NCBI GenBank assembly: GCA_913030825.1
Contig: CAJWCU010000005.1
Coordinates: 124,001-188,000 of the forward strand
Origin: an uncultured Rhodospirillaceae bacterium
Lineage (GTDB): Bacteria > Pseudomonadota > Alphaproteobacteria > Rhodospirillales > Casp-alpha2
DNA: 64,000 nucleotides
Reading direction: 5' to 3'
Shown here piece after piece: positions 1 to 64,000 of the stretch (position 1 is the first letter of the stretch; each line of letters starts with the position of its first letter). Below the pieces are notes generated by a model, which saw only the letters and a list, made by a program, of their open reading frames with translations, was not told the DNA's origin and did no database searches. Position numbers and translations under genes: made by a program.

Positions 1-1094
1 CGGGTCAACGCCAACATCATGCCGAAGCCGAAGGCGATGGCGATGGTGGACGACCCGCCGTAGGACACGAACGGCAGGGTCATGCCCTTGGGCGGGATCA
101 GGTGCAGGGTGGAGGCCAGGTTGATCATCGCCTGGACCGCGAATTGCACCAGCAGGCCCGCCGAGGCCAGCAGGATGAAAAGATTGTCGTCCTTGTAGGC
201 GCGGCTGAGCCCCCGCACGACCACGAAGGCGAAGATACCGACGATGGCAAGACAGACCAGAACACCGAATTCCTCGCCCGCGACAGCGAAGATGAAATCC
301 GTATGGGCATCGGGCAGGACTTCCTTGACCCGGCCTTCGCCCGGCCCGCGCCCGGTCAGCCCGCCGTTATGGAAGGCGTCGAGCGAGCGCATGACCTGGT
401 AGCCTTCGCCCGCCGAGGGATCGAAGAACCGGTCGACCCGGGCCTGTACGTGACCGAAAGTGAAGTAGGCGCCGACGCTGGCCGCCAGGAAGGCACAGCC
501 GATGCCCATGACCCAAACGATGGGCAGACCCGCCAGGAAGAACTGCACGCCCCAGACGGCGGCGACGACCATGGTCATGCCGACGTCGGGCTGCATCAAC
601 AACAACGCCGCCACCATCAGGAACAGGCCGGTGGCGACCAGATTGCCCGGATAGCCCTCGTGCAGACGGGCCTGGGCAAAGAACCAGGCGGCGGTCACGG
701 CCAGGGCCGGTTTAACGAATTCCGACGGCTGCAACGAGAACGCGCCCAGGCTGATCCAACGGGTCGCCCCCTTGATCTCGGGCCCGACGGCCAGCACCGC
801 GACCATCGCGACCATCGATCCGGCCAGGGTCGCCATGGCCAGGCGCCGCACGCCCTTGGGCGACAACAGCGAGACACAGACGACGACGAACAGGCCGAAG
901 GCCAGGAACAACACCTGCCGCCCGGCGAAGTAATAGGTATCGAGCCCCAGACGCGCCGCGACCGGCGGCGAGGCGGCCAGCGCCATCACCGCGCCCGTCA
1001 CGGCCAATGCCACGACGGCGGCCAAGTTCCAACGGTCGACGGTCCACCACCAGCGGGTCAGGATCGAATTGTCGGTCCGGGCGAGCGTGCTCAT
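1..1094 (-). CDS. ftsW: Lipid II flippase / cell division protein FtsW (3' end truncated by window edge)
   Basis: Own minus-strand translation from ATG at 1094: MSTLARTDNSILTRWWWTVDRWN... with SEDS signatures (GATRWISLGAFSLQPSEF, PFVSYGGSSTIA). Not in ORF track because it runs off the edge. Sits at the expected dcw position after murD. Confidence 0.95.
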   Translation of the reverse strand, partial: MSTLARTDNSILTRWWWTVDRWNLAAVVALAVTGAVMALAASPPVAARLGLDTYYFAGRQVLFLAFGLFVVVCVSLLSPKGVRRLAMATLAGSMVAMVAVLAVGPEIKGATRWISLGAFSLQPSEFVKPALAVTAAWFFAQARLHEGYPGNLVATGLFLMVAALLLMQPDVGMTMVVAAVWGVQFFLAGLPIVWVMGIGCAFLAASVGAYFTFGHVQARVDRFFDPSAGEGYQVMRSLDAFHNGGLTGRGPGEGRVKEVLPDAHTDFIFAVAGEEFGVLVCLAIVGIFAFVVVRGLSRAYKDDNLFILLASAGLLVQFAVQAMINLASTLHLIPPKGMTLPFVSYGGSSTIAIAFGFGMMLALT

Positions 1095-2543
1095 CTAGGC
1101 GGTCTCCCCGTCCGGATTTCCATCACCGGCACGAAAGGCGTCGGCGGCTTCCATGGGATCGAGATGTTCGCCCGGCAGGGCCTCGACCGTTTCCTTGAAA
1201 AGATCGCCCCGGTCTTCAAAGCTTTTGAACTGATCCCAGGAGGCGCAGGCCGGCGACAGCAGAACGACCGGCTTGGCGGCCTTGTCTTTCTTCGCCTGAT
1301 CGAATGCCTGCTCAACGGCTTTGTCGACCGTGCCGGAAATGGTGAAGGGCACCTTGCCGTCCAATACCTGGCCGAAGCCCAGCGCGGCCTCGCCGACCAG
1401 GAACGCCTGGCGGATGCGCGGAAAGTAATCGCCCAGGCCGTCGATGCCGCCGTCTTTCGGGCGGCCGCCGGCGATCCAGTAGATATCGTCGTAGCAGGCC
1501 AGCGCCTTGGCGGCGGCGGCCCCGTTGGTCGCCTTGGAATCGTTGACGAAGGCGACGCCGTCGACGACCTCGACCGGTTCCTGGCGATGAACTAGGCCGG
1601 GATAGCTCTGCAGACAGGCCATGATGACCCGGCCCTCGACCCCGGCGCGGCGGCAGGCCGCATAGGCGGCGGCCGCGTTCTGCCAGTTGTGGCGGCCTTG
1701 CAACGACGGGATTTCCTTGAGGTCCGTGACCGGAACTTCCTGGCCGTCCATGTCGTCGACCAACACGCCGTTCACGACGTAGACGCCGCCGTGGATGCGT
1801 TTTTCGCCCGAGATCGGCACGACGACCTGATCGCCGACATCGGCCAGGTCTTCGTAGATCGCTTCGCAATGTTTGTCGTCGATGCCGATGATCGCCGATT
1901 TGGGATCGGTCTGGCGGTGGAAGATCTGGCGCTTGGCGGCGACATAGCCGTCCATGCCGCCGTGGCGGTCCAGGTGGTCCGCCGAGATGTTCAGAAGAAC
2001 CGCGATATCCCAGGTGATGGAGACCGTCAGGTCCAATTGATAGGACGACATCTCCAAGACGTAGGAGCCGCCTTCTTCCATGGGGTCGAGCGTCAGGGCC
2101 GCCGGTCCCAGGTTGCCGCCGATATCGGCCTCGCGGCCGCTGAGCTGCATGATATGGCCGATCAGCGCCGTGGTCGTCGATTTGCCGTTGGTCCCGGTGA
2201 TGCCGATGTAGGAGGCGTCGCGCTGGGCGCGGGCGAGAAGCTCGATATCGCAGACGATCTCCACGTCCGCCGCCTTGGCCAGGTTCACCACCGGATGCGG
2301 TTCGGGATGGTGCAACGGGATACCGGGGCTGAGCACCAACGTGGTCAGCTCCTTCCAGTTGCAGGTATAGAGATCGACCAGCGGGATGCCTTCTTCGCGG
2401 GCGCGCTGGCGGCTGTCCTCGTTATCGTCCCAGGCCCAGACCTCGGCGTCGCTTTCCATCAACGCCTTGCAGGTGGCCAGCCCGGATTTTCCGAGCCCCA
2501 GCACCGCGACGGGCATGTGATAGAAATAGAAGACGTCGATCAT
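1095..2543 (-). CDS. murD: UDP-N-acetylmuramoyl-L-alanine--D-glutamate ligase
   Basis: GITGTNGKSTTTALIGH P-loop, Mur ligase motifs, dcw context. Confidence 0.96.
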   Translation of the reverse strand: MIDVFYFYHMPVAVLGLGKSGLATCKALMESDAEVWAWDDNEDSRQRAREEGIPLVDLYTCNWKELTTLVLSPGIPLHHPEPHPVVNLAKAADVEIVCDIELLARAQRDASYIGITGTNGKSTTTALIGHIMQLSGREADIGGNLGPAALTLDPMEEGGSYVLEMSSYQLDLTVSITWDIAVLLNISADHLDRHGGMDGYVAAKRQIFHRQTDPKSAIIGIDDKHCEAIYEDLADVGDQVVVPISGEKRIHGGVYVVNGVLVDDMDGQEVPVTDLKEIPSLQGRHNWQNAAAAYAACRRAGVEGRVIMACLQSYPGLVHRQEPVEVVDGVAFVNDSKATNGAAAAKALACYDDIYWIAGGRPKDGGIDGLGDYFPRIRQAFLVGEAALGFGQVLDGKVPFTISGTVDKAVEQAFDQAKKDKAAKPVVLLSPACASWDQFKSFEDRGDLFKETVEALPGEHLDPMEAADAFRAGDGNPDGETA

Positions 2544-2556
2544 GGCACTTGCCCCC

Positions 2557-3645
2557 TCACCGCAGTTTCAGGGTGGCAAGGCCCGCGAGGGCCAGGATGG
2601 AGGCGATGATCCAGAAACGGATGACGACGGTCGATTCCGCCCATCCCTTCTGTTCGAAATGATGGTGCAGCGGCGCCATGCGGAACACACGGCGGCCGGT
2701 CAGTTTGAACGAAATCACCTGAACGATGACGGAAACGGTCTCAAGCACGAACAGCCCGCCGACGATGGCCAGGACCAGTTCGTGTTTGGTGATGACGGCG
2801 ACGGCGCCCAACGCCCCGCCCAGCGACAGCGATCCCGTGTCGCCCATGAAGACTTTGGCCGGCGGCGCGTTGTACCAGAGGAAGCCCAGCGCGGCCCCGA
2901 CCAGCGATCCCAGGAACACGGCCAGTTCGCCCGAGCCGGGCACGTAATGCAGTTGCAGATAGTTCGCGAAAACGGCGTTGCCGACCAGATAAGCGATCAG
3001 CGCGAACACGCCCGATGCGATCATCACCGGCACGATGGCCAGGCCGTCCAGGCCGTCCGTCAGGTTCACGGAATTGGACGATCCGACCATGACGAAGCAG
3101 GCGAAGACGATGAAGAACCAGCTGAGATCGACCAACAGGTTCTTGAAGAACGGCAGGGCCAGCGTGGTCGCCAGCGGGTCCGGCAGATGGGCCGAGATGT
3201 AGAACGCGGCGACGGCGGCGATGGAGACCTGCATGATCAGCTTCAGCTTGCCGGGCAGGCCCTTGGAATTGCGCTTGGAGACCTTCAGGTAATCGTCGAG
3301 GAAGCCGATGACGCCATAGCCGACGGTCACGCCCAGCGCCGTCCAGACGAAACCGTTGGTCAGGTCCATCCACAACAATGTCGCGAAGACCGAGGCCATC
3401 AGGATCAGCAGGCCGCCCATGGTCGGCGTGCCCTGCTTGGTGATCAGATGGCTTTCGGGGCCGTCGTCGCGGATCGGCTGGCCGCCTTTCTGCCGGGCCT
3501 TCAACAGCTCGATCAAGACCGGGCCGATCATGAAGCTGATGACCAACGCCGTGATGACGGCGCCGCCCGTGCGGAAGGTGAGGTAGCGGAACACGTTGAG
3601 AACCGCGAACTCGTCGGCCATGGGGAAAAGGATTTGGTACAGCAT
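2557..3645 (-). CDS. mraY: Phospho-N-acetylmuramoyl-pentapeptide transferase
   Basis: [10 protein letters not shown] and [12 protein letters not shown] motifs, PLHHHFE C-terminal motif, dcw context. Confidence 0.97.
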
Positions 3646-3653
3646 ATCCTGGC

Positions 3654-5123
3654 CTACTCCCCGTTCACGGCGCGGCCATGACCGCGCCCGCCGTTGCCGC
3701 GGAAATCGTGGTTTTCGCCGAGCGCCGTCAGCGCCTCGACCACCTTGCCCATGCGCGAGCCGTAGGAGCCCTTGACCAGGACCACATCGCCCGCCCGCAC
3801 GGCCGAGGCGACGAGCGGCGCCAGTTGCTCGGACGTTTCCGCATGGCCGCCCCGCATGTCGCGCGGCAGCGCATCGAAAAGCGCCCCCATGCCGGGGCCC
3901 GCCGTGAACACGGTATCGATCCCCCGCGCGGCCAGCGGTTCGGCCAATCCGCGATGCAGGTCGTCTGATTTGTCACCCAGTTCCAGCATGTCGCCGAGCA
4001 CGGCGATGCGCCGCCCGCCGGAGGCGACCTCGCCCGCCGACAACACTTCGATCGCGGCGACGACGGCGACGGGGCTGGCGTTGTAGCTTTCGTCGATCAA
4101 GGTCATTTCGCCCCCGTCCAGCGGCACGGCCAGGCGGTTGCCCCGGCCCTTCGGCGCGGCGACGCGGGCCAACATGGCGGCCGCGATTTCCAGGTCCGTA
4201 TCCATGGCCTTGGCGGCGGCGAGCACGCCCAGGCTGTTCATCACCCAATGGCTGCCCGGCACGCCGACGCGGTAGCGCAGGTCCCGACCCGCGACATTGA
4301 CCTGCACCGAGGTGCCGAGGCCATCGGCGCGACTGTCGATCACGCGGACGTCGGCTTTCGCATGCGCACCAAAGGACAGGACGGTCGCGACCCCGGCCCG
4401 ACGCGCGGCGGCGGCGAGACGGTCGAACATCGCATTGTCACGGTTCAGCACAGCGGTCCCGCCGTCGACGAGACCGTCGAAGATTTCCGCCTTGGCGTCG
4501 GCGATATCCTCGACGCTGTCGAAAAACTCGCTATGGACCAGTTCGATGGTGGTGATCAGCGCGACATGCGGGCGCGCCATGTTCGAGAGCGGACGAATTT
4601 CGCCCGGATGGTTCATGCCCATTTCCAGGACCGCGTAATTTGCCTCGATCGGCATGCGGGCCAGGGTCAACGGCAGGCCCCAGTGATTGTTCAAATTGCC
4701 CTGGGTCGCATGGGCCTCGCCCTGGCGTTCCAGGATCATGGCCAAGGCTTCCTTGGTGCCGGTCTTGCCGACGCTGCCGGTGACGGCGCAAATCTTGGCC
4801 TTGGACCGGTCACGGGCGACGCGGCCCAGGTCGTTCAGCGCCTGGGTCGTGTCATCGACGCGCAGGCCCGGTGTGTAGGCCGGGGCATCCTTGAAATCGC
4901 GGCGCAGGACGGCACCCGAGGCGCCCTTTTCAAAAGCCTGGGCGACATGGGCATGACCGTCCGAGGCAACGCCCTGGATCGCGACGAACAGATCGCCCGG
5001 CTTCAACGTCCGGGTATCGATGGACACACCCGTCGCCTGCCATTCACCGACCGGCGTGCCTTCCGTCGCGGCGGCGGCGGCGCCGGCGTTCCACAGGACG
5101 AAGGGCGCTTTCTTCATGCCCAT
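3654..5123 (-). CDS. murF: UDP-N-acetylmuramoyl-tripeptide--D-alanyl-D-alanine ligase
   Basis: [15 protein letters not shown]-loop, ESYNASP, dcw context. Confidence 0.95.
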
Positions 5124-5126
5124 GGC

Positions 5127-6605
5127 TCAGCCCTCCCCATCGCGGGTGAGGCCCGCGATGGCGGCGCGGGCCGCTTCACGGTCGTCGAAGGGAAGAATGC
5201 GTTTGCCGACGATCTGGCCGCGTTCGTGGCCCTTGCCGGCGATCACCAGCACGTCGCCGGCGGCCAGGCCGGCAACGGCGGTCTCGATGGCTTCCGCCCG
5301 GTCGCCGATCTCGCTGGCGCCGGGGGCGGCGGCCATGATTTCGGCGCGGATAACCGCCGGGTCTTCGGTACGCGGATTGTCGTCGGTGACGATGACCCGG
5401 TCGGCTAGGTCCGTGGCGATGCGACCCATTTCCGGGCGCTTGCCCTTGTCCCGGTTCCCGCCGCAGCCGATCACGGCGACCAGCGCGCCCGCCGTATGGG
5501 GGCGCAGCGCCGACAGGACGTTTTCCAGGGCATCCGGCGTATGGGCGTAGTCGACATAGACGACCGCGCCTTCCGGCGTTTCGCCGATCCATTCCATGCG
5601 GCCCGGCGCGCCGGTCAGGCTTTCCAAGGCTTTCAAGGCGGCCGCCGCCTCGGTCCCCGTGACCTCGGCCAGGCCCAGCGCGCAAAGTGCGTTCATCGCC
5701 TGGAAATGGCCTGCCAGGGGCAGGAACAGGCTGTGCTCGACCCCGTCGACCAACAGACCCAGGTGCTGGCCCTTGGCCTCGGGACGGGTCGAGAGAAGCT
5801 TAATATCGACGCCGCGCTCGCCATACGTCCGGACCCGCAGGTGCCGCGCCTGGGCGGCGGCGATCATGTCCGGTCCGTGCGGGTCGTCGGCGTTGATCAC
5901 GGCGGCGCCGCCGTCGACGATCAGATCGTCGAACAGGCGCCGCTTGGCGGCCAGATAGGCATCGACGCTGCCGTGATAATCCAGGTGGTCGCGGCTAAGA
6001 TTGGTGAAAGCGCCCGCGTTGATCCGCAGGCCGTCCAGGCGATGTTGATCGAGGCCATGGCTGGAGGCTTCCAGCGCCAAGTGATCGACGCCGTTTTCCG
6101 CCAGATGGGCCAAATCCGCATGCAGGTCCGCCGGGTCCGGCGTGGTCAGGCCGTCGTCCCGCGCGAACACGTCCGACTGAATGCCCAGGGTGCCGGCGCT
6201 GGCCGCTTCGTATCCGGCCGATTTCCAGATTTGACGCAGGAAACCCGCGACCGAGGTCTTGCCGTTGGTGCCGGTGACGGCGGCAACGCAATCCGGCTGG
6301 CGCGGATAGAACCGCGCCGCCAGCAGGGCATAGCGGCGGCGTGGGTTGTCCGTGTCGAGGACCGGTGTGGTTTCATATCCGGCGGGCAATCGGGTCCCCG
6401 GCGGCGCCAGGATGGCGGCGGCGCCCCGTGCCAGGGCGTCGGCGATGTAGTCGCGCCCGTCATTGGTCGTTCCCGGAATGGCAGCGAACAGGAAACCGGG
6501 CGCGACCCGGCGCGAATCACAGGTCACGCCCGTGATCTCCGGGTTCGCCGGTCCTTCCGGCGGGGTGCTGATCGTTTCGTTCACCCACATATCACTGAGC
6601 CGCAC
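5127..6605 (-). CDS. murE: UDP-N-acetylmuramoyl-L-alanyl-D-glutamate--2,6-diaminopimelate ligase
   Basis: VTGTNGKTSVAGFLRQIW, DDNPRTEDP motif typical of meso-DAP-adding MurE. Confidence 0.96.
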   Translation of the reverse strand: MRLSDMWVNETISTPPEGPANPEITGVTCDSRRVAPGFLFAAIPGTTNDGRDYIADALARGAAAILAPPGTRLPAGYETTPVLDTDNPRRRYALLAARFYPRQPDCVAAVTGTNGKTSVAGFLRQIWKSAGYEAASAGTLGIQSDVFARDDGLTTPDPADLHADLAHLAENGVDHLALEASSHGLDQHRLDGLRINAGAFTNLSRDHLDYHGSVDAYLAAKRRLFDDLIVDGGAAVINADDPHGPDMIAAAQARHLRVRTYGERGVDIKLLSTRPEAKGQHLGLLVDGVEHSLFLPLAGHFQAMNALCALGLAEVTGTEAAAALKALESLTGAPGRMEWIGETPEGAVVYVDYAHTPDALENVLSALRPHTAGALVAVIGCGGNRDKGKRPEMGRIATDLADRVIVTDDNPRTEDPAVIRAEIMAAAPGASEIGDRAEAIETAVAGLAAGDVLVIAGKGHERGQIVGKRILPFDDREAARAAIAGLTRDGEG

Positions 6606-6609
6606 GCAC

Positions 6610-8385
6610 CTACTCCGGTTGACGGGAAAGGGTTTCGATCTTTTTCGCGGCCGCCGGTTTCAGCGCCGCCTCGATTTCGTTGACGTCGTCCGGCAGGTCC
6701 TTGGCCGCCGCCAGACGCGGCATGCCGTACTCAGGCGACATGCCCATGATCCCGGCGGTGCGCTGGACGATGCGCCCGACCGCCGGGGCCGCGACCCATC
6801 CTCCCGTGGCATAGCCGAAGGTTTTCTTTGTGCCCTTGGGTTCGTCCACGACGACGCAGACCACGTAACGGGGCGCGTGGATCGGGAAGGCGCCGACGAA
6901 GGACGCGATATTGGCCTTGTCGGAATAGCCGCCCGCCTTGGGCTTTTCCGCCGTGCCTGTCTTGCCGCCGATCAAATAGCCGTCGGCTTCCTTTTCGGCG
7001 TTCTTGCCGGTGCCGCGGCTGACGACCAGGCGCATCAGGCCGCGCATCTTGGCCGAGGTATCGGCCGAGAACACGCGCGAGCCCGGGATGCCTTCCGGGG
7101 CGTCCTGCCTGATCAGGGTGGTCGGGCGGCGGATGCCGCCGTTGACCGTGGCGGCGATGGCGTTGGCCAGCTGCACCGGCGTCACCGAGATACCGTGACC
7201 GTAGGAAATGGTCACCGTATTGATCTCGCGCCAGGTGGCTGGATACATAGGGTGACCTACCTCAGGCAACTCAACGGGGGACGGACGCAGGAGGCCGAGC
7301 CGCCCAAGGTAGGTCTTTTGGGCTTTCGCGCCCACATCGAGGGCCATTTTGGCTGCCCCGATATTCGATGAATGGATGAGGATCTCCGGCACGCTGAGCC
7401 AGCGGTTCTGGGCGTGATAGTCGGAGATCGAATAACGCGCCACGCGGAACGGCTTGGACGCGTCGTAGCCGCCGGAAATCGGCACGACACCGGCGTCCAG
7501 CGCCATGGCGGCGGTCAGAAGCTTGAACACCGAGCCCATTTCATAGACGCCCTTGGTCGCCCGGTTGAAACCGGCCTCGCCCAGCAGTTCCACAGGGCGG
7601 TTGGGGTCAAAATCGGGCAGTGAGACCATGGCCACCAGCTCGGACGTATTGGCGTCCATCACGATGGCGGTACCGCCGAGGGCGGAGAATTCCTTGACTG
7701 TGTCGGACAGGACCTCGTGTGCGATGGCCTGCACCCGGACGTCGATGGACAGCTTCAGCGGATCGCCGCCGCCGGTCAGGCGCGTTTCGAAATGGCGCTC
7801 GATCCCCGCCGTACCGCGGCCGTCGATGTCGGTGACGCCCAAGGTATGGGCCAACAGGCGGCCCTGGGGATAGACCCGCCGCTCACCCCGTTCGAACTGA
7901 ATGCCCGGCAGGCCCAGACGGTGGACCTCGTAATGCTGTTCCGGCGTCAGGTTGCGTTTCAGGTAGACGAAGCGCCCGCGCGACGAAAGGCGCTTTTCCA
8001 ATCGCTCGCGGTCCAGATCCGGCAGGACGCGGACCAGCTTGTCCGCCGTTTCCTGCACGTCCAGAACATGTTTCGGATCGGCATAGAGCGAGACCGCCGG
8101 CAACGACGTCGCGACGACGATGCCGTTGCGGTCGACGATATCGGCGCGTTCCTGAACCGGGGCCTGGGGATTGACGGAATGGGCCAGGCGCGGTTCGGCC
8201 CGGTCGGCGAACAGGGTCAAATCGACGACCCGCCAACCCAAGGCCATGAAGGCCATGGAAATGACCAGGCCGGTAACCAGCAGGCGCGAGCGCCCGGTTT
8301 CCAGCGCCTCGGCGGCGCGGCCCGTGGGGCCACCCCGGCCGCGCGCGAATTCAAACAGGTCGCCTTGCATCATCGCGGAGATCAT
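6610..8385 (-). CDS. ftsI: Division-specific penicillin-binding protein 3 (FtsI)
   Basis: Transpeptidase motifs GSVFK (SxxK), SSNIG (SxN), GKTGTAEK (KTG); dcw context. Confidence 0.95.
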   Translation of the reverse strand: MISAMMQGDLFEFARGRGGPTGRAAEALETGRSRLLVTGLVISMAFMALGWRVVDLTLFADRAEPRLAHSVNPQAPVQERADIVDRNGIVVATSLPAVSLYADPKHVLDVQETADKLVRVLPDLDRERLEKRLSSRGRFVYLKRNLTPEQHYEVHRLGLPGIQFERGERRVYPQGRLLAHTLGVTDIDGRGTAGIERHFETRLTGGGDPLKLSIDVRVQAIAHEVLSDTVKEFSALGGTAIVMDANTSELVAMVSLPDFDPNRPVELLGEAGFNRATKGVYEMGSVFKLLTAAMALDAGVVPISGGYDASKPFRVARYSISDYHAQNRWLSVPEILIHSSNIGAAKMALDVGAKAQKTYLGRLGLLRPSPVELPEVGHPMYPATWREINTVTISYGHGISVTPVQLANAIAATVNGGIRRPTTLIRQDAPEGIPGSRVFSADTSAKMRGLMRLVVSRGTGKNAEKEADGYLIGGKTGTAEKPKAGGYSDKANIASFVGAFPIHAPRYVVCVVVDEPKGTKKTFGYATGGWVAAPAVGRIVQRTAGIMGMSPEYGMPRLAAAKDLPDDVNEIEAALKPAAAKKIETLSRQPE

Positions 8386-8870
8386 CGTGTCGCCTCCTTC
8401 AACGGCGTCGGCGTCAGGCCGAGGGCCCGGCGGATCGCGGGCAAAGCGTCCTCAACCGTGCGCTCGGTCGCGGCCTGTGTCGGCTGGGCAACGGTGGGTG
8501 CGGGGACGGGCATCGGCGCGGGTGCGCTCATCGCCGGCGCGGACTTGGGCGACGGGGCCTCGGCGACCTCACTCTTCTCGGCCGCCTCGACCATGGGCCG
8601 CCAGGGAATTTCCTCGACGGTGCCGAGTTGCTTGGTGCCGATGGGCTCGAGCCCGAGATAGCGTTCCGACAGCATGCGCAGGCGCTGCGGATCGTTGAGA
8701 TGCGCCCATTCGGCCTGCAGCACATGAACGGCGCGGCTGTCGCGCGAAATGTCGCGGTTCAGCGCGTCGAGCTGATCTTCCAGGTCCTGGACCTGATAGC
8801 TGATCATGAACAGCCCCAGCGACATGAAGCCCGCGAGGATCAGGGCGAGGATGGTGGTGCGTTTGCTCAT
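8382..8870 (-). CDS. ftsL: Cell division protein FtsL, with Pro/Ala-rich C-terminal extension
   Basis: Short bitopic protein between rsmH and ftsI; N-terminal TM then coiled region. Confidence 0.85.
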   Translation of the reverse strand: MSKRTTILALILAGFMSLGLFMISYQVQDLEDQLDALNRDISRDSRAVHVLQAEWAHLNDPQRLRMLSERYLGLEPIGTKQLGTVEEIPWRPMVEAAEKSEVAEAPSPKSAPAMSAPAPMPVPAPTVAQPTQAATERTVEDALPAIRRALGLTPTPLKEATR

Positions 8871-8883
8871 ATCCCGGCCCTCC

Positions 8884-9876
8884 TCATGCCGCCGCCCGGG
8901 CGGGGGCGTCGGTGCGCTCGGCCCAGCGCAGGCGGGCGGAGCGGGCGCGCGGATTGGCGCGGGTTTCGGCCTCGCCCGGCTTGACCGTGCCGCGCTTGAT
9001 CAGGGTGAAGGTCGGGGCGGCCTGCTTGCCCGGCAGGTCCGGCATATGCCGCGACGGCCGGGGGCCGGAACCGGAACGGTCGCGCAGGAATTCCTTTACC
9101 GCGCGGTCTTCCAGGGAATGGAAAGAAACGACGGCAAGACGCCCGCCGGGCGCCAGCAAGGCTTCCGCCCCGGCCAGCCCCCGGACCAGTTCGCCCAGTT
9201 CGTCGTTCACATAGATACGGAGTGCTTGGAACGTGCGGGTCGCCGGATCGATACCGTCCTTGGATTTGCGGACGACGCTGCGAACCAGATCGGCCAGTTC
9301 CTCGGTGCGGGTGATCGGCGCCTTGTCGCGCAGTTCGATGATGGCGCTGGCGACGCGGCGGGACGCCCGCTCCTCGCCGTACTTATAGATAAGATCGGCC
9401 AGTTCCTTTTCGGCCAACGTGTTGACCACGTCGGCGGCACTCATGCTGTCGTGGCTCAGACGGCCGTCGCCTTCCATGCGCATGTCCAGCGGCCCGTCGG
9501 CACGGAAGGAAAACCCGCGCGCCGGATCGTCCAGTTGCATGGAGGACACGCCCAGATCCAGCGCCACGCCGTCGATCCGTTCGACCCCGACGCTGGTCAG
9601 AAGCTCACGCATGTCGCCGAAGCGCCCGGCCAGCACCGTCAAGCGGCCCGGAAATTCGCGCCGCATATCGGCGCCGATGCTCTGCGCCAAGGGATCGCGG
9701 TCGATACCCCAGACGGTGCAATCGGCGGCCTCCAGCAACGCGCGGGAATAGCCGCCGGCGCCGAAGGTCGCATCGACATAGACGCCGCCGTCTTTCGGGG
9801 CGAGCGCTTCCAGGACCTCGGTCAGCATGACAGAGGAATGCATCACCGGGGAGGGACGGGACATATCAGCCATCAC
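8884..9876 (-). CDS. rsmH: 16S rRNA (cytosine1402-N4)-methyltransferase
   Basis: [69 protein letters not shown]. Confidence 0.97.
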
Positions 9877-10372
9877 CGTCCTCCCCGGCGGATGCGCCTG
9901 GCCGTTTCGGAATTTTCAAGGTCATGTTGCGGGCCTTGGCGCGCTCGAAGGCGTCGCCGCGCTGCGCCTCATAGGCGGCAGGCTCCCACATCAGCATGCG
10001 TTGGCCACGGCCGACGAACAGGACTTCGTCCTTGATGCCGGCGAAATCGCGCAGGTCGTCGGTCAGGACGATGCGGCCTTCCGGATCCATGGGCAGCTCG
10101 CGGGCGTTTTCCAGGATCACGGCGGCCAGGTCGTCCTGGTCGTCGGAGAACAGGTCTAGGTCTTCCAGCCCTTCGGCGACGCGCGTCATGAAGGCTTCGT
10201 CGCAGGCTTCCAGGGCCGGGTATTTAAAAGAGGGGAACGCGTAGAGACCGGTGAAGGCTTCGGCATCGGCTTCGGCACGGCTCCGTGAGAGAGCCGCGCG
10301 GAAGGGCTTGGGTACGCTGACCCGTCCCTTCCTGTCGATCTTGTTGACGTGCCGTCCAACCAGCAGCGCCAC
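9866..10372 (-). CDS. mraZ: Division/cell wall cluster transcriptional regulator MraZ (GTG start proposed)
   Basis: ORF core [19 protein letters not shown]...[12 protein letters not shown] is MraZ/SpoVT-AbrB like; the track ORF start at 10756 is too long, GTG at 10372 gives 168 aa. Confidence 0.9.
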
Positions 10373-10610
10373 GGCTACCCCCTTCGGGCTTTCACCCAAA
10401 TCCCAAATCGCGGTTCTGATCGCGCCACCTCCGCGACGCCGTCCCCGCACCCGTCCGTCCGCCCGGACCAAAGCCGCCGAATCTCCCGCGATTCCCCTGC
10501 GGGATGAATTCACCAACCAAGCCCGTGGGCCGTGCCTTCGCCCCGGAAATCCGCCGTATCCCTTGGGAAAAGCGGCCTTCCGGCGCCCGAAAACACTGCG
10601 CCATTCACGC

Positions 10611-10690
10611 ACTTTGGGCATGTTTGGGATATCATGGGAAAACATGGGCGTCAATGGAGATAGCCTGGGAAACCATGGAGCGCCCTGGGC
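10611..10690. promoter_or_regulatory. MraZ-box-like array: eight TGG[GA] units at 10-11 bp period
   Basis: TGG at 10615, 10625, 10635, 10645, 10655, 10666, 10676, 10686 (actttgggca tgtttgggat atcatgggaa aacatgggcg tcaatggaga tagcctggga aaccatggag cgccctgggc). MraZ binds TGGGN repeats separated by 5 nt. Confidence 0.82.
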
Positions 10691-10960
10691 TGAACGAACC
10701 CGGGCTCCTCCTACCAGAGAGGCCGTTAACACTTCCCTAACCACGAATGTCCCCATGCGCCCTGCCCCGCGCGGACCCCGCCTCTCTCCGCGCGTAAAAT
10801 CGCCGGGCGGCGGGCCCGCCGATCGCGGGTCAAAAAAAGTTCCGATACGGACAGATCAAAGCGCCCGAAACGGGCCTAAGTTTGCGGGCATGGGGGCAAT
10901 TTCGGGGCGGATCGGGGAATCCGCCGCCGGGGGCTCATAACCATATTGAGAGAGGATTAG

Positions 10961-11343
<383 letters not shown>

Positions 11344-11368
11344 GGGGCGGTTATAGACCTAATTGTGT

Positions 11369-12070
11369 TTAAGAAACAGCGCCGTCGTCGCGGCGGATCG
11401 TCTCGACCAGGCCGAACAGCCGCCGCGCCGTTTCCGGATCGACGCGACCGGTCACGCGGGTCGGGCGCCAATGGCGCTGAAAGGCCTTCAAGGCGGCCGA
11501 GAAATCCGAGACGTCGTAGCCGATTTCCGTCAGGGCATCGGCCAGGAGCGGCTGCTCCATCATCAGGTTGTCGCTCTCGTCGGGCCAGAGGCCGATGCCC
11601 TTTCCGGCCAGGCGTTCCCAGGGGAACAGTTCGCCGGGATCGGTCTTGCGCGTCGGCGCCACGTCGGAATGGCCGACCACGTTGCGGGGCGGGATCGGGT
11701 GGCGGGCGAGGACGCCGTGGCAGACGGCCTCCAGTTCCCGGATCTGGGCCTCTGGGAAGTCGCGGTAGCCGAATTCATGCCCCGGATTGACCAGTTCGAT
11801 CCCGATGGACCGGGCGTTGATGTCCGTGCGCCCCCGCCAATGGGCGACGCCCGCATGCCAGGCGCGGTTGGACTCGTCGACCAGCCGGTGGACGGTACCG
11901 TCCTCGTCGATCAGGTAATGGGCGGAGACCTCGGCCTCGGAATCCTTAAGGCGCGCCAGCGCCGCCTCCTTGGTTTCCATCCCGGTGTAGTGGAGCACCA
12001 GCATGTCCACGGTGAAGGCCGGGCCGCGGTCGTCGAAATTGGGACTGGGGTCGAGAACGATGTCTGACAT
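11369..12070 (-). CDS. N-acetylmuramoyl-L-alanine amidase, AmpD-like
   Basis: VLHYTGM, SAHYLIDEDGTVHRLVDESNRAWHAG, IGIELVNPG, GHSDVAPTRKTDPGELFPW: amidase_2 zinc ligand motifs. Confidence 0.92.
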   Translation of the reverse strand: MSDIVLDPSPNFDDRGPAFTVDMLVLHYTGMETKEAALARLKDSEAEVSAHYLIDEDGTVHRLVDESNRAWHAGVAHWRGRTDINARSIGIELVNPGHEFGYRDFPEAQIRELEAVCHGVLARHPIPPRNVVGHSDVAPTRKTDPGELFPWERLAGKGIGLWPDESDNLMMEQPLLADALTEIGYDVSDFSAALKAFQRHWRPTRVTGRVDPETARRLFGLVETIRRDDGAVS

Positions 12071-12112
12071 AAGACGGTGAGTATAGCGCAGGGCATGCCC
12101 GGGGCATGCGCC

Positions 12113-12880
12113 CTACTTCATGCCCCGTTCTTTTTCGATCTGGTCGTAGGCGGCGTTGATCGAGGCCATCTTTTCGTTGGCCAGATCGATGAATTCCTGC
12201 GGCATGCCGTCCGCCATCAGCTTGTCCGGATGATTTTCGCGGATCAGCTGGCGGTAGGCCTTCTTGATCTCGGCGTCGCTGTCGCTGCGCTTCACACCCA
12301 GGATTTCATAGGGATCGGCCTTCTTGTCCGGCTCGCCCCTGTCCATATGCATGGCCTTCAGGCGTTCAAACCCCTGCGGCGTGAAGCCGAAGATCAGGGC
12401 CGTGCGGCGTAGGAATTCCATTTCGCCGGGATGGACCTCGCCGTCGGCCTTGGCGATGTGGAACAAGGCCGCCAGAAGTTCTTCCAGCACCGCCGGTTCG
12501 CGGGCGAACATCATGGCGATCTGTTCGGCATAGGGCTCGTAACCGGTGGCGTCCTTGCGGGCTTCGTTGAAGAGCTTGCCGACGGCGGCTTCGTCCTCGG
12601 GTGGGACGTGGAACATCCGGCGGAAGGCGAGAATTTCGTCCTTCGACACGGCGCCGTCCGATTTCGCCATCTTGGCGGCCAGCACGATGACGGCCTGGGT
12701 GAAAGCGACCTGGCGGGCTTCGTTCGCCGCCTCGCCGTCCCCCATGTCGGGACCCAGGAGGGCTTCCTCTTCCTTGCGCTGGTCGTACATATGGCCGGCG
12801 ACGCCGCCGATGAGCGCGCCCAGCGGCCCGCCCATGGCGAAGCCGGCGACCCCGCCGATGACTTTGCCCCAAATACTCAT
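12113..12880 (-). CDS. DnaJ-domain/TerB-like protein (DjlA-type)
   Basis: N-terminal glycine-rich hydrophobic segment, TerB-like middle, C-terminal J domain with YRQLIRENHPDKL (HPD). Confidence 0.88.
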   Translation of the reverse strand: MSIWGKVIGGVAGFAMGGPLGALIGGVAGHMYDQRKEEEALLGPDMGDGEAANEARQVAFTQAVIVLAAKMAKSDGAVSKDEILAFRRMFHVPPEDEAAVGKLFNEARKDATGYEPYAEQIAMMFAREPAVLEELLAALFHIAKADGEVHPGEMEFLRRTALIFGFTPQGFERLKAMHMDRGEPDKKADPYEILGVKRSDSDAEIKKAYRQLIRENHPDKLMADGMPQEFIDLANEKMASINAAYDQIEKERGMK

Positions 12881-12953
12881 GCGTTTCGGATTTCCTTGGT
12901 AGCCGATAGGGCGCCCTGCGGCACGGGCCGAGGCACCCTTTTCAGCCCCCTTC

Positions 12954-13706
12954 TTACGACGGACCCAGACGCCCCGCCAAGGGGAGTTTCAGCGACAGGT
13001 CCTTTGGATCGATGCCGAAGGTCAGGCCCAGGATATTAATCTCCAGCCCCTCCTCGACCCCGGCCATGACGCCGAGCAGGCCGAACAGGGAAACCTGATA
13101 ACCGGTGCCGCTGGGCGTCTTGGCGGCGATCCCGCCCGGGATGTAGTCCTTGCCGATGGCCGTCGGCGGCAGGTCGAGCGCCAATTCCGGCACGGCGCGG
13201 GCGACATGGGCGGTGAAGGTATTGGAATTGGGGCCCGGCCAGACCGTATAGGACGTGTCGTAGGGGTAGGACCGGGCGGCGGCGTCGATCCGCTTGATCA
13301 TGTCGTCGACACCCTCGCCCCGCTTGTCGGCGAAAATTTCAGGCTCCGCCCCGAACCAGCGCTGATCCGGCTCCTTGTCCGTCACCACCAGGGCCGAACC
13401 GCCGTAGCGCGCCCGCCAGCCGACGATTTCGTAGACCGTGAAGGTATCGGCGTTCGTCGGCTTGGTGGCGATCCAGGTGTGGACGCCGAAAATGCCGCGC
13501 CAGGAAAACGCCCGGGCGCCATAGACCTGCACGATCGCTTCCTTGTGTTCGGCCGGGTCCGGCGCGATGCCCATCGGCTCGCGGCTCGCCGTGCGCCAAT
13601 CCGCCATGACGTTGTGTTTCCCGATGCCCACGGCCCCGCCGAGCACCAGGAGCAACAACAGCCCCTTGGCAACGGTCCGGAATGTTTTCGTTCTGAACAT
13701 AATCAA
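12954..13706 (-). CDS. DUF3750-like membrane-anchored protein
   Basis: N-terminal TM then VYGARAFSWRGIFGVHTWIATKP...YTVWPGPNSNTF; recognised as DUF3750-like from memory. Confidence 0.65.
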   Translation of the reverse strand: MIMFRTKTFRTVAKGLLLLLVLGGAVGIGKHNVMADWRTASREPMGIAPDPAEHKEAIVQVYGARAFSWRGIFGVHTWIATKPTNADTFTVYEIVGWRARYGGSALVVTDKEPDQRWFGAEPEIFADKRGEGVDDMIKRIDAAARSYPYDTSYTVWPGPNSNTFTAHVARAVPELALDLPPTAIGKDYIPGGIAAKTPSGTGYQVSLFGLLGVMAGVEEGLEINILGLTFGIDPKDLSLKLPLAGRLGPS

Positions 13707-13724
13707 TCTTACCTGCCGCCTAAT

Positions 13725-14732
13725 TTAGGCAGGCAAAAGGCGTTTTGCCAGTTGCCGCCATACGGCCGGCATCAAATAGATGGGAAACTGGCCGACGACG
13801 AAATAGAGCATGGTGTCCGGGTCGATGGCCGGGAGCAGAACCGCGATCAGGATCGCCAGGTTCCGGTTGCCCGAGGCGAAGGCGGCGGACAGGATCTTCA
13901 CCCGGTCCCAATCGCGCCGCATCGCCCGCCCGGCCAGCATGAACGCCCCCGCCCCCGCCAGTTGCAGGCCGATGAAGACGGCGAAGCTAAGGGCCGTCAC
14001 GAAAATCACATGCTCGGGGTCATCGGCGAAAGCCTCGGGCACCCCCGCCATCAGCCCCGCCGCGAAACCGACCAGCAACAGCACCGACACACCATGCAGC
14101 GGCACCCGCAACCTTTCCAGCCGGGCCTTGCCCAAAATCCGCTGGGCGATCACGGCGGCGACGAAGGTCGAGGCGACCAATGCCGCCAACCGCCCCATGA
14201 GATCGAGGGTCGAGAGCGGCGTCGCGACCAGATTGGTCGAGACGATGGGCAAGGTCAGCGGCACCAGGAACGTTTCCGCGACCAGGACCAGCAGCAAAAA
14301 CGCCCCGTCCAGACCGATGATCATACCGACGGCGGGCGTGGACATCAGCGGGCAGCTGGCCGCCGTCAGCACGACGGCGGTGATCAGGCCGGGGCTGAGG
14401 CCCGTATCCTTGACGATCGCCCAAGTCAGCACCGGGGTTATGGCCAGCATCCAGACCAGCGCCGTGCCCAAAAGGAAGGGCCGGCGGATATGCCCCATGA
14501 CGTCGGCCCAATCGATGTGGACCATGGAGACGAACATCAAAACCCAGACCATATGGGTCAGCCAGGGTTGCAGGTGGATCGTCACGCCGGGGAAGGCGAG
14601 GCCCGAAAACACGCCGACGGCCATCATCGTCGTCGCATGACGGCCGAGGAAGGCGAGGAGGGAAATCAGCGGCTGAAACAGGGGCATCTGGCGAATCCTA
14701 CGGTGGATCGGGCGGCATCCGGGCACTTGCAC
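13725..14732 (-). CDS. Bile acid:sodium symporter (BASS)-like membrane transporter
   Basis: Multi-TM protein with SGLAFPG...AASCPLMSTPAVGMIIGLDGAF and FASGNRNLAILIAV motifs. Confidence 0.65.
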   Translation of the reverse strand: MQVPGCRPIHRRIRQMPLFQPLISLLAFLGRHATTMMAVGVFSGLAFPGVTIHLQPWLTHMVWVLMFVSMVHIDWADVMGHIRRPFLLGTALVWMLAITPVLTWAIVKDTGLSPGLITAVVLTAASCPLMSTPAVGMIIGLDGAFLLLVLVAETFLVPLTLPIVSTNLVATPLSTLDLMGRLAALVASTFVAAVIAQRILGKARLERLRVPLHGVSVLLLVGFAAGLMAGVPEAFADDPEHVIFVTALSFAVFIGLQLAGAGAFMLAGRAMRRDWDRVKILSAAFASGNRNLAILIAVLLPAIDPDTMLYFVVGQFPIYLMPAVWRQLAKRLLPA

Positions 14733-14818
14733 GGCGGGCGATTATGGGGCAAACCCAAGCCTAGGCAATCGAACCTGTATACAATCCGAACAGCAAATCC
14801 CAAACCCCAGGAGCATCC

Positions 14819-15955
14819 ATGGCCGAACAGGTTGACACAGTCGTCATCGGCGCGGGCGTTGTCGGTCTCGCCACCGCCCGCACTCTGGCCCAGGCGGGCC
14901 GCGAAGTCGTCGTGCTGGAACAGGCCGACGATATCGGCACCGGCACCAGCTCGCGCAATTCCGAGGTCATCCACGGCGGTATCTATTACGCCAAGGATTC
15001 GCTGAAGGCGAAATGCTGCGTCAAGGGCAAGCAGATGCTCTACGAATACTGCGCATCACACGGCGTCGAACATAACCGCATCGGCAAGGTCATCGTCGCC
15101 ATTTCGGAAGACGAGATCCCCAAGCTGGAGGAATTGAAGCTCAAGGGCGAAGCCAACGGCGTGATGGACCTGGAATGGCTGGATCAGGCCCAGGTCAAGG
15201 CCATGGAGCCCAACGTCACCGCCGCGGCGGGCCTGTTGTCGCCGTCCACCGGCATCGTCGAAAGCCACGGCTACATGCTGTCGCTGCAGGGCGAGCTTGA
15301 AGACCGGGGCGGCATGATCGCCTTCAACACCCCTGTCGAAGGCGGCGAAGTCCTGCCCGATGGGCGCATGCGCATCCGGGCCGGCGGCGAGGCGCCGATG
15401 GAACTGGACTGCCAACTGGTGGTCAACGCCGGCGGCCTATACGCCCAGCATATCGCCCGCGCGGTCGACGGCATCCCGGCGGACACGATCCCCGGCTCCT
15501 ACTACGCCAAGGGCCATTACTTCACCTACCCCGGTAAAAGCCCGTTCAACCACCTGATCTACCCGGCCCCGGTGCCGGGCGGCCTGGGCACCCATTCGAC
15601 CCTGGACCTGGGCGGCGGCACAAAGTTCGGCCCCGACGTCGAATGGCTGGATATCACGCACCCGAGCGAAATCGACTACAAGGTCGACGAGAGCCGGGTC
15701 GATAGCTTCTACACCGCGATCCGCCGTTATTGGCCGGGCCTGCCCGACGGCGCGCTGTCGCCGGGCTACACGGGCGTGCGGCCCAAGCTGACCAACAGCA
15801 ACGACAAGTACGCCGCCGACTTCGTCATCCAGGGCGCCGACGTCCATGGCCTTCCGGCCTATGTGGCGCTATACGGCATCGAAAGCCCGGGCCTGACCTC
15901 GTCCCTGGCGATCGCCGCCGAGGTCAAGGCGCTGGTGGACAGCCAGGCGGCGTAA
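14819..15955 (+). CDS. FAD-dependent oxidoreductase, L-2-hydroxyglutarate oxidase-like (DAO family)
   Basis: VVIGAGVVGLATARTLA Rossmann motif, SSRNSEVIHGGIYYAKDSLKAKCCVKGK. Confidence 0.85.
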   Translation: MAEQVDTVVIGAGVVGLATARTLAQAGREVVVLEQADDIGTGTSSRNSEVIHGGIYYAKDSLKAKCCVKGKQMLYEYCASHGVEHNRIGKVIVAISEDEIPKLEELKLKGEANGVMDLEWLDQAQVKAMEPNVTAAAGLLSPSTGIVESHGYMLSLQGELEDRGGMIAFNTPVEGGEVLPDGRMRIRAGGEAPMELDCQLVVNAGGLYAQHIARAVDGIPADTIPGSYYAKGHYFTYPGKSPFNHLIYPAPVPGGLGTHSTLDLGGGTKFGPDVEWLDITHPSEIDYKVDESRVDSFYTAIRRYWPGLPDGALSPGYTGVRPKLTNSNDKYAADFVIQGADVHGLPAYVALYGIESPGLTSSLAIAAEVKALVDSQAA

Positions 15956-15961
15956 GGAACG

Positions 15962-17005
15962 TTATTCGGCGGCCACGGCCTGACCGAAGATACGTTGATA
16001 GCGCTCGGTATACTTGTCCCAGACTTCCGGGTTCTTCAGACGCGGGGGTTTCTCGCCGCGCAGGATCACCATCCACTGTTCGGCCGCCGCCTTCGACATG
16101 TTGTAATTGCATTCGTGCGTGACGCCCGCGTTGTGCGGCGACAGCAACACGTTGTCGAAGTCGGTGAAACGGTTGGTCGCATTACCGGTGGGTTCGATGT
16201 CGAACACGTCCAGCCCGGCGCCTTGAATGCGGTTTTCCTTCAATGCCGCGATCAGCGCATCCTCGTCAGCGATGCCGCCCCGCGCAGTGGTGATGAAATA
16301 GGACGTCGGCTTCATCAGGGAAAACGCCTTCTCGCCGACCATGCCGCGCGTCTCGTCCGTCAGCGGGCAGTTGACGGAAACGATATCGGCCTCGCGGAAC
16401 AGCGTGTCGAAATCGACCTTGTCGGCGCCGCGATCGGCGAAGTCGGCATCGGTGATGTAGGGGTCGTAGGCGATGGCCTTGGCGCCGAAGATTTTCACGT
16501 ACCCGGCGACCAGGCGTCCGATGTTCCCCAACCCGATGATCCCCACCGTCTTGCCGGTCAGTTCAGAGCCGATGTAGTCCAGGCGGCTGATCTTGGCGTT
16601 GGCACGAATCGCCTTGTCCGTCTGGGCGATCTGCTTCGACAGCGTCAGGGCCAGGCCCAGGACGTGCTGCGCCACGGAGACGGAATTGGCGCCGGAATTG
16701 TTGACCACCATGATGCCGAGATCGTTGCACGCCTCGACATCCATCATGTCGTAGCCCGCGCCCGTCGCCGAAACGGCCAGCAGATTGGGGCAGCGTTCCA
16801 GAAACGACCGCGTCGGATACCAGGCTTCCGGCGTTTCGTTGGTCGGCAGGAACTGGGCGCCGTGGACCTGGGCCAATTGGGCCCAGTTTTCATCCGCATC
16901 GGCGTCGAAGGCGATGCGTTGGGTGGTGATGCCCGGCGCGTCGGCCAGGATCTCGAGGGCGACGGGATCCATGAAATTCTGGAAATAGGCGAGCGTGCGG
17001 GTCAT
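15962..17005 (-). CDS. D-isomer-specific 2-hydroxyacid dehydrogenase
   Basis: GKTVGIIGLGNIGRLVAGYVKIFGAKAIAYDPY, NCPLTDETRGMV, TARGGIADEDAL, LSPHNAGVT. Confidence 0.92.
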   Translation of the reverse strand: MTRTLAYFQNFMDPVALEILADAPGITTQRIAFDADADENWAQLAQVHGAQFLPTNETPEAWYPTRSFLERCPNLLAVSATGAGYDMMDVEACNDLGIMVVNNSGANSVSVAQHVLGLALTLSKQIAQTDKAIRANAKISRLDYIGSELTGKTVGIIGLGNIGRLVAGYVKIFGAKAIAYDPYITDADFADRGADKVDFDTLFREADIVSVNCPLTDETRGMVGEKAFSLMKPTSYFITTARGGIADEDALIAALKENRIQGAGLDVFDIEPTGNATNRFTDFDNVLLSPHNAGVTHECNYNMSKAAAEQWMVILRGEKPPRLKNPEVWDKYTERYQRIFGQAVAAE

Positions 17006-17105
17006 CGGTGTGACGGTCCTTGGTTGTTTTCTCCCAGGCGCCGTTTTAAACCAGACGACCGCGTGAGAAAACGTTGATGCGTTTCATTTTATCGGGCCCG
17101 ACCGA

Positions 17106-20100
17106 ATGACACCTCCCGAACAGCAGAAAACCGCCGCCGGCTGGCACGTCTGGATCGACCGGGGCGGCACCTTCACGGACCTCGTGGGGCGCGCCCCGGA
17201 CGGGCAGCTGACGACGCACAAGCTGCTGTCGGAAAATTCGGAGCAATACGAAGACGCGGCCCTGCAGGGTATTCGCGACCTGATCGGCGTCAGCGCAGGC
17301 GAAACGATCCCCGAAGGTGCGGTCGAGGTCGTCAAGATGGGTACCACCGTCGCGACCAACGCCTTGCTGGAGCGTAAGGGCGACCGGACGGTTCTGGTCA
17401 TCACCGAAGGCTTCGGCGATGCGCTCCGCATCGGATATCAGGCGCGGCCCGATATCTTCGCGCGGCATATCGTCCTGCCGGAAATGCTTTATGAACGGGT
17501 CATCGAAACCGGCGAGCGATTAAACGCCCAGGGCGAGACGTTGACGCCGCTGGACGAGGGCCGCCTGCGGGCGGGCCTGCAAGACGCCTACGGCGCCGGC
17601 ATCCGCGCCGCCGCCGTCGTCTTCATGCACGGCTACCGCTATTCGGCGCACGAACGCCGGGCGGCCGAGATCGCCCGCGAAATCGGCTTCACCCAGGTCT
17701 CGACCAGCCACGAGGTCAGCCCCTTGATGAAACTGGTCAGCCGGGGCGACACCACGGTCGTCGACGCCTACCTGTCGCCGATCCTGCGGCGCTACGTCGA
17801 TCGGGTGGCGGCGGACCTGGGGGATACCCGCCTGCAATTCATGCAATCGAATGGCGGGTTGACCGACGCGCGATTGTTCCAGGGCAAGGATTCGATCCTG
17901 TCGGGCCCGGCAGGCGGCGTCGTCGGTATGGTCGAGACGGCCCGCATGGCGGGTTTCGACAAGATCATCGGTTTCGACATGGGCGGCACCTCGACCGACG
18001 TCTCCCATTACGACGGCGAGTACGAGCGCACCTTCGAGACCCAGGTCGCGGGCGTGCGCATGCGCGCCCCCATGATGAACATCCACACCGTCGCGGCGGG
18101 CGGAGGGTCGATCCTGCATTTCGACGGCGCGAGATATAGGGTGGGGCCGGACAGCGCCGGCGCCGATCCGGGCCCGGCCTGCTACCGCCGGGGCGGGCCG
18201 CTGACCGTCACCGACTGCAACGTCATGCTGGGCAAGGTGCAGCCGAAATACTTCCCCAATCTGTTCGGCCCCAAGGCGGACCAGCCGCTGGACGCCCTGG
18301 CCGTGCGCCGGGGCTTCGAAAAGATGGCGAAGACCATCCACGAGCAGACCGGCGACGACCGGACACCGGAAGAAGTCGCCGAGGGCTTCCTGCAGATCGC
18401 CGTTGAGAACATGGCCAACGCGATCAAGAAGATTTCCGTCCAACGCGGCCACGACGTGACCGGCTACGTACTGAATTGCTTCGGCGGAGCGGCGGGTCAG
18501 CATGCCTGCTTGGTCGCCGACGCGCTGGGCATGAACACGGCCTTCCTGCATCCCTTCGCGGGCGTGTTGTCGGCCTACGGCATGGGCCTGGCCGATGTGC
18601 GGGCGATCCGCGAAAAGGCGGTCGAAGCACCGCTTGCCGCCGGGCTGACCGCCCCCCTGATGGAAATGATCGAAGACCTGGAGAAAGATGCCCGGGCGGA
18701 GATCGAGGCCCAGGGCATTCCGTCGGATTTGATCGACGTCCAGCGCCACGCCCATCTTCGCTACAAAGGCACGGACACGGCCCTGATGGTCGCCTTCGGC
18801 GACCGCAGCAAGATGACCGAGGAATTCGAAGCCCTGCACCGCCAGCGCTATGGCTTCACCGCCCCCGGCCGGGGCCATGTGATCGAGGCGATCTCGGTCG
18901 AGGTCGTCGGCCGCGCGGGCCTGGCCGAGGACCCGGACATCGAGGACATTCCCGGCGTCGCGGCCCTGCGCCCCATGGATACGGTTCGCATGGTCTCGGG
19001 CGGCGAGCCTTATGAGACGCCCGTCTACAAGACCGAAGCCCTGTTGCCCGGCGACCGCCTGGTCGGTCCGGCGATCCTGGTCGAAAATACGTCCACCATT
19101 ATCGTCGAGGCCGGATGGGCCGCCGAGATGACCCGCAAGGGCCACCTGATCCTGACCCGCGCCGAGGCGCGGCCGGAAACCCACGCCATCGGCACGCAGG
19201 CCGATCCGGTGATGCTGGAGATTTTCAACAATCTGTTCATGTCGATCGCCGAACAGATGGGCACGACCCTGGCCAACACCAGCTATTCCGTGAACATCAA
19301 GGAACGCCTCGATTTCTCCTGCGCCGTGTTCGACCGGCATGGTGAGCTGATCGCCAACGCGCCGCACATCCCGGTCCACCTGGGCTCCATGGGTGAAAGC
19401 ATTCGCGCCGTCATGGACGGCAACAAGGGCAAAATGGAACCGGGCAACGTCTATGCCCTGAACGCGCCCTATAACGGCGGCACGCACCTGCCGGACGTCA
19501 CGGTCATTACCCCCGTGTTCGACGGGGCGGGCGAAGAGATTCTTTTCTACGTCGGCTCGCGCGGCCATCACGCCGATATCGGCGGCATCACCCCCGGCTC
19601 CATGCCGCCCAATTCGACGACGGTCGAGGAAGAAGGTGTGCTGATCGACAATTTCTTGTTGGTCGAACGGGGCGATTTGCGGGAAGAGGCGCTCCGCGAA
19701 CTTCTCTGCGGCGGGCCCTATCCTGTGCGGAACTTCGACCAGAACCTGGCCGACCTGGGGGCGCAAATCGCGGCCAACGAAAAGGGCGCCCAGGAACTGC
19801 GCAAGATGGTCGACCATTTCGGCCTGGATACGGTCTGGGCCTATATGGACCACGTCCAGGACAACGCCGAGGAAAGCCTGCGCCGGGTGCTGGACGTGCT
19901 GACCGACGGCCATTTCCGAAGCGAGATGGACAACGGCGCCGTGATCGACGTGAAGATCACGGTCGACCGGGAAAAGCGCGAGGCGACCCTGGATTTCTCC
20001 GGCTCTTCCGCGCAACTGGGCAGCAATTTCAACGCCCCCTCCGCCGTCTGCCATGCGGCGGTTCTTTATGTCTTCCGCACGCTGATCGACGACGACATTC

Positions 20101-20729
20101 CCTTGAACGCGGGCTGCCTGAAACCGTTGAATCTGATCATCCCCGAAGGCTCCATGCTGTCGCCCACTTACCCGGCCGCCGTGGTCGCGGGCAACGTGGA
20201 AACCAGCATGGCGATCACCGACGCGCTCTACGGTGCCTTGGGCGTTCTGGCGTCCAGCCAGGGAACCTGCAACAACTTCACCTTCGGCAACGACCGGCAT
20301 CAGTATTACGAGACGATCTGCGGCGGCTCCGGCGCGGGACCGGATTTCGACGGCACGGACGCCGTCCATTGCCATATGACGAATACCCGCCTGACCGATC
20401 CGGAAGTTTTGGAATGGCGGTTCCCGGTGATGCTCGACCGCTTCGAAATCCGCCGTGGCTCCGGCGGGCCGGGGGCTCATCATGGCGGCGCCGGGGTGAT
20501 CCGCCGGGTCAAGTTCCTGGAGGACATGACGGCGGCGATTCTGTCCAGCCACCGCCGCAACCCGCCGCAGGGCATCGACGGCGGTGGTGACGGCAAACTG
20601 GGCCGAAACGCCGTCGAATACGCCGACGGCCGCATCGAAGAACTGACCGGCACGGACCGCCGCGACCTGAAACCCGGCGATGTCTTCATCATCGAAACGC
20701 CGGGCGGCGGCGGCTTCGGCGCGGCCTGA
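17106..20729 (+). CDS. Fused hydantoinase A/B (5-oxoprolinase-type) protein
   Basis: 1207 aa; HyuA part ([37 protein letters not shown]) and HyuB part ([53 protein letters not shown]). Confidence 0.93.
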
Positions 20730-20866
20730 GGCGCCCTTAACCGGCCTTTAACCCCGAAAACCTATAAGAATCATTAGGTTCGCCGACCCGATTCGGCGGT
20801 CGTTTGACCGCGCCCGGCGGCGCGCCTAGACTCTGTTTCGCGACGTGCTCGAGGGAGTTCAATCCG

Positions 20867-22189
20867 GTGCTGAAGCGCAGGTTTTCCGGTCTGGCCGTGA
20901 TCGCGGCAGCGTTAGCGGCAGTCATGCCGATGATGCCGGGCACCGCCCATGCGGCGGCGCTGGAGATCGAGCTTGCGCGCCTGGTCACCAACCATCCGGA
21001 CATCCTGTCCGCCCGCAATACCCTGGAAAGCAACCGACAGGGTATCGACGTCGCCAAGGCCGCGCGCCTGCCGAGCCTGAGCATGACCGGTGACGCATCC
21101 CGGGAGTTCATCGACAGCCCGTCGACCCGTGCCTCGGGCTCCAAGAGCATCAATAACAAGAACACCACGACCTTCACGCTGACGCAGAACCTATTCGACG
21201 GCTATGCCACGAAAGCCGCGATCCGGATCGCCGAATTGAACGAACATCTGGCGAGCATCTCTCTGGAAGGCACGCGCCAGAACACCCTGTTCGCGGGCAT
21301 TCGCGCGTATATCACGGTGCTGCGCCAGATGCGCCTGTTGGGCATCACCATCGAAAGCGAAGGCCGTATCCAGCGCCAGTTGAACCTGGAAGACGAACGG
21401 GTGCGCCGGGGCTCCGGCATCGCGGTCGACGTGCTGCAGGCCAAATCGCGCCTGCAGGTCGCCAAGGAACGGCGCGTCGGCTTCGAAGGCCAATTGCGCG
21501 ACGCCATGTCACGATATCAGCAGGTCTTCGGCTTCCCGCCCAATCTGGAAGACATGTACGACCCCCGCCCGCCGGTCGACGCCGTGCCCAGCGAATTGGA
21601 CCGGGCGCTGGCCATCGCCCTGGTGGAGAACCCGGCGGTCCGCGAGGCCGGCACCAGCATCGACATCACCCGCCAACGCGAGGTCGAGGCCAAATCGAGC
21701 CTTTACCCGACCATCGACCTGCAGGGCGAATACAACATCGAACAGAACAACGGCGGTGTGGTCGGCACCCGGCGCGACTATACGGTCGGATTTCAGGCGG
21801 ATTGGGAGCTGTTTTCCGGTTTCTCGACCCGGTCTTCGACCCTGCGCGCGGCCTACGACACCGCCGCCAACCGCAACAAATTGCAGGCCGCCGCGCGCAC
21901 CGTGGAGGAACAGGTGCGCCTTGCCTGGCAGGCGCTGCTGACCGCGCGGGAACGGGTGATCCTGTTGGAGAACGCCGTGAACATCGCGTCGGAAGTGGCG
22001 CAAAGCCGCCGCAAACTGCGGGCCGCCGGTAAGGAAACGGTGATCAACGTTCTCGACGCCGAGAACGAGGTCAACAATGCCCAGATCAACTTCACCACCG
22101 CCTCATACGACGAGAAGACAGCGGCCTATCAGTTGCTGCTCGCCCTCGGCCGACTTGATCCCTTGAGCCTGAACCTCGTGCTGGAGTAA
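20867..22189 (+). CDS. TolC-family outer membrane efflux protein (GTG start proposed)
   Basis: Signal peptide then LTQNLFDGYATKAAI, LQAKSRLQVAKERR, ALAIALVENPAV, LFSGFSTRSSTLRAAYD, NVLDAENEVNNAQINF. Confidence 0.9.
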   Translation: MLKRRFSGLAVIAAALAAVMPMMPGTAHAAALEIELARLVTNHPDILSARNTLESNRQGIDVAKAARLPSLSMTGDASREFIDSPSTRASGSKSINNKNTTTFTLTQNLFDGYATKAAIRIAELNEHLASISLEGTRQNTLFAGIRAYITVLRQMRLLGITIESEGRIQRQLNLEDERVRRGSGIAVDVLQAKSRLQVAKERRVGFEGQLRDAMSRYQQVFGFPPNLEDMYDPRPPVDAVPSELDRALAIALVENPAVREAGTSIDITRQREVEAKSSLYPTIDLQGEYNIEQNNGGVVGTRRDYTVGFQADWELFSGFSTRSSTLRAAYDTAANRNKLQAAARTVEEQVRLAWQALLTARERVILLENAVNIASEVAQSRRKLRAAGKETVINVLDAENEVNNAQINFTTASYDEKTAAYQLLLALGRLDPLSLNLVLE

Positions 22190-22247
22190 ACCCATCAGGC
22201 ACCCTTTCCGCCCCGCCCCGGGGCCAGCCTGATAAGGAACCCCGGTC

Positions 22248-23246
22248 ATGGAAGGCCCCCTGTTTTCCCGCGACAAACTCGTCACCCTGGACGCCATCCG
22301 CGATGCGCGGACCAACCTGCCGCGCGTCATCCGACGCACGCCGATCGTGCCCGTCGCCCGGGATTCCGCCGAGATGGGCAATGAGACCCTGTTCCTGAAA
22401 TGCGAGAACCAGCAGGTCACCGGGGCGTTCAAGATCCGCGCGGTGTTCAACGTCCTCCATCACCTGTCCGCCGAACAGAAGGCCAAGGGCGTGGTTCTGG
22501 CCTCAAGCGGCAATTTCGCGCAAGGCTTCGCCTTCGCGGGCAAGACGCTGGGCATTCCCATCACCGTGGTCATGCTGGACGCCACCAGCCCTTATAAGGT
22601 CAAGGGCACGGAAGGCTACGGCGCCGAGGTCTATCTTTGCGGCGACGACGCCCTGGCCCGCCAGCCGACGGTCGAGCGCCTAGCCCAGGAGCGCGGCATG
22701 ACCGCCATCGACACCTGGGAAGAACCGCCCATCGTCGCCGGCCACGGCACCATCGGATTCGAAATCATGGAGCAATGCCCGGACGCGCAGCAAGTACTGG
22801 TCCCGGTGTCCTCGGGCGGCGTCGCCGGCGGGATCGCGGCGGCGGTCAAGTTGATCAATCCCAACGTCAAAGTCATCGGCATTCAGCCCGAACGGGCCAA
22901 CGCGGCCTATGTCTCGCGTCAGGCGGGCGAACCGACGGCCATCGATTATTGGGATTCCATCGCCGACGGGCTTAGCGCGCGGCGGCCCGGCGAATATCCG
23001 TTCATGCACCTGCAGGCATTCCTGGACGATATCGTCCTGGTCTCGGAGGCCGATATCGCGCGGGCCTTCCGCACCATCCTGACCCGCGCCAAGATGCTGG
23101 GCGAAGCGGCGGGCGTGACCGCCGCCGCCGGGTTCCTGTCGGGCAAGGTGGATACGTCGCTGAAAACCGTCGCAGCGCTGACGGGCGGCAACCTGACGCA
23201 GGAAACCATGGCCAAGCTGCTGGCCATGGCCGAGGCATCGGACTGA
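22248..23246 (+). CDS. PLP-dependent threonine/serine dehydratase-like protein
   Basis: KCENQQVTGAFKIRAVFNVL (PLP lysine), ASSGNFAQGFAFAGKTLGI, VPVSSGGVAGGIAAAVK. Confidence 0.9.
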   Translation: MEGPLFSRDKLVTLDAIRDARTNLPRVIRRTPIVPVARDSAEMGNETLFLKCENQQVTGAFKIRAVFNVLHHLSAEQKAKGVVLASSGNFAQGFAFAGKTLGIPITVVMLDATSPYKVKGTEGYGAEVYLCGDDALARQPTVERLAQERGMTAIDTWEEPPIVAGHGTIGFEIMEQCPDAQQVLVPVSSGGVAGGIAAAVKLINPNVKVIGIQPERANAAYVSRQAGEPTAIDYWDSIADGLSARRPGEYPFMHLQAFLDDIVLVSEADIARAFRTILTRAKMLGEAAGVTAAAGFLSGKVDTSLKTVAALTGGNLTQETMAKLLAMAEASD

Positions 23247-23279
23247 TCTCGGCGCGGACGGGCAAAGCGCCCGCCCCTC

Positions 23280-23600
23280 TTACGTTTTGGTCTTGGTGCC
23301 GCCTTCAGGCATGTCGTCGGGTTTGGGCGCATCACCGGGCGGGGAATTTTTCCGACGGATGATGATGTCGCCGTTCGGCAGGACTTCCGGCATTTCGTAT
23401 TGCGGGATGGTCTGAATGAACAACTCGAAGGCCCTCAAGATCCGGCGTGTACCTTCTTCCAGCAATTCCTCGGGCGATGATTTTTCCGATTGCGCGGCGG
23501 CCGGCGTGGCCGGCAGGCAGAACATGCCGCCGACCAGTACGGCTGACAGGGCCAAGGCGCGCGCGCCGCGTGATTTCGATGCGGTCGTCAGGTTCGTCAT
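23280..23600 (-). CDS. Small exported hypothetical protein (106 aa)
   Basis: Signal peptide-like N-terminus ending ATPAAAQ; RRILRAFELFIQTIPQYEMPEVLPNGDIIIRRK; ATG at 23600 used instead of track start. Confidence 0.7.
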   Translation of the reverse strand: MTNLTTASKSRGARALALSAVLVGGMFCLPATPAAAQSEKSSPEELLEEGTRRILRAFELFIQTIPQYEMPEVLPNGDIIIRRKNSPPGDAPKPDDMPEGGTKTKT

Positions 23601-23695
23601 GGCGTCCTCCGACGGTTTATACCTGAGCAGATATGGCGGCGTTTTGGTTTCACCGCAAGGCACCGGGGCTTGCACGAAGGAGGCGCAGGGCGCCG

Positions 23696-24448
23696 TCAGC
23701 CGGGCCCGCCCGCGAGATCTTCCAGGTCGTCCCGGGACAGGATTTCGACCGCCCCCGCCTTGTCGGCGCCGATGACCCCCGCATTCCGCAACTTGGTGAA
23801 GGAACGGCTGACCGTTTCCACGGTCAATCCCAGGTAATCGGCGATATCGGCGCGGCGCATCCGCAGGGTCAACGAGCCGTCGTCGTTGATGCAATCCGGC
23901 GCCTTTTCCATCAGGCTCAAAAGGAACCCGGCAATCCGTTCCTCGGCATTAAGACGGCCGAGCGAGAGCATTTGATCCTGGGCCGACGAGACCTCGCGCT
24001 GAAGCTTGAGGATCACCGCTTCGGCCATCTGCGGATAGGTCGATACCAATTCGGAAATGCGGCCACGCGGAAAAGCGCAGACGGTGACCGGTGCGACGGC
24101 CTCGGCCGTGACCGGATATTCGGGGCCGTCGGGCAAGCCGATCAAATCACCCGCGAAATAGAACCCGGTGACCTGGCAGCGCCCATCGGCGAGCAGTTTG
24201 TATTGCTTGATGACGCCGGAGGTCACGGTGAAGACGTGATCGGCCCCGTCGCCTTCCTGGAACAGAGCTTGGCCCGCATCGATCCGGCGGCGCGTCACAT
24301 AGCTTGCAAGATGGTTGAGTTGATCAGGGTTGAGCCCGGCACAAACGGCCAGATGGCGCGACATGCAATTCGCGCATTCCTGCGGCAGATGATCCGTCTG
24401 CCGGGCCGCGTCACACAGCCCGATTACGTTGGCGCTGGCTTGTGCCAT
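23696..24448 (-). CDS. FNR-type Crp/Fnr-family transcriptional regulator with Fe-S ligand cysteines
   Basis: N-terminal C-x2-C-x7-C (ECANCMSRHLAVC), central Cys (VTVCAFPRGR), HTH DYLGLTVETVSRSFTKL with E-x2-SR FNR specificity motif. Confidence 0.88.
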   Translation of the reverse strand: MAQASANVIGLCDAARQTDHLPQECANCMSRHLAVCAGLNPDQLNHLASYVTRRRIDAGQALFQEGDGADHVFTVTSGVIKQYKLLADGRCQVTGFYFAGDLIGLPDGPEYPVTAEAVAPVTVCAFPRGRISELVSTYPQMAEAVILKLQREVSSAQDQMLSLGRLNAEERIAGFLLSLMEKAPDCINDDGSLTLRMRRADIADYLGLTVETVSRSFTKLRNAGVIGADKAGAVEILSRDDLEDLAGGPG

Positions 24449-24609
24449 CGATCCTCACCCAAGGGGTTCTCCGACGTTTGGCAACCCAATCTCCACCCCA
24501 TTGCTGTACTATACGCAGGGTGACGTTCGGGCGCAAACACGGAACAGGGGCCACGGATAATTCCGCGGCCCCCGAAATTGCCGTTTCCGAAAACCCGGAC
24601 GGCTGCGCC

Positions 24610-25629
24610 TTATTCGGCGGCAGCCCCCGCGCTTTGAACGACGACGCCGGCATGCTGGGTGACCATCACCTTGTTCAGCAATTTGACGCAGGAATAGACC
24701 GCGAAGGTATGCGGGCAATCCGTTTCCGTCAGCTTGGCCAATTCCAGAACCGCGCCGATCAGGGCCTCGGTTTCCAGCGACCGACCGGCTTCCACGTCCT
24801 GCAGCATCGACGTTTTGTGCGCGCCGACGCTTTCGGCGCCGTTGATGCGCTTCTCGATGGTATGGCGGAAGGTGATGCCGAGCTTTTCGGCAACGATCTG
24901 GGCTTCTTCCATCATCTTTTCGGCGAGTTTCCGGGTTTCCGGGAACTGGCAGATGTCGACCAGGGTCGCATGGGTCAGCGCGCTGATCGGATTGAAGCTG
25001 AGATTGCCCCAGGCCTTGAGCCAGATTTCCGAGCGAATATCGTCGAGCACGCGCGAACGGAAGCCCGCACCCTCGAGCAATTCTTTAAGTTTTTCAACAC
25101 GTTCGCTTTCCGATCCATCCAATTCGCCGATCGGGAAACGGTCGCCTTCAACATGGTGGATGACGCCCGGCTCGGTCACCGCCGCGGCCGGATAAACGAC
25201 GCAGCCGATGATCCGGTCGCCGTCGATGTACTTGGTCAGCACGCCGTCCGGATCCAGGCTTTCCAACTGCTTGCCGTCGTGCGGCCCGCCGTGGTTGTGG
25301 AAATACCACCAGGGAATGCCGTTCTGCACGGTCATGATCATGGTGTCGGGGCCCATCAAGGGCTCCATTTCCTTGGCCACGAGTTCCAGGTAATGGGCCT
25401 TGAGGCCGAGGATCACCAGGTCCTGTTCGCCCGCATCGGCGCATTTTTCGTAGGCCTTGACCTGGGCGACGTGCTCCGAGCCGTCTTCCCAAATCAGTTT
25501 CAGGCCGTTTTGACGGATGGCCTGCAGATGCGGCCCCTGGTCGATGACGCTGACCTCGTTTCCGGCCAGCGCCAGTTTGGCGCCCATCAGGCCGCCGATG
25601 GCGCCCGCGCCGATCACGCATACACGCAT
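24610..25629 (-). CDS. 2-dehydropantoate 2-reductase-like (ApbA/PanE family) oxidoreductase
   Basis: MRVCVIGAGAIGGLMGAKLALAGNEVSVIDQG; VQNGIPWWYFH; KAWGNLSFNPISALTHATLVDI. Confidence 0.87.
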   Translation of the reverse strand: MRVCVIGAGAIGGLMGAKLALAGNEVSVIDQGPHLQAIRQNGLKLIWEDGSEHVAQVKAYEKCADAGEQDLVILGLKAHYLELVAKEMEPLMGPDTMIMTVQNGIPWWYFHNHGGPHDGKQLESLDPDGVLTKYIDGDRIIGCVVYPAAAVTEPGVIHHVEGDRFPIGELDGSESERVEKLKELLEGAGFRSRVLDDIRSEIWLKAWGNLSFNPISALTHATLVDICQFPETRKLAEKMMEEAQIVAEKLGITFRHTIEKRINGAESVGAHKTSMLQDVEAGRSLETEALIGAVLELAKLTETDCPHTFAVYSCVKLLNKVMVTQHAGVVVQSAGAAAE

Positions 25630-25717
25630 GATGTTCTCCCTTTAAGTTGTTGTCCCTGCGGCCGGGTCCGTTGCGACGCGGGCCCGTGTGCTTGGTTTCA
25701 GTCTAGATGCAGACGGT

Positions 25718-26491
25718 CTAATTGTTAAACGTGTTGCGCAGCGTGCCGATCCCATCGATCACGATCTCGACGGTGTTGCTCGGCTCCTTCATGGTGCCGA
25801 CGCCGACGTTGGTGCCGCAGGCGATGACGTCGCCCGGCTCCAGCGTCACGTCGTGGGAAATCTCGCTGATCAGTTTGGCCGGTGTGCGCAGCATGTCGGA
25901 GACCGGATAATTCTGCCGCTCATCGCCGTTGAGGATCGTCTTGACGGTCAGCTTCATCGGGTCCAGGCCCGTGGCGATGACCGGGCCGAGCGGACCGAAG
26001 GTGTCGAAGCTTTTGGACCGGGTCCATTGATCGAAGGTGCCGTCGCGCTTGAGGATTTCCGCCGCCGTCACGTCGTTGACGCAGGTGTAGCCGAACACGT
26101 AATCCAAGGCCTCGGCCTCGCCGACGTTTTTGCAGCGCTTGCCGATGACGATGCCCAACTCACCTTCATAGACGACCTTGCCGTCGTAGCTGGCAGGCCG
26201 TTCGATGACGGTTTCCGTGGCGGTGATTGAGTTATTCGTCTTGATGAACCACAACGGCTCCTCCGGCCGTTCGCCGCCCATCTTTTCCCGCATGGTGTTG
26301 TAGTTGTTCCAAAGGGCGACCATCTTGCCGGGCTTGATCGGCGCCAGGACTGTAACGTCAGACAAATTGACGGTCTCACCGGTCGCCGTGGCGCCGGCAA
26401 TCATGTCGCCGGAATGCACGGTAATGGTTTCGCCGTCCAACGTGCCGAAGCCTTCCGCACCCTGGTTTTCGTACCTGATCCACAAAGTCAT
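25718..26491 (-). CDS. Fumarylacetoacetate hydrolase (FAH) family protein
   Basis: VVYEGELGIVIGKRCKNV, YVFGYTCVNDVTA, RSKSFDTFGPLGPVI, GDVIACGTNVGVG. Start at MTLWIRY. Confidence 0.9.
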   Translation of the reverse strand: MTLWIRYENQGAEGFGTLDGETITVHSGDMIAGATATGETVNLSDVTVLAPIKPGKMVALWNNYNTMREKMGGERPEEPLWFIKTNNSITATETVIERPASYDGKVVYEGELGIVIGKRCKNVGEAEALDYVFGYTCVNDVTAAEILKRDGTFDQWTRSKSFDTFGPLGPVIATGLDPMKLTVKTILNGDERQNYPVSDMLRTPAKLISEISHDVTLEPGDVIACGTNVGVGTMKEPSNTVEIVIDGIGTLRNTFNN

Positions 26492-26730
26492 TCTTCTGTT
26501 TCCCCACGATATCGTTGCGCCCGCACCGGCCGGCACTGACCTGAGCAGAATTGTATACATCCCAAACGGGGACAGACCTTAGCCATCGCCGTACGCCCCA
26601 TCAACAACAGGTGTTGACGCAGCGCAGCAATACCAGGGGGTTTTCCTGATCGTGGAATAACCGGCACATCCGGCGGCTGCACCGCCGGGCACAAAAGCCG
26701 AAGAAAGGCCCTGAAACCGAGTGCCGAAAC

Positions 26731-27585
26731 CTAGTGGTGGAAGAGAACCGGAATGTCCGCGTTTTCGACCACGTATTGGGTGACGCCGCCGATCTTGAAA
26801 TCATGACGGCGGGCATGGGCATACCCGCCCATCAGCAACAGATCGACCCCGTTGTCCGCACATGCTTTCAACAGCGCCTGCCCGATTTCATGGGGGTTGC
26901 ATTTCAGGACGACCGTCTCGCTTTCCTGACCGTGCCAACGCAGATAGTCCGCCAGGTCCGACGCTGGCAGGTCGTCGCCATGAACTTCCGGCGCCGACAG
27001 GATGATGACCTTGTCCGCCGTCTCGACGATGGGGCGGGAGGTCGTGACCGCGGCCGAAACCTCAGGCGAGCCGTTCCAGGCGATGGCGATGGTCTTGCCG
27101 ATGTCGGAGATATCCTTGGGCGGCACGCTGACCACGGGTTTTCCCGTTTCCATCAACGCCGCCTCGAAGGTATTGACACCCAATTGGCCGTCGGGCCGGG
27201 CGACGAAGATGACGTCGGTCAGCCGCCCGCGCCGCGAGACGACGGCGGCCTGACGACCCTTTTCCTCGCGCCAGGAGGCACTGACGCCGGTCATGCCGCT
27301 GCGCGGCTCGGCGATGTTCGCCACGCCTATCTTGTCGCAATATTCTTCGTAGAGCTTTTTGACCCTGGCCTCTTCCTCGGCCGCGTGGGTTTCGGCGATA
27401 TCGTTGACGACGTCACGCACCCCGGCCAGCGTGGCGCCGTAGGCCAGCATGTCTTTCGAGCCCATTCGGGCATGGACGACGTCGATATGGGCATCGAACT
27501 TCTTGGCCAAAGCGACGGCGGCGTTCAGAACCTGTTCGCCCTTTCCGTCACCTCGTACCGGCACCAGGATATTGCGTATGGTCAT
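26731..27585 (-). CDS. Universal stress protein (UspA family), 284 aa
   Basis: MTIRNILVPVRGDGKGEQVLNAAVALAKKFDAHIDVVHA; C-terminal LLLMGGYAHARRHDFKIGGVTQYVVENADIPVLFHH. Confidence 0.9.
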   Translation of the reverse strand: MTIRNILVPVRGDGKGEQVLNAAVALAKKFDAHIDVVHARMGSKDMLAYGATLAGVRDVVNDIAETHAAEEEARVKKLYEEYCDKIGVANIAEPRSGMTGVSASWREEKGRQAAVVSRRGRLTDVIFVARPDGQLGVNTFEAALMETGKPVVSVPPKDISDIGKTIAIAWNGSPEVSAAVTTSRPIVETADKVIILSAPEVHGDDLPASDLADYLRWHGQESETVVLKCNPHEIGQALLKACADNGVDLLLMGGYAHARRHDFKIGGVTQYVVENADIPVLFHH

Positions 27586-27663
27586 GGGCGTCCTCCCGTC
27601 GCGCCCGGTCGGCCCCGGCCAACTGGCCGGGGCCGCCGGAATATGATCAGGTCGTTTCGGGGC

Positions 27664-29340
27664 TTAGAACAGGCCCTCGATCTGACCTTGTTCGTTCAGG
27701 TAGATGTTATTGGCCGACGGAACCTTGGGCAGGCCCGGCATCGTCATGATCTCACCGGTCAGGGCGACGATGAATTCCGCCCCGGCCGACAACCGCACCT
27801 CGCGCAGGGCGACGCTATGGCCGGTCGGCGCGTTTTTCAGGTTCGGATCGGTCGAGAAGGAATACTGCGTCTTGGCCATGCAAACCGGGAAGTTGCCGAA
27901 CCCGGCGGCTTCCCAATCCTTGAGCTGATTGCGGATTTTGCTGTCGGCCGTAACTTCCTCCGCCCGGTAGATTTCCTTGGCGATCGTTTCGATCTTCTGG
28001 AACAGCGGCATCTCGTCGGGATAGAGCGGCTTGAAATCGGCCTGACCGGAATCGGCCAATTCGACCACATGCTCCGCCAACGCAGCCGTACCGGCACTGC
28101 CGTCGGCCCAATGGGTCGCGATGAAGGCCTTCACGCCCTGGGATTCGGCAGCTTCCTTGACGGTCTGCAGTTCGGCGTCCGTATCGGTGATGAAGTTGTT
28201 GATCGAGACCGTCACCGGCACGCCGAACTTCTTCATGTTCTCGATATGGCGCAAAAGGTTGGCGCAACCTTTCTTGACCGCCTCGACATTTTCCGTGCCC
28301 AGTTCGTCCTTGGCCACGCCGCCGTGCATCTTGAGCGCGCGAACCGTGGCGACGATAACCGCCGCCGCTGGCTTCAGGCCGGCCTTGCGGCACTTGATGT
28401 CGAAGAACTTCTCAGCCCCCAGGTCGGCGCCGAAGCCGGCTTCGGTGACCACATAGTCGGCCAACTTCAATGCCGACTTGGTCGCGATGACCGAGTTACA
28501 GCCGTGCGCGATGTTGGCGAACGGGCCGCCGTGGATGAAGGCCGGGTTGTTTTCCAACGTCTGCACCAAGTTGGGCGCGATCGCTTCCTTGAGCAGCACG
28601 GACATCGGGCCCGGGCCCTTGACGTCGCGGGCGTAGATCGATTCCCGCTGGCGGTTCTGGCCGATGATCATTTTGCCGATCCGCTCGGTCAGGTCCTTCA
28701 GGTTGTTGGACAGGCAGAAGATCGCCATGATCTCCGACGCCACGACGATGTCGAAGCCGTCTTCGCGGGGGAAGCCGTTGGCGACGCCGCCCAGCGAGTT
28801 GGTGATCTGACGCAACGCGCGATCGTTCATGTCGACGACACGCTTGAAGGCGACACGGCGGTTATCGATGGCCGGCTCATGCCCCCAATAAATGTGGTTG
28901 TCGATCAGGGCCGCCAGCAGGTTATGGGCAATGCCGATGGCGTGGAAATCACCGGTGAAGTGAAGGTTGATATCTTCCATGGGCACGACCTGGGCATATC
29001 CGCCGCCGGCCGCCCCGCCCTTCATGCCGAAACAAGGCCCCAGCGAAGGTTCGCGGATACAGATCATCGCCTTCTTGCCGATTTTGTTCAGACCGTCGCC
29101 CAAACCGACGGTCGTCGTGGTCTTGCCCTCGCCGGCCGGCGTCGGTGTAACGGCGGTGACCAGGATCAGCTTACCGTCGGGATTGCCCTCCAACGACTGC
29201 AGGTATTCCATGTCCACCTTGGCCTTGTGCGGGCCGTACTGCAGAAGTGCGTCGGCGGGAATACCCAACTTCTCCGTGCCGACCTCGGCGATCGGCTTCA
29301 TCGTGGCTTCGCGGGCGATTTCGATATCACTTTTCGGCAT
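27664..29340 (-). CDS. fhs: Formate--tetrahydrofolate ligase
   Basis: [80 protein letters not shown]. Confidence 0.97.
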
Positions 29341-29429
29341 GGTTTCCTCTCGTGTCCCTCTTTGGGGATCTCTTGGATTGCCCTGGTCGTATCTCCCAGG
29401 GGACGTGATGCGGTGCCGGGCGGTGGATG

Positions 29430-30353
29430 CTAGGCGCCCAGAACCTTCCCTGTCTTAAGGCCGGTTTTGGCCACGTAGTCCGCAGCAGTGATCTTCTTGT
29501 CGTCGTGGGGGCGCAGGCGCATGACCTTGACGGCCCCGCCCGTCGCGGCGACCAGGATATGATCGTCCTCGATCGCCATGACCTCGCCCGGCTTGCCGCC
29601 GGTGTCACCATCGACCCGGCGCGCGTCGAAGATGGCCAACTCATTTCCGTCGATGGTCGTCCAGGCGCCCGGCTGCGGGTTGCAGCCACGGATCTGGTTG
29701 TAGACCTCGGCGACGGGCTTGGACCAATCGATCTCCATGTCCTTCTTGCGGCACCAGGATTCGTAGGTCGCTTCGTCTTCGTTCTGCGGAATCTTCGGCG
29801 GATTGCCTGCCTTCACCATGTCGATGGCTTCCAGCATCATTTCGACGCCGCGGTCGAAGATCTTGCCGAAATAGATATCGCCCAGGGTATCGTCCGGGCC
29901 GATGGCGACCTTGTCCTGATGCAGGATGAAGCCTTCGTCCAGGCCGTCGTCCGGCCAGAAGATGGTGATCCCCGTTTCCGTCGCCCCACCGATGATCGGC
30001 CAGTTGATCGACGACGGCCCCCGGTGCTTGGGCAACAACGAGGGGTGGAAACAGATCGACCCGTGGGTCGGAATGTCGCGCGCTTCTTCCGGAACGAAGA
30101 TGATCATATAGGCCATGACCATCAGGTCCGCGTTCAGCGACCGCATATGGTCGAGGACTTCCTTGTCCGTGTAGTTGGGCGGCTGGAACAGGGGCAGGCC
30201 CTTTTCGACGGCGAATTCCTTCACCGGGTCGACGGGCTTGCCTTCCTTGTCCGGCGCGCAGAACACACCGACGATTTCGTCCTCGCCCTTTTCCAGGATC
30301 TTTTCCAACGTGGCCTTGCCGAAGGCCTGCTGGCCGTTAAGGATCAAACGCAT
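29430..30353 (-). CDS. Formyltransferase/10-formyl-THF hydrolase-like protein (resembles N-terminal domain of 10-formyl-THF dehydrogenase)
   Basis: [24 protein letters not shown] ... [17 protein letters not shown] ... [19 protein letters not shown] ... [11 protein letters not shown]; closer to the ALDH1L1 hydrolase domain pattern than to Fmt (Asn of Fmt N-x-H replaced). Confidence 0.82.
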
Positions 30354-30420
30354 TTTCTGTTTCCTCTCCTTGGGATTGGGAGTTCGTGTCGCCGGTCGGC
30401 GTCGGGTCCGATGGACGCGG

Positions 30421-31668
30421 TCAGACCGCGCCCACGTCCTTCGCCGCCGCGATCTCGTCTTCGTTCATGCCGAGAATTTCGGACAGGATTTCATCCGTGT
30501 GTTCGCCCAGAAGCGGCGAACGCGCAACGTCGGCCGGGCAATCGGACAGTTTGATCGGGCAGCCGACCGTCAGGTAGGCACCGCGTTCCGGATGATCGAC
30601 CTCGACGATGGTGCCGGTCTCGCGCAGGCTCGGCTCCTCGGCCAATTCCTTCATGCTGAGGATCGGGCCGACGGGGATGTTGAGCGGGTTGCAGATTTCC
30701 ATGACCTCGAACTTGGTCTTGGTCGTCGTCCAATCCTCGATCGCGCCGAACATCTCGTTCAATTTCGGCAGGCGCGCTTCCGGGGTCGCCCATTCGGGAT
30801 CTTCCTTCCACTCGGGCTTGCCGATGACGTCGCAGATGTTCTTCCACACCGCCGCCTGGGTGATGAAGTAGGTATAGGCGTCGGGATCGTTCTCCCAGCC
30901 CTTGCACTTCAGGATGCGGCCCGGCTGACCGCCGCCGGAATCGTTGCCCGCGCGCGGCGTCGCCTCGCCGAAGGGAATGCCTTCGGAGAACTGAGAATAT
31001 TCCTTGAGCGGGCCGGCCTTCAGGCGCTGCTGATCGCGCAGTTTGACGCGGCAGAGGTTCAGAACCGAATCCTGCATCGCGCATTCGACGCGCTGCCCCT
31101 TGCCCGAATGGGTCCGTTGATAAAGCGCCGTGACGATGCCCAGCGCCAGATGCAGGCCCGTGCCGCTGTCACCGATCTGGGCACCCGTGACCATGGGCGT
31201 TTCGCCCAGCATGCCGGTCGTCGAGGCCGAACCGCCGGCGCATTGCGCGACGTTCTCGTAAACCTTACAGTCCGAATAGGGTCCGGGGCCGAAGCCCTTG
31301 ACCGAGGCATAGATCATGCGCGGGTTGATTTCCTGGATCTTCTCCCAGGAAAAGCCCATGCGGTCGAGCGCACCCGGCGCGAAGTTTTCGACCATGACGT
31401 CGCATTCTTCGATCATGCGGGTGAAGATCGCCTTGCCCTCGTCGGATTTGGTGTTCAGCGTCACCGACCGCTTGTTGTGGTTCAGCATGGTGAAATAGAG
31501 CGAATCGGCACCCGGCACGTCGACCAGTTGTTTGCGCGTGGCGTCACCGACGCCGGGGCGCTCCACCTTGATCACGTCGGCCCCGAACCAGGCCAGCAAT
31601 TGGGTGCAGGTCGGACCCGACTGCACGTGGGTCATGTCCAGGATTTTGACGCCTTCGAGAGCTTTCAT
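30421..31668 (-). CDS. frc: Formyl-CoA:oxalate CoA-transferase (CAIB/BAIF class III)
   Basis: [75 protein letters not shown]; adjacent to oxc. Confidence 0.95.
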
Positions 31669-31708
31669 GATGCGTTCCTGTTTTTCTGATTTGATCTGAT
31701 ATGCGGCG

Positions 31709-33451
31709 TTACTTCTTGGCGACGACGCTTTGCGGATTGAGGTTGCCGATCCGGCCGCTTTCCGTGCCGGCTTTTTCGTCGATGACCGCGTTGACCAGGG
31801 TCGGCTTGCCCGACTTGAGGGCTTCGGTCACGGCGTGCAGAAGTTCGTCCGGCGAGGTGGCGTTGACGCCGACGCCGCCGAAGGCTTCCATCATCGTGTC
31901 GTAACGCGCGTCCTTGACGAACACGGTCGGCGCCACATCCGCGCCACCCGTCGGGTTGACGTCGGTGCCGCGGTAAATACCGCCGTTGTTGAACACGACG
32001 ACACAGACCGGCAGGTCGTAGCGGCAGATCGTTTCAATCTCCATGCCCGAGAAGCCGAAGGCCGAGTCGCCTTCGATGCAGAGAACCGGATGGCCCGTTT
32101 CCACGGCGGCGCCGATGGCCTGGCCCATGCCGATGCCCATGACGCCCCAGGTGCCGACGTCCAGGCGCTTGCGCGGCTTGAACATGTCGATGATCGAGCG
32201 GGCGAAATCCAACGTGTTGGCGCCTTCGTTCACCAGGATCATTTCCGGGTTGTCGGCGACGACCTTTTTCAGGGCGCCCAAGGCACCGTGATAATCCATC
32301 GGCACGTTGTTGTTCTGCAGACGCGGGGCCATTTTCTCGACGTTGGCATCGCGCTTAGCCTTGACCGCGTCGGTCCAGGCGGCCGGCGGGGCCTTCCAAT
32401 CGCCGCCCATGCCGTCGAGCAGCGCCTTCACGCAGGAGGCGATGTCGCCGACCAGCGGCGCCGCGATCTCGACGTTGGAATCCATTTCCTTGGGCTCGAT
32501 ATCGATATGGACGAACTTCTTCGGCGCCGTGCCCCATTGCTTGCCCTTGCCGTGGCTGAGCAGCCAGTTGAGACGGGCGCCGATCATCAGGACCGCGTCC
32601 GATTCCTTCAGCACCAGGGAGCGTGCGGCACCGGCGTATTGGTCGTGGGTGTCCGGCAGCAGGCCCTTGGCCATGCTCATGGCGATGTAGGGGATGCCCG
32701 ATTTCTCGACCAGTTCCTTGATGGCGTCGTCGGCCTGGGCGTAGGCAGCGCCCTTGCCCAGAATGATCAGCGGCTTTTCCGCCGACTTCAAAACGTCGAG
32801 CGCGCGGGCGACGGCGTCCGGGGCGGGCAGCTGCGCCGGGGCCGGGTCGATGACCTTGACCAGGGACGCGGCACCGGCGGCGGCCTCCATCGTCTGACCC
32901 AGAAGGGCCGCTGGAATGTCCAGGTAGACCCCGCCCGGGCGGCCCGAAACGGCCGCGCGGATGGCGCGGGCGACGGCGATGCCGATGTCTTCGGCGTGCA
33001 GCACGCGGTAGGCGGCCTTACACAGCGGCTTGGCGACGGCGAGCTGATCCATTTCCTCGTAGTCGCCCTGCATCAGGTCGACGATTTCCCGTTCGGACGA
33101 CCCGGACATCAGGATCATCGGGTAGCAGTTGGTCGTGGCATGGGCCAGGGCCGTCAGGCCGTTGAGGAAGCCCGGCGCCGACACGGTCAGGCAAACGCCC
33201 GGTTTCTTGGTGAGGTAGCCTGCGATGGCGGCGGCGTAACCGGCGTGCTGCTCATGGCGGAACGACAACACCCGCATGCCTTCGGCCTGCATCATGCGGC
33301 CCAGGTCGGTGATCGGAATCCCCGGCACGTTGTAGATGGTGTTGATGTCGTTGAGTTTCAGCGCATCGATGATCAGGTGAAAGCCGTCGGTCAGGTCCAC
33401 CGCTTCCGCGTCGTTGGTTTCCTGGCCCATGTTGGCCGCCGTTTCGCCCAT
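31709..33451 (-). CDS. oxc: Oxalyl-CoA decarboxylase
   Basis: ThDP enzyme: [86 protein letters not shown]. Confidence 0.96.
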
Positions 33452-33531
33452 TCCTCGGTACTCCCTTTCGTTTTTTCTAAGGACCTGTTCCCTGCTCCCC
33501 GCCGCTGCGAGCCGGCGGGCGCATCGAAGAA

Positions 33532-34260
33532 TCAGTCCAGATAGTCCACGTATTTTTCGACATGCCGGGCCAGGTTCATGGAATGCTCCCGGACCAGACG
33601 TTCAGCAAGTTCGGCGTCCCGGTTTTCGAGCGCCTCGATGATATGCATGTGGTCGATCACCGACCGCCGCGCCCGGTCGGCCTCGCCGATGGTGCGGGCC
33701 CGGATCGAGCGCATGTGAATGAAGAGGTTGTCGGCCATTTCCTGGATCAACTGGCAGCCGCCGAGCCGCAGGATCGCCTGATGGAACCGAATGTTCTTCG
33801 ACGAATACTCGTCGATATGGGCCTTGGCTTCCTCGCTCTCGACCTCGGCGAACAGCGTGCGCAGACCTGCGATCTCCTCGTCGGAGGCGACTTCCGTTGC
33901 GAGCCGTGCCGCCATGCTTTCCAGCGCCGCCCAGACGGTGATCATTTCCATGATCTCGCGCTTGGTCTTGCGGACGATAAACACGCCCTTGCGCGGCACG
34001 ATGTGGACCAGGCCTTCCTGCTCCAAACGGGCAAGCGCCTCGCGGATCGGGGTGCGGCTGATTTCCAACTGTTCGGAGAGCTTGCGTTCGTCGAGGCGCA
34101 GTTCCGCGTCCTCGGCGTAGATGTTCATGGAGGTGATCGCCTGTTTCAAGGAATCGTAGATGCGGTCCTTGAGTGAAAAATTGGCGTCGATCGGCTGCAC
34201 GACCAGACCGGACGAGCCGGCGGCGTCGGTTTCAGCGATGGTTTCGGCTTCTCTTTCCAT
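33532..34260 (-). CDS. GntR-family transcriptional regulator, FadR/FCD subfamily
   Basis: [42 protein letters not shown] wHTH plus helical C-terminal domain. Start at MEREAET. Confidence 0.9.
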
Positions 34261-34427
34261 GACCCTGCTTTCAAGTCGTCCCGGCCCGAGACATCCGTAT
34301 TCCGGAGTTTGTCTCTGCCGGGATGCCCCCGTTGATCCCCCCGTGTTGATCTCTATGCCGGCGTCGTTGCGGGCCGCTTTCCGCCGATGGTCGGCGGCAT
34401 GGCTCGTGGGTATAGCTTCTTTCTCCG

Positions 34428-34437
34428 TGGTATACAA
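34428..34437. promoter_or_regulatory. GTATAC-centred palindromic operator-like site (TGGTATACAA) upstream of gntR
   Basis: Shares core with sites at 37975, 26551, 14776, 58043. Confidence 0.45.
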
Positions 34438-34548
34438 TACACCAGAACCCACAAAACCGGCATTTCAGACCGTCCGTCGAACCTCCTTCGCCGCCTTGCG
34501 CCGCCGGGCCGATCGCACCGGCCCTCGGCGGCATGGCGACCTGTCACG

Positions 34549-36069
34549 TCATCCCGCGGCCTGCTTGGTGCTGCGGACATATTTGCGCCAGACGAATTGG
34601 ATCGCCGGCAAGAACAGAAGCACCAGGGCGATGATGGTGATCGGGCCGGCGATCGGCCGGTTGACGAACACCATGGCATCGCCGCCGGAAATCAACAGGG
34701 ACTGGCGCAGCGCCGGTTCCGCGATGGGGCCGAGCACGATCGCCAACACCGCCGGGGCCACCGGATAGTCCAGTTTACGCATCAAATAGCCGCCGACGCC
34801 CAGGATCAGCATCAGCCAGACGTCGAACATCCGTTCGGTCGAGGCATATCCGCCGACCATCGACAGCACGAAGATCAGCGGCGCCAGAATGGTGAACGGC
34901 GTGCGCAGGAACCACAGGAACAGTGGAATGAACGCGATGTTGATGATCACCGCGAAAAGGTTCGCCGCGTAAAGCGAAGCGATCAGACCCCAGACGAAAT
35001 CGGTTTCCGTGACGAACAGCCGCGGCCCCGGCTGCAGCCCCCAGATGACCATACCGCCCAGCAACACGGCCGTGGTCGGCGAGCCGGGAATGCCCAGCGT
35101 CAGCATCGGCAGCATGGAGCCGGTGGAGGCCGCGTTGTTGGCGGCTTCCGGCGCGACGACGCCCTCGACCGCGCCCTTGCCGAACCGCGATGGGTCCTTG
35201 GCCGTCATCTTGGCGACGCCGTAAGCCATCAACGAGCCCGGCGTGGCCCCCGCCGCCGGCAGAATGCCGACGAAGAAGCCCAAACCCGATCCCATCAGCC
35301 AGGCCTTCCAGGTGCCCCAAATGATCTTCAGATTGGACATCGTGCGGTCCCAGGTGATCGTCGCCTTGGACATCATGGTCTCGCCGCGGCTGACCTCGAT
35401 GGTCCACATCATCTCACCGATGCCGTAGATCCCGATGGCCAGAACCAGGAAGTTGATCTTGGACTGGAAGCCGATCAGATCGAACAGGACCAGGCGCGGT
35501 TCGCCCGAAATAATGTCAAAGCCGATCGCCGACATGACCATACCGATACAGATCGAAAAGATCGTCTTGGCGATATCGTCGCCGGACAGGCCGACGAAGG
35601 TCGCGAAAGCCAGGATCATCAGCGCGAAGATTTCCGGATCGCCGAAATCCAGGGCGACCGAGGCCAAGGGCGGCGCGAACAGGGTGAACAGGATGACCGA
35701 GATCGTCCCGCCGGCGAAGGACGCCAGGGCGGCGGCGATCAACGCCTTGTCGGCCTCGCCCTGCATGGCCAGCGGCCGCCCGTCGAAGGTCGTCGCGACC
35801 GCCGTCGAGGCGCCGGGAATACCCAGCATGATCGACGAAATCGCCCCGCCGTACATGGCCCCGTAATAAAGGGCGGCCAGGAACATGATGGCCGAGGCCG
35901 GCGGCACCAGGAAGGTCATGGGCAGCAGGATCGCCACCCCGTTGACGGAGCCCAGGCCGGGCATGGCGCCGACGAACAGGCCGACGACGACCCCCAGCAC
36001 GATCAGACCGAGGTTGAGCGGTTCGAACGCGACCAGAAACCCATCTGATAAAAGACCGAGAAGTTCCAT
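34549..36069 (-). CDS. Tripartite tricarboxylate transporter large membrane subunit TctA
   Basis: VGLFVGAMPGLGSVNGVAILLPMTF, MLGIPGASTAVATTFDGRPLAMQGEA: TctA signatures. Confidence 0.95.
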   Translation of the reverse strand: MELLGLLSDGFLVAFEPLNLGLIVLGVVVGLFVGAMPGLGSVNGVAILLPMTFLVPPASAIMFLAALYYGAMYGGAISSIMLGIPGASTAVATTFDGRPLAMQGEADKALIAAALASFAGGTISVILFTLFAPPLASVALDFGDPEIFALMILAFATFVGLSGDDIAKTIFSICIGMVMSAIGFDIISGEPRLVLFDLIGFQSKINFLVLAIGIYGIGEMMWTIEVSRGETMMSKATITWDRTMSNLKIIWGTWKAWLMGSGLGFFVGILPAAGATPGSLMAYGVAKMTAKDPSRFGKGAVEGVVAPEAANNAASTGSMLPMLTLGIPGSPTTAVLLGGMVIWGLQPGPRLFVTETDFVWGLIASLYAANLFAVIINIAFIPLFLWFLRTPFTILAPLIFVLSMVGGYASTERMFDVWLMLILGVGGYLMRKLDYPVAPAVLAIVLGPIAEPALRQSLLISGGDAMVFVNRPIAGPITIIALVLLFLPAIQFVWRKYVRSTKQAAG

Positions 36070-36207
36070 GTTTCTTTACTTCGTTTCCCCGGACGGCACC
36101 GGACCTTGCCGGCGGCGCCGTCTTGTTTTCTGGTTCCTGGTCTTTTGTAGACCAGGGATTATGCCACTCGCCTCCCGCCGGGCGGAAAGGCGCCCCCGGA
36201 TACGGCC

Positions 36208-36705
36208 CTAAAGGAAGATGTCGTAAAGCGGGATGTAGAGGGGGTCCATCAACCCCGTCGGCAGGAATTTGCGCAAGGCGATGTCGAAGAACAGGAAGGT
36301 GACGACCGGCGTCGGCACGGCGATACCCAAGGTCACCTTCCAGGAATGCCCGCCGAGAAAGCGGATGTAATAAATCAGGAAGACCGCCGCCGCGAGATGC
36401 ATGCCGATGATTTCGACCAAGCCGATCATGCCGGTCACCCCGCCGCCGACCAGGATGAACATCTTCATGGCGTAGGAGTCGAGGTAGGGCTCTTCCGATT
36501 GAGACGGCGGGCTGGAGCGGCGGAACCAGTTGATCGCGACCCAAATCGTGGAGCCGAACATGCAGGCCGCCAGCCAGAAGGGCCAGAACCCGCCTCCGGG
36601 CCCTTCGCCTGGGATCCAGCCGATCGGCAACTCCATGCTCTTGAACATGAGGTAAAGAGAGAGGCCCGCCATCAGGGCAGCAGTGATGATTTCAGCACGA
36701 CGCAT
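36208..36705 (-). CDS. Tripartite tricarboxylate transporter small membrane subunit TctB
   Basis: 165 aa, 4-TM pattern; position between tctC and tctA. Confidence 0.85.
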   Translation of the reverse strand: MRRAEIITAALMAGLSLYLMFKSMELPIGWIPGEGPGGGFWPFWLAACMFGSTIWVAINWFRRSSPPSQSEEPYLDSYAMKMFILVGGGVTGMIGLVEIIGMHLAAAVFLIYYIRFLGGHSWKVTLGIAVPTPVVTFLFFDIALRKFLPTGLMDPLYIPLYDIFL

Positions 36706-36764
36706 GACGACGGAACCTCCCCTTTATCGTGAGTTCGTCTTGGTTACGTGGGGTCGAGACGGAC

Positions 36765-37754
36765 TTAGCCTTTGATCGCGCCCATCTTGATCAGCATCTT
36801 GCGATGCACTTCGTTCTCACGCTTCCAATAGGCCATCAGCGCGTCGCCCTGAAGAAGCTCGCCCTGCAGGCTCTTCTTCTTCATGTAGGTCTGCCATTCC
36901 GGCGTATCGTAGACCTTTTTGAACACGCCCTGATAGAAAGCCTGAGCGTCGGCGCTCATGCCGGGCGCACCGACGACGGAGCGCTGCATGTAATAGACGA
37001 AGTCCTTACCCAGTTCCTTGAACGTCGGCGCATCCTTGAACAGCGGCAAACGTTCGTCCGTGAAGGCCGCCAGCGCCACCGTCTTGCCGGCTTCGTAGAA
37101 GCCGAGCTGTTCGGACGGGTTGTTGACGGTCGAATTGGCGTGGTTGCCGGCCAACTGCTTGGCCACCTTGCCGCCGCCCTTGTAGGGGACGTACTTCATG
37201 TTCAAGCCATAGGCCGCGTTCAGGAAGTCGGTCAGCAGGTTGTCTTCGGACGCCTTGCCGGTGCCGGCCATGATCCACTTGTTGCCGGCGGCCTTGGCGG
37301 CGGCGACGAACTCGTCGACGTTCTTGATGCCGGAATCCTTATTAACCCACAGCAGGAAGGTGTCTTCGGCCATCCGCGCGATCGGCGCGAAGGTCAACGG
37401 ATCGACACCCAGACGCGGCTGGCGCATCGGCGTGGTGTAGAAGGAATTCAGGGTGACCATGATGGCATGGTCGGCGTCCTTGTGGTTCTTCATGTAAACC
37501 AGCGCCTCGGCGCCGGAACCGCCGGGCTTGTTGATCGGCGTCACCGGCTTCGACGACAGCTTGTGCTTTTCGATGATCGACTGAATCAGCCGGGCAAGCT
37601 TATCGGCGCCCCCGCCTTTGCCCGCCATCACGACGAATTGGATCGGCTTTACCGGCTCCCACGCCAGGGCAGTCTTGCCCGTCACGGCCGTGAACCCGGT
37701 CACCAGGCCGGCGGCGATGCCGACGCCCAGCAGTTTTCTGAAGATAGTCTTCAT
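36765..37754 (-). CDS. Tripartite tricarboxylate transporter substrate-binding protein TctC/Bug family
   Basis: Signal peptide; PIQFVVMAGKGGGADKLARLIQSI, VTPINKPGGSGAEALVYMKNHK. Confidence 0.9.
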   Translation of the reverse strand: MKTIFRKLLGVGIAAGLVTGFTAVTGKTALAWEPVKPIQFVVMAGKGGGADKLARLIQSIIEKHKLSSKPVTPINKPGGSGAEALVYMKNHKDADHAIMVTLNSFYTTPMRQPRLGVDPLTFAPIARMAEDTFLLWVNKDSGIKNVDEFVAAAKAAGNKWIMAGTGKASEDNLLTDFLNAAYGLNMKYVPYKGGGKVAKQLAGNHANSTVNNPSEQLGFYEAGKTVALAAFTDERLPLFKDAPTFKELGKDFVYYMQRSVVGAPGMSADAQAFYQGVFKKVYDTPEWQTYMKKKSLQGELLQGDALMAYWKRENEVHRKMLIKMGAIKG

Positions 37755-37974
37755 GGGTGTCCTCCCAGTTGATGTTAGCGCCTAAGGCGCCCGCCATCTG
37801 AATAGGCGACGGCGAACTGCCGTTACATGTCGTCCCCTGACGCCTATCGAGTCTTTTTCTTGGGGAGTCTTTTTATGGGAGGGCGGTTGGGTCGGACGGT
37901 CCTGTCAATACTTTGGTCTGTTAGTTCCCAAAAGTCGCGGCAACTGCCACGGCCGTTTTCGGCTCATTGGCATC

Positions 37975-37984
37975 TGGTATACCA
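37975..37984. promoter_or_regulatory. Perfect palindrome TGGTATACCA upstream of tctC
   Basis: catctggtataccactgc; intergenic; same core as the site upstream of gntR. Confidence 0.5.
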
Positions 37985-38090
37985 CTGCAAAAATAAGAAC
38001 ATCCCGCCTGAAAAAGATCAACGGTTTTTTTCTCGGCGGCCGGGGGTAGACGCTCCAAAAACCCGGCTGCGACCCGATCCAGGCAAGCGA

Positions 38091-38420
38091 TCAGGTTGGC
38101 TGCCCCTTGATCGGCGGCGCCATGGTTTCCCAATTCTCACCCGCGGTCAGAACGCAGGTCCGCCCCCGCGGATTGGTGACGATGATCGTCCAGGATCCGG
38201 TTTCGGAAACGAAGACCTCGAGAATACCGCCGTCGGCATCCACGCCGAGGGAACGGGGTTCTTCCGAAAATCGCTGCGACAGACTGCTCGCGATCTCGGA
38301 CCGGTCGCCGCAGATCGATCCGGCGGCGGCCGCCGGTATCGGCGCAATCTGTGAAACGGCGAACAAAAGACCCGCGGTGAGCAGTAAAGAACGGACCATT
38401 TTTCCTGACCTCCGGTTCAT
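38091..38420 (-). CDS. Small exported hypothetical protein
   Basis: Signal peptide-like N-terminus (LLLTAGLLFAVSQIAPIPAAAAG), then short domain SWTIIVTNPRGRTCVLTAGENWE. Confidence 0.7.
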   Translation of the reverse strand: MNRRSGKMVRSLLLTAGLLFAVSQIAPIPAAAAGSICGDRSEIASSLSQRFSEEPRSLGVDADGGILEVFVSETGSWTIIVTNPRGRTCVLTAGENWETMAPPIKGQPT

Positions 38421-38429
38421 TTACATGGC

Positions 38430-38650
38430 AAATTTCATCTAATAAAATACGCACTACGTGCGAATCATTAGATTAAATTACGACAAGTCATAATTAACCA
38501 ATGAATTATTTTGATTTGTAACATTATAATTTAAAATTATTTGATGTTTTTGTAATTTATTACTTATATATAAAATCATATTTTCTTGTCATAATTTACC
38601 AAATACCATAAATATAAAAATACGTAAAGTTACCTTAGTCAAACAGTCAT
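38430..38650. other. Strongly AT-rich intergenic island with hairpin at its left end
   Basis: About 220 bp of near-continuous A/T runs in a GC-rich window; TCTAAT..CGCAC-TAC-GTGCG..ATTAGA inverted repeat at 38438-38472. Confidence 0.85.
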
Positions 38651-38761
38651 CATAATGAAATCATACGTCCGGACAGGCGCGGCCATGCACGGCGACCGGC
38701 CCGCAGGCATGCAGGCCGTCACAACAGCGGAACAAAAAAGAATAAAGTGAGGAGTTCGGCG

Positions 38762-39481
38762 TTAGGCGAACACGTAGCGGCGCAACGTCTCGAAGGGGGC
38801 CCCGGGGCTTTGTTCCCGCGACAGGGCGACACCGCCGACGAAGAGCGGGCCGGACAGCGCCTCGGCGAACATCGGCGCCAGCACATCCAGGAATCGCACC
38901 GCCGCATCGCCCGCCAAACGCCCGGTCAGGGTCATGTGAAAGCGGAACTCGTCCAGCACATAAGGATAACCCCAGGCCGTCAGGTTCGCCTCCTGACGCG
39001 GCGTCAGACCACGCAGGCGACGACGATCCAGGTCGGCCGGGTCCGGTGGGTGGCGAAAGGCTTCGAAGTCCCGCACGCAGTCGGCGGCAAGGGCGTTCAA
39101 ATCAGACGACGGCGCGACCGGGCAAAGAGCGAGAAACCCGTCGAGCACCTTGAGCCGCAATTCGGCGACAGAGAACGCCCGGCGTTCGGCGGCGAAGCGC
39201 GCGAGCGCGCCGTCCAGGTCCGCCAGGTCACAACCGTCGACTAGCCGGAACGGCGGTTTCAAGGTCGCATGAAATCCATAACGGCGAGGCTCCGCCGTCG
39301 CCGCCGCCCACTCGGTTTCCGAGATGGACCCAAGGTCCGCCGTGGGTGCGCGGACATTCCCGCCGGGCCGATCCGCATCCCGCCCGAGCCAACGGCACCC
39401 GGCCCGCCAGAGCGGGGAGTCAGCCGGCGGCAGGAAATAGACGGCGAAGCGTTCACCGACGGGGTGGGGTGGGTGCGTCAT
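38762..39481 (-). CDS. DUF1045 / 2H phosphoesterase-like protein of phosphonate loci
   Basis: Two H-x-T motifs (YGFHATLKPPF, FRFHMTLTG); adjacent to phnL. Confidence 0.88.
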   Translation of the reverse strand: MTHPPHPVGERFAVYFLPPADSPLWRAGCRWLGRDADRPGGNVRAPTADLGSISETEWAAATAEPRRYGFHATLKPPFRLVDGCDLADLDGALARFAAERRAFSVAELRLKVLDGFLALCPVAPSSDLNALAADCVRDFEAFRHPPDPADLDRRRLRGLTPRQEANLTAWGYPYVLDEFRFHMTLTGRLAGDAAVRFLDVLAPMFAEALSGPLFVGGVALSREQSPGAPFETLRRYVFA

Positions 39482-39504
39482 GATGCGTTGAACCGGAACC
39501 GTAT

Positions 39505-40215
39505 TCAGGCCGCCGCGCCCGCGGGCGTCAATTCGACGATGCGGGTCGCCGCCGTTTCGCGCACGGCGGCGTCGTGAAAGATACCGACGACGGCGGCGCC
39601 TCGGTCGACGGCGGCGCGGATCTGGTCGATCACCACGTCGCGGTTCGCATGGTCGAGCGAGGCCGTGGGCTCATCGACCAGCAACACCGGATAATCCATG
39701 ACGAAGCCGCGCGCCAAGTTGACCCGTTGCTGTTCACCGCCGGAAAACGTTGCGGGTGCCAGCGACCAAAGACGTTCGGGGATGTTGAAGCGGGCCAGCA
39801 TTTCACCGGCCCGCGCCTCGGCCTCATCCGCGCGGATGCCGACGGCACGCAACGGCTCCGCCACGACCTGCAGCGCCGGGACCCGTGGAATAACCCGCAG
39901 GAACTGTGAGACATATCCCATGGTATGGCGGCGCAATTCGATGATCTCGTGGGGTGCTGCCTTGGCGATATCGGTCACCCCACCCCCGTGGCGGACCAGG
40001 ATACGTCCGGTCGAACACAGATAGTTGCCGTAGATCAGGCGGATCAACGAGCTTTTGCCCGTGCCCGACGGCCCATGCAAGGCGACGGATTCACCCGCGA
40101 AGACATCCAGATCAATGCCCCGGAACACATCCAATTCGATGCCGCCCTGATTGTGCAGGACGAAGGACTTGGCGACGCCTTCCAGGCGGATCACCGGCGC
40201 GTCATCGTCGTTCAT
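39505..40215 (-). CDS. phnL: C-P lyase ABC-type ATPase PhnL
   Basis: LHNQGGIELDVFRGIDLDVFAGESVALHGPSGTGKSSLIRLIYGNYLCSTGRILVRH; FSGGEQQRVNLARGF. ATG at 40215. Confidence 0.95.
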   Translation of the reverse strand: MNDDDAPVIRLEGVAKSFVLHNQGGIELDVFRGIDLDVFAGESVALHGPSGTGKSSLIRLIYGNYLCSTGRILVRHGGGVTDIAKAAPHEIIELRRHTMGYVSQFLRVIPRVPALQVVAEPLRAVGIRADEAEARAGEMLARFNIPERLWSLAPATFSGGEQQRVNLARGFVMDYPVLLVDEPTASLDHANRDVVIDQIRAAVDRGAAVVGIFHDAAVRETAATRIVELTPAGAAA

Positions 40216-40229
40216 GGCGTCCACCCCCG

Positions 40230-41033
40230 TCATGTCTGCAACACCGACGAGACCAGCAACTGCGTATAGGCGTGTTGCGGGTCGTCCAACACCTGATCGG
40301 TCAGGCCCTGTTCCACCACCTCGCCCCGGCGCATGACCATCAGGCGGTGCGACAACAGGCGCGCCACGGCCAGATCGTGGGTCACGATCACCGCCGACAG
40401 GCCCAGATCGTTGGTCAGGCCGCGCAATAAGTCGAGCAGCCGCGCCTGAACCGATACGTCGAGACCGCCGGTCGGCTCGTCCATGAAGACCAGACGCGGG
40501 CCCGAAACCAGATTGCGGGCGATCTGCACCCGCTGCTGCATGCCGCCGGAAAACTGCGTCGGCAGATCGTCGATGCGGCCCAGGTCCATTTCCACCCGGC
40601 CGAGCCAGTCGGTCACCTGCTCGCGGATCGCGCCATAGTGCCGCGCCCCCACGGCCATCAGGCGTTCGCCCACGTTGGCCCCGGCGCTGACACCCATGCG
40701 CAGGCCGTCGCGCGGGTTTTGATGAACGAAGCCCCAGTCCGTGCGCATCAGCATCCGGCGTTCGGCCTCGCCCATGGCGTAGACGTCCGCCGTCTCGCCG
40801 GTGCGCAGGAGGTAATTCAGCGCCCCCGCCGCCGGAATGAACCGCGCCGACAGGCAATTGAGCAGCGTCGTCTTGCCCGATCCGCTTTCGCCGACAACGC
40901 CCAGCACTTCGCCGGGCCAGAGGTCCAGCGTCACGTCGCGGCAGCCGATACGGTCACCATAGGAATGGGAAATGCCGGTCGCGGTCAGCAGCGGGCCGTC
41001 GTCGCGGGCCTCCTGAGCGGACATGGTGGTCAT
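40230..41033 (-). CDS. phnK: C-P lyase ABC-type ATPase PhnK
   Basis: VVGESGSGKTTLLNCLS, FVHQNPRDGLRMGVSAGANVGERLMAVGARHYG, FSGGMQQRVQIARNL. Confidence 0.95.
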   Translation of the reverse strand: MTTMSAQEARDDGPLLTATGISHSYGDRIGCRDVTLDLWPGEVLGVVGESGSGKTTLLNCLSARFIPAAGALNYLLRTGETADVYAMGEAERRMLMRTDWGFVHQNPRDGLRMGVSAGANVGERLMAVGARHYGAIREQVTDWLGRVEMDLGRIDDLPTQFSGGMQQRVQIARNLVSGPRLVFMDEPTGGLDVSVQARLLDLLRGLTNDLGLSAVIVTHDLAVARLLSHRLMVMRRGEVVEQGLTDQVLDDPQHAYTQLLVSSVLQT

Positions 41034-41917
41034 GTGCTCTCCTCCGGCCCGCCCGGCCCCTTGTGACCGGCGACGACCCGGCGCCCGCAATGGTCAGTAT
41101 CGGAACAGATGTACATGGAGCCGCCCTGATCGTCGGTGATGACTTCGTCCAGGAAGCTTTCACCGTCGCCGCAGATGGCGCAGACGGCGCCCCAGGTCTG
41201 GACCTGAAACGGATGGTCCTCGAAATCCAGGCTTTCGACCCGGGTGTAGGGCGGGATGGCGTAGATGCGTTTTTCGCGACCGGCGCCGAACAACTGCAGC
41301 GCCCCCATCTCGTGCATTTTCGGGTTGTCGAACTTGGGGATCGGCGACGGCGACATCAGATAGCGGCCGTTGATCAGCACCGGGTAGTCGTAGGACGTCT
41401 CGATATGGCCGTACTTGGCGATATCCTCGTAAAGCTTCACATGCATGACGCCATAATCGGCGAGGCCGTGCATCTTGCGAGTTTCGGTCTCCCGCGCCTC
41501 CAGCCAACGCAGCGGCTCCGGGATCGGTACCTGATAGACGATGATCTGATCGTCCCGCAGATTCATTTCGGGGATGCGGTGACGGGTCTGAATGACCGTG
41601 GCGTCTTCCGTCTTTTCGGTCGTCGCGATGCCTGCCGTGCGGGCGAAGAAACGGCGGATGGAAACAGCATTGGTGGTGTCGTCCGCCCCCTGGTCGATCA
41701 CCTTCAGCACGTCCGCAAGACCGATGATCGAGGCCGTGACCTGAATCCCGCCGGTGCCCCAGCCGTAGGGCAGCGGCATCTCGCGCGAACCGAAGGGCAC
41801 CTGATGACCCGGGATGGCGACCGCCTTCAGGATCGCGCGGCGAACCATCCGCTTCGTCTGTTCATCCAGATAGGCGAAGTTGTAGCCGCTGTCTTGCGCG
41901 GTCGCGGGGGCGGTCAT
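41030..41917 (-). CDS. phnJ: Alpha-D-ribose 1-methylphosphonate 5-phosphate C-P lyase PhnJ
   Basis: YNFAYLDEQTKRMVRRAILKAVAIPGHQVPFGSREMPLPYGWGTGGIQVTAS; C-terminal Cys cluster CAICGDGESFLDE...CSDTDHCGRR. Confidence 0.97.
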   Translation of the reverse strand: MTAPATAQDSGYNFAYLDEQTKRMVRRAILKAVAIPGHQVPFGSREMPLPYGWGTGGIQVTASIIGLADVLKVIDQGADDTTNAVSIRRFFARTAGIATTEKTEDATVIQTRHRIPEMNLRDDQIIVYQVPIPEPLRWLEARETETRKMHGLADYGVMHVKLYEDIAKYGHIETSYDYPVLINGRYLMSPSPIPKFDNPKMHEMGALQLFGAGREKRIYAIPPYTRVESLDFEDHPFQVQTWGAVCAICGDGESFLDEVITDDQGGSMYICSDTDHCGRRVVAGHKGPGGPEEST

Positions 41918-43035
41918 TCGGCGGCCTCCCGGCGGCGGGCCTCGGCCTCTTCGCGCAGGGCGCGGACCAGGACCAGTTCGCTTTGGAAATCCACGTAATG
42001 GGGCAACTTCAGATGTTGGACGAAGCCCTGGGCCTCGACGTTGTCGGAATGATAGAGCACGAATTCCTCGTCCTGAGCCGGGGCGACGATATCCTCGCCC
42101 AATTCGCGGGCGCGCAGGCTCCGGTCGACCAGGGCCATGGACATGGACTTACGCTCGGACCGGCCGAAGACCAGGCCGTAGCCCCGCGTGAATTGCGGCG
42201 GTTCGGTCGCCGATCCGGCGAACTGGTTGATCATCTGGCATTCGGTGACGGTGATGTCGCCGATCTCGATGGCAAAGCCCAGTTCCTCGGGCACGATCTC
42301 CACGGCGACCTCGCCCATGCGGATTTCCCCGGCGAAGGGATGCGTCCGGCCATAGCCGCGCTGGGTCGAATATCCCAATGCCAACAGAAAGCCTTCATCG
42401 GCACGGGCCAGATTCTGCAGGCGCAAATCCCGCCCCGCCGGAAAGCCGAGAGGTTCGCGGGTCAGGTCGGCGGCCGGGGTATCGGTGGCTGTCGCGGCTT
42501 CCGACCCGGTTTCCCGTTCGACCAGGCCCTCGCGGCCCAGCAGGTCCGTCACCCGAGGCATCGGCCCGGCCATCGCCGCCCCGTCGCCCTCGGCCGTATT
42601 CTGCGCGCTCTCTTTCCCCTCCGTCCTGTCTTCGGCCAAAGCGAAATCAAGCAATCGATGCGTATAGTCGAAGGTCGGTCCGAGCACCTGACCGCCCGGC
42701 AAATCCTTGAAGGTCGCCGAGATCCGGCGGCGGATCGTCATCGCGGCCGTATCGACGGGCGTGCTGACGGCGAAACGCGGCAGAGTCGTGCGGTAAGCCC
42801 GCAGCAGAAACACCGCCTCGACCAGATCGCCCATGGCCTGCTTGATCGCCAATGCGCCCAGGTCGGGATCGTAAAGCGAGCCCTCGCCCATCACCCGATC
42901 GACGGCCAGACCCATCTGGCTCTTGATCTGGGCCAGGGATAACTCCGGCACGTCGGTGTCGCCGCGCCTCTCCTCGGCCAGCAACGCATGGGCGTTGTCG
43001 ATGGCCTTTTCCCCGCCCTTGACCGCAACGTACAT
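41914..43035 (-). CDS. phnI: C-P lyase core subunit PhnI
   Basis: MYVAVKGGEKAIDNAHALLAEERRGD... ARADEGFLLALGYSTQRGYGRTHPFAGEIRMGEV. Confidence 0.96.
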   Translation of the reverse strand: MYVAVKGGEKAIDNAHALLAEERRGDTDVPELSLAQIKSQMGLAVDRVMGEGSLYDPDLGALAIKQAMGDLVEAVFLLRAYRTTLPRFAVSTPVDTAAMTIRRRISATFKDLPGGQVLGPTFDYTHRLLDFALAEDRTEGKESAQNTAEGDGAAMAGPMPRVTDLLGREGLVERETGSEAATATDTPAADLTREPLGFPAGRDLRLQNLARADEGFLLALGYSTQRGYGRTHPFAGEIRMGEVAVEIVPEELGFAIEIGDITVTECQMINQFAGSATEPPQFTRGYGLVFGRSERKSMSMALVDRSLRARELGEDIVAPAQDEEFVLYHSDNVEAQGFVQHLKLPHYVDFQSELVLVRALREEAEARRREAAE

Positions 43036-43036
43036 C

Positions 43037-43672
43037 CTAAAGGGCCTCCACCTTGGTCGTGCGCGGCAAAGCCGCCACCCGCGCCCCGGCACAAAGGATC
43101 AGATCGACGCCCCGGGGAAAGCGCTGGAAGTTCACGGCCAATTCCTCGGCCATTCCGGCACGCAGACCTTCGACCGCCAAATCGGCGTTTCCGTCGATTC
43201 CGGGACCGGATAACCGCCAGACGCCCTCGCCTGCCCGGCTTTCGAGGCCCGCGACCTGAACGATCAGCGTCGCCGACCGTTCCGGCAGTTCATCGGTGCC
43301 GGGCGAAAACGAATCGAGCCTGGGGATCATGGCGCCGTCCGCGATGACCGCGAAATCGGCTTCGTCCGGTGCATCGGCCAGCGGCGCCCCGGTATGGAAC
43401 CGCAGGTAGGCCTCCGCCCCATCGCCGCCGCCGTCGATCCAGAGACGCGTGTCGAGGTCGAGCAATGCCAGGCAGACCGCCGCCGCCGCGGGCTCCAACG
43501 GATGCGGCGGCGCGAAGTCCGGACCCAACGCCATGGTCAAATCCTGGATTTCTCCGGGATGGGACATGGCGCGTAGGACCGCACGAAAAACTGTCTGGGC
43601 ATCGTGGACCGGATCTTTAAGCCCGGGGGCCAGATCGGCACCGGGTGCTGTGGCGTATCGTGCTGTCGTCAT
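43037..43672 (-). CDS. phnH: C-P lyase core subunit PhnH
   Basis: DPVHDAQTVFRAVLRAMSHPGEIQDL; FPRGVDLILCAGARVAALPRTTKV. Confidence 0.94.
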   Translation of the reverse strand: MTTARYATAPGADLAPGLKDPVHDAQTVFRAVLRAMSHPGEIQDLTMALGPDFAPPHPLEPAAAAVCLALLDLDTRLWIDGGGDGAEAYLRFHTGAPLADAPDEADFAVIADGAMIPRLDSFSPGTDELPERSATLIVQVAGLESRAGEGVWRLSGPGIDGNADLAVEGLRAGMAEELAVNFQRFPRGVDLILCAGARVAALPRTTKVEAL

Positions 43673-44178
43673 TCCGGCCCCACCCCCTGTTCGCGGACCA
43701 TGGTGAAGAATTCCACCTTGGTCGCCGCCGTCTTGGCCGCCTTGGCCGCCTTGGCCATGCCCAAGGCCGTCTTGACGGGGAGGACCACGCGGTCGGTCAC
43801 GAGGGCCGCCCATCGGTCGGTCTGCAGCAGCCCGTCGAAGACCGCCGCCAATTCCGCGTGCCGGGCCGCCCGGCCGGCGACATACCCATGGCCGATCGTC
43901 CCGTCGGCCAGACGAACCGCGCATCGCGTGACCGTCATTTCACCCAGGTTGAAGGCGTTGCCGTCACCGCCCGCACGCCCCTGCACCATGACCAGGCCCT
44001 GCTCCGGGCCACGAAGGAGTTCATAGGTACCGGCACCGATCTCAGGCAGGTCCGAGGCAAGCGCCTGCCACGCGGCCTCCAACTCCCGTTCCGGCGCCCG
44101 GGCCAGCAACCCCATCCATTCGGCGCGGTCCTTGGGCGCGCCGTCGGTAGGCTGATCCTGGTGCGAGGTCTCGGGCAT
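43669..44178 (-). CDS. phnG: C-P lyase core subunit PhnG
   Basis: EWMGLLARAPERELEAAWQAL ... GLVMVQGRAGGDGNAFNLGEMTVTRCAVRLADGTIGHGYVAGR. Confidence 0.94.
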   Translation of the reverse strand: MPETSHQDQPTDGAPKDRAEWMGLLARAPERELEAAWQALASDLPEIGAGTYELLRGPEQGLVMVQGRAGGDGNAFNLGEMTVTRCAVRLADGTIGHGYVAGRAARHAELAAVFDGLLQTDRWAALVTDRVVLPVKTALGMAKAAKAAKTAATKVEFFTMVREQGVGPE

Positions 44179-44294
44179 ATGTTCGTTCGCGCTCCGGCTT
44201 CGATATCGGCATTCGATCGCATTGCGTGCCGCCCGGCCCCGGACGATTGCCCAACGCGCCGTTCGGCACGGTGATATCCGGGGCGACGACACCT

Positions 44295-44325
44295 TAGACA
44301 AACTGAAAATTTGTCTAGACGTCTA
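44295..44325. promoter_or_regulatory. PhnF-like operator: TAGACAAA-N7-TTTGTCTA overlapping palindrome TAGACGTCTA
   Basis: Read directly: ttagacaaactgaaaatttgtctagacgtctac in the phnG/phnF divergent intergenic region. Confidence 0.65.
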
Positions 44326-44378
44326 CTTCTTTGATGGTAATATGCTCAAGAACCCGATGCGAAGTAAATCGGCAAGTC

Positions 44379-44396
44379 GTGACATTTGAATGACAC
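44379..44396 (-). promoter_or_regulatory. PHO box upstream of phnG
   Basis: Minus strand GTGTCAT-TCAA-ATGTCAC, close to PhoB consensus CTGTCAT-AWAT-CTGTCAC (GTCA repeats 11 bp apart). Confidence 0.75.
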
Positions 44397-44522
44397 GCCC
44401 CGCCGACAATTTGCCATGGGGCGCCCGGCGGAAATTTCGGGATTCGACTGTCACGACAGACAGCACGCCACGGCTGCGCCCGGCCGGGCATCCACGAACA
44501 GGAAAACGGACAGAGGCCGAGA

Positions 44523-45260
44523 ATGGATCCAACCATGGTCAGACGGGGATCGGGCGTTTCGCTTTGGCGCCAGATCGAGGAACAGATTTCCGACGATATC
44601 GCGAGCGGCATGATCGCGCCGGGCTCGCGCCTCCCGACGGAACACGACCTCGCCGAACGGTTCAACGTCAACCGCCATACGGTACGCCGTGCCATGAAGG
44701 CGTTGGAACAAGAAGGCCTGATCCGCATCGAACAAGGACGCGGCACCTTCGTTCATGAACACGTCATCGATTATCCGGTCCGCCGCCGCACCCGGTTCAC
44801 GGAAAACATCATGGCCCAGCGCCGCCAGCCCGGCGGCTGGGTATTGTTGAGCGAACGGGTCAAGGCATCGCCCGATGTGGCCGAGGCATTGGAATTGGAC
44901 GAAGGTGCGCTGGTCTCCCTGATCCGCACGATCGGCGAAGCGGACGGCCGGCCGATCAGCGTCGCCGACCATTTTTTCTGCGCCGAACGCTTTCCCGGCA
45001 TGATCGAGGCATTCGAGGAATCCCGCTCGATCTCCAAGGTCCTGGCCCAGTTCGGGGTCGCTGATTTCTTCCGCAAGATCACCCGCGTCACCACCCGCAT
45101 GCCCGACGCCGACGAATCCCAATTGCTCAGCCAGCCACCGAACCGCCCGGTCCTGGTCGCCGAGAGCATCAACGTCGATACGGACGGCAGGCCCATCGAA
45201 TACGGGCTGACCCGGTTCGCCGGCGACCGTGTGCAATTGCTGTTCGAACCGTCGTCCTGA
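44523..45260 (+). CDS. phnF: Phosphonate metabolism GntR/HutC-family regulator PhnF
   Basis: SLWRQIEEQISDDIASGMIAPGSRLPTEHDLAERFNVNRHTVRRAMKALEQEGLIRIEQGRGTFV plus UTRA domain; start may be the later ATG giving MVRRG. Confidence 0.93.
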   Translation: MDPTMVRRGSGVSLWRQIEEQISDDIASGMIAPGSRLPTEHDLAERFNVNRHTVRRAMKALEQEGLIRIEQGRGTFVHEHVIDYPVRRRTRFTENIMAQRRQPGGWVLLSERVKASPDVAEALELDEGALVSLIRTIGEADGRPISVADHFFCAERFPGMIEAFEESRSISKVLAQFGVADFFRKITRVTTRMPDADESQLLSQPPNRPVLVAESINVDTDGRPIEYGLTRFAGDRVQLLFEPSS

Positions 45261-45289
45261 TCGCGGCACCCAATCGCCAAAACGACCCG

Positions 45290-45318
45290 CTGTCACTCAT
45301 CCGTCATTGATCGGTCAT
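45290..45318 (+). promoter_or_regulatory. PHO box (three-repeat) upstream of phnM
   Basis: CTGTCAC-TCAT-CCGTCAT-TGAT-CGGTCAT, GTCA every 11 bp. Confidence 0.7.
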
Positions 45319-45446
45319 AGACTGGACACCGCGCCATCCTAAGAGGCATGGACGGGCCGACGTCAAAGATTGCCGGCGCCCGATACGGAAACACACAGCA
45401 TTCAAGAGCGCGCGGGAACATGAACATCATGATAAACAGTGGGGCC

Positions 45447-46589
45447 ATGGCCTCGGAACTCATCCTCACCAACGCAACGGTCGTGACCCGCACGCAGACC
45501 TTCACCGGAACGCTGCGCATCGCCGACGGGGTGATCCGTGACGTCGACGAAGGGCCGAGCGGCCTGCCCCAGGCCGTCGATTGCGAGGGCGATTTCATTA
45601 TTCCCGGCCTGGTCGACATCCATACCGACAACCTGGAAAAACACCTGGAACCGCGCCCCGGCGTCACCTGGCCCGGCCTTGCCGCGTTCCAGGTTCACGA
45701 CCGCATGTTGGCGACCTCCGGGATCACCACGGTATTCGATTCCCTGGTCGTGGGCGACCTGCACCTCGGCAAGCCGGGGCGCAAGGACGCCCTGGCCCTG
45801 GCCGAGGAAGCCCTCGCCGCCGCCGACGTGGACGAAGACCTGTTCAAGGCCGATCACCGGCTGCACATCCGCGCCGAGATCGCATCGGACACAGTGATGA
45901 ACGAACTGGCGGAAATCATCGATCATCCACTGGTCGCCCTGATCTCGGTCATGGACCACACGCCCGGCCAACGGCAATGGCGCGACCTGGATAAATGGAA
46001 GCGCATGTACAGCCGCATCTATACCGCCGAGGAATTGGACAGCCAGATCGACGGCCTGCTGGAACGTCAAAAGAACCACAGTGCCCCCAACCGCGAAGCC
46101 GTCATCGCCGAAGCGCGCGCGCGCGGCATTCCGCTGGCCAGTCACGACGACACCACGGCCGACCATGTGAACGAGGGCCACGCCGCCGGAATCCTGATCT
46201 CCGAATTTCCGACGACCATGGAAGCCGCCCGTGCCGCCCATGGCCACGGCATGAAAACCATCATGGGCAGCCCCAACGTGGTCAAAGGCGGCTCACACTC
46301 CGGCAACGTCGGAGCGGCGGCAATGGCGGAAGCCGGATTGCTCGACGGCTTGGCGTCGGATTACGTGCCGATTTCCATGGTCCATTCGGCCTTTATCCTG
46401 GCCGACGGCCACGGCCTGCCCCTGCACGATGCGGTCGCCATGGTCACGGCGGGGCCGGCAGAGATGGCCGGCCTGGATGACCGCGGCCAAATTGCCGCCG
46501 GCAAACGCGCCGATCTTGTTCGGGTCAAAACGTTCCACCACGTCCCGACGATCATGGGCGTGTGGCGCGGCGGCCGACAGGTCGCCTGA
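45447..46589 (+). CDS. phnM: Alpha-D-ribose 1-methylphosphonate 5-triphosphate diphosphatase PhnM
   Basis: IIPGLVDIHTDNLEKHLEPRPGVTWP, ISVMDHTPGQRQWRD, SHDDTTADHVNEG, KTIMGSPNVVKGGSHSGNV. Confidence 0.96.
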   Translation: MASELILTNATVVTRTQTFTGTLRIADGVIRDVDEGPSGLPQAVDCEGDFIIPGLVDIHTDNLEKHLEPRPGVTWPGLAAFQVHDRMLATSGITTVFDSLVVGDLHLGKPGRKDALALAEEALAAADVDEDLFKADHRLHIRAEIASDTVMNELAEIIDHPLVALISVMDHTPGQRQWRDLDKWKRMYSRIYTAEELDSQIDGLLERQKNHSAPNREAVIAEARARGIPLASHDDTTADHVNEGHAAGILISEFPTTMEAARAAHGHGMKTIMGSPNVVKGGSHSGNVGAAAMAEAGLLDGLASDYVPISMVHSAFILADGHGLPLHDAVAMVTAGPAEMAGLDDRGQIAAGKRADLVRVKTFHHVPTIMGVWRGGRQVA

Positions 46590-46677
46590 TCAACACGAAA
46601 AATCGTTTTGGGTCCGGTCCCGCCGACGCCTATCTCGCTTTCGGCGGCGCGGCGGCGGGTCGGAGGACGCGCGGGAT

Positions 46678-47028
46678 TTAAAGCAGGCCCGCCAAATGAT
46701 CGACCCGGCGGCGCAAGTTTTCGAGCACCTCGCCGACTTCGGCCGTCGCCCGGGCAGTCTGCGCCGACAGGTTCTTGACCTCACCCGCGACGACTGCGAA
46801 ACCCTTGCCCGCGTCACCGGCGCGTGCCGCTTCGATGGTCGCGTTCAAGGCCAGCAAATTCGTCTGCTTGGCGATGGCGTCGATCTGTTCGGCGACCTTG
46901 CCGACTTGGGAAATTTCATCCTGCAGATTGCCGATTTCCTCGCGGATTTCCGCGTTGCGGTCGCCGCCCGCGACCGCCATCTCGGCGGCGGTGGCAATCT
47001 CGGTACCGGTTGCTGCGTCTTGCGACAT
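46678..47028 (-). CDS. Solo methyl-accepting chemotaxis signalling-hairpin protein (116 aa)
   Basis: [58 protein letters not shown] is the MCP hairpin tip; no TM or sensor domain. Confidence 0.88.
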
Positions 47029-47202
47029 CGTTCTTGTTTCCTTGCTTGATTATCCGCGCGGTCCAGGAGCCGCGCGCCTCCTCCCCATCAGGATAGGCGC
47101 AAAACCGTACCCCATTCCCAGAAGTCGGCCAAGCGAGGATTAACGGGGCGGCAACCCGGTATAGGCCGCCGACCGATGCCAAAAAACGGCGCCACCCACT
47201 GA

Positions 47203-48027
47203 TCAGGTGAAGCGTTCGCGCAGAACCTGCGAGATCATGTCGAGGACCGTGACCGTGCCGATGATGATGATCATCACCGCCGCCGTTTCGGCGTAATAGA
47301 AACCGCGGATGAATTCCCACAGCACCATGCCAATGCCGCCCGCGCCGACGATGCCGATCACGGTGGCCGAGCGCAGATTGCTCTCGAAACGATACAGGGA
47401 AAAGGAAATCCAGAGCGGCAGGACCTGAGGAATCACACCGTAGATGACTTCGTGAATGCCGTCGGCGCCGGTCGCGCGGATGCCTTCGACCGGGTTGGGG
47501 TCGATGGCCTCGACGGCTTCGGAAAACAATTTAGCCAGCACCCCGGTCGTATGGATCCAGAGCGCCAGAACCCCGGCGAAGGGGCCCAAGCCGACGGCCA
47601 CGACGAACAGCATGGCGAAAACGAATTCGTTGATCGCGCGGGCCGCGTCCATCAGCCGGCGCATGGGCTGATAGACCCACCAAGGTACGATGTTCTTTGA
47701 CGACAGAATGCCGCAAGGGATCGAGCAGACGACCGCCAGGACCGTGCCCCAGATCGCCACCTGAATGGTGACAAGCATCTCCTGCAGCATGGTCGGCCAT
47801 TCGTGGAAATTCGGCGGGAAGAAGCCCGATGCGAATTCCGCCATGTTCGCGGAATCCTGCACCAGGGCGAGCGGGTTCATTTCCGACCCTTCCCAGGCCC
47901 AAGCCAGCACCGCCAAGGCGACGGCCCATCCGGCCAGGTTGACGAGGGAACGCTTAAGGTCCCGTTCAGGGAGCTGTAGCTGCGGCATGGCCTGGGCGGC
48001 GGAACCCGTATTATCGATCACGGTCAT
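47203..48027 (-). CDS. phnE: Phosphonate ABC transporter permease PhnE
   Basis: [91 protein letters not shown]. Confidence 0.95.
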
Positions 48028-48117
48028 GGGGCCTCTCGTCGAATGGGCTTGAATTTCAATCTGAAAAAGGGGGGGCGCCGCGCCCGGGGCGGGGCGCGGC
48101 GCCTCGGGTTCGCTGAC

Positions 48118-49125
48118 CTAGTTGATGGCCAGCTGGTTGTCGCTGAGGACCTTGAGGACCTCGAGCTTGCGCTCGATATCAGCGATCTTCTTGGCTTTCT
48201 CGTCTTTGTCCAGGCGATCGTCGTTGACCAGCTTGGTCTTATCCTTGAACAGCTGCAGCTGACGGATCGGATAAAGCTGGGCGTTCGAGGATTCCTCGAA
48301 CGGCGCCCAACCGGAGCTGACGCCGGCCAGGATCTTCTTTTCCTTCTCAGCGTTCGGGCCCAGGCGGCCATAGGACAGGAAGAAGCCCTTGAGGACGCTC
48401 TTGGTGCCCTTGTCCAGATCGGCCCGCCAGACGATGGGATCGTTCGGGATCAGCGGCGACTTCCAGATCGCCTTCAGCTTGGCGCCGGCTTCCGGATGGT
48501 TCTTCTGCAGACGCGACAGGGATTCCGTGTTGTTGGTCGCGAAATCGACCTGGCCGTTGGCGACGGACAGCGCGTTGGTTTCGTGGTTGGCGTTGCGCAC
48601 GGACTTGTAGCACTTCTTCGGGTCCACATCGTTCTTGGCGAAGACGTAGAAGCTGGGAACCAGGAAGCCCGAGGTCGAGTTCGGATCGCCGTTGCCGAAG
48701 GTCAGGGACTGGTCGCACTTGAGAACGTCTTCCAGCTTGTTCAGCTTGTCGTTCGAGGCGTTGACCAGCAGCAGCGACCAGTAACCGGGGTTGCCGGTGA
48801 CGTCGACGGTCTGCACGAAGACTTCGCCGCCGGCGCGATCGACGGCTTCCATGGCCGACTTGTTGCCGAACCAGGCGACGTCGACTTTTTTGAAGCGCAT
48901 GGCTTCGATGACACCGGCATAGTCGGAGGCGAAGAACGCCTTCACCTTGACGCCGAGGGCTTTGCTCATGTCTTCGAGGAAAGGCGTGAAGCTTTTCTTC
49001 AGGCCCTGGGACGATTCCGTGGAGATGATGCCGAAGGTCAGCGGGTTCGGCATTTCTGCCTTTGCCGTCTGAACCGTGGCGAAGGCCGCCAGCGCGATGC
49101 CGGCGATCATGGCCTTTTTGAACAT
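48118..49125 (-). CDS. phnD: Phosphonate ABC transporter substrate-binding protein PhnD
   Basis: Signal peptide; LTFGIISTESSQGLKKSFTPFLEDMSKALGVKVKAFFASDYAGVIEAMRFKKVDVAWFG. Confidence 0.95.
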   Translation of the reverse strand: MFKKAMIAGIALAAFATVQTAKAEMPNPLTFGIISTESSQGLKKSFTPFLEDMSKALGVKVKAFFASDYAGVIEAMRFKKVDVAWFGNKSAMEAVDRAGGEVFVQTVDVTGNPGYWSLLLVNASNDKLNKLEDVLKCDQSLTFGNGDPNSTSGFLVPSFYVFAKNDVDPKKCYKSVRNANHETNALSVANGQVDFATNNTESLSRLQKNHPEAGAKLKAIWKSPLIPNDPIVWRADLDKGTKSVLKGFFLSYGRLGPNAEKEKKILAGVSSGWAPFEESSNAQLYPIRQLQLFKDKTKLVNDDRLDKDEKAKKIADIERKLEVLKVLSDNQLAIN

Positions 49126-49201
49126 TTTGACTTCCTCCTGAGTTGTCGAGTTCGGTGGGACAGTGGTGGGGCAAACAGTGGGCGCGCAGCGGCTCTGCCG
49201 G

Positions 49202-50068
49202 TCAGGCAGAGGCCGGGCGCAAATGGGCGGCACTCCGGGCCTTCGGCGCGGGGCCGCCGATCGGGCCGGGCAGGATCAGCTCTTCCCCGGCGGCGCCGTA
49301 GAGTTCACGCAGGAATTCGTGGGTCAGTGCCTCGCTCGGCCCGTCGTAGACGACTTGCCCGTCACGCAGCGCCACGGTACGCGGGCAATAACGGGTCGCG
49401 AAATCGACTTGGTGGAGCGAGACCACCACCGTGATCCCGTCCTCGCGATTGATGCGGGCCAGATTTTCCATGACCCGGCGCGCCGATTCCGGATCGAGGG
49501 AGGCAATCGGTTCGTCCGCCAGAATAACCTCCGCCCCCTGAACCAGGGCACGGGCGATGGCGGCGCGCTGCTGCTGGCCGCCGGACAGGGTCGAAGCCCG
49601 TTGGCTCGCGTACTGGTCGATGCCGACCCGGCGCAGCGCTTCGAGAGCGCGCAATTTTTCGTCGCGGGTAAACAGCCCGAACCAGCCCCGCCAGGCGGGA
49701 ATGCGGCCGAGCACGCCGAGCACGACGTTGGTCATCAACGACAACCGGTCGACCAGATTGAACTGTTGAAAGATCACGCCGACGCGGCCGCGTACCAGGC
49801 GCACGCCGCGGGCCATCCGCCCGCCTTCCTGGACCGGATATCCGAGCACCTCGATCATCCCGTCGCCCGCCTTGTCGGCCAGCATGAGGCCGGAGATATG
49901 GCGCATCAGAGTCGATTTCCCCGAACCGGATGCGCCGATCAGCGCCACCATTTCACCGGACACGATCTCCAGACTGACCTCGTCCAGGGCCCGGGTCGTT
50001 TGAAAGCCCTTGCGAAAGGTCTTCGAAAGATTGTGTACGCGGATAGCAGGTGCGGGGTCGGACGTCAT
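49202..50068 (-). CDS. phnC: Phosphonate ABC transporter ATP-binding protein PhnC (start could be 50074 or 50131)
   Basis: [70 protein letters not shown]. Confidence 0.94.
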
Positions 50069-50254
50069 CGGCATGCCTATCACTGGGGCCACCCGTTGCG
50101 GGCGGTCGGTTATCTGTTTGGCAAACGGCAAACGGGGGCGACGGGCCTTGGTATCGGGCCGTGCCGATCCGGATGCCGGAAAGCGGGTGCGGACATTCGC
50201 ACCGGACGCGCGAGTTATCTAAGGGAGGCGCGGTGACCCAATTCTTGCGGATTT

Positions 50255-50272
50255 GTGACCGTTTGATGACTT
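50255..50272 (-). promoter_or_regulatory. PHO box upstream of phnC
   Basis: Minus strand AAGTCAT-CAAA-CGGTCAC, two GTCA repeats 11 bp apart. Confidence 0.65.
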
Positions 50273-50405
50273 GCCACTCCTGTGCGAATTCCAGGGACTC
50301 AGCGCCCTCGCCGTTTGTCCGAGCCCATGATTCCGTGCAAAAATGTCGATCCTCGAGGCGAAATCGTTTAACGCCTGGGCGAAACAGGGGGGCGGGCAGC
50401 GGATC

Positions 50406-53400
50406 ATGTCGATCCAAACCAAAATCATCGCCGTGTTGGTGTTCGTTCTGGGCGGCTTGTTGGCCGGCGACTTGCTGGTTCTCGATCGCGTCGTCCTGGA
50501 AGGATTCCGCGAGCTGGAACGCCAGGAAATCCGGCGCGAGATCGGCCGCACCATGGCCAGCGTCGACGACGAGGTGAAAGTCCTCGATCCCTTGGCGGAA
50601 AATTGGGCCCAATGGGAACCGCTGAACGATTTCGCCCGCTCCGGCAATGGCGATTTCGCCCGCCGTTTCATGACCGACAAGGATCTGATCGCGCAATCCC
50701 TCGACCTGATCATGGTCCTGGACCGCGACGGACGCGTCCTATTCCGGCGGTTACGCAACCGGGGCACAGGCTCCGAGGTCACCATTCCCGCACTCAACGG
50801 TCACATGTTCCCCCGCACGCATCCGTTGCTGGCCCATGCCAGGGGCATCGGCCATATTCGCGGCACCATCGCCACGGAAAGCGGCCCGATGATGATCGTC
50901 GCAACGGCGCTTCGCGGGAAAGCGGGCACCGAGCCGGCCGCCGGCACCGTGATCGTCGGGCGGCTGCTGGACAAAACGACGGTCTCCCGTATTTCGGGTC
51001 AGATGAACAACGCGCTGGAATTGACGCCGATCACACGGGACCTGTCCGCCGGGCAACGCCAGCGGGTCGATCGTATCCTGGCCCTCAACGAACCTGAAAT
51101 CGAACAGAACACAAATGGTGCCTGGACCGCGCATTTGGTGCAGCGCGACTTGTTCGGATTTCCGGCCGCTCTCTATTCGATCAGCGCATGGTCATCCGTC
51201 CACGGCCTGGGCGAAAACACGGTGCGGACGGCCGGGATCATGGCGGTCCTTGCCTCAATCGTGGTTCTAGGCGTGATCCTGTATCTCATGCGCCGGCTGA
51301 TTGTCCGCCCCTTCGCCGACATGAAGCGCGACCTGCTCGATATTCGGGCGTCGGGCGACCTGTCCCGCACCCTGAATGTTCGGGGCTCGGATGAATTCGG
51401 TCTGTTGGGCCGTGAAATCAACGACCTGATTACCGAACGGTCGGAATTCGAACAGGCACTGGAGCGCCACCAGGAGGAATTGGAACAACGGGTCGCGGAG
51501 CGGACCTATGAATTGCAGAAGGAAATCGCCGACAAAGAGGCGGCGCAGGAACATCTGCGGTTCAGCGAATTTTCCCTGTCGCACTCTGGCGAAGGTCTGT
51601 TCTGGCTACGCCGCGACCAACGCATTCTATATGCCAACGAGGCGACCTGCCGTCAGCTGGGCTACACCCAGAAAGAGCTCCTCAACATGGCCTATCCGGA
51701 TTTCAGCGACGGGCCACCGCCGGAGACGGATTGGGATACTTTTTGGGAGGGTCTCAAGAACGGCGGGCAGACCCGGTTCGAAACCCGCCACCGGTGCAAG
51801 GACGGCAGTGTCGTGCCGGTCGAGGTCCGCGCCAACGTCATGGAGTACGCCGGTGAAGAATTCCTGTTCGCCTTCGTGCAGGACATTTCCCGCCGCCTCG
51901 CCCGCGAACAGGCCCTGATCGAGAGCGAACGGCGGTTCCGTACTCTGACCGAGGAGGCCAACCAGGGCATCGTCGTCCATCGCGGCTTCCATCCGCTTTA
52001 CGTCAACCCTGCGTTTCTCCGGATTTTCGGCTACGACAGTCACAACGAATTCCTTCAGCAAGGAAGCCTGGAAGCCACTCTAGCGCCGGAGGAAATCGCC
52101 CGTATCCGCGGCTACGACCTGACCCGCATTCAGGGCGGCGACGCGCCCAGCGACTATATTTATCGGGGCCTGAAGAACGACGGCACCGAGATCTGGCTGA
52201 ACAACCGGTCGTTCCTGATCGAATGGGGCGACGGCCCCGCCGTCTGCATGGTTCTGTTCGACGTCACCGAGAGCCGCATCGCGACGCAGCAGCTCTATAT
52301 GCTGGAATCGGCGATGGCCGAGGTCTACGACCCGTTCTTCGCCTTCGGCCGCGACGGCCGGTTCATTTATGTAAACGAAGCCGCCTGCCGAAACTTGGGG
52401 TATTCGCGTACGGAACTGCTCAACATGCGCGTCATCGACATCAATCCGTCGCGCGAGACGATCTGGGACGAACGCTGGGCCTATATGAAAGAGCACGGCC
52501 ACCGCGTCTCGATCAGCGAACATCGCCGCAAGGACGGCACCACCTTCCCTGTCGAACTCATCGCGACCTTCCTCGATTACGAAGGCAAGGAATACGTCTT
52601 TTCCTTTGCCCGTGACATCAGCGAGCGCCAAGAAGCGGAAAACAAGCTGCGCCGGGCCCACGACGAATTGGAAAAGCGGGTCGAGGAACGAACCCTGGAA
52701 CTGACCCGCGAGGTCGAGGAACGCCGCCGCGCCGAAGCCGCCGTGCAACGCAGCGAGACCCGCCTGCGGGCCGCCCTGGACAGCCTGCAGGAGGGCTTTG
52801 CCCTATTCGACGCGGACGACCGCCTGGTCCTGATGAACGACCGATATGCCGACACCCACCCCGGGGCCGAGGACATCCTGGCCGAGGGCGGCACCTTCGA
52901 AGATATCCTTCGCTCCAGCATGGCCCAAGGCGTGATCGCCGAGGCCCGGGGAAGGGAAGAGGAATTCCTCGCCGACCGCCTGATCGCCCACAAAAACCCA
53001 GGGCCGCCGATCATCCGAGAATTCACGGACGGGCGCTGGTACTTGCTGCAGGAAAACCGGACCTCGGACGGCGGGATCAGCACCACGGCGACCGATATTT
53101 CCGCGTTGAAACGTATCGAAGGCGACCTGAAGCAAAAGACCGACCTGTTCGATACCGCCGTGCGGGCCATGAACAATGGGATCGTGGTGCTTGACCGGGA
53201 TCTCCGCTACGTCACCTTCAACGATCACTTCATCGAACTGTTTCAGTTGCCGCCCGACCTCGTTCGCGAAGGACTGCCGCTTGCCGACACGATCCGTTTT
53301 CAGGCGGAACGTGGTGAATACGGCGACCTGCCCGGCACGATCGACGAGTTCGTCGATGCCCATGTGGCCGGGATTCGCGAACAAGGAAACACCGTGCTGC

Positions 53401-55562
53401 GCCGTCGGTTGAAAAGCGGGCAAACGGTGGAGACACGGCGCGGCTGGCTGCCCGACGGCGGCCTGGTCAGCATCCATGTCGACATTTCGGAAAGCGTGCG
53501 GCTGGAGGAACGCCTGCGCGAGGCGCGCGACACCGCCGAACAGGCAAACCAGGCGAAATCCGTGTTCCTCGCCAATATGAGCCATGAAATCCGCACCCCC
53601 ATGAACGGCATTCTGGGCGTCGCCGAAATGCTCCACGACACGTCGCTCAGCGGGACCCAACGCGGCATGCTCGGAATTATCCAGGATTCATGCCGCACTC
53701 TGATGGGCATTATCGACGACATCCTGGATTTCTCGAAGATCGAGGCCGGGCGCCTGGATCTGGACCTGGAGCCGTTCCGGCTGAGCGACCTCGTAGAAGG
53801 CGTGGCCGATCTGATGGCCGCCCGCGCGGAGGAGAAGCGAAATCGCCTGAACGTTTTCATCGACCCCGCGATCCCGGACGAACTGATCGGCGACCCCACC
53901 CGGGTTCGCCAGATTCTTCTCAATCTGGTCGGCAACGCGGTCAAATTCACCGATAACGGGCGGATCGAGATCGAGGTCTTGCGCGATCGCGGGCCCGCCG
54001 ATGCGGATCGCGATGACGGCGCCGAAAGCTACCTGTTCCGCGTCCAGGATACCGGCGTCGGTATTCCGGCGGAGAACACGGAAAAGCTGTTCGAACCGTT
54101 CGAACAGGGCGATACGTCGACCATGCGGCGGTTCGGCGGCACGGGCTTGGGGCTTTCCATCAGCAAGGCCCTGGTCGACATGCTGGGCGGTGAAATCGGC
54201 GCCGAAAGCCGCAAGGGCAAAGGATCGACGTTCTGGTTCCGCATCGCCATGGCATCCGGTCACGACCCGGTCGGCACCATAGGGCGCCCCTTTGCCGGCA
54301 AAAAGATCGGCGTCCTGGCCGGCGATCAAACGACGGCGGAGATCATTGAGACCTATCTGCGGCATCTGGGCGGCGAGACGGAGGTCATCCACAGCCTCCG
54401 GGCCCTTAATCGGATCGTGACCGAAACCGGCGACCTGGATGGGCAATTCGACTTATTGATTCTCGACAACGACCGAGCCCCCGACGGGGTCCCCCGTTTT
54501 TTGGCAAACCGGGAAAAAGCGCGGGACCCCATCGCGCACCGTACCGTCGTGCTGATGCCGCGCGCCGATATCCTGACCGCTTCCGGCGAGCACCTCGGCG
54601 GCCGGAACTTGCTGGTCCCGAAACCGGTCCAGCGATCGATGATCTGGAACGCCGCCGCAAGGGCGCTGGGCACAAGCCTGCCGGGCCTCGATACGCCGGT
54701 CCGCATGGCAGCTGAAACGGCCGCCTTGCCGCTTTACCGGACACCCGATTTGGAAACGGCCCGCAAGGACGGCACCCTGATCCTGTTCGCCGAGGACAAC
54801 CCGGTAAACTGCAAGGTCATCTGCATGATGCTGGAACGCCTGGGGGTCGCCGTCGAAACGGCGACCGACGGCGCCGATGCCTGGAGCCGTCTACGACGGC
54901 AGAACTATGGGATGGTGATCACCGATTGCCACATGCCGGAAATGGACGGCTATGAATTGGCAGAGAAGGTTCGGCATCTGGAACGCACGGAGAACCGCCC
55001 GCACCTGCCGATCGTGGCATTGACCGCGGATGCTCTGATCGGCACCAAGGAGCGCTGCCGCGCCGCCGGGATGGACGACTACATCGCCAAACCGGTGGAC
55101 CGCACCGGGCTCAACGAGATTATCCAACGGTGGCTGCCTCAGGCGGCCGGCGCACGGCGCCCGCTCGACGGCGACGACCGGGCAATCCCAGCCGACAATG
55201 GGCGGAAATCCGACGACGCAGTCCTCGACCTGCGCTATATCAACGACGCCGTCGGCGGCGATGAAAGCATGGTCGCCCCCCTGCTGCAGGACTATCTGCG
55301 AAATGCCCGGCGCCTGGTTGACGATCTATTGGATGCCTTCGCCGCGCAGGATTACCTGCGCGCCCGCGAGGCCGCCCATGCCGCCAAGGGCACCTCGCGC
55401 CTTGCCGGGGCCGTGCGCTTCGCCAATCTGTGCGAAGAAATTGAGATGCACCTGAATTCCGGCGACATCGGTCGCGCCGAAGAAATATCCCGCCGGACAG
55501 AGCCGGAACTGGCGGTCGTCTCGCAGGCCGTTGCCGGACACGACCGTCGCTCGCTGTCTTGA
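50406..55562 (+). CDS. Hybrid sensor histidine kinase: CHASE4-like sensor, HAMP, five PAS-like regions, HisKA, HATPase, degenerate REC, REC, Hpt
   Basis: NWAQWEPLNDF (CHASE4-like); FLANMSHEIRTPMNGILGVAEM; RQILLNLVGNAVKFT; ILFAEDNPVNCKVICMMLERLG...VITDCHMPEMDGYEL; AAHAAKGTSRLAGA (Hpt). Track ORF begins 50343; ATG at 50406 precedes the TM segment. Confidence 0.92.
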   Translation: MSIQTKIIAVLVFVLGGLLAGDLLVLDRVVLEGFRELERQEIRREIGRTMASVDDEVKVLDPLAENWAQWEPLNDFARSGNGDFARRFMTDKDLIAQSLDLIMVLDRDGRVLFRRLRNRGTGSEVTIPALNGHMFPRTHPLLAHARGIGHIRGTIATESGPMMIVATALRGKAGTEPAAGTVIVGRLLDKTTVSRISGQMNNALELTPITRDLSAGQRQRVDRILALNEPEIEQNTNGAWTAHLVQRDLFGFPAALYSISAWSSVHGLGENTVRTAGIMAVLASIVVLGVILYLMRRLIVRPFADMKRDLLDIRASGDLSRTLNVRGSDEFGLLGREINDLITERSEFEQALERHQEELEQRVAERTYELQKEIADKEAAQEHLRFSEFSLSHSGEGLFWLRRDQRILYANEATCRQLGYTQKELLNMAYPDFSDGPPPETDWDTFWEGLKNGGQTRFETRHRCKDGSVVPVEVRANVMEYAGEEFLFAFVQDISRRLAREQALIESERRFRTLTEEANQGIVVHRGFHPLYVNPAFLRIFGYDSHNEFLQQGSLEATLAPEEIARIRGYDLTRIQGGDAPSDYIYRGLKNDGTEIWLNNRSFLIEWGDGPAVCMVLFDVTESRIATQQLYMLESAMAEVYDPFFAFGRDGRFIYVNEAACRNLGYSRTELLNMRVIDINPSRETIWDERWAYMKEHGHRVSISEHRRKDGTTFPVELIATFLDYEGKEYVFSFARDISERQEAENKLRRAHDELEKRVEERTLELTREVEERRRAEAAVQRSETRLRAALDSLQEGFALFDADDRLVLMNDRYADTHPGAEDILAEGGTFEDILRSSMAQGVIAEARGREEEFLADRLIAHKNPGPPIIREFTDGRWYLLQENRTSDGGISTTATDISALKRIEGDLKQKTDLFDTAVRAMNNGIVVLDRDLRYVTFNDHFIELFQLPPDLVREGLPLADTIRFQAERGEYGDLPGTIDEFVDAHVAGIREQGNTVLRRRLKSGQTVETRRGWLPDGGLVSIHVDISESVRLEERLREARDTAEQANQAKSVFLANMSHEIRTPMNGILGVAEMLHDTSLSGTQRGMLGIIQDSCRTLMGIIDDILDFSKIEAGRLDLDLEPFRLSDLVEGVADLMAARAEEKRNRLNVFIDPAIPDELIGDPTRVRQILLNLVGNAVKFTDNGRIEIEVLRDRGPADADRDDGAESYLFRVQDTGVGIPAENTEKLFEPFEQGDTSTMRRFGGTGLGLSISKALVDMLGGEIGAESRKGKGSTFWFRIAMASGHDPVGTIGRPFAGKKIGVLAGDQTTAEIIETYLRHLGGETEVIHSLRALNRIVTETGDLDGQFDLLILDNDRAPDGVPRFLANREKARDPIAHRTVVLMPRADILTASGEHLGGRNLLVPKPVQRSMIWNAAARALGTSLPGLDTPVRMAAETAALPLYRTPDLETARKDGTLILFAEDNPVNCKVICMMLERLGVAVETATDGADAWSRLRRQNYGMVITDCHMPEMDGYELAEKVRHLERTENRPHLPIVALTADALIGTKERCRAAGMDDYIAKPVDRTGLNEIIQRWLPQAAGARRPLDGDDRAIPADNGRKSDDAVLDLRYINDAVGGDESMVAPLLQDYLRNARRLVDDLLDAFAAQDYLRAREAAHAAKGTSRLAGAVRFANLCEEIEMHLNSGDIGRAEEISRRTEPELAVVSQAVAGHDRRSLS

Positions 55563-55725
55563 CTTGGTTTTCGACCGGACACCGGCCTGAACCCTAATGT
55601 GTGCAAGGCACAATCGGCGTTGCGCCGGGCGCAGGCCGTGGTACCATTAATGAGAGAATGGCCATGGAAACGGCCCTGTTGGCCCCCCGCCACAAGGTCC
55701 GGAAAACGCCTAGAAGAGGTGACTT

Positions 55726-56130
55726 TTGACCGACCCGACCTACGCCGAAAAAACGGCATTGATCATCGACGATCAGGAATTCGTCCTGAACATCGTCTGC
55801 AAGATGCTGGAACAAATCGGTTTCGGCACGATCAGGACCGCCGCCGACGGACAAAGCGGCCTCGAGGCCGTGGCGGCAAGCCGACCTGCCATTGTTCTAT
55901 GCGATATTGAAATGCGGCCGATGGACGGCCTGACGTTTCTCAAGGAACTGCGCGATTCAAGTGATCCGTCGGTCCGCGACACGCCGGTCATCTTTCTGAC
56001 CAGCCACGGCCGCCACGAACTGGTATCTCAGGCCCGCGCGTTGGGGGCGGACGGTTTCGTCACCAAACCGGCGACTGTGACCATGCTGCGCGAACGCATC
56101 GAACAGTCCTTCGACAGCCGCGCCGCCTGA
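55726..56130 (+). CDS. Single-domain (CheY-like) response regulator
   Basis: TALIIDDQEFVLNIVCKMLEQIGF, IVLCDIEMRPMDGLTFLKEL, VIFLTSHGRHELVSQARALGADGFVTKPAT. Confidence 0.92.
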   Translation: MTDPTYAEKTALIIDDQEFVLNIVCKMLEQIGFGTIRTAADGQSGLEAVAASRPAIVLCDIEMRPMDGLTFLKELRDSSDPSVRDTPVIFLTSHGRHELVSQARALGADGFVTKPATVTMLRERIEQSFDSRAA

Positions 56131-56177
56131 CGGCGGGCGCGGCTTTCTTCGAATTTCCGTAGACCCGATCCTGACGA

Positions 56178-57128
56178 TCAGGTCCGGGCGACCAGGTGGC
56201 CCGGCGAGACCTCGTCGTAGGTGACAAGCTCCGGCGTGTAGCCTAGCGGCTTCACCGGGCTCGGGATTTCGTCGACCATCAGCTTGCGTTCCTTGCGCCG
56301 CAGGTTCGGATCGGCCACCGGCACGGCGGCCAACAGCTTTTTCGTATAGGGATGGGTCGGATTTTCGAAAATGTCCTCGCGGCTGCCGATCTCGACGATC
56401 TGGCCCAGGAACATAACGGCGACCCGGTGGCTGATGCGTTCGACCACGGCCATGTCGTGACTGATGAACAGATAGGACAGACCAAGCTCCGATTGCAGGT
56501 CCATCAGCAGGTTGATGACCTGGGCCTTGATGGTCACGTCGAGGGCCGAGACGGCCTCGTCGCAGATGATCAATTTCGGGTCCATGGCGAGGGCCCGGGC
56601 GATGGAAACGCGCTGGCGCTGGCCGCCCGAGAATTCATGGGGATAGCGGGTCGCGAAATCGACCGGCAGGTTGACCTTGCGCAACAGGTCCCCGACCCGG
56701 GCGTCGATGCCGTCCCTGGGCACCAGGTTGTGGACTTTCAAAGGCTCGGCCAGGATATCGCGCACGGACATGCGCGGATTGAGCGACGAATACGGATCCT
56801 GGAAGATCATCTGGACCTTGGTATAGAAATCACGTCGGTCGCCGCCCCTGTGGGACGCCATGTCCTGGCCCTGGAAGGTCACGTTGCCCGAAGTCGCGGC
56901 CTCCAGGCCGACGATGGTGCGCCCGGTCGTCGTCTTGCCGCAGCCGCTTTCGCCGACGATGCTCAGCGTCTCGCCGGCGCGGACCTTGAACGACACGCCC
57001 TCGACCGCGTGCACACGGGCCAGGGTCCGGCGCAGCAGGCCTTCCTTGATATCGAAATAGGTCGTCAGGTTGTCGACTTCCAACAGGTAGTCGGGATTGG
57101 ACATCTCGTTCATTTCGGTTCCACCCAA
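56178..57128 (-). CDS. Dipeptide/oligopeptide ABC transporter ATP-binding protein (DppF/OppF type)
   Basis: VGESGCGKTTTGRTIVGLE, MIFQDPYSSLNPRMSVRDI, FSGGQRQRVSIARAL, HPYTKKLLAAVPVADP. Confidence 0.93.
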   Translation of the reverse strand: MGGTEMNEMSNPDYLLEVDNLTTYFDIKEGLLRRTLARVHAVEGVSFKVRAGETLSIVGESGCGKTTTGRTIVGLEAATSGNVTFQGQDMASHRGGDRRDFYTKVQMIFQDPYSSLNPRMSVRDILAEPLKVHNLVPRDGIDARVGDLLRKVNLPVDFATRYPHEFSGGQRQRVSIARALAMDPKLIICDEAVSALDVTIKAQVINLLMDLQSELGLSYLFISHDMAVVERISHRVAVMFLGQIVEIGSREDIFENPTHPYTKKLLAAVPVADPNLRRKERKLMVDEIPSPVKPLGYTPELVTYDEVSPGHLVART

Positions 57129-57161
57129 TTCATTTTTTGGTTTGAGGTCGTGGCCGGCGGC

Positions 57162-58019
57162 TCAGGCGACGGCGGGGAATTTTTCCGGTGCGGCCTTGCC
57201 CGTCATGCTGCCGATGCGCGGCACGGCGTTGATCAGCTTCTTCGTGTAGGGGTGCTGCGGATCGTGGAAGATCTGATCGACCGGGCCCTGTTCGACGATT
57301 TCGCCGTGGTACATGACGACCACCCGGTCGGCCATTTCGGCGATCACCGCCATGTCGTGGGTGATGAACATGACCGACATGCCGAACTCTTCCTGCAGAT
57401 CCTTGATGAGGTCGAGAATCTGCGCCTGGATCGTCACGTCCAGGGCCGTCGTCGGCTCGTCGGCGATCAGCAGGGCCGGCTCGCAGGCCAGCGCCATGGC
57501 GATCATCACCCGCTGGCGCATGCCGCCGGACAAATGGTGGGGGTATTGGTTCAGCTTGCCCCGGGGATCCGGAATGCGAACCCGGTTGAGCAGGCCGACG
57601 ATCTTTTCCTCCGCCGCTTCGGGCTCCATGTTCTGATGCTGGAACAGGGGTTCGGTCAGCTGCGTGCGGATGCTGAGCACCGGGTTCAGACAGGTCATCG
57701 GCTCCTGGAAGATCATCGAGATTTCCTTGCCCCGAATGTCCTGCACCACGGAACTTTCCGCCTGGGACAGGTCGATGCGGCCATGATCCCGGCTGTTGAA
57801 ATGAATATGTCCTTGGGGGATGTAGGCGCCCATCATTTCGTTCAGACGCAACAGCGACATCGCCGTGACCGATTTACCGGAGCCGGACTCGCCGACCACA
57901 CCGACGGTCTCGCCGGGCATGATGTTGTAGGACACCCCACGGACGGCTTGGACATGCTCGCCGCTGGTGGGAAAGGTCACATGAAGATTGTCGAACTCGA
58001 CCAGGGGCGTTTCGGCCAT
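57162..58019 (-). CDS. Dipeptide/oligopeptide ABC transporter ATP-binding protein (DppD/OppD type)
   Basis: VGESGSGKSVTAMSLLRL, MIFQEPMTCLNPVLSI, LSGGMRQRVMIAMALACEPALLIADEPTTALDVT. ATG at 58019. Confidence 0.93.
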   Translation of the reverse strand: MAETPLVEFDNLHVTFPTSGEHVQAVRGVSYNIMPGETVGVVGESGSGKSVTAMSLLRLNEMMGAYIPQGHIHFNSRDHGRIDLSQAESSVVQDIRGKEISMIFQEPMTCLNPVLSIRTQLTEPLFQHQNMEPEAAEEKIVGLLNRVRIPDPRGKLNQYPHHLSGGMRQRVMIAMALACEPALLIADEPTTALDVTIQAQILDLIKDLQEEFGMSVMFITHDMAVIAEMADRVVVMYHGEIVEQGPVDQIFHDPQHPYTKKLINAVPRIGSMTGKAAPEKFPAVA

Positions 58020-58057
58020 TGTCTGCCTCGTTTTTTCGGTTGTTGTATACTTGGATG

Positions 58058-58627
58058 TCAGTGGATGGATCGCGATGCGGCCCCAGCCGCCCAGAGCACG
58101 CCGGGCGGCGCGAACCGCGTTCCCGTCGGGATCTTGGAGCCACCGCCGCCGCGCACCTTGTCCGAGCCTAAGCCCAGGAAATGGGCGTGGACCCATTTGC
58201 TCGCCCGGAAATCGATCTCCAGGTCGTCCAGCACCTCGGAGACCTCGGTGAGCAGCGCCCGGCCATGGGCGATCTGGGTATTCGGGAACCACCAAGCGAG
58301 GATCTCATGCACCGTGTTGCGGTTGCCGGCCCGCCATTCGCCGATGACGTAGATCGTCTGCAACTCGAACAGGGTCAGCCCCTTGGTCGCCGGCGGGTTG
58401 AAACGGACGATGAACGGGTCCGTCTGCCACAAAAGGTCGAGGAACGCACCGACGGCCTCGCCAAGAGCCTCGGGTAAACTGTGAGGTCCGGCTCCCGCCG
58501 AACCGCCCCGCCCTGTCCGACCGGAACGGCTGCTTTCGGGAACGGCGCCTTGCCAATCCCGAATAGCCAGCAGGACCAAGGCCTCGCCGGCATTCAACAG
58601 GTTCTTCATCGGTTTCAGGTCGGTCAT
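58058..58627 (-). CDS. Conserved-looking hypothetical protein downstream of a Fur box
   Basis: 189 aa ORF LLNAGEALVLLAIRDWQGAVPE...LTLFELQTIYVIGEWRAGNRNTVHEILAWWF; coding side inferred from Fur box and context. Confidence 0.6.
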   Translation of the reverse strand: MTDLKPMKNLLNAGEALVLLAIRDWQGAVPESSRSGRTGRGGSAGAGPHSLPEALGEAVGAFLDLLWQTDPFIVRFNPPATKGLTLFELQTIYVIGEWRAGNRNTVHEILAWWFPNTQIAHGRALLTEVSEVLDDLEIDFRASKWVHAHFLGLGSDKVRGGGGSKIPTGTRFAPPGVLWAAGAASRSIH

Positions 58628-58659
58628 AGATGCGTCTCCTCTGACGCCCTACATAATGT

Positions 58660-58678
58660 TAATGATAATCATTCGCAA
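58660..58678. promoter_or_regulatory. Fur box
   Basis: GTTAATGATAATCATTCGC matches GATAATGATAATCATTATC at 16 of 19 positions (hand count), 33 bp upstream of ATG at 58627. Confidence 0.82.
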
Positions 58679-58772
58679 TATTTTTCTCGTTGGAATTTTC
58701 GCATTTCTTCATCGAAAGGATCACCGCGCGGGGCCGGGCGTACATCGCGCAGGGAGAGGCCACGCGCCGGGT

Positions 58773-59453
58773 CTATGCCCCGCCCTTGCCCTCGGCGGCG
58801 GCGATCAGACCGCGAAACAGGTTCTGGTGACGATGATGGAAGATCAGAAATTCGGGGTGCCATTGCACGCCGATGAGAAAGTCTTCGCCCGGATGCTCGG
58901 TCGCCTGGATCACGCCGCCCCCGTCACGGGCCGCGACGATCAGGCCATCGCCCAGGCGGTCGACCGCCTGATGATGAAGACTGTTGACCTTGGCCTGCTC
59001 GCCGCCCATCAAACGGCGGAGCCGAGTGCCTTCCTTGATCGACACGCTCTTTCGGGCAAGAACCGTGCGCATGCGCGGCAGGTCCTGATACACGGTATAG
59101 ATATCCTGATGCAGGGTGCCGCCCAGGTGAATATTGATCATCTGCGAGCCCCGGCAGATCCCCATCACCGGCAGGTCCGCGTGCAGGGCTTGGTCCAAGG
59201 CTCCCTGTTCCATGGCGTCGCGGGCTTCGTCGATCCTGAGGTCGAGCGACAGTTCGCCGCCGTAGAGCCCCGCCCCGATATCGTCCCCGCCACCGATGAT
59301 CAACCCGTCCAGGCCATCGATATCCGTCTTGCCGTTGACGGACATGCGCACGGCCCTGCCGCCGGCCCGGGTCACCGCCAGCCAGTTGGCGAGCCAAGAC
59401 ATGGCCGCGCCCCTGTTGGATACGGTCACGCCGATGCGCGGTCTCTTTCTCAT
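58773..59453 (-). CDS. Class I glutamine amidotransferase / gamma-glutamyl hydrolase-like protein (peptidase C26)
   Basis: DLPVMGICRGSQMINIHLGGTLHQDI (nucleophile Cys), VNSLHHQAVDRLG, FLIGVQWHPEF. Confidence 0.92.
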   Translation of the reverse strand: MRKRPRIGVTVSNRGAAMSWLANWLAVTRAGGRAVRMSVNGKTDIDGLDGLIIGGGDDIGAGLYGGELSLDLRIDEARDAMEQGALDQALHADLPVMGICRGSQMINIHLGGTLHQDIYTVYQDLPRMRTVLARKSVSIKEGTRLRRLMGGEQAKVNSLHHQAVDRLGDGLIVAARDGGGVIQATEHPGEDFLIGVQWHPEFLIFHHRHQNLFRGLIAAAEGKGGA

Positions 59454-60559
59454 CGGGCGAGCTTGGCCTTCGCGGCGTCCAGCCACCGCAGGGGGGCGGG
59501 CTTGCGCAGACGTCGGCGGCGGGACCGCGCCAGACGGTCCAGGCGCCGCGGATCGGCGGCCAATTCCTCGATCCGAACCCAGCGGTTCCATTCGACCACC
59601 GGCGACCAGGCCGGGTTGCTCAGATCGCAATTCGGCAGGCGGTAATGAAAGGTCGGCCGGGCTTTGATCAGGGAATCGTCCAGGCGCGAGACCACCCGGT
59701 CCTCGTCGAGATGGCGGAACAGAGGCAGCATATCCAGTTCACGATCACGCGTCGGATTGTGCTCCAGATAATCGTCGATCAATTGCACCTGATCGGGCGC
59801 GTAGTCCGGATCCAATACCTTCAGGACATAGTCCTTCGGAAACGGATCGGAATGAGGCAGCAAGCGACGCGTCATGTCGATATCGATCTCTTCACGCAGT
59901 CGGTCCGCCAAAACGAAATAGGCCCTGAGAAACCGCGCGATTTCCTGCGGGTTCAGCGTCGGCAGCTCCGGATTGAGATGCAGGCCGAAGCCATAAAGCG
60001 GATTGTCCGCCGTGCCCTTGGCCCCAGCCTCCCGCAGATCGTCCGTCAACGCCGCCGTCTGCCCCAATTCATCCCAGGGAATGGGCGGCGTGACGATCTC
60101 CACCGGGACGATGCCGATGACCGCCCGGCCCAGCGTATCGCGCGCGGCTCCCTGCAGGTCCCGGACCACGTCCTCCGGCAGAATCTTGGAAAGATCGATG
60201 GTCTTTTCATCGCCGCCGTCGGCGTCCTCACCGTGCACGATGCGCGCATCCAGTTCCACGACGAAAGCGCCGAACTCTGTATTTTCAATCCGCAGTCGAT
60301 GAGGATCGTCCACGGCGATCTCGCCGCCGAACCGCTTTTGGACAAGCGCGGCGGCGGCCGGCACGTCCAATCCCGCGAATTCGATTTCGACGCCGACACG
60401 GCGGGTTTCGCGCTCTTCCGTCTGGGGATGTGGCGGTCGATGGGGGGCAAGCCCCGGAACCTGGCCTTCGGCAGGCACGACGCCGCCGTCATTCGGACGG
60501 TTGCCGGGCGTCGTCTGCGAAGCAGCATTGGGCGATATGTCGCGGGGAATATCAGTCAT
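59450..60559 (-). CDS. Amidoligase enzyme family protein (COOH-NH2 ligase)
   Basis: ETRRVGVEIEFAGLD start motif, NTEFGAFVVELD, PVEIVTPPIPWDEL, YGFGLHLNPELPTLN; 4-bp overlap with the downstream amidotransferase. Confidence 0.82.
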   Translation of the reverse strand: MTDIPRDISPNAASQTTPGNRPNDGGVVPAEGQVPGLAPHRPPHPQTEERETRRVGVEIEFAGLDVPAAAALVQKRFGGEIAVDDPHRLRIENTEFGAFVVELDARIVHGEDADGGDEKTIDLSKILPEDVVRDLQGAARDTLGRAVIGIVPVEIVTPPIPWDELGQTAALTDDLREAGAKGTADNPLYGFGLHLNPELPTLNPQEIARFLRAYFVLADRLREEIDIDMTRRLLPHSDPFPKDYVLKVLDPDYAPDQVQLIDDYLEHNPTRDRELDMLPLFRHLDEDRVVSRLDDSLIKARPTFHYRLPNCDLSNPAWSPVVEWNRWVRIEELAADPRRLDRLARSRRRRLRKPAPLRWLDAAKAKLAR

Positions 60560-60723
60560 GAGACAGCGGAACGGCGGGTGTTTCGCCGCGACCAGGGGAG
60601 CCGTCCCGGGCGCAACATGGCGTTCTTACAGAGAAATATGGGGCCGACGACGCCGATATTCAAGGTGCGGCGCAGTTCAGACCACCACCACCCAGGCCAC
60701 AAACAGCGTAATCTCGGGGAAAG

Positions 60724-60768
60724 TGGTGGGCGCACAAGGACTCGAACCTTGGACCCGCTGATTAAGAG
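60724..60768 (-). pseudogene. 3' half of tRNA-Lys(CTT), truncated at the anticodon loop; probable att-site scar
   Basis: Minus strand CTCTTAATCAGCGGGTCCAAGGTTCGAGTCCTTGTGCGCCCACCA: anticodon loop, variable loop, perfect T arm, acceptor 3' strand and CCA; no matching 5' half follows. Confidence 0.88.
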
Positions 60769-60855
60769 ATTTCGGTGAAACGGCGGAAATCCACCGTTCT
60801 TTCCAACTCCCCAAACCGACTTGCATTCCATCAATCCCAACCGATGGAGAACAAG

Positions 60856-61194
60856 ATGAAAGCACAGAACGAAGACATTCAGCAGCACCTTAAGGAGCGG
60901 ACCATCTGCATCCGCATCTCCGCCGCACAGGAAAGCGTTATCCGGGCGGCCATGGACCGCGAAGGCGTAGCGTTCCTTAGCCGCTTCGTCCGCGCGGCCA
61001 TCCTCGACCTGGCGGAGCGGATTTTAACGCCAGTCGATTTAGATGCTTATAGTAAAGCCAAGGATTTGGAGGACGGGAAAGCCCGTCTCCGTCGAGCACT
61101 CCAGGAACTGGAATTGGAACGAGCGCGCGGAACGTCCTCGGTTGGATGGGCGCGCATATCCAATGTTATGGAGTTGGCACGTCAGCTTCTTTGA
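60856..61194 (+). CDS. Small ribbon-helix-helix / MobC-like protein
   Basis: ERTICIRISAAQESVIRAAMDREGVAFLSRFVRAAILDLAERIL resembles RHH/mobilisation accessory proteins; directly beside the tRNA fragment. Confidence 0.6.
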   Translation: MKAQNEDIQQHLKERTICIRISAAQESVIRAAMDREGVAFLSRFVRAAILDLAERILTPVDLDAYSKAKDLEDGKARLRRALQELELERARGTSSVGWARISNVMELARQLL

Positions 61195-61249
61195 GGTCAA
61201 ACTCTGCATGACCTAACACCGAGATCGTGACAGTTTTTGATCCACAAAA

Positions 61250-61328
61250 AGTCCGCCTTCCGCTTCACCGCTCCTTATCGAAACAATGCCTTGGCTCCTT
61301 TGACTCTTGTTTGATAAGGGGCGGACTT
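61250..61328. repeat. Long interrupted inverted repeat
   Basis: Arms AAGTCCGCC (61250-61258) and CCTTATCGAAAC (61273-61284) versus contiguous GTTTGATAAGGGGCGGACTT (61309-61328). Confidence 0.75.
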
Positions 61329-61458
61329 CGGATGGCGCACCCTTACGAGGATGTCCGAACAGGCGGAATGTTTCGAGCGAGTGACTCATAGATCAGTTCT
61401 TACCCAATATACTCTCAGGCCATCCGACACGGGGGCGTCGTGGAACACGAATTGTGGG

Positions 61459-62268
61459 TTAAGGTGCAACTGCCCCACCCACTGGATTGGGGACACAGAC
61501 ACGGTAGGTGGTGCTGCCGCGTCCCGCGGCGACCTCCGCAATGACGATCTCCATACCGTAGACACGGCTGAGCGTCTCCGACGACAGGATCTCGCCGGTC
61601 GTCCCGGCGGCGAACAAGCCGCCCGTTTCCATCAGCACGGCATCATCGGCGAAGCGAAGTGCATGGTCTGGATGGTGCGACGAGATCACGATGGTCCGCC
61701 CCGCATGGGACAGGCGGCTGATACAGTCGAGGACATGAAACTGATTGGCGAAATCCAGGCTTGCCGTCGGCTCGTCCATGAAGATCACCGGGGCTTCCTG
61801 AGCCAAGGCACGGGCGATCAGGACGAGCTGGCGCTGACCACCGCTGATGGCCGTGAAGGACCGCCCCGCCAGATCGGCGATGCGCAGTTCCGCAAGGGCC
61901 TCGCCGGCGACCCGACGGTCTCCGGCGCCCGGTGCCGCGAACATGCCGAGATGCGGAGCCCGGCCCATCAGCACCACATCCATCACCGAAAACGGAAAGT
62001 AGCCTTCGACCACTTGGGGAACGTAGGCGACGCGTTTGGCGACCTCGCCCCGGGGCAGACCGGCAAGGTCGTCGCCGTCGATCAGCACCTGCCCGCCCTG
62101 GGGTTTCAGCAATCCCAGGAGGGTTCGAAACAGTGTCGTCTTGCCGCAGCCGTTGGGGCCCAACAGCGCCGTCACCCGCCCGCCCCGAACCGTCAGGTTC
62201 ATGTCGCGCCCCACCGGATACCCCGGATACCCGGTCGCCAGGGCGCGGGTTTCGATCGTCAACGCCAT
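61459..62268 (-). CDS. Iron(III)-siderophore/cobalamin-type ABC transporter ATP-binding protein (FecE/BtuD-like)
   Basis: LLGPNGCGKTTLFRTLLGLLKPQGGQVLIDGDDL, VAYVPQ, ISGGQRQLVLIARALAQEAPVIFMDEPTASLD. Confidence 0.93.
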   Translation of the reverse strand: MALTIETRALATGYPGYPVGRDMNLTVRGGRVTALLGPNGCGKTTLFRTLLGLLKPQGGQVLIDGDDLAGLPRGEVAKRVAYVPQVVEGYFPFSVMDVVLMGRAPHLGMFAAPGAGDRRVAGEALAELRIADLAGRSFTAISGGQRQLVLIARALAQEAPVIFMDEPTASLDFANQFHVLDCISRLSHAGRTIVISSHHPDHALRFADDAVLMETGGLFAAGTTGEILSSETLSRVYGMEIVIAEVAAGRGSTTYRVCVPNPVGGAVAP

Positions 62269-63299
62269 GACAGCCTCGCCCGGGCGAGGACCCACAGGAA
62301 CAGCGGCGCGCCGACGAAGGCATTGAGAACGCCCAAGGGAATTTCCACGGTCGTCGCGGCGCGGGCCAGCGTATCGACCCCCAGAAGGTAGATCGCCCCC
62401 AACAGAATCGTCGCCGGCAACAGGCGTGAGAACTCGGGCCCGACGAGAAAACGGGCCATATGCGGGATGATCAGCCCGACCCAGCCGATGGTCCCGGCGA
62501 TGGCGACAACGGCCGACGTCGCAAGCGTGGCGCAGACCACCAGGACCAGGCGCAGGCGTTCCGTATCGACGCCCAGGGCCCGCGCTTCATCGTCGCCGAG
62601 GGACATCAGATTGACCCGCCAGCGCAGGAACAACAGCGGCACAAGCCCCAGGGCCACGGCAGGCCAGGCCGTGGCAAGGTCGGCGAAGGTGACCCCGGCG
62701 AGCGAGCCCATCAGCCAAAACGTGATCGCCGGCAACTGATCGTAGGGGTCGGCGAGATAGGTCAGCACGGCGATCCCCGCCCCCATAACTGCGCCGATCA
62801 CCACCCCGGCGAGAACCAGGACCAGGATCGGATCGTGCGCCCCCCGCACGGCGCGGGCCACGGAATAGACCAATGTCACGGCCCCCAGCCCGAACACGAA
62901 GGCCATGGCCTGGATCGCGGCGACGGGCAGCGACAGGAAGATCGCCAGGACCGCGCCCAGACCGGCGCCCGACGTCACGCCCAGGATATCGGGGGCGACA
63001 AGGGGATTGCGGAACACGGACTGATAGGTCGCCCCGGCGGCCGACAACGCCACGCCGACCAGCAGGGCCGCCGTCAGGCGCGGCACCCGGATGTCCAGAA
63101 CCACGGCGCGGGCGCTGTCGCCCAAGTCTCGCGGCAGGCCGGTCATGCCTTCCCAAAGAATGCGGGCGACGTCGATCATGGAGACGGGATACCGGCCGAC
63201 CGTGGCGGCGGCGAAGAACAACATCGCCACGGCGCCGAGCCCGAGGCCGTAGCCGAGCGCCCTGCGAGTCCAGACCGCCGCTGTTTCCCCGCCCGTCAT
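62259..63299 (-). CDS. Iron/cobalamin ABC transporter permease (FecCD family)
   Basis: IRVPRLTAALLVGVALSAAGATYQSVFRNPLVAPDILGVTSGAGLGAVLAI; GTIGWVGLIIPHMARFLVGPEFSRLLP. ATG at 63299. Confidence 0.94.
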   Translation of the reverse strand: MTGGETAAVWTRRALGYGLGLGAVAMLFFAAATVGRYPVSMIDVARILWEGMTGLPRDLGDSARAVVLDIRVPRLTAALLVGVALSAAGATYQSVFRNPLVAPDILGVTSGAGLGAVLAIFLSLPVAAIQAMAFVFGLGAVTLVYSVARAVRGAHDPILVLVLAGVVIGAVMGAGIAVLTYLADPYDQLPAITFWLMGSLAGVTFADLATAWPAVALGLVPLLFLRWRVNLMSLGDDEARALGVDTERLRLVLVVCATLATSAVVAIAGTIGWVGLIIPHMARFLVGPEFSRLLPATILLGAIYLLGVDTLARAATTVEIPLGVLNAFVGAPLFLWVLARARLSWR

Positions 63300-64000
63300 G
63301 GTTTGTAGGGATTTCCGGGATTGCTGCCCGGCCCCATGATCCGGGCCAGAAGATCGCCGTCCATGTCCAGGTGGTAAAAGAAGGAATAGAAATCGCAGGC
63401 CCGATCCTCGAGCGCGCCCAGGAAACGGTCGGGGTAGAGCACCGCGAGCAGCCAATAGAGCCCGATCAGCCGGTTGGCCGAGGGCGGCCGATCGAACCAC
63501 CCCCAGGGAATGGTCGGCGACAGATAGACCCGCCCGGCCTTGACCGCGCGCAAGGTCTTCCAAACGTCATGCGTCCAGACCAGTTCGAAGAAATTCGGGT
63601 CGGTCGTCAAAATCACGTCCGGGTCCCACCCGAGCACCTGTTCGAGCGACACCTTGGTCAACCCGCCTTCGCCTGCCGCTTCGGCAACGTTGACCGCCCC
63701 CGCATGGCCGAGCAATTCGACATTGATTGATCCCTTGAGACCCGTTTGCAGGCCGTCCGCCCCCCGCCCGTAATAGACCCGCGGCGGCGAGGCCCCCGCA
63801 AGGGATGCCCGCGCCGCGGCCAGTTCGACGATGATTTTCTCCGCCCTGGCGGCGCAGGCCCGGCCCCGGTCCGGCCTGCCGATCAGGTCGCCGACGGTCA
63901 GGAAGGATTTCGGAATGTTGTCGAAGCGGCCGTCGATCAAGGCATAGGGGATGCCGGTCTGTGCCTGCACCCGGTCGGCAAGGGAGACATAGGTGGGTTT
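63296..64000 (-). CDS. Iron/cobalamin-type ABC transporter substrate-binding protein (5' end beyond window)
   Basis: WDPDVILTTDPNFFELV, VKAGRVYLSPTIPWGWFDRPPSANRLIGLYWL; frame stays open to 64000 (KPTYVSLADRVQAQTGIPYALIDGRFD). Confidence 0.85.
   Translation of the reverse strand, partial: KPTYVSLADRVQAQTGIPYALIDGRFDNIPKSFLTVGDLIGRPDRGRACAARAEKIIVELAAARASLAGASPPRVYYGRGADGLQTGLKGSINVELLGHAGAVNVAEAAGEGGLTKVSLEQVLGWDPDVILTTDPNFFELVWTHDVWKTLRAVKAGRVYLSPTIPWGWFDRPPSANRLIGLYWLLAVLYPDRFLGALEDRACDFYSFFYHLDMDGDLLARIMGPGSNPGNPYKP

Follow-up and report, generated by a model that had tools for sequence, protein, structure and literature searches.

The gene examined here encodes a stand-alone formyltransferase (FT) and lies in a 64,000-nucleotide stretch of DNA, hereafter the window. 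It belongs to an operon with the order oxc-frc-FT-fhs, carried on one strand together with transporter genes (Table 1). The tripartite (Tct) transporter of this operon probably takes up oxalate. ORF calls and family profiles reproduced the coordinates and strand that the first-pass annotation had assigned to FT, and its place between frc and fhs.

Table 1. Features of the window operon (window coordinates) and loci with a 2-hydroxyacyl-CoA lyase (HACL)-like gene in the oxc slot.
Feature	Position	Strand	Size or basis
FT, stand-alone formyltransferase, candidate formyl-CoA:THF formyltransferase	29430-30353	minus	307 aa
FT codons 99-112 (with catalytic His103 and Ser105, and Cys101 where Fmt has Asn)	30018-30059	minus	alignment
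FT codons 135-139, DDGLD, catalytic Asp139 (= Asp142 of FDH)	29937-29951	minus	80/80 relatives
FT codons 7-13, GQQAFGK, family-specific motif	30315-30335	minus	Lys13 in 74/77
frc, formyl-CoA:oxalate CoA-transferase	30421-31668	minus	TIGR03253, 694 bits, cut-off 504
oxc, oxalyl-CoA decarboxylase	31709-33451	minus	TIGR03254, 991 bits, cut-off 739
fhs, formate-THF ligase	27664-29340	minus	NF010030, 911 bits, cut-off 652
Universal stress protein (USP) family gene	26731-27585	minus	adjoins fhs in many relatives too
GntR/FCD-family regulator, operon head	33532-34452 (start codon uncertain)	minus	family match and neighbourhood
TctA-family subunit, tripartite transporter	34549-36069	minus	family match and neighbourhood
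TctB-like subunit	36208-36705	minus	position and conserved neighbourhood
TctC-like binding protein	36765-37754	minus	family match and neighbourhood
HACL-like ThDP loci	L039:6007-7731; L043, L051, L056, L059, L060, L067, L068, L070, L114-L118, L125		

Only in the home genus is the operon followed by a PanE/ApbA-family gene (24610-25629) and an FAA-hydrolase-family gene (25718-26560). By analogy with Methylobacterium PanE2, the PanE-family product could be an oxalyl-CoA reductase. A role as reductase for the whole pathway was rejected, because the gene is confined to the home genus and is unrelated to the ketopantoate-reductase-like gene on pLA6_002. Elsewhere the window contains the C-P lyase genes phnJ and phnI with a phosphonate-binding protein (41030-43092 and 48118-49233), and a fused hydantoinase A/B (5-oxoprolinase-like) protein of 1207 aa (17106-20729).

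FT has both Pfam domains of the formyltransferase superfamily above their gathering scores, Formyl_trans_N with 99 bits (cut-off 26.1) and Formyl_trans_C with 83.5 bits (cut-off 21.1), and it possesses the catalytic histidine and aspartate. The first-pass annotation had placed it nearer to the hydrolase domain of 10-formyl-THF dehydrogenase (FDH) than to Fmt, and a PDB search agrees. The top matches are all FDH hydrolase domains (E 3e-60), followed by Fmt (1e-45), ArnA and HypX. FT is 41% identical to FDH, 30% to the Fmt of its own genome and 20-24% to HypX. Scores fall below the curated cut-offs for Fmt (TIGR00460, 175.9 bits against 201.5, as do the scores of its relatives), PurU (TIGR00655, 22.7 bits against 285.95), ArnA and PurN. 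In genome searches the FT family is 40-100% identical to the window protein and Fmt about 28-35%. A phylogenetic tree separates FT well from FDH and HypX. The Fmt of the same genome fell inside the FT tree on an extreme branch, a long-branch artefact that was disregarded.

An alignment of 80 FT proteins was used to examine the active site. His103, Ser105 and Asp139 are invariant and correspond to the FDH triad His106-Ser108-Asp142 (PMC6802093). The FDH hydrolase domain (ALDH1L1; PDB 4qpd, 1s3i) resembles FT in its two-domain formyltransferase fold, judged by sequence at 39-41% identity, in the His-Ser-Asp triad, and in the motifs HPSLLP.HRG and DDGLD. In contrast, FT has no fused carrier or aldehyde dehydrogenase domain, is found in oxalate operons, and possesses a motif of its own, GQQAFGK. 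This loop is a possible CoA phosphate site; an AlphaFold model of the single FT sequence had a pLDDT of 47, too low to read a CoA site. The earlier observation that cysteine replaces the asparagine of the Fmt N-x-H motif holds for the window copy, which reads SICFHPS. It does not extend to the family, in which the position is cysteine in 44/80 proteins and glutamine in 36/80, never asparagine and never the isoleucine of the FDH hydrolase. An INWxxP-like motif mentioned in the same annotation was a misreading, as the actual letters are IDWSKP.

Automatic annotation names the pLA6_002 copy of FT 'fmt_2', which would make FT a second methionyl-tRNA formyltransferase. The two proteins do have both Pfam domains in common. 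However, the genome already has its own def-fmt pair apart from FT, the N-x-H asparagine is absent from FT, and FT is found in a different genomic context. Furthermore, compared with the Fmt of the same genome, FT has a counterpart of the tRNA-binding loop that lacks five residues and is acidic, with a mean net charge of -0.7 vs +2. A role in tRNA formylation is thus extremely unlikely. The genome encodes five Formyl_trans_N proteins, including PurN (next to PurM), the Fmt of def-fmt, and two short formyltransferase-like proteins located elsewhere; none of the five was recognised as PurU. The short proteins (236 aa, L136:1192-1902; 207 aa, L137:1315-1938) have an N-x-HPGPP motif.

The distribution of FT was compared with that of frc and fhs in an order sample (249 genomes) and a class sample (289 further genomes), and a phylum sample was searched besides. 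Of the 249 genomes, 58 have FT and 56 have oxalate frc. Both occur in 54, FT only in 4, frc only in 2 and neither in 189 (phi 0.93, p 3e-47). When the home family is set aside, the corresponding counts in the order sample are 19, 4, 2 and 187, and in the class sample they are 17, 3, 7 and 262. The sampled genomes share ancestry, so that the p-values assume more independence than there is; the better argument is that the FT-frc link recurs in different families and classes. FT without frc was observed in G017, G034, G318, G527 and G534, some of which, like other sampled genomes, are drafts with contig ends. The association of FT with fhs is weaker (phi 0.57 in the order sample) even though fhs is present in 53/58 FT genomes. 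FT tracks frc even from a separate location, as in L076 and L080, where it lies between rlmN-like and argG-like genes (named from sequence). The first-pass idea would have failed had the family occurred mostly away from oxc and frc. The opposite was found: the co-occurrence of FT with frc is nearly perfect, and it holds beyond the home family as well. FT is almost always found in oxalate-degrading bacteria, mostly within the oxalate genes themselves. It is encoded within the Frc/Oxc pathway and co-inherited with it, as expected of a member of the oxalate-degradation gene set.

Most FT loci have the order (Tct)-GntR-oxc-frc-FT-fhs-USP, and most FT copies adjoin frc. The phylum sample contained three FT matches besides that of the window, and 3/3 lie beside oxc-frc. 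The other matches in that sample have 32-35% identity and, where the motif is readable, the N-x-H of Fmt. The most distant FT (L159) is 43% identical, belongs to another class and has the locus order oxc-frc-frc-FT, in which the frc stop and the FT start overlap by one base (TAATG). Its genome, a single contig of 1.71 Mb with a listed completeness of 100%, gave no fhs match when searched with Fhs. Two FT genomes of 1.4 Mb do contain fhs, at another place. The two tandem frc-like genes that precede FT in L159 (6796-9450) differ, being 61% and 75% identical to window frc, and one of them may be a second CoA-transferase supplying oxalyl-CoA.

Could FT be a 10-formyl-THF hydrolase, an FDH-like enzyme lacking the carrier, that releases formate and THF and balances the folate pools during growth on oxalate? 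The first-pass annotation had offered as its second option such a release of formate, with Fhs running in reverse. FDH hydrolase is the nearest characterised relative, and the genome seems to be without PurU. On the other hand, a hydrolase beside fhs would create a futile cycle. It would also leave unexplained the closer tie to frc than to fhs and the operon of the fhs-less genome, and the FDH isoleucine is replaced in FT by cysteine or glutamine. This option is weaker, and we consider hydrolysis distinctly unlikely. Both hydrolysis and tRNA formylation fit worse than an exchange of formyl between formyl-CoA and THF.

The source of formyl-CoA varies among the FT loci. In 15 loci examined, a ThDP enzyme occupies the oxc slot; it is about 574 aa long and shares about 24% identity with Oxc (Table 1). 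It is nearest to AcHACL, a 2-hydroxyacyl-CoA lyase that releases formyl-CoA. The HACL-like enzyme was found in 14/249 genomes; frc and FT are present in 14/14, and oxc in only one of them. When the two ThDP enzymes are mapped on the FT tree, 8 switches are counted, at least 7 of which are forced by supported branches. One switch between oxc and the HACL-like gene lies inside the home genus (L039), where frc is 90% identical. In the alignment the equivalent of AcHACL Glu493 is absent from the HACL-like enzyme, which has histidine, glycine or alanine instead. The co-occurrence with frc and FT and the repeated switches, one of them within the home genus, suggest that the HACL-like enzyme is likely an alternative, second kind of oxalyl-CoA decarboxylase. 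Formyl-CoA is the product of the established chemistry of both the Oxc and HACL families, and by analogy both enzymes are expected to make it here. Formyl-CoA is therefore likely the constant across FT loci, and FT is regularly paired with Frc plus a source of formyl-CoA, rather than with Fhs.

Formyl exchange between folate and CoA is known from the N-terminal domain of HypX/HoxX (PDB 6j1g). Transfer of formyl from 10-formyl-THF to CoA was first proposed from the structure (PMC6802093) and is described as shown in a review citing the Lenz group (PMC12134894). Two HypX proteins, from two rhizobial plasmids, were used for comparison. They have the conserved histidine and aspartate. Unlike FT, HypX has isoleucine at the asparagine position, a replaced triad serine, and a fused, enoyl-CoA-hydratase-like decarbonylase by which formyl-CoA is retained, and its role is in hydrogenase maturation.

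The steady partnership with a formyl-CoA source and Frc, taken with the reported HypX reaction, points to FT as a free enzyme that would catalyze formyl-CoA + THF <-> 10-formyl-THF + CoA. On balance we consider it somewhat probable that FT acts in the oxalate pathway as a stand-alone 10-formyl-THF:CoA formyltransferase, with the main flux from formyl-CoA to folate. This role was the first suggestion of the first-pass annotation. It best fits the replacement of oxc by a lyase-like gene and the fhs-less genome, and the activity itself is a prediction. From the gene, its family, its conserved residues, its operon and its co-occurrence, we infer the substrates, direction and mechanism as follows. 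Frc and Oxc would convert oxalate to oxalyl-CoA and then formyl-CoA, and FT would bind formyl-CoA and THF. Asp139, kept in place by His103 and Ser105, would remove the N10 proton of THF, and N10 would attack the thioester to give 10-formyl-THF and CoA. The step should be reversible in principle. Net flux from formyl-CoA to folate would bring oxalate carbon into C1 metabolism without free formate and without the ATP used by Fhs.

The net direction deserves separate consideration, because FT could instead make formyl-CoA from 10-formyl-THF and CoA. Together with Fhs, which uses formate and ATP, it would then activate formate by way of folate, and so prime Frc or refill CoA thioester lost from the Frc/Oxc cycle. 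HypX works in this direction (PMC12134894), fhs adjoins FT in many loci, and the problem of thioester balance would be solved. That problem is a point against flux into folate. The Frc/Oxc cycle must recover a CoA thioester at every turn and is broken when formyl-CoA is withdrawn, with no dedicated oxalyl-CoA ligase in evidence. Moreover, fhs is present in 53/58 of the FT genomes of the order sample, and for most of them FT is dispensable as a source of formyl-THF. Three points favor the forward direction. FT is kept with oxc-frc in the complete genome that has no fhs match, where the only feed for the reverse reaction would be formyl-THF derived from FolD. Conversion of a thioester to a formamide is the downhill direction. 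Finally, pLA6_002 (L112, CP031587) joins the oxalate operon to serine-cycle genes and folD. We therefore regard the reverse net direction as unlikely.

The genes joined to the operon on pLA6_002 are glyA, hprA, folD, methylene-THF reductase, ppc and an NAD-type formate dehydrogenase. A gene annotated there as 'soluble hydrogenase 42 kDa subunit' is read here as serine-glyoxylate-aminotransferase-like. The island is possibly a movable oxalate-to-serine module. In many of the loci L040-L042, L045, L057, L079-L084, L116 and L117, a divergent succinyl-CoA-synthetase-like pair adjoins the oxalate operon; it is a candidate for a serine-cycle malate-CoA ligase or an oxalate/formate ligase.

The acceptor might also be something other than folate, for example a small amine, a protein or a carrier needed in oxalate use. 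The fold family has many acceptors, and sequence alone does not reveal the acceptor site. Yet it is formyl-CoA enzymes and fhs that recur beside FT, with no recurrent carrier-protein or biosynthetic gene, which makes such an acceptor very unlikely.

The published schemes of the Frc/Oxc pathway consulted here lead from formyl-CoA to formate and formate dehydrogenase, and contain no enzyme that passes formyl-CoA to folate (PMC12927642, PMC9476978). A literature search, in which subscription journals were little covered, found no free formyl-CoA:THF transferase described for oxalate metabolism. The fold is known, and so is the type of reaction, as the HypX domain performs this chemistry in reverse; a stand-alone enzyme in oxalate metabolism appears to be new. 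The fuller proposal is that a free formyl-CoA:THF N10-formyltransferase brings oxalate carbon directly into folate metabolism, replaces Fhs in some small genomes, and partners either Oxc or the HACL-like second oxalyl-CoA decarboxylase. We hold it tentatively, with slightly more doubt than belief. If true, FT would join oxalate to one-carbon metabolism by a link so far missing, and would account for how bacteria without formate-THF ligase could use oxalate carbon. The common mis-annotation fmt_2 would be corrected, and synthetic C1 pathways that make formyl-CoA would gain a one-step, ATP-free route to 10-formyl-THF.
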